Assembly (NCBI GenBank): GCA_017456805.1
Contig: JAFTIQ010000046.1
Span: 1 to 18,196 of the forward strand
Source of the DNA: Lentisphaeria bacterium
GTDB taxonomy: Bacteria; Verrucomicrobiota; Lentisphaeria; Victivallales; UBA1829
Length of the DNA: 18,196 nucleotides
Direction: 5' to 3'
The notes under the pieces are model-generated. The model was not told the DNA's origin and searched no databases. It saw only the letters and a list, made by a program, of their open reading frames with translations. The position numbers and the translations under genes were made by a program. Shown piece by piece: positions 1-18,196 of this stretch (positions are counted from its first letter, which is position 1; every line of letters starts with the position of its first letter).

Positions 1-141
1 AATTTGGTTGAAAAGAGATTGCTGATGAGCTGGAAATGGTAGTTTGAGCGTGGCTACTCTCTGAGTAACCACCGAAAACGCTCCATTTTCAGATCTCTGC
101 AAGAATTTTCAGACATTTTTGAAGACTTTTGAAATCACCTC
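1..141 (+). repeat. MITE-like palindromic repeat, copy 1 (left end cut by window)
   Basis: All 59 bases of 1-59 match 17569-17627, and all 80 bases of 62-141 match 17660-17739. The only difference is in the centre: copy 1 has 2 bases where copy 2 has a 32-base hairpin module. The identity stops sharply after CACCTC at 141, which marks the right boundary of the element. By comparison with copy 2 about 24 bases of the left terminal arm lie before the window. The copy ends 33 bp upstream of the GH4 start codon, so it probably sits in that gene's leader or promoter region. It contains no coding frame that looks real. Confidence 0.9.
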
Positions 142-174
142 GAATAGCTCAAAAAAAACAAAAGGAGTTAAGAA

Positions 175-1512
175 ATGCAGAAAAAGTTGAAACTTACTAT
201 GTTGGGAGCCGGTTCCGGTTTCGTTCTTACGATTGCAAAAGAATTGCTGACCGATCCAGTATTTGACAACAGCACCTTTATGCTGATGGATGTTGCCGAA
301 GATCGTTTGCAAGTTGCTGAAAGCTCTGTGAAAGAAGTACTTGCAACCGGAAAGAATCATGTTGAAGTCCAGACGACCACTGATCTTTCCAAAGCTCTTG
401 ACGGCGCGGATTATGTGATCTCCTCCTGCGAAAAGAACCGTTATGCTTACTGGGCAAAGGATTTCCGGATCGCAGAAAAATATGGAGTCTATCAAGTCAA
501 AGCGGAAAACGGCGGTCCCGGCGGAATCATCCACGGCGCAAGAAATATCTGCCTTTACAAAGAAGTTCTTGAAACCATGGAAAAATGCTGCCCGAACGCT
601 TGGCTGATGAACTTCTCCAACCCCATGTCCATCCTTTGTACCTACTTCAAAAATTACTTTCCGAAAATCAAAGCACTCGGATTCTGCCATCAGGTCCATG
701 GTTCATTCGGTCTGATCGCAGAAGAATTGGGAATGGAACCCGGCGAACTGGAAGTTATAACAGCTGGAGTCAATCACTTGAACTGGCTCTTTGACATCCG
801 TCGCCGCAATACCCGGGAAAGCTGCATGGAGGAATTTATCTCCAAAATGCAGGAATCCAAATACTGGAATGAAGTGTTCCCCAGTACCCCGGAACAGAAA
901 TTCACCAAAGAAGTCTACAATACCTTCGGCATGTATCCTGTTGGATATGACGAACACATTGTGGAATACCTGCCCTTCTTCCAGGATCCCGAAGATTGGG
1001 AAAACTGGGGACTTCACTCTCTTGCAGATTTCTATGAAAATCTGGTTAAACAGAAATCCCACACTCTGGAAACCCAGCGTCTTCTTGGCAAAAACTATGC
1101 AAAACCGCCCTTCCCCGTGGATCCCGACCATCCGTACTACGCAGAAAATCCCTGCCGCGTGATCACCGCACTGGAAACAAATACTCCGCTTTACTTTGAT
1201 GCCATCAATATTCGCAACAACGGTGCAGTGGAAAACCTTCCGGACGATGTGATTCTTGATGTTCCTGCCCTTGCGATTGGGGGAGAAGTCCGTTCCATCC
1301 ATGTCGGCAAACTTCCTGTTGCCCCTGCCGAAATCTGTCGTCGCCAGACAGTGATTCACGAAATGGTAGCGCAAGCGATTGCGGAAGGCAATGATTCTCT
1401 GGCAATTCAAGCGCTCTGTCTGGATCCCTATGTGCCCAGCATAAAGAAAGCAAAACAGATCTGGGCAGATTACCGGAAAGAGTACAAGGAAGAGCTCACG
1501 ACGTTCTGCTGA
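175..1512 (+). CDS. Glycoside hydrolase family 4 (NAD+- and metal-dependent glycosidase)
   Basis: This 445-residue protein is the normal length for GH4. The family breaks glycosidic bonds by an oxidation-elimination-reduction cycle using NAD+ and usually Mn2+, in the cytoplasm. Visible signatures are the dinucleotide loop GAGSGFV (11-17) with acidic D39 after beta-2, NPM at 149-151, the GFC metal Cys (C171), the NHLNW motif with metal His H201, and GYDEHIVEYLPF (257-268). No signal peptide is present. The sequence looks closer to the alpha-galactosidase/alpha-glucosidase/alpha-glucuronidase side of GH4 than to phospho-glycosidases, but I cannot fix the substrate. The start is supported by AGGAG at 163-167, 7 nt before the ATG. 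The gene is followed by its own strong terminator, so it is a monocistronic unit. Its promoter is not visible and may lie before the window, upstream of the repeat. Confidence 0.93.
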   Translation: MQKKLKLTMLGAGSGFVLTIAKELLTDPVFDNSTFMLMDVAEDRLQVAESSVKEVLATGKNHVEVQTTTDLSKALDGADYVISSCEKNRYAYWAKDFRIAEKYGVYQVKAENGGPGGIIHGARNICLYKEVLETMEKCCPNAWLMNFSNPMSILCTYFKNYFPKIKALGFCHQVHGSFGLIAEELGMEPGELEVITAGVNHLNWLFDIRRRNTRESCMEEFISKMQESKYWNEVFPSTPEQKFTKEVYNTFGMYPVGYDEHIVEYLPFFQDPEDWENWGLHSLADFYENLVKQKSHTLETQRLLGKNYAKPPFPVDPDHPYYAENPCRVITALETNTPLYFDAINIRNNGAVENLPDDVILDVPALAIGGEVRSIHVGKLPVAPAEICRRQTVIHEMVAQAIAEGNDSLAIQALCLDPYVPSIKKAKQIWADYRKEYKEELTTFC

Positions 1513-1542
1513 ACTTTCTGAAAAAACAACAGGTTATTCAGG

Positions 1543-1584
1543 CTGTGTTCTGTCTTTCAATAAGGACAGAACACAGTTTTTTTT
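1543..1584 (+). terminator. Rho-independent terminator after GH4 gene
   Basis: A perfect 12-bp stem, CTGTGTTCTGTC (1543-1554) with GACAGAACACAG (1565-1576), encloses a 10-nt loop and is followed by eight T (1577-1584). It lies 30 nt after the GH4 stop and separates this gene from the next transcription unit. Confidence 0.95.
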
Positions 1585-1587
1585 ATA

Positions 1588-1628
1588 TGATATTCGACGG
1601 AATATATCAATGCTGAATTTGATTGATA
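1588..1628. promoter_or_regulatory. Two adjacent small inverted repeats in intergenic region (possible operator)
   Basis: ATATTC-GACG-GAATAT (1590-1605) is a perfect 6-bp dyad. It is followed by TATCAAT (1605-1611) and ATTGATA (1622-1628), a perfect 7-bp dyad with a 10-nt spacer. The region is AT-rich, so chance is a real alternative. They sit about 115-150 bp upstream of the 1743 promoter. The rest of 1585-1742 shows nothing I can name. Confidence 0.25.
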
Positions 1629-1742
1629 ATAATTAAGATGCAACAAAAGCCTTCGATTTATGAAACGAACCCGCTTTGCTTCGTATTTTCCTGTATTTTC
1701 TGCTGTTTTGGATAAAAAATGTAAAATTTATAAAAAACACTC

Positions 1743-1770
1743 TTGAAAATTCCAAAAAAATTGATATAAT
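1743..1770 (+). promoter_or_regulatory. Sigma70-type promoter for the 1808-6273 gene block
   Basis: TTGAAA (1743-1748), a 16-nt spacer and a perfect TATAAT (1765-1770) lie 37 nt before the ATG at 1808. The 10-mer CTCTTGAAAA occurs twice, at 1740-1749 over the -35 box and at 1779-1788 in the presumed initial transcribed region, 39 bp apart. A direct repeat on both sides of a promoter core could be a regulator site, but no regulator is encoded in the window. Confidence 0.75.
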
Positions 1771-1807
1771 AGAGTTTGCTCTTGAAAAATTGGAGGAATA
1801 ACAGACA

Positions 1808-2956
1808 ATGAGCATTATTGAAGAATTTCACAAGAATCGGGCGCAGGCGCTTATCCCGGGAGTTCCCGGAGAGATTCCGGAAAACTCGGCACGGAAAACC
1901 CGTCCGTATCAGGGGATCCCCGGAATTGAAGCCGGAAAAGATGGCTCTCTTTACGCCACATGGTATGCAGGAGGAAAAGGGGAAGGTCCGGATAACTATG
2001 TGATCCTCTCTCTCAGCCGGGATCATGGCAGAAGCTGGGAAGAAGTGCAATGTATCTCTCCTGAAGGACTTGTCCGGGCATACGATCCTACGCTTTGGTT
2101 TGATCCGCAGGGACGGCTCTGGTGGTTCTGGGCACAGTCATATTCTCCCGAGCTTGGGCAGATTTTTGATGGAAAATGCGGTGTTTTCTGCTGTTGTTGC
2201 GAAAATCCTGAAAAGGAACTGAAATGGTCTGAACCCCGCAGGATTGCCGACGGGATCATGATGAACAAACCCACAGCAGATTCCAAAGGGAACTGGCTTC
2301 TGCCCACAGCAATTTGGGCTTGCGAACCGAAATATGTTACCGAAGAGGATAAAAAATTTGCGTTTTCCAATGTAACCATCAGCCGGGACAACGGAAAGAC
2401 GTTTGAATATCTTGGCTCGGCGGATGTTCCGGAACGGACCTTTGATGAGCATTGCATTATCGAACGGAAAGATGGAACGCTCTGGATGCTTGTCCGGTGC
2501 CAATACGGAATCGGAGAGAGTTTCTCCAGTGATGGCGGAAAAACATGGACTCCCGGAAAACCTGCAATCTTCGGTGGGCCCAATTCCCGTTTCGCGATCC
2601 GCCGGCTGAAATCCGGCAATCTGCTGCTGATCAACCATCGGATCCCCTACACTCTTCCCGGAGAATCGCTTGCTCCGGGAATGAGATTGAGAACCGATCT
2701 GACTGCATGGCTTTCTGAGGATGACGGAAAAACATGGAAAGGCGGTATGCTTATTTCCGGCAGACAGGACGTCTCTTATCCCGATACGGCACAGGATGCA
2801 GACGGCAGGATCTATATGATTTATGATCATGCCAGATACACTTCAGGAAATATATTGCTTGCCTCTTTCACAGAAGAAGATATTCTTGCAGGACGGTTGG
2901 TCACGCCGGGATCTTATCTCGATTTACTGGTCTCCAGTCTGCTGCCAAAAAAATAA
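1808..2956 (+). CDS. Sialidase-fold (BNR/Asp-box) protein, non-canonical exo-sialidase-like
   Basis: This 382-residue protein has a six-bladed-propeller sialidase signature with four Asp boxes (S-x-D-x-G-x-[TS]-[WF]) at 70-77, 192-199, 240-247 and 303-310. It fits the BNR repeat-like family (PF13088 type). The N-terminal strand that carries the catalytic Arg in true GH33 enzymes (R-I-P) here reads Q-G-I-P (35-38), so that arginine is missing and a true sialidase activity is doubtful. A related propeller glycosidase or lyase is possible. An unusual run of four cysteines (128-131) sits on one blade. No signal peptide is visible, so it is probably cytoplasmic. GGAGG at 1792-1796 supports the ATG at 1808. 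It is the first gene of a likely operon and is followed after 9 nt by the oxidoreductase gene. Confidence 0.85.
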   Translation: MSIIEEFHKNRAQALIPGVPGEIPENSARKTRPYQGIPGIEAGKDGSLYATWYAGGKGEGPDNYVILSLSRDHGRSWEEVQCISPEGLVRAYDPTLWFDPQGRLWWFWAQSYSPELGQIFDGKCGVFCCCCENPEKELKWSEPRRIADGIMMNKPTADSKGNWLLPTAIWACEPKYVTEEDKKFAFSNVTISRDNGKTFEYLGSADVPERTFDEHCIIERKDGTLWMLVRCQYGIGESFSSDGGKTWTPGKPAIFGGPNSRFAIRRLKSGNLLLINHRIPYTLPGESLAPGMRLRTDLTAWLSEDDGKTWKGGMLISGRQDVSYPDTAQDADGRIYMIYDHARYTSGNILLASFTEEDILAGRLVTPGSYLDLLVSSLLPKK

Positions 2957-2965
2957 GGAAAAAAA

Positions 2966-3979
2966 ATGAAAGAAACTGTCAGATACGGTGTAATCGGGCT
3001 TACACATGGTCATGAACATGTGCAGGCGATCATGGAAAATCCGAAAGCAGAATTGATTGTCTGCTGCGACTTGGATGAATCGAAATTCCGGAAATTGAAT
3101 CTTCCGGGACAGGTTTTATTCACGAAAAATTTTGAAGATATTCTGAACATGCAGGATTTGGATGCGGTTGTTGTTGCCCTTCCGACTCCGCTGCATGCAG
3201 AATATTCCATCCGTCTTATGGAAGCAGGAAAACACGTTCTCTGCGAAAAACCCATTGCGGTCAACGTGGAGGAAGGTTTGAAAATTTGCGAAGCCGTAAA
3301 ACGGACTGGAAAGGTTTTCCAGCTGGGATACGAGGTCCGCTATTCCCACTTCCAGGAGAAAGTTCTTGAAGTTTCCAGAAGCGGCGATATCGGAAAAGTC
3401 ACAAATGTCTGGTGGAATATGTTCACCAAAAAAGCCAATGACGGCTGGCGCGCGAACAGGAAGCTCCGCGGCGGCAAGATTTTTGACTGTGCATGTCATT
3501 ACTACAATATTCTGGAAACCTGGGCGGGCGCACCTGTCAAACGGCTTTGTGCGTTCGGCAATCTGATCGGGAAAACCGGTCCCTGCGCCGATGAGATCCC
3601 GGAAACAGCAATTGTTATGTTTGAATATGAAAATGGTGTCCGGGGCGTTTTCAATCTCTCAGATTCCTGTCCGAATGTGCAGAGCTCCATCTGCGGAATT
3701 GCCGGAACAAACGGCAAGATTGATGCCGACCCGTATTATCCTTATTATGCAGGTTCCTTGAAAGTTCATGCACACGGCGGAAAGTATCAGACACAGATTG
3801 ATATTAAGGGTCCTGCATCCCCCAAACATCTTGGATTTGATGAACAGCATGACTCTTTTATCTCAGCGATCCTGCATGGAACCGAAGTGGTGGTAACAGC
3901 GGAACAGGGTGTTCAGGTCAATAGAATTCTGGATGCAATCGATCAATCGCTTGCAACCGGAAATGTGGTGGAACTGTAA
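2966..3979 (+). CDS. Gfo/Idh/MocA-family NAD(P)-dependent oxidoreductase
   Basis: This 337-residue protein has the two-domain layout of sugar or inositol dehydrogenases: an N-terminal Rossmann domain (about 1-120) and a C-terminal alpha/beta substrate domain. The hallmark E-K-P motif is at 94-96 with preceding Cys93, and the catalytic D-x3-H is at D174-H178, following GGKIF. The nucleotide loop reads VIGLTHGHEH (9-18) and lacks the usual G-x-G-x-x-[GA] pattern, so cofactor binding may be modified or the cofactor may be held tightly. The gene starts 9 nt after the previous stop, with AAGGA overlapping that stop codon, so the two are translationally linked. Substrate is unknown; by context it is a monosaccharide or sugar acid released by neighbouring enzymes. 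The members of this family that act as NAD-dependent glycosidases (GH109, GH179 types) are an alternative. Confidence 0.9.
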   Translation: MKETVRYGVIGLTHGHEHVQAIMENPKAELIVCCDLDESKFRKLNLPGQVLFTKNFEDILNMQDLDAVVVALPTPLHAEYSIRLMEAGKHVLCEKPIAVNVEEGLKICEAVKRTGKVFQLGYEVRYSHFQEKVLEVSRSGDIGKVTNVWWNMFTKKANDGWRANRKLRGGKIFDCACHYYNILETWAGAPVKRLCAFGNLIGKTGPCADEIPETAIVMFEYENGVRGVFNLSDSCPNVQSSICGIAGTNGKIDADPYYPYYAGSLKVHAHGGKYQTQIDIKGPASPKHLGFDEQHDSFISAILHGTEVVVTAEQGVQVNRILDAIDQSLATGNVVEL

Positions 3980-4049
3980 ATATTCTGTAATACAAAGGGA
4001 ACTGCCTTTTTCAACAAACAACATAGATATGAAAAACTCTGCATTTCAC

Positions 4050-4077
4050 TTGCAAATTATGATTCAGCATATATATT
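4050..4077 (+). promoter_or_regulatory. Candidate internal promoter before PHP gene
   Basis: TTGCAA (4050-4055), a 16-nt spacer and TATATT (4072-4077) lie in the 132-nt gap between the oxidoreductase and PHP genes. Both boxes are imperfect. The gap is much longer than the others in the block, which favours some regulatory content. Confidence 0.4.
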
Positions 4078-4095
4078 CCAAAAGTATGCTGAATC
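4061..4095. promoter_or_regulatory. Perfect 11-bp dyad upstream of PHP gene
   Basis: GATTCAGCATA (4061-4071) and TATGCTGAATC (4085-4095) are exact inverted repeats with a 13-nt spacer. There is no following T tract, so it is not a standard terminator. It overlaps the candidate -10 box and ends just before the AGGAG of the PHP gene (4101-4105). It could be an operator or a stabilising or processing hairpin in the mRNA. Confidence 0.6.
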
Positions 4096-4111
4096 TGAAA
4101 AGGAGAAACCT

Positions 4112-4774
4112 ATGAAAATAGATTTGCATGTACATACTTCAGATATATCCTTCTGCGGAAGACTTTCTGCGGAACAAACGATTTCGCTTTATCGGGAAGC
4201 CGGTTATGATGCAATCGTGATCACAGATCATTTTTCTGCAGAAAATGCAGATATGTGGAAGACTCACGGCGTTGATAACTTCACGGAATATTATTTCGAA
4301 AAACAGAAAAATGCGATCGAACTCGGCAAAAAACAGGGATTGCTTGTCCTGCCCGGATGCGAATTCCGGTTCAAAGGAAGCAGTAATGATTATCTGGTCT
4401 ACGGTTTGAATGAAGAACTGGTAAAGAATCATCCGGAAGTCTATGATATGACTCCTGACAGTTTTTCTGAATTTGCACAGGAAAACGGGATTCTTTTTTA
4501 TCAGGCTCATCCATTCCGGAACGGCATGAAAGTGATCAATCCGGCATTGCTCTTCGGGATCGAAGTCATGAACAATCATCCGCGCCATGACAGCCGCAAC
4601 GATATCGCGCTGTATTGGGCGGAAAAGTTCGGTCTGCACAAAATCGGCGGTTCTGATTGTCATCAGCTCGAAGATGTGGGAACAGCCGGAATTGAAACAG
4701 ATTACCCTGTTCAAACGATCAATGATCTGATCCATGTCCTGAAAAATGATCTTTATCAGATTTTCCATAAATAA
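4112..4774 (+). CDS. PHP-domain metal-dependent phosphoesterase-like protein
   Basis: This 220-residue single-domain protein carries all the expected PHP metal ligands: H-x-H at H6/H8 (DLHVHT), D39/H40 in ITDH, E84 in GCE, H133 in QAHP, E151 in GIEV, and D182/H184 in GSDCH. PHP domains form a distorted barrel with a tri-metal centre and usually hydrolyse phosphoester bonds. Stand-alone members beside glycan genes are common in Lentisphaerota and Firmicutes but are poorly characterised, so the substrate is unknown. No signal peptide is present. AGGAG at 4101-4105 precedes the ATG. It is followed 14 nt later by the TIM-barrel protein gene, suggesting co-expression. Confidence 0.88.
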   Translation: MKIDLHVHTSDISFCGRLSAEQTISLYREAGYDAIVITDHFSAENADMWKTHGVDNFTEYYFEKQKNAIELGKKQGLLVLPGCEFRFKGSSNDYLVYGLNEELVKNHPEVYDMTPDSFSEFAQENGILFYQAHPFRNGMKVINPALLFGIEVMNNHPRHDSRNDIALYWAEKFGLHKIGGSDCHQLEDVGTAGIETDYPVQTINDLIHVLKNDLYQIFHK

Positions 4775-4788
4775 AAAAGGAAAACATT

Positions 4789-6273
4789 ATGGCTTTTCTG
4801 CTGAATGAAGATTTTGAAAATTTCGCTGCACACCGTCCACTGGAAGAGTTGAGCGAATACGGAATCCGGAAACAATTGGATCTCTATTGCTCAGGTGGAG
4901 ATAATGTTCTTATCTTCAACGGGAACGGACAGAAAGCTGTATTCGACAGCGAAGTTTTTGACTCGCTCTGGAAAGATCTGGAAATCCGGGAAGATGGAAC
5001 CGTTTTCTACCGGGGGAAAGAAGTCATGGATTCGCCCCTCCCCTTCAAAAGCAATGCATTGCATACAAAAATACTGTTTGATAACGTGAAAGATCCCTTC
5101 GGACTGCGGATCGCTTACGGCAGAGAACTGGGCAGGAAAGTTTATCTCAGCATGAGAATGAACGATGTGCACTGGGTCGAAAATATCGACAGCACGATGG
5201 TCAGTGATTTCTGGCGGGAACATCAGGATTGTCAGACGGCTTCCTTTACAAATCCGGGACAATGGTGGTTTCACTCCTTCAACTATGCAAAACCGGAAGT
5301 ATATTCTTTTCATCTTGCACTGGTAAAAGAGTATCTGACCCGCTTTGATCCCGATGGATTGGAACTGGATTGGATGCGCACCCCCTATTATTTTGAATTC
5401 GGATGGGAAGTGGAAAATGCACCGATCCTGACGGAATTCCTCCGGGAATCCAGAAAATTGGCAGAGGAATGTGCCGAAAAGAATGGCCATCCGGTGGATT
5501 TGACCGTCCGTGTCCCGGCAGATCCGGATGATGCAAGACGGATGGGATTCAACGTCATAACATGGGTAAAAGAAAAGCTTGTTGACAGGGTCGTTCTCAC
5601 CTCCTATTGGGGCGTGACGAATTATGATATCCCGCTGGAACTCTGGCGGGCTCTTCTGGGCAATGATGTTAAAATCACTGCCGGTCTGGAAATCCTCTGC
5701 CGGTGCTCTCCAACCAATTCCGGTGACTGCATGAACGACAGTGCTGTTGTGTTCGGACATGCCGCCTCCTACTATTACCGGGGTTCCGACGATATTTATC
5801 TCTTCAACCACATGGATGCCTCAACAGGCATGAGAAACCTTGCTGAGTTCCGGAAAATTCTGGAAAATCTCGATGACAGAGAGAAAACCGAACGGCAGAA
5901 ACGGCGTCACCTTGTGACGTTTGAAGATTCATTGTCGAAAGCCGTCGGAAAAACTGCGGTATCACCGCTTCCGATGACTCTTTCTGCATGGCACAAACAG
6001 ATTCGTATCAACCTGGGCGGAAAAGTCAAAAACCGCAATGCAAAACTGATTCTTTCCTGCGAGAACGGACTCCCGGAAGATGTGCGCTGCGGGAATATGA
6101 TCTGTACAAAAACAGAGGAAACGTTTACAGACAAACTGCCCGGAAATGTCAAAAATCCTGTGGTATATCAGATCCCGGACGAGGCATTGAAAGAAGGCGA
6201 CAACGTTCTCAGCTTCCTTGGGGACAAGGTTGTCATCCATTGGTGTGAAATTGTTTTGGATGAAATGAAATGA
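4789..6273 (+). CDS. TIM-barrel glycosidase-like protein of unassigned family
   Basis: I do not recognise a defined family for this 494-residue protein. Its pattern is that of clan GH-A-like barrels: a strand SMRMNDVHW (121-129), then FDPDGLELDWMR (186-197) with acidic residues E192 and D194 at a strand end, TSYWG (271-275) and GLEILC (299-304) with E301. These acids are the natural candidates for catalysis. This resembles GHL10/DUF187-type hypothetical glycosidases. Residues about 385-494 look like a C-terminal beta-sandwich, with strands such as IRINLGG and KVVIHWCEIVL. No signal peptide is visible, so it probably acts on imported sugars. AAGGA at 4777-4781 is 7 nt from the ATG. It is the last gene of the plus-strand block and runs into the bidirectional terminator. 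Confidence 0.72.
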   Translation: MAFLLNEDFENFAAHRPLEELSEYGIRKQLDLYCSGGDNVLIFNGNGQKAVFDSEVFDSLWKDLEIREDGTVFYRGKEVMDSPLPFKSNALHTKILFDNVKDPFGLRIAYGRELGRKVYLSMRMNDVHWVENIDSTMVSDFWREHQDCQTASFTNPGQWWFHSFNYAKPEVYSFHLALVKEYLTRFDPDGLELDWMRTPYYFEFGWEVENAPILTEFLRESRKLAEECAEKNGHPVDLTVRVPADPDDARRMGFNVITWVKEKLVDRVVLTSYWGVTNYDIPLELWRALLGNDVKITAGLEILCRCSPTNSGDCMNDSAVVFGHAASYYYRGSDDIYLFNHMDASTGMRNLAEFRKILENLDDREKTERQKRRHLVTFEDSLSKAVGKTAVSPLPMTLSAWHKQIRINLGGKVKNRNAKLILSCENGLPEDVRCGNMICTKTEETFTDKLPGNVKNPVVYQIPDEALKEGDNVLSFLGDKVVIHWCEIVLDEMK

Positions 6274-6284
6274 GATGAAATCTT

Positions 6285-6329
6285 AAAAAAATCAGGGCTG
6301 CGCAAACGGATTTGCGGCAGCCCTTTTTT
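6285..6329. terminator. Bidirectional terminator between convergent blocks
   Basis: GGGCTGC (6295-6301) pairs with GCAGCCC (6317-6323), and an inner GCAAA/TTTGC pair extends the stem. The plus strand continues into six T (6324-6329). On the minus strand the stem is followed by a seven-T run (complement of A 6285-6291). It can end transcripts from both the 6273 gene (plus) and the gene ending at 6343 (minus). Confidence 0.92.
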
Positions 6330-6342
6330 GTTGTCGAAATAC

Positions 6343-9300
6343 TCAGCGGATGATCAGGCAGGCTGTTCCATCGGGGGCCAGCCGGAGACGGTATTTTCCG
6401 TTGCCGAGAGCTGTAACCGGAGTTTCGCTGGAAACGCTTCTGCCCTCCAGCAGAGAGGGATCGATCTCAATCACAGCGGAAAGGACATCCTTATCCGAGG
6501 GGTTGTAAACAGGCATCACGATTGCTCCGTTTTCTGCCCACGAAGCAAGGATTCTGCCATTGCCCTGAAGACGGATCAAAGGATGTTCTATCATTGCAGC
6601 GACCTCAGCAGCAGCATGTTCCATCAATTCACTGATGCCGTCTTTCGTGTATGCCATGCGGTCATGAAGCTGATCTTCTTTGACCAGATGGGGCGGAACG
6701 TTGAAAAATGCAGCACTTGCCTTTTCATTATGTTTGATTGTCAAAACGGGAATTTCTGCAGAGAGCAGGACTTCCGCGCCATCCGTTTCATAACGGCCGG
6801 TACAGCGTTCATCATCGCAAAACTCTTTCTTCTCCGGCATGAAGTGTTCCGTTCCGGAAACCCATGTGATGGTTTTTCTGATGCCTGTATCTTTAACACC
6901 GAAAAGATCTTCCAGTCCGGAGACATCTTCACAGCAAAGCAGGGAAACGCCTTCAGAATGAAGTTTGCGGATATGGGCAATGGTTGACTCTTCCATTCCT
7001 TTCAACGGAGGAAGAACAAGCAGGGAAAGATCATCTGCACTCAAACCAGGCAAATCTTTTTCCAGCACCTGGAACCCGGCACTCATTCCGTGAACACGGC
7101 AGCTCTTTGCAATGTAAGGCACATCTTCCGCCGCAGTATTCCGGACATCAATGATCCGGTATTGAGGATATTTGACGATCAGCATGAAATCCTTTGCCGC
7201 TCTGCGGGAATTGTCAGAGGAAACAAAAGCAGCCTTCCGGACAGGTTTGACCGGACGGTAATCCACCACGTTCCGCCACGCCATAAGCAGATTTTCATAC
7301 CACGCCTGGAAGAAACTGCATGCCTGGAATCCGCATTTTTCCCAGAAACGGAACCCGTTTGCAATGAAATGACCCGATCCATAACAGAACTCATAGACAT
7401 TCTTCAACATGCGCTGGGGATAAGAAACCGGGCGCTGTCCAAAGGGCGGATGTGCATAGTAAACAGCACCGTCCGGACACCCGGCAACTCCGCCGTCAAT
7501 ATAGATTTCCGGATAGAATCGTGCTCCGGGCAGAGTCAGAAGACTGGATGTCAGGAAATAACTGCCGCTGCAAAGTTCATAACGGCATGCGTAAGGATAA
7601 TCCTCAAATTGCCAGAAACCATCGGTATCTGTTGTGGCAAATTCGTTCTGAAGCACCCGGATGAATTCCGGACCTTTCAGGTTTGACGCATAGAGACATG
7701 CCGGACCGTACTGGGCAAATTTCAGGGTGGGATTGCTCTTCCGGAACTCCTGAAGAAGGTTCACTTTATTGATATAACTTTCCCGGTTGATAAAATCAAG
7801 CCACTCTTCCCAATAGTTTTCAGCAAGATAGATCAGGGTTGCGGCTTCGATCTGCCGGGCATTTTCCGCATAAAGTTTTTCCAGCTTTTCGACTTCCAAA
7901 CCATCATCGTTTTTCAGTTTTGCGAACTCAATGAGTTTCTTCAAAACAAAATCCCGGTAGGTGTAGGTCCAGTACAGAGGCTTCTGAACGATTTCATCGG
8001 AAATATTCACATAATCCGTTTCCTTGATCAGATCAAGGTTATCAGCAATCGCCGGGTTGTCGGCACAACGGCTGGAAAGCCAGACGAAATTCTCTCTTCC
8101 ATAGGCACGGACCGTGGGATATACCTGATATTTCCGCGCTGCCGGCGGCAGAAAGTTGGCACAGGAAATATAATGAGGTGCGTTGGCACTTTTTCCTTTC
8201 CAGGGATCAAAGGCATCGGTCATCAAACCGCGTGTTTCTGTCCGGGAGTTGTAAAGATAAGGCAATCCGGAAAGGATCGGCGGAGGCGGCGCACCGGCTT
8301 CTCTGGACATTACTTCGAACGCCCAGCGTTTCCGGAACATTTCCACACTGGAATCGGTATTTTCCAGATTCAAGTGCCAGACACCGCAGGCAAGATCATC
8401 CAGCTCTTCCAAAACAAGGGTCAATTCCGTATATTCCATGACTCCGATCTTGAAGGATTTGGAGTGCTGCGTATAGTTCAATTCCCGAACCGGACGCAGG
8501 AGAGCATCTTCCAAAGTGATCCTGCAATGTGCCGGGATCTGATCTCTGCCGGTCAGACGAACCTGAAAATGAGGGGCTTCTTTCTCAAAAAAGAAATGAT
8601 TGTTTTGTGCGAACTGAACAGCTTTTTCATAGCGCGGGTCAGATTTTGGCAGACGGGCGATGATCTCTTTATCGCTGCGGGAGAGCAGCTCCGGTTTCGT
8701 TTTCTCCGTGATCCCGAATCCGGAATAAAGGACATTTCCGTTCAAATCAAAAATCGTCTCCGACGGAATCTCAGCAAATTCCCGGTTCTGGGCGTGAATA
8801 TAACTGTCAAACCCGAATGCAAGATCAAATTTGGAATCGGGTTTCAGAAAACGGACTTTCCGGCGGAAGGGCCATTCCACTTTTTTTGCCAGAACTTTAT
8901 AGAAAAATTCATCTGCAAGCCCATCCGGGATCATCACGATCCGATCATTGTAAACGATGTGCTTACTGTAAGATTCCGGTTCAATGACTTTCAAATAAGG
9001 ATTGGTCAGCAAATCCGTGCGTCTGCCATGATAGCATCCTTCTCCAATGGGAGTTTCATGCACCCCCCCCCGCAATGAGAGGGAAACATCCATGCAGTTT
9101 CCATAATCTTCCAGCTCCACATCGCAGAACATGGGATAGTAGGAAGGGGCTTCTGAGACCGGGATCGTAAAAGAACGTTTGGCATTACAGACAAGCTCTT
9201 CATCCGTTTCAATGTCATAGGCAAGGATTCGCAGAACATCAAAAAAGTGTTCCCGGGCAATAGCGATTTTTCCTTTTCCTTCCGTGATCCGGAAAGAGAC

Positions 9301-9780
9301 ACTTTCCCCGAAACCTTTGACCGTTAAAGAGGTTCCGGAAATTTCAATTTGAAGTTCGAACGGTTTGTCGAGGGCGGAATCCGGAACGGAAATTTCTTTA
9401 GCTTCCGATTTTGTGAAAATGTTCCGCCGGACTGTTCCATACTCATAAACGACTGTTTCATTTTTCTGATTCCGGCTCATCCGCAAAGCCTGTCCCCTGC
9501 CCGTAACTGTATCATAACGGAACGAGGTCAAGAATGCGAAACCGCCTTCAAAATCATTTTTCGTCATGGAAAAATCAAAGGAAAGAACTGCTTTGACCAC
9601 GCAATCAGATACATCGGGAATCACCGGAAGGAATTTGTTTCCGGCAGAAAGCAATTCAATACATTTTTCACCGCAGCGGATTGCCGGAACGGCTTTCAAG
9701 TTTGAATTATTCTCTACATACCATCCGCCGGGGAGTCCATTGGAAACCGTTTCAAACGTTTCATGAAAAAGAGTCTTCAC
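6343..9780 (-). CDS. 1145-residue multidomain glycosidase-like protein (GTG start)
   Basis: I do not recognise a characterised homologue. Counting from the GTG start, residues about 3-190 look like a concanavalin/LamG-type beta-sandwich (ETFE at the start, repeated FELQIEISG- and SVSFRI-like strands). About 190-480 is beta-rich. A central alpha/beta region (about 500-830) with acidic, aromatic motifs such as FWQFEDYPY could be a barrel. Residues about 847-1000 resemble the GATase-like trimerisation domain of GH42 beta-galactosidases, ending in LSLLVLPP and VSLLCCED. The last about 80 residues are a small beta domain. No signal peptide. An ATG at 9840 overlaps the stop of the upstream gene and would add 20 residues, but AGGAG at 9788-9792 lies exactly 7 nt before GTG 9780, and the extra segment contains an intercistronic hairpin, so the GTG is preferred. 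A nine-G run (complement of 9063-9071) lies inside the frame. It is the last gene of the operon. Confidence 0.75.
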   Translation of the reverse strand: MKTLFHETFETVSNGLPGGWYVENNSNLKAVPAIRCGEKCIELLSAGNKFLPVIPDVSDCVVKAVLSFDFSMTKNDFEGGFAFLTSFRYDTVTGRGQALRMSRNQKNETVVYEYGTVRRNIFTKSEAKEISVPDSALDKPFELQIEISGTSLTVKGFGESVSFRITEGKGKIAIAREHFFDVLRILAYDIETDEELVCNAKRSFTIPVSEAPSYYPMFCDVELEDYGNCMDVSLSLRGGVHETPIGEGCYHGRRTDLLTNPYLKVIEPESYSKHIVYNDRIVMIPDGLADEFFYKVLAKKVEWPFRRKVRFLKPDSKFDLAFGFDSYIHAQNREFAEIPSETIFDLNGNVLYSGFGITEKTKPELLSRSDKEIIARLPKSDPRYEKAVQFAQNNHFFFEKEAPHFQVRLTGRDQIPAHCRITLEDALLRPVRELNYTQHSKSFKIGVMEYTELTLVLEELDDLACGVWHLNLENTDSSVEMFRKRWAFEVMSREAGAPPPPILSGLPYLYNSRTETRGLMTDAFDPWKGKSANAPHYISCANFLPPAARKYQVYPTVRAYGRENFVWLSSRCADNPAIADNLDLIKETDYVNISDEIVQKPLYWTYTYRDFVLKKLIEFAKLKNDDGLEVEKLEKLYAENARQIEAATLIYLAENYWEEWLDFINRESYINKVNLLQEFRKSNPTLKFAQYGPACLYASNLKGPEFIRVLQNEFATTDTDGFWQFEDYPYACRYELCSGSYFLTSSLLTLPGARFYPEIYIDGGVAGCPDGAVYYAHPPFGQRPVSYPQRMLKNVYEFCYGSGHFIANGFRFWEKCGFQACSFFQAWYENLLMAWRNVVDYRPVKPVRKAAFVSSDNSRRAAKDFMLIVKYPQYRIIDVRNTAAEDVPYIAKSCRVHGMSAGFQVLEKDLPGLSADDLSLLVLPPLKGMEESTIAHIRKLHSEGVSLLCCEDVSGLEDLFGVKDTGIRKTITWVSGTEHFMPEKKEFCDDERCTGRYETDGAEVLLSAEIPVLTIKHNEKASAAFFNVPPHLVKEDQLHDRMAYTKDGISELMEHAAAEVAAMIEHPLIRLQGNGRILASWAENGAIVMPVYNPSDKDVLSAVIEIDPSLLEGRSVSSETPVTALGNGKYRLRLAPDGTACLIIR

Positions 9781-9787
9781 ACCAAAT

Positions 9788-9792
9788 CTCCT
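9788..9792 (-). promoter_or_regulatory. Shine-Dalgarno site that fixes the GTG start at 9780
   Basis: On the minus strand AAAAGGAGA is followed by 7 nt and GTG. This is the best ribosome site in the junction; the ATG at 9840 has no comparable purine run upstream. Confidence 0.75.
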
Positions 9793-9799
9793 TTTAAAA

Positions 9800-9829
9800 C
9801 GAGAACACCGGAACATTTCCGGTGCCTCG
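9800..9829 (-). promoter_or_regulatory. Intercistronic hairpin, possible attenuator or processing site
   Basis: A perfect 8-bp stem CACCGGAA/TTCCGGTG (9806-9813 with 9817-9824) has a 3-nt loop and is extended by CGAG/CTCG (9800-9803 with 9826-9829). On the minus strand it is followed by TTTT and then the Shine-Dalgarno site. The short T run makes it at most a partial terminator, which could lower expression of the last operon gene. Confidence 0.6.
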
Positions 9830-9836
9830 CAGTTAT

Positions 9837-11213
9837 TCATTTTTTTCTCTTATCAAAGCTGATCAGAAACGCGGAGGATCCAACACCATTTTTGTAAAGA
9901 GTCAGTATCCCGTTATGGAACGACACATCGGCTCTGGTCATACTGTGGGTATGGTCCAGAATTTCAGCGGAGACGAACGCCCCGTCCATACCCTCCACTT
10001 TGATTTGCAGGGAAAGTGCATTGCTGCGGTAATCCGCAACCAGAAGCATCCCCGTTTCCCCATCTTCAGAAACTCCACCCTGAAGGTAAAGCGAATTCGA
10101 AAGGCTTTGACTCCTGATCTTCCGGTCGAAGCACCCCATCAGCTTTCCGAACATGCACATGGAGTAATAATTTTTATTATATCCGCCGAAATAATTCAGG
10201 TATCCCCAATCCCCAACAGGATTTGCTCCATAATAGAACGCGGATTTCAAGGGAGTTTCCTGCCATCCGCAAAGGACAGAAAGATTATACACCGCGGAAT
10301 CGATCCCGCAAAGACCGTTTGAGCTTTCCAGAGCCAGACGGCGTCCTTCTTCGCTCATGTTTCTCTGAATACCATCCCAGCTCACAAGATAGTGCCACTC
10401 TGTCACCGAAAGTTCACAATCCGGGAAACCTTCCTTCTGCAAAAATTCTTTCATTTTTGCCGGCTGTCCGATCAGAGAATCCGGGTTCGCTTCATAGCTG
10501 TGCCAGGAAATAAAATCCGGTGCGATTCCGGCTTCTTTGCAGGCCCGCAGGATCGGACCGATCAGATCCTCCCGGTAACCGGTAGCGGCAGGACCGCCGA
10601 TTTTCAGTTCAGGAAATTCAGATTTCAGCCGTTTCAGGACAATTACAAAGAATTTGATGAATTCTTCATAACTTCCTTTCCAGCAAGTCGGATCATTTTC
10701 CGCCTCGTTCCAGATTTCCCAATACTGCATATCGTAGTGGAAACCATTCGCCCATCCCTTCGTGTAATGCCGGATGATCCCGGCAAGGACTTCCGCATAT
10801 TTTCCGTAATCTTCCGGCGGAATCGAATTGAAATGTTTCTGTTCCGGACGGAGCCCGGAATGTTCAATACTGGTTCCGAGACGGTAGAAAACCTTGCTGC
10901 CAGCCTCTTGAGTGATCCGGATCATCTCATCCGTCGGAGCAAAATAATAGTTTTCCGGATCCGCCGGATCAAGGTGCATCAACGGAAAAATAAAATGCGT
11001 ATCCACTACGCGCTGACCATTGTTCCATAATGCCCAGTCGTGAGTCCGGGAATACTCAAAATTCATCCGCTGAAAATCAGGTGTAAAATCCCGGATTCCC
11101 CGGTTGGAGAGATTCGGCGCTGAATTAGAAGAATGCAGCGCCTTGTTGAACGCTCCCGTTACAGTCCGGAAATCAGCTTCCGCACAAAAAGGATTGAAAG
11201 GAATCTTTGCCAT
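9837..11213 (-). CDS. GH39-like clan GH-A glycosidase
   Basis: This 458-residue protein has the features of retaining clan GH-A enzymes. The acid/base is E170 in YWEIWNE after beta-4, the nucleophile is E272 in SVTEWHY at beta-7, and the substrate-site motif YSRTHD is at 54-59. The pattern matches the GH39 beta-xylosidase/alpha-iduronidase group best; GH39 enzymes remove xylose or uronic-type residues. Residues about 385-458 form a C-terminal beta-domain typical of such enzymes. No signal peptide is visible, so it is probably cytoplasmic. It starts 10 nt after the upstream gene, and the stop codon of that gene forms part of its TAAGG ribosome site, which suggests translational coupling. The substrate cannot be deduced from sequence alone. 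Confidence 0.85.
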   Translation of the reverse strand: MAKIPFNPFCAEADFRTVTGAFNKALHSSNSAPNLSNRGIRDFTPDFQRMNFEYSRTHDWALWNNGQRVVDTHFIFPLMHLDPADPENYYFAPTDEMIRITQEAGSKVFYRLGTSIEHSGLRPEQKHFNSIPPEDYGKYAEVLAGIIRHYTKGWANGFHYDMQYWEIWNEAENDPTCWKGSYEEFIKFFVIVLKRLKSEFPELKIGGPAATGYREDLIGPILRACKEAGIAPDFISWHSYEANPDSLIGQPAKMKEFLQKEGFPDCELSVTEWHYLVSWDGIQRNMSEEGRRLALESSNGLCGIDSAVYNLSVLCGWQETPLKSAFYYGANPVGDWGYLNYFGGYNKNYYSMCMFGKLMGCFDRKIRSQSLSNSLYLQGGVSEDGETGMLLVADYRSNALSLQIKVEGMDGAFVSAEILDHTHSMTRADVSFHNGILTLYKNGVGSSAFLISFDKRKK

Positions 11214-11223
11214 AAAGCAAACC

Positions 11224-12306
11224 TTACATTAAATCACCCAGAGAGGCGGCTCCGATGGATTTCTGCAATTTCCGAAGACGTTCCAGAGCCTGAGTATAAG
11301 CAGGAATATCATTCTTTGCTTTGGCATCTTCGTAAGCTTTCTGGATTTCAGCAAATTCCTTTTCAAACTTTGCTTTTGCATCGCCCTGAACACCGGCAAT
11401 CAGAGATTTTACCTGAGCCGCATTTTTGGTGAATTCAGAGAAATCAGGAGCTTTATCCCACTGGATAGCATCCAGACTCTTGCGGACAGTCGGAGCCTGT
11501 TCCACGAGGAAACGCTGCATAGCTTCTTCCGGATCCTGATTGGCAAAATAACCAAGAGCAAAATTCAATTCTTTGACCCCGGGTTTCGCATGGAAAAAGA
11601 TCGTCACAGGGTTTTCGGTATGCTGTGTGATCTTTGCAACCTTTTCAGATTCAAAGACAAGGAAGTTACCATATTTTTCATTGTAGTTCTTGCTGTAAAT
11701 CGCCATTCCGTCAACCTTGGGAGCAACCTCCATGGTGCGGACTTTGAAGAAATTGACAGGGGTATCTTTTCCATTGTAACGGATCCAGCGTTCGCGGCCC
11801 TTCACGGAAGTATGTGCTCCGCCGGGACGCAGCACGAGAGAGACATTTCTGACCCCTTCCGGAATGATCACTTTCACATACACCCAATTTGCTGCGCCGG
11901 AAGTCTGAAGAACTCTGATTTCTCCGTCTTTCCATACCATATTCGCACTGGAGCTGTCCGGAAAACGGACAAAGGAAACCCGTTCCGCAGGTGCGGATGA
12001 GGGAAGATCCGCAGATTTCATCCCTTTGGCAGCAATAAACTGCCAGATATCCCAGGAACCGTTGTAGATTGTTCCATGACGGAGTCCGAGGAAGAAATCA
12101 CCCCATGCTTTTTTCACGATTTTGCCATCTGCATCAAGGGTGATCTTCAAATTCATTTCGGAATGGTGAAACTTTGCAACCCACTCTTTCTGAGTAAGTT
12201 TTACACCTTTGCGGTCAATGACCTTCTCCGTCACCTTCATGGAAGGTTCCCGCGCAGAAAGTCCTGCCAAAATTGCGGCACATGCCAAAATTGCGAGTTT
12301 TTTCAT
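11224..12306 (-). CDS. Secreted protein of unknown function with C-terminal coiled coil
   Basis: I do not recognise this 360-residue protein. It begins with a clear Sec signal peptide (KK, a hydrophobic stretch 4-15, likely cut after the A of GLSA at 18). The body (about 20-285) is beta-rich with many aromatic residues (for example KFHHSEMNLKI, NGSWDIWQF, RERWIRY) and looks like a globular lectin- or sandwich-type domain, although no known motif is visible. Residues about 310-355 are charged and helical (KAKFEKEFAEIQKAYEDAKA) and predict a coiled coil that might mediate assembly or attachment. AAGGAG lies 10 nt before the ATG. It sits 21 nt after the GH42-like gene and 10 nt before the GH39-like gene, so a role with the exported enzyme, such as glycan binding or complex formation, is plausible but unproven. 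Confidence 0.8.
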   Translation of the reverse strand: MKKLAILACAAILAGLSAREPSMKVTEKVIDRKGVKLTQKEWVAKFHHSEMNLKITLDADGKIVKKAWGDFFLGLRHGTIYNGSWDIWQFIAAKGMKSADLPSSAPAERVSFVRFPDSSSANMVWKDGEIRVLQTSGAANWVYVKVIIPEGVRNVSLVLRPGGAHTSVKGRERWIRYNGKDTPVNFFKVRTMEVAPKVDGMAIYSKNYNEKYGNFLVFESEKVAKITQHTENPVTIFFHAKPGVKELNFALGYFANQDPEEAMQRFLVEQAPTVRKSLDAIQWDKAPDFSEFTKNAAQVKSLIAGVQGDAKAKFEKEFAEIQKAYEDAKAKNDIPAYTQALERLRKLQKSIGAASLGDLM

Positions 12307-12327
12307 CTTGCTTTAACTCCTTATCTG

Positions 12328-15300
12328 TTATTTGATATTGACTGTTTTTACAGTTGAAAGTCCGGTAACATAATCCGTGATTTTGAAAGTGTAAGTTCCT
12401 TTTTCAGCGTTATAGGGAACGCCGAAGCTGTACTGGGAAGCTTTGCTTGAGTCAAGCACAACACCACGTTCAAACATCTCTTTGCCATCCGGTCCGGTCA
12501 CGCGGATCACAACGGTACGGCCCGCCGGAATTCCTTTGAAATCAAGAAGCACATTTTCCCCGGTTCTGACCTGTGCAGGTGCACTCACTTCCGGAGCAGC
12601 CTGCTTCTTGTCAAACGCGGCATAAACATGCAGAGGTTCTTCTTCGGAGAAACGGACCTTGATGGAAGCAGCACGGCCAACCAGCCCTTTTCCCGACTCA
12701 TAAATATATTTCGGAGCAGGAAGCTGAACGGTCGTTTCGCTGTTGTTACGGTTGTTATAAACCCCGAGCAAAGTAAATCCGTTTCCGCTTCTGACACGGA
12801 AGACAGGTTCAGGATTGGACTGGAAGAAGGGGATCACTGCGCCATTTTTGACGAGCAGATTTCTCAGGAATCCGGCAAACGGAGTTGATTTTTCTGCCGC
12901 AGTTTCAATGATCGCAAAGTTAAAGTTCAGCAGGATCGCCTTTCCTTTGCCGTAAGTTCTGACTTCCATCGGTTTCCGGCTGGGATCGACCAGAGCTTTG
13001 GAAGATCTGAACCCGGGAATGGAGAGAGGCTTGATTTCATAGTTTTTGCCGGGGCCAAGCACCTGATTTCCAAACAGAGCAGCCAGGGGATTGCTCTTCC
13101 GGATCGCCAGATTTTCATTCAGTCTGGCAGGTGCAAAGTCTGCGATCACAACACCGCCCTTCTTCACAAAATCAAGGATATACTGAGCTTCCTTATCGCT
13201 CATTGCGTTAATCCCGAGCACGAACAGGACTTTCATCTTCGGAAGCCGTTCTGCGGCATTTCGGGCAGTCACAAACTCAAATCCGGCTCCGGACGCATTG
13301 CAGAAGCGGATCACAGGACCGATTCCGGATTCCGGAGAAACACACCGTTCATCCACTTTCGGAGAGCGGCGGGAAACATGGTTCCAGAAAATACCGATCT
13401 TGGAATCAAACATCGGATTGCCAACCAGGATCTGGGCTTTTCCGAACCGGAGTTCCTGAAGACTATCCATGAAGTTCTTGCAGAAAGAGGGAGAAAGGTC
13501 AACAGAAAGAATATCGTGATTATAGTCACATCCGGTTGCATACCAACCGTTTCCATTCACAGAACCAAGCAGCAGATAACGGTTCATCAACGGAGTCTTC
13601 ATGTTCCGTTCCTGATGATATCCGGACCAGACGAAACGGGGGACATCAGGATAAAGACTGCGCAGGACCTGATCTTCCAGCATATTGGAATAGGGACCCC
13701 ACCAGTCAAGGCCTTCCATCATCATTTCAATGTCGTGTCCGCCGAAGGTACCTTCCAGACCGACCCGTGCATGAGGATCCTTTGCTTTGATCATCTTTGC
13801 GGTATAATGGTGAATATCAGCAAACATCCGTTCCATATATTCATTGTGGTCGTTCCATTCCGCGAACCGTTTTTCTTTCAGGGAAACGGAAAGTTCACGA
13901 TGAGGCACTTCATCAAAGGAGGAGTAGGAGCTTCCCCAGTTTTCATTGAGTTTCGCAATCGTGCCATATTTTTTCGCAAGGAATTTCCGGAAAGCCGGCA
14001 GGTCGGAAGGTCCGAATCCGGCAGAGCGATTCAAGCCGTTTTCATCTCCAAGGCTGTAAAGAATCGGAGAGAGTTCCGGCAAGCCCTTCAAACGTTCTTC
14101 CACCTGCTTGGTCCAAAGTTCTTTGATCACAGGATTGTAGAAGCCCTGGTCCTGCATTTTGGAAGCTGTTCTGGCTTCGGGAGTGGTCAGGAACTGAAGT
14201 TTCACCCCGTTGCTGGAAGTTTTTCCCATATTAACACGGACGAGGTAAGGGAGTAACTGCACATTCAACTGAGCCAGACGGCGGCTGCTTTCGGGAGAAA
14301 GATGAGTCAGTGCAATGCCGAATCCGATATTATCCACAAGCTGATGCGCCATGTTCTGGCTGTGGGGATTTCCGAAAGTCGCCTGATAATACAGCGGAAG
14401 GATATCTGATGGGAAGTAAAGAACTCTGTCAGATTTCGCAATCATTCTGCCTTTTTTATCGGAGACGACAGCGTAGAGATAACCGGCTTCGTTGGGCATA
14501 CGGTAGTTTTTGAAGGTATGGGAAACAGATTTGGTTCCGGCGGGAACTTTGATCCGGATTTTTTCCCAGACTCTGTCATTGGGAGTATCCGCGAGACGCA
14601 GTTCAAGAACCACATCTTCCGCAGGAGCTTTTTCCAGGTTCACAGTTGCTTTGAAGGGAGCTTTTCCCCGGAGATATTCGGAAGAAACAGCAATCTCCAT
14701 TGCCCCGAGTTCCGATTTCCGTTCAAATTCAAAAACACTGCATGCTTTTCCTTTGACAATAATATCGCAGAAATATTTTCCGTTGGCGGCGATATCTGAA
14801 ACAGAAATTTTTCCATTCTGCGGAACTTTTCCTGTTCTGAGGATCTGATTGAACTCATCACGCAAACGGTACTGGGCACCGGCAGGAGCCGCAAGCCAGG
14901 AGCCATGATCGGTAACCGTTCCGGTAGACAGATCTTTTCCGGATGCCCACTGGATCGCACGGGTGAAGAAGACAAGTTCGTTTTCCTGAAGAGCCTTTGC
15001 ACGGTTTCCGGCGAGGGTATAGGAACGAGTGATTGCCGGATTGGCAACAGGATTCCGGATCACAAGGATCCGCCCTTTGCCGTACTGATAGGCTTTCAGG
15101 TCGCTCTCTTTATAAGAATTTGCCACTTCTTTCAGGAATCCGGGAAGCGGAATGGGATTCTGAAAGATCTTCTTGTAGGGCAAACGGGTTGTGGAAATGA
15201 TCATCCCTGCCCCGTTCTGAACTTTCTGAAGCATCTGAAGCTGAGCATCCGCAGGTGCTTTGACAAACGGAGCATTTCCGACAAAGATCACATCCAGATC

Positions 15301-15630
15301 CTGACCGAGCTTTGCCCGGAGCTCTTCATCCTTTTCAAAGGGACTCGTTCCGGAAAGTGCTGCCCGGTAAACGTTTTCTGATGCATAGGTATAATATGTC
15401 TGGGGCAGGAACGGAACATACTTGATATTCATTCGCTGGGCAAGTTCCAGCACATCCCGGGCTCCCGTCGGCTGGACAAAGAACAGAACATTCAGCTGCG
15501 GGGTCGTCTTGTCCCAGGTCAAATGTTCTGTTTTGTAATTTTCTGTTAATTCATTGACATACCAGCCGTCATGTTTTGCAAAAGAGACTGCGCTGGACAG
15601 CAATGCCGTGAATAATAGTACTTTTTTCAT
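12328..15630 (-). CDS. Large secreted GH42-like (beta-galactosidase-type) glycosidase
   Basis: This 1100-residue protein has a Sec signal peptide (1-18, cut near SFA/KHD). The central region (about 415-700) carries the GH42 hallmark helix: FRKFLAKKYGTIAKLNENWG (548-567) followed by SSYSSF. The preceding strand YSLGDEN places E530 as the likely acid/base, in place of the usual N-E pair. Flanking it are an N-terminal alpha/beta domain (about 45-230, GATase-like, with strands LNVLFFV and LDVIFVG), an Ig-like domain (about 300-405), a second GATase-like domain (about 740-880, with VLFVLG and GGVVIADF) matching the GH42 trimerisation domain, a beta domain and a C-terminal Ig-like domain (about 1020-1100). 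GH42 enzymes usually have about 650-700 residues, so this one is strongly extended. A GAGGG ribosome site precedes the ATG. It is the largest exported protein of the operon and probably acts on a complex external glycan. Confidence 0.82.
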   Translation of the reverse strand: MKKVLLFTALLSSAVSFAKHDGWYVNELTENYKTEHLTWDKTTPQLNVLFFVQPTGARDVLELAQRMNIKYVPFLPQTYYTYASENVYRAALSGTSPFEKDEELRAKLGQDLDVIFVGNAPFVKAPADAQLQMLQKVQNGAGMIISTTRLPYKKIFQNPIPLPGFLKEVANSYKESDLKAYQYGKGRILVIRNPVANPAITRSYTLAGNRAKALQENELVFFTRAIQWASGKDLSTGTVTDHGSWLAAPAGAQYRLRDEFNQILRTGKVPQNGKISVSDIAANGKYFCDIIVKGKACSVFEFERKSELGAMEIAVSSEYLRGKAPFKATVNLEKAPAEDVVLELRLADTPNDRVWEKIRIKVPAGTKSVSHTFKNYRMPNEAGYLYAVVSDKKGRMIAKSDRVLYFPSDILPLYYQATFGNPHSQNMAHQLVDNIGFGIALTHLSPESSRRLAQLNVQLLPYLVRVNMGKTSSNGVKLQFLTTPEARTASKMQDQGFYNPVIKELWTKQVEERLKGLPELSPILYSLGDENGLNRSAGFGPSDLPAFRKFLAKKYGTIAKLNENWGSSYSSFDEVPHRELSVSLKEKRFAEWNDHNEYMERMFADIHHYTAKMIKAKDPHARVGLEGTFGGHDIEMMMEGLDWWGPYSNMLEDQVLRSLYPDVPRFVWSGYHQERNMKTPLMNRYLLLGSVNGNGWYATGCDYNHDILSVDLSPSFCKNFMDSLQELRFGKAQILVGNPMFDSKIGIFWNHVSRRSPKVDERCVSPESGIGPVIRFCNASGAGFEFVTARNAAERLPKMKVLFVLGINAMSDKEAQYILDFVKKGGVVIADFAPARLNENLAIRKSNPLAALFGNQVLGPGKNYEIKPLSIPGFRSSKALVDPSRKPMEVRTYGKGKAILLNFNFAIIETAAEKSTPFAGFLRNLLVKNGAVIPFFQSNPEPVFRVRSGNGFTLLGVYNNRNNSETTVQLPAPKYIYESGKGLVGRAASIKVRFSEEEPLHVYAAFDKKQAAPEVSAPAQVRTGENVLLDFKGIPAGRTVVIRVTGPDGKEMFERGVVLDSSKASQYSFGVPYNAEKGTYTFKITDYVTGLSTVKTVNIK

Positions 15631-15651
15631 GAAAAGCCCTCTTCTGTTATA

Positions 15652-16683
15652 TTATTTGTAATATTTGTTCAGCAAAATATTCCATTTGATCCCGAACAGA
15701 ACACTGTTGGCATTCTGATAGGCACGGTAACGTGTCATGGGATCTGAATTTTTGACAGATTTGATATCTTTGCAAACTTTGGAAACATCTTTTGCAAAGC
15801 TCTTGCTGTCAATGGTTTCGATTTCCAGCAGATACAGTCTGTACTTGTCAGCTTCCGCTTTGACCAGTTCTGCAAGGACATCCATTTTCAGAACGCTGCC
15901 AGTACAGCTGACCAGGATATCTCCGCAGGGGATACACCAGGGAACAGCAGCTTTTGTTTGCAGCAAAGCACCGATCCGGGCGGGATCCAATGCCGTTTTT
16001 CCGTCGGAAAAATAGAGATATCCGAACTTGTCTGTGGCATTATAATTTCCGCCGGGCGAGGATGCCATACCGCGGAATCCTTTTGTCCAGGAAAAACGGG
16101 CATGACAGAATTGCCAGAGGGAACCCGATTTCGGCACACCGTTCAAATCTTCCCAGGGGAAAAAGGCTTCAATATACCAGGCATCTTTTCCGATGGAGGC
16201 AGCAGTCAACGTGCCGATCCCGTTCCAATCATTGAGCGAGACTGCGGCATCCATGCGGCGCATATCTGCAAAAGCACCGTTGGCATTAATGGTGATTTTC
16301 GTATAGCCGATCCCATTTGCAGCGGGGTCAAAATAGAATTCCCCGCAATCATCGGTCCAGATACTTCCATTATCATATTCTGAGATCGTCCGTTTCAAAG
16401 CCGGGATATTATCGTCATAATTCACAACTGCCATATAAAGCCCGGTTTCATCATAAACCATGCGGTAGGTTGTTTTCAAAGCTCCGGGTTTCGGATTGTT
16501 TTTCCAGTACTCATAATAATTCTGATGAACCGGGATTTTTTTCCAGGCATCTTCATCCAGCTTTCCATCGATTGTGATTTTTCCGATCCGGGGACGCACC
16601 TCGTAGAAGGAAAGTTCCCGCATCTGGCAGAACAATACACACGGAATCATCAGAAATCCCGCAACTGACAATAATTTTTTCAA
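15652..16683 (-). CDS. Secreted CBM9-like carbohydrate-binding protein (TTG start)
   Basis: The 343-residue product starts at a TTG. AGGAG (complement of 16692-16696) lies 8 nt before it, and the resulting N-terminus MKKLLSVAGFLMIPCVLFC is a textbook signal peptide. The longer GTG start at 16692 would overlap the Shine-Dalgarno site and is unlikely. After cleavage, residues about 28-230 show the CBM9/DOMON-like pattern KITIDGKLDEDAWKK, MVYDETGLYMAV, WTDDCGEFYFDP and AWYIEAFFPWEDL. These sandwiches bind sugars and often accompany exported glycosidases. The tail (about 230-343) is helical with scattered cysteines and has no known motif. The VLFC context is a poor lipobox, so ordinary secretion is more likely than lipidation. 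It lies 30 nt after the pseudopilin gene and 21 nt before the GH42-like gene. Confidence 0.83.
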   Translation of the reverse strand: MKKLLSVAGFLMIPCVLFCQMRELSFYEVRPRIGKITIDGKLDEDAWKKIPVHQNYYEYWKNNPKPGALKTTYRMVYDETGLYMAVVNYDDNIPALKRTISEYDNGSIWTDDCGEFYFDPAANGIGYTKITINANGAFADMRRMDAAVSLNDWNGIGTLTAASIGKDAWYIEAFFPWEDLNGVPKSGSLWQFCHARFSWTKGFRGMASSPGGNYNATDKFGYLYFSDGKTALDPARIGALLQTKAAVPWCIPCGDILVSCTGSVLKMDVLAELVKAEADKYRLYLLEIETIDSKSFAKDVSKVCKDIKSVKNSDPMTRYRAYQNANSVLFGIKWNILLNKYYK

Positions 16684-16691
16684 ATCAAACA

Positions 16692-16696
16692 CTCCT
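16692..16696 (-). promoter_or_regulatory. Shine-Dalgarno site that fixes the TTG start at 16683
   Basis: AGGAG reads on the minus strand from 16696 to 16692, then 8 nt, then TTG-AAA-AAA. The competing GTG (16692-16690) shares its first base with this site, so it cannot use it. Confidence 0.8.
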
Positions 16697-16713
16697 TGCT
16701 TTTTGATATCAGA

Positions 16714-17514
16714 TCAAAGCCCTTCAATGGTACTCTGACGTTTATCCGGTTTTTCCCCGCGGACAAACCAGGTGTTATTATTTGTTGAAACCGCTTTTCC
16801 GAAAGCTTCCCAGCTGGGGATTCTGTAAAAGGTTCTGTTTTCTGCATGACCGTCAAAGAAAACAGCATTTGCGGATTTATTATGAATGTAATTGGTCTGC
16901 AATGTATTTGTGGAATAGTTAACATCAACGGTTCCTGCTGCAACGGACCAAACGGCATGTCCCCAGTTTTCAACGGAAAGAGCCCCTCTGGAAGGCGCAG
17001 GGATCTGACCGATCTTCTGTCTTGCCTTATGATAGTACTGAGTTGTCTGTCCACGGATCGCATGATCATTAAGCCCGTATGTAAAGTTGATCCAGCTTGT
17101 GCCCTGGGCTGTTTTTGAACGGTCAATAATGACACGGGAAACAGGGCAGGCTGTAAGATTTTTATTAGCGGACAATTGATACGCATTGTACAAAGAAGTT
17201 TGAACATACCAATGTCCTTTATTCGGTTCTCCGCCATAAGAATGATACGCCGAGGGGGCAATATCATCATTATCGACAGCATACTGCAAATAAATACTTC
17301 CCTGTTGTTTGATATTGGAAAGACAATTGTTTTTCAGAGCGTTTGCTCTTGCATTGTTGAGAGCCGGCAGCAGCATCCCTGCAAGGATCGCAATGATTGC
17401 AATTACTACAAGAAGTTCGATGAGGGTAAAGCTGAACAGCTTTACCCGCCCATGGGCGGACCGGGTGGATTCAGTACGACGTATTTTTCTAAAGAAAAGG
17501 TCTTTCTGTGCCAT
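16714..17514 (-). CDS. Type II secretion-type pseudopilin, H-X9-DG family
   Basis: This 266-residue protein has a 28-residue leader, then the class III signal FTLIELLVV (from F29, with the essential Glu at mature position 5, E33) and a hydrophobic helix to about 49 ending in LPALNNAR. Prepilin peptidase would cut before F29; the usual Gly at -1 is replaced by Ser. The globular domain ends in the exact H-X9-D-G motif (H211 to D221-G222), typical of the very large pseudopilin families of Lentisphaerota and Planctomycetota (DUF1559-like group). Function in these families is unknown; they may form surface or periplasmic pseudopili, possibly displaying or exporting glycan-active proteins. AAGGA lies 8 nt before the ATG. 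It is the first gene of the six-gene minus-strand operon, which ties it to the exported CBM9-like and GH42-like proteins. Confidence 0.9.
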
Positions 17515-17544
17515 TTTTCTCTTCCTTTCGCTGTTTTTTTTGTA

Positions 17545-17739
17545 GAGGTAATTTCAAAAGTCCGGCAAAATTTGGTTGAAAAGAGATTGCTGATGAGCTG
17601 GAAATGGTAGTTTGAGCGTGGCTACTCAGCTTGTCCTCCGTAGCTTCAGCGAAGGAGGATGAGTAACCACCGAAAACGCTCCATTTTCAGATCTCTGCAA
17701 GAATTTTCAGACATTTTTGAAGACTTTTGAAATCACCTC
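17545..17739 (+). repeat. MITE-like palindromic repeat, complete copy 2
   Basis: This 195-bp element is bounded by terminal inverted repeats GAGGTAATTTCAAAAGTC (17545-17562) and GACTTTTGAAATCACCTC (17722-17739), matching at 17 of 18 bases. It is flanked on both sides by TGTA (17541-17544 and 17740-17743), a candidate 4-bp target duplication. The interior is an imperfect palindrome, for example TGGAAATGG..GGCTACTC against GAGTAACC..CCATTTTC, topped by a TCCTCC/GGAGGA hairpin (17634-17659). Read from the minus-strand promoter, it would form a long hairpin in the leader of the pseudopilin operon. It encodes no protein. Confidence 0.85.
17628..17659 (+). repeat. Apical hairpin module present only in copy 2
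   Basis: The 32-base module replaces 2 bases (60-61) of copy 1. It holds TCCTCC (17634-17639), an inner GCT/AGC pair around TC, and GGAGGA (17654-17659). Its exact presence or absence at the tip of the palindrome suggests it can be gained or lost as a unit. Confidence 0.7.
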
Positions 17740-17767
17740 TGTATTTTGTAAAAAAGTTTTCGGTTCA

Positions 17768-17796
17768 ATTATACCACAATTTCAGCGATTTGTCAA
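17768..17796 (-). promoter_or_regulatory. Perfect-consensus sigma70 promoter for the minus-strand operon
   Basis: On the minus strand TTGACA (17796-17791), a 17-nt spacer and TATAAT (17773-17768) match the bacterial housekeeping consensus at all 12 bases. Transcription would start near 17761 and cross the whole repeat before the pseudopilin ATG at 17514, giving a leader of about 250 nt. The 407-bp stretch 17515-17921 between the pseudopilin and tRNA genes thus holds the repeat, this promoter, an AT-rich stretch (17797-17880) without recognisable features, and the tRNA promoter. Confidence 0.88.
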
Positions 17797-17881
17797 TAGC
17801 TGATAAATAAATATTAAACTGATTTTTTTTTGAATTTATCTGTTCGGATAATTTTTTTCTGAAGATTTTTCAAAATACAGG

Positions 17882-17909
17882 TTGAAAAATTTAAAATGTG
17901 AAATATATT
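17882..17909 (+). promoter_or_regulatory. Candidate promoter of tRNA-Arg
   Basis: TTGAAA (17882-17887), a 16-nt spacer and TATATT (17904-17909) lie 12 nt before the mature tRNA 5' end. It is divergent from the pseudopilin-operon promoter. Confidence 0.6.
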
Positions 17910-17921
17910 ATTGAATTGCGT

Positions 17922-17998
17922 GCACTCGTAGCTCAATTGGATAGAGCGCCACCCTCCGGAGGTGGAGGTTGTGGGTTCGACCCCCGCCGAGTGCACCA
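17922..17998 (+). tRNA. tRNA-Arg (anticodon CCG)
   Basis: The full cloverleaf is visible: acceptor GCACTCG/CGAGTGC (17922-17928 with 17988-17994), D stem GCTC/GAGC, anticodon stem CCACC/GGTGG around the loop CTCCGGA with anticodon CCG, T stem GTGGG/CCCGC with loop TTCGACC, discriminator A (17995) and an encoded CCA (17996-17998). It reads the CGG arginine codon, which is frequent in the neighbouring genes. A run of eight T (17999-18006) follows directly and may help end transcription. Confidence 0.97.
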
Positions 17999-18016
17999 TT
18001 TTTTTTGAATCTGAAA

Positions 18017-18048
18017 GGGCTGTTGCAAAACCTGAAATTTGAAAGCCC
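18017..18048. repeat. Possible insertion-sequence end remnant or small hairpin
   Basis: GGGCTGTTGCAAAA (18017-18030) resembles terminal inverted repeats of several transposase families. GGGCT (18017-18021) and AGCCC (18044-18048) can also pair. No transposase is in the window, so this is only a resemblance. Confidence 0.25.
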
Positions 18049-18066
18049 ATTTTCATACGGAGAAAA

Positions 18067-18196
18067 CGGAGTGTACTGAGTGTACGGAGGCTTTTTTGGT
18101 TATTACCGACCGATTTCTCAAAAGAAATAAAAATTTTTCTCTTGGGTAACGGTTGTTTTAATTACCAAACCACCTCCGTAATCTCTGTAAACTCCG
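18067..18196. repeat. Second family of imperfect palindrome, running to the window end
   Basis: The left arm from 18067 (CGGAGTGTACTGAGTGTACG then GAGG) matches the reverse complement of the last 24 bases at 20 of 24 positions. TTTGGTTATTA in the left arm continues the match against TTTGGTAATTA in the right arm. The spacer is AT-rich. ACGGAG units recur at 18057, 18066 and 18084. The stretch 17999-18196 has no gene. Confidence 0.65.

Follow-up and report, generated by a model that had tools for sequence, protein, structure and literature searches.

The stretch of DNA analysed here (the window, 18,196 nucleotides) carries a six-gene operon in which the gene of a pseudopilin-like protein stands ahead of genes for a CBM9 domain protein, GH42-like, mutarotase-like and GH39-like proteins and a protein of 1145 aa. 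Related gut bacteria have about 100 such pilin genes, often with the gene of a secreted protein next, and the window locus may be one of about 100 pilin-plus-secreted-protein operons in its lineage. We propose, with a rough probability of 0.55, that these pilins are satellite pseudopilins of one T2SS which export or display the enzymes of their own operon.

The operon and its products

All six genes are located on the minus strand. They encode the pseudopilin-like P1 (16714..17514, 266 aa), the CBM9 domain protein P2 (15652..16692, 346 aa), the GH42-like P3 (12328..15630, 1100 aa), the secreted-looking, mutarotase-like P4 (11224..12306, 360 aa), the GH39-like enzyme P5 (9837..11213, 458 aa) and P6 (6343..9780, 1145 aa from a GTG start). 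From P1 to P6 the intergenic distances are 21, 21, 21, 10 and, with the GTG start of P6, 56 nt. A previous sequence-only reading had described six genes on one strand, 10–56 nt apart; the open reading frame coordinates and the GTG start of P6 agree with this, and the operon is confirmed as an arrangement in the sequence. The six genes are probably co-transcribed. The start of P6 was placed at GTG 9780, 56 nt from P5, because this codon is preceded by AAAAGGAGA and because the homologues in L002 and L003, which lie at the same place and share 70–71% identity, start about 20 residues after the alternative ATG 9840; the latter would give 1165 aa and a 4-nt overlap with P5.

P1 matched PF07963 (N_methyl) and TIGR02532 above cut-off, which reflects an N-terminal methylation motif and a hydrophobic helix. 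Its H-X9-DG motif is formed by H211, D221 and G222, and Cys64 and Cys123 are invariant across 20 aligned relatives (19 of the best 120 of 7992 relatives passing the threshold were taken for the alignment with P1). The description as an H-X9-DG pseudopilin holds for the bare motif and the N_methyl model but does not extend to the curated family TIGR04294 (H-X9-DG-CTERM), which P1 did not match at E 0.1 and which was matched by two of the 20 aligned relatives. DUF1559 (PF07596) was likewise not matched by P1 at E 0.1; it is present in some distant relatives. T2SS pseudopilins GspG-K have an N-terminal helix of the pilin type, a feature shared by P1, and the pilin-rich genomes examined carry GspG. 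Unlike GspG-K, P1 is encoded together with enzymes and scored far below the cut-offs for GspG, GspH and GspI (26.9 bits against 88.85 for the GspG model TIGR01710), and in seven related genomes GspG is encoded at another place, next to a secretin and an ATPase.

Signal-peptide-like N-termini were found in P2, P3 and P4 of the six proteins by a hydrophobicity rule of our own, which also defines the status "secreted-looking" throughout. The labels CBM9-like and GH42-like were borne out by Pfam: P2, which starts with GTG and has an alternative TTG 9 nt further in, matched PF06452 (CBM9_1) with 35 bits (cut-off 23.4), and P3 matched PF02449 (Glyco_hydro_42) with 34.9 bits (cut-off 21), the match covering only profile positions 115–233 of 376. 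PDB matches of P3 were weak, the best one (E 7e-4) being a beta-galactosidase. Asp529-Glu530, Glu626 and Glu635 of P3 are invariant in all 29 aligned sequences, and the catalytic Glu pair may be sought among the candidates Glu530, Glu626 and Glu635. P4 consists of a galactose-mutarotase-like beta-supersandwich followed by C-terminal helices; its fold neighbours include mutarotases, rhamnogalacturonan lyases and mannosidases, which have only the fold in common, and no relative of P4 was found in viral contigs. The last two gene products had been taken for enzymes without signal peptides. Both indeed lack a signal peptide, and P5 is a likely enzyme with 49.8 bits to PF01229 (Glyco_hydro_39, cut-off 26) and E 1.9e-23 to the glucosidase 5z3k in the PDB, but P6, at most a putative enzyme, had no Pfam match. 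In line with the earlier statement on SusC/SusD, neither was matched among the eleven window proteins scanned.

Recurrence of pilins beside secreted-protein genes

Of 387 genomes sampled from the phylum, 24 had relatives of the P3 gene. A pilin lies inside the cluster at 13 of 30 P3 loci, usually ahead of CBM9; its place varies, being before CBM9, between CBM9 and GH42, or in tandem. The 17 loci without a pilin comprise nine compact genomes without GspG, three clusters cut by contig ends and five real lacks in pilin-rich genomes (L005, L070, L071, L082 and L087). The latter, with P3 but no adjacent pilin, show that the pilin can be dispensed with. P3 and P4 are kept in the nine compact genomes, which have neither a pilin in the cluster nor GspG. 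A further pilin-pilin-CBM9-GH42 cassette was found in L121, in a survey picked by pilin motif score. In G002 CBM9 comes after an orthologue of P1 (72%) where a contig ends and the remaining operon opens another contig, and the P1 orthologue at the end of another contig in G003 is merely suggestive of pairing. Conserved pairing of pilins with CBM9/GH genes is hence recurrent without holding in every locus. An initial impression that pairing fails, from L001, L002, L003 and L005 without an adjoining pilin, was overturned by the larger survey and the split contigs; no pilin adjoins the operon in L001, nor in L005, where its lack is genuine.

The pilins of these clusters resemble each other. After removal of the N-terminal 35 residues, nine representative cluster pilins (12 intact ones reduced by near-duplicates, with the partial L083 pilin left out) averaged 51.8 bits mutually in BLAST, compared to 23.9 bits for random sets drawn from the 137 surveyed pilins, and one of 5000 random sets reached the cluster mean. 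The tandem pilins of L085/L086 fall outside this family, and L105, the third close background pilin, precedes a DUF4838 protein outside this cassette.

The association extends beyond this cluster. Pilin-rich genomes have 59 to at least 150 pilins each, and 100 regions with the best motif scores in the pilin lists were surveyed, by a scoring that favours Gly at -1; some regions contain more than one pilin, and the known cluster on G002:C31 as well as several listed pilins near contig ends lie outside this set. Of 131 pilins, 106 had their next gene on the same strand and no more than 150 nt away, compared to 146 of 259 background genes. The gene directly downstream of the pilin was secreted-looking in 72 of 88 cases, at a median gap of 21 nt, versus 57 of 285 background genes; the Fisher p of 6e-26 is inflated, since orthologous regions from related genomes are counted more than once. 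The commonest Pfam families among the 88 downstream genes were DUF4838 (19), CBM9_1 (10) and Laminin_G_3 (10), none of which is among the 25 commonest families listed for 120 background genes, below which a family may still count up to 2/120. Upstream of pilins, GntR and LacI regulators were encoded in 14 and 11 of 53 cases, counted in the pilin set only, and GntR preceded six of seven cluster loci that had been picked for a same-strand gene upstream. The L068 cluster is preceded by the gene of a BNR protein and no same-strand upstream gene was seen before the cluster in the window, L064 and L088; therefore, the regulator is not universal.

Proposed satellite pseudopilins and the alternatives

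All 16 genomes with 76–150 pilins and all seven further genomes with at least 50 had GspG above cut-off (23 of 23 in total), and no match was obtained in nine of nine genomes with 4–5 pilins; this correlation rests on few independent events, because the nine compact genomes are probably one clade, by our guess from size, GC and likeness Akkermansia-like. Among genomes below 50 pilins, 18 of 33 also scored above cut-off for GspG. In each of the seven pilin-rich genomes checked for the three, GspG is encoded near a secretin and a PF00437 ATPase on a single contig, and G025, the only compact genome scanned in this way, still has matches to PF00437, secretin and peptidase. Of the former proposal of a pilus- or T2SS-linked system specific to Lentisphaerota-like bacteria, which is partly supported overall, the T2SS link fits the phyletic pattern of GspG. 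The restriction seems too narrow, since genomes sampled evenly across the entire GTDB phylum of G003 included pilin-rich ones and a published Opitutales alginate cluster also has a pseudopilin (PMC13274419, as far as the accessible text goes); the core operon is also found without a pilin, in nine GspG-less genomes and five loci of pilin-rich genomes.

For the satellite pseudopilins we envisage the following course. A sugar-sensing LacI/GntR regulator, often encoded just upstream (absent from the window), would switch the operon on. The first or second product would be the satellite pseudopilin and the next ones Sec-exported carbohydrate-active proteins. We infer that the pseudopilin is processed and becomes part of the pseudopilus of the T2SS of its genome, where it would recognise the enzymes of the same operon through its variable C-terminal domain. 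A given glycan would then induce not only the enzymes but also the pilus component responsible for their passage across the outer membrane or their display on it. A stronger version, in which one T2SS has about 100 exchangeable, substrate-specific pseudopilins, each with its own sugar sensor and its own secreted enzymes, that enter the pseudopilus and thereby select the enzymes to be passed across, or presented on, the outer membrane, is put forward tentatively and may well be too bold. If true, it would be a logic of glycan use parallel to SusCD across much of Lentisphaeria/Verrucomicrobiota.

The pilin could instead form or decorate a fibre on the cell surface that binds the glycan of the operon through its C-terminal domain, like SusD, and brings it to the enzymes by retraction. 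Such glycan capture, the role favoured by the sequence-only reading and one of several possible, is somewhat unlikely in our view; it is in line with pilin genes that adjoin those of CBM9 and LamG binding modules, with C-terminal domains that go with the operon and with several PF00437 ATPases (6–13 matches per genome in seven pilin-rich genomes, retraction type not distinguished). Unprocessed pilins might also stay in the inner membrane, outside any pilus, and tether periplasmic enzymes or act as sensors. Gly at -1 is usual in the type IV pilin/pseudopilin superfamily, though not required by the curated models which P1 passes. Its replacement by Ser in P1 and its lack in 79 of 133 surveyed pilins (present in 54) speak for this alternative, as do the nine genomes in which the core operon has no pilin and GspG is missing. 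However, none of 20 pilin-like frames printed beside GspG has Gly at -1 either, so the peptidase of this lineage may simply not need it, and Phe+1 is conserved in 131 of 133 surveyed pilins (Glu+5 in 133 of 133, as demanded by the search pattern). We consider such scaffolds improbable. That abundant pilins are simply duplicated and transferred along with operons, an association without function, would explain their varying place, their absence from some loci and the MITEs common around the region, but is very hard to reconcile with secreted-looking next genes in 72/88 cases at a median gap of 21 nt, with the family likeness of the cluster pilins and with a published pseudopilin within an alginate-induced cluster (PMC13274419, accessible text).

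Known systems and the upstream region

The closest published case is the alginate cluster pgaptmp_000046-60 of Verruconatronum alginivorum (Opitutales, 2026), which includes the pulG-like pseudopilin pgaptmp_000050, one with 67 homologues in that genome. According to the accessible text, proteomics with one replicate per treatment placed this pseudopilin in the alginate-induced cluster and found another pseudopilin induced, and its authors suggest that the alginases are exported by the T2SS (PMC13274419). There, too, a pseudopilin lies within a substrate-induced cluster of secreted enzymes, which are polysaccharide lyases acting on alginate, unlike the CBM9/GH42 proteins of the window; the same text treats the cluster singly, with no pilin-neighbour survey and no regulator-pilin-enzyme pattern (PMC13274419). 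In our literature search, which left most subscription journals outside, no published description of the general pilin-enzyme pattern was found.

SusCD-type PULs of Bacteroidota are glycan-specific operons with a regulator, binding proteins and secreted as well as cytoplasmic enzymes, many per genome. The pilin operons are alike in all these respects; unlike in PULs, a pseudopilin takes the leading place and the window proteins have no SusC/SusD match. The DUF1559 (PF07596) and H-X9-DG-CTERM (TIGR04294) proteins of the PVC group likewise occur as large sets of paralogues, and the N-terminus of some is pilin-like, but P1 matches neither model; DUF1559 is described as unknown or solute-binding in passages of PMC2754498, PMC4807772 and PMC10632474. 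The large pilin paralogue sets of these bacteria have no settled function in the literature searched, and the regulator-pilin-secreted-enzyme layout offers a testable one. It further suggests how bacteria with SusCD-less operons, such as those seen here, organise polysaccharide breakdown, leads one to ask how a T2SS selects its cargo, and would make the pilin an operon marker that helps to predict enzymes of unknown family, e.g. DUF4838.

Upstream of the operon, a sigma-70-type promoter was predicted on the minus strand by consensus match alone (17768..17796, TTGACA-N17-TATAAT with TG before the -10 box, 12/12 matches). Between it and the P1 gene lies a 195-bp MITE on the minus strand (17545..17739), flanked by the 4-bp duplication TGTA, which would form a long hairpin in the 5' UTR (-79 kcal/mol, z -9.5, calculated for a slightly longer stretch). 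The hairpin had been considered as a conserved leader RNA, which was rejected because of the target duplications and the many copies across four related genomes; being a MITE, it was left out of the pilin-enzyme system. Target duplications of at least 4 bp were present at 17 of 24 full copies, compared to a mean of 1.3 and a maximum of 6 after shuffling.

The operon and its repeat elements

Six minus-strand genes span 17514-6343 at intervals of 21, 21, 21, 10 and 56 nt, confirming the row of six same-strand genes 10-56 nt apart described in the sequence-only reading. They encode a pseudopilin-like protein with an H-X9-DG motif (P1), a CBM9 protein (P2), a GH42-like protein (P3), a protein with a mutarotase-like fold (P4), a GH39-like protein and a 1145-aa protein. 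Signal-peptide-like N-termini were found in the products of the second, third and fourth genes and, as that reading had also stated, not in the last two. A sigma-70-type promoter (17796-17768, consensus match 12/12) lies upstream of the pilin gene, and a tRNA-Arg (CCG) gene (17922-17998, plus strand) is located directly upstream of this promoter. An operon-like row of genes without signal peptides (175-6273, plus strand) converges on the operon and encodes GH4, BNR sialidase-like, Gfo/Idh, PHP and 494-aa (weak GHL10) proteins; in locus L082, a GH4 gene with 63% identity to that of the window adjoins a CBM9-GH42 pair.

Promoter and pilin gene are separated by a 195-bp inverted-repeat element (17545-17739) with ends GAGGyAATTTC, flanked by a TGTA duplication. 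The element is a MITE: of 24 complete copies, 17 have target duplications of 4-6 bp, compared to a mean of 1.3 copies (at least 4 bp) after shuffling, and it is high-copy in four related genomes (at least 59, 65, 63 and 42 matches, with 40 candidates scored per genome). The window itself starts within another copy (1-141), and the contigs of L001 and L002 likewise start inside copies of this element. By eye, a second inverted-repeat-like stretch was seen in genome G003 near the pilin end (L219, 1-147) and before CBM9 (L003, 1-160); it is perhaps another mobile repeat which has split the pilin from CBM9.

Recurrence of the operon and its pilins

Relatives of P4 are scarce (20 proteins), and their five loci come from Lentisphaeria/Lentisphaerae genome records. 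Relatives of P3 were found at 28 places in 24 of 387 genomes sampled from the phylum. Together with L005 and the window these gave 30 partly non-independent loci, in which pilins were sought with a pilin profile across all six frames. The pairing of pilin and CBM9/glycosidase genes expected across genomes held in part: a pilin was found inside the cluster in 13/30 loci and not in the other 17. It precedes CBM9 in the window, L064, L065, L067, L069, L081, L083 (partial, contig end), L084 and L088 and in L066 and L068 it follows CBM9 and precedes GH42; L085 and L086 lack CBM9 and carry a tandem pair of pilin-like genes. The pilin-less loci comprise those of nine compact genomes with a GC content of 0.57-0.59 (L072-L080), L001, L002 and L003, whose contigs start ~140-160 nt ahead of the first gene, and L005, L070, L071, L082 and L087. 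All nine compact loci have P3 and P4, and CBM9 was also detected in three of them, L072, L075 and L076. In the genome of L002, a pilin orthologue (72%) lies near a different contig end, followed by CBM9 (78%) up to the contig stop; in that of L003 the orthologue (71%) is likewise at the end of a contig, and in L082 a same-strand pilin gene lies upstream, several genes away.

After removal of the first 35 residues from the motif start, nine representative cluster pilins had a mean mutual score of 51.8 bits; sets drawn at random from the 137 pilins of the survey averaged 23.9, and 1 in 5000 reached 51.8. By this comparison they appear to form one family, outside of which the L085/L086 pilins fall. 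Of three recurrent best background matches, two (both L121) come from another pilin-pilin-CBM9-GH42 cassette and the third, from L105, is followed by a gene for a DUF4838 protein. An intact pilin gene in L004 is immediately preceded by short, disrupted fragments of pilin N-termini (4440-4750), perhaps the result of pilin duplication and decay.

Pilins and secreted-looking neighbours across genomes

Sixteen pilin-rich genomes have from 76 to at least 150 pilin N-termini each. We surveyed 100 pilin regions from 15 genomes, the best by motif score regardless of neighbours, omitting the known G002:C31 cluster and some regions close to contig ends, and compared them with 20 background stretches. 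Of 137 pilins (133 in survey loci, 4 in the background), 131 had a next gene; in 106 cases it lay no more than 150 nt away in the same orientation, vs 146/259 for background genes. Among the 88 non-pilin next genes in survey loci 72 were secreted-looking, compared to 57/285 background genes, and the median gap was 21 nt. The pattern of pilin and secreted-looking neighbour thus extends beyond the P3-type cluster. Pfam assigned these 88 genes to DUF4838 (19), CBM9_1 (10), Laminin_G_3 (10), GH67 N-terminal (8), GH123_N (5) and others. Gfo/Idh and epimerases led the list for 120 background downstream genes, and none of the five families was among the 25 listed of 221, so that each may occur in up to 2/120. 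DUF4838 proteins, the most frequent direct downstream neighbours, may represent an uncharacterised type of secreted glycosidase. Among 53 complete non-pilin genes located immediately upstream in the same orientation, 14 matched GntR and 11 LacI regulators; a GntR gene also precedes 6/7 cluster loci, selected for having a same-strand gene upstream.

Literature searches found no published description of this general operon pattern. For Verruconatronum alginivorum, an alginate-induced cluster including a pulG-like pseudopilin with 67 homologues is reported, a further pseudopilin was also induced (proteome, one replicate per treatment), and its authors proposed T2SS export (PMC13274419). Lentisphaerae strains upregulated secretion-system genes on laminarin, the system type being unstated in the passage concerned (PMC11361711). 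DUF1559, a related paralogue family, is termed unknown or solute-binding in passages of PMC2754498, PMC4807772 and PMC10632474.

Proposed link to type II secretion

GspG, the major T2SS pseudopilin, scored above the cut-off in 16/16 pilin-rich genomes. The nine compact genomes, which have 4-5 pilins each and the operon without a pilin, gave no GspG match at 1e-12. In 40 further genomes it exceeded the cut-off in 7/7 with at least 50 pilins vs 18/33 with fewer; GspG therefore accompanies pilin expansion without guaranteeing it. ATPase (PF00437), secretin and GspG genes lie near one another on one contig in all seven pilin-rich genomes examined; ATPase, secretin and prepilin peptidase families were also detected in G025, the single compact genome examined.

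The observed neighbourhoods and phyletic distributions are best read as satellite pseudopilins of a T2SS carrying or displaying the enzymes of their operon. One or two such pilins for each glycan operon would insert into a T2SS and, once there, would carry or display the enzymes encoded beside them; we infer that the operon is transcribed as a unit, the pilin processed and assembled, and the enzymes recognised. That the pilins instead form capture pili is unlikely, and a role as inner-membrane scaffolds is less probable still.

P1 (266 aa) lacks the usual glycine preceding the prepilin cleavage site, as do 79/133 surveyed pilins and 20/20 pilin-like frames listed beside GspG (L209-L215), an oddity common to satellite pilins and those of the T2SS neighbourhood. 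Judged from these sequences, this lineage's prepilin peptidase may differ in its specificity. The glycine is often replaced by S, C, A, H or others.
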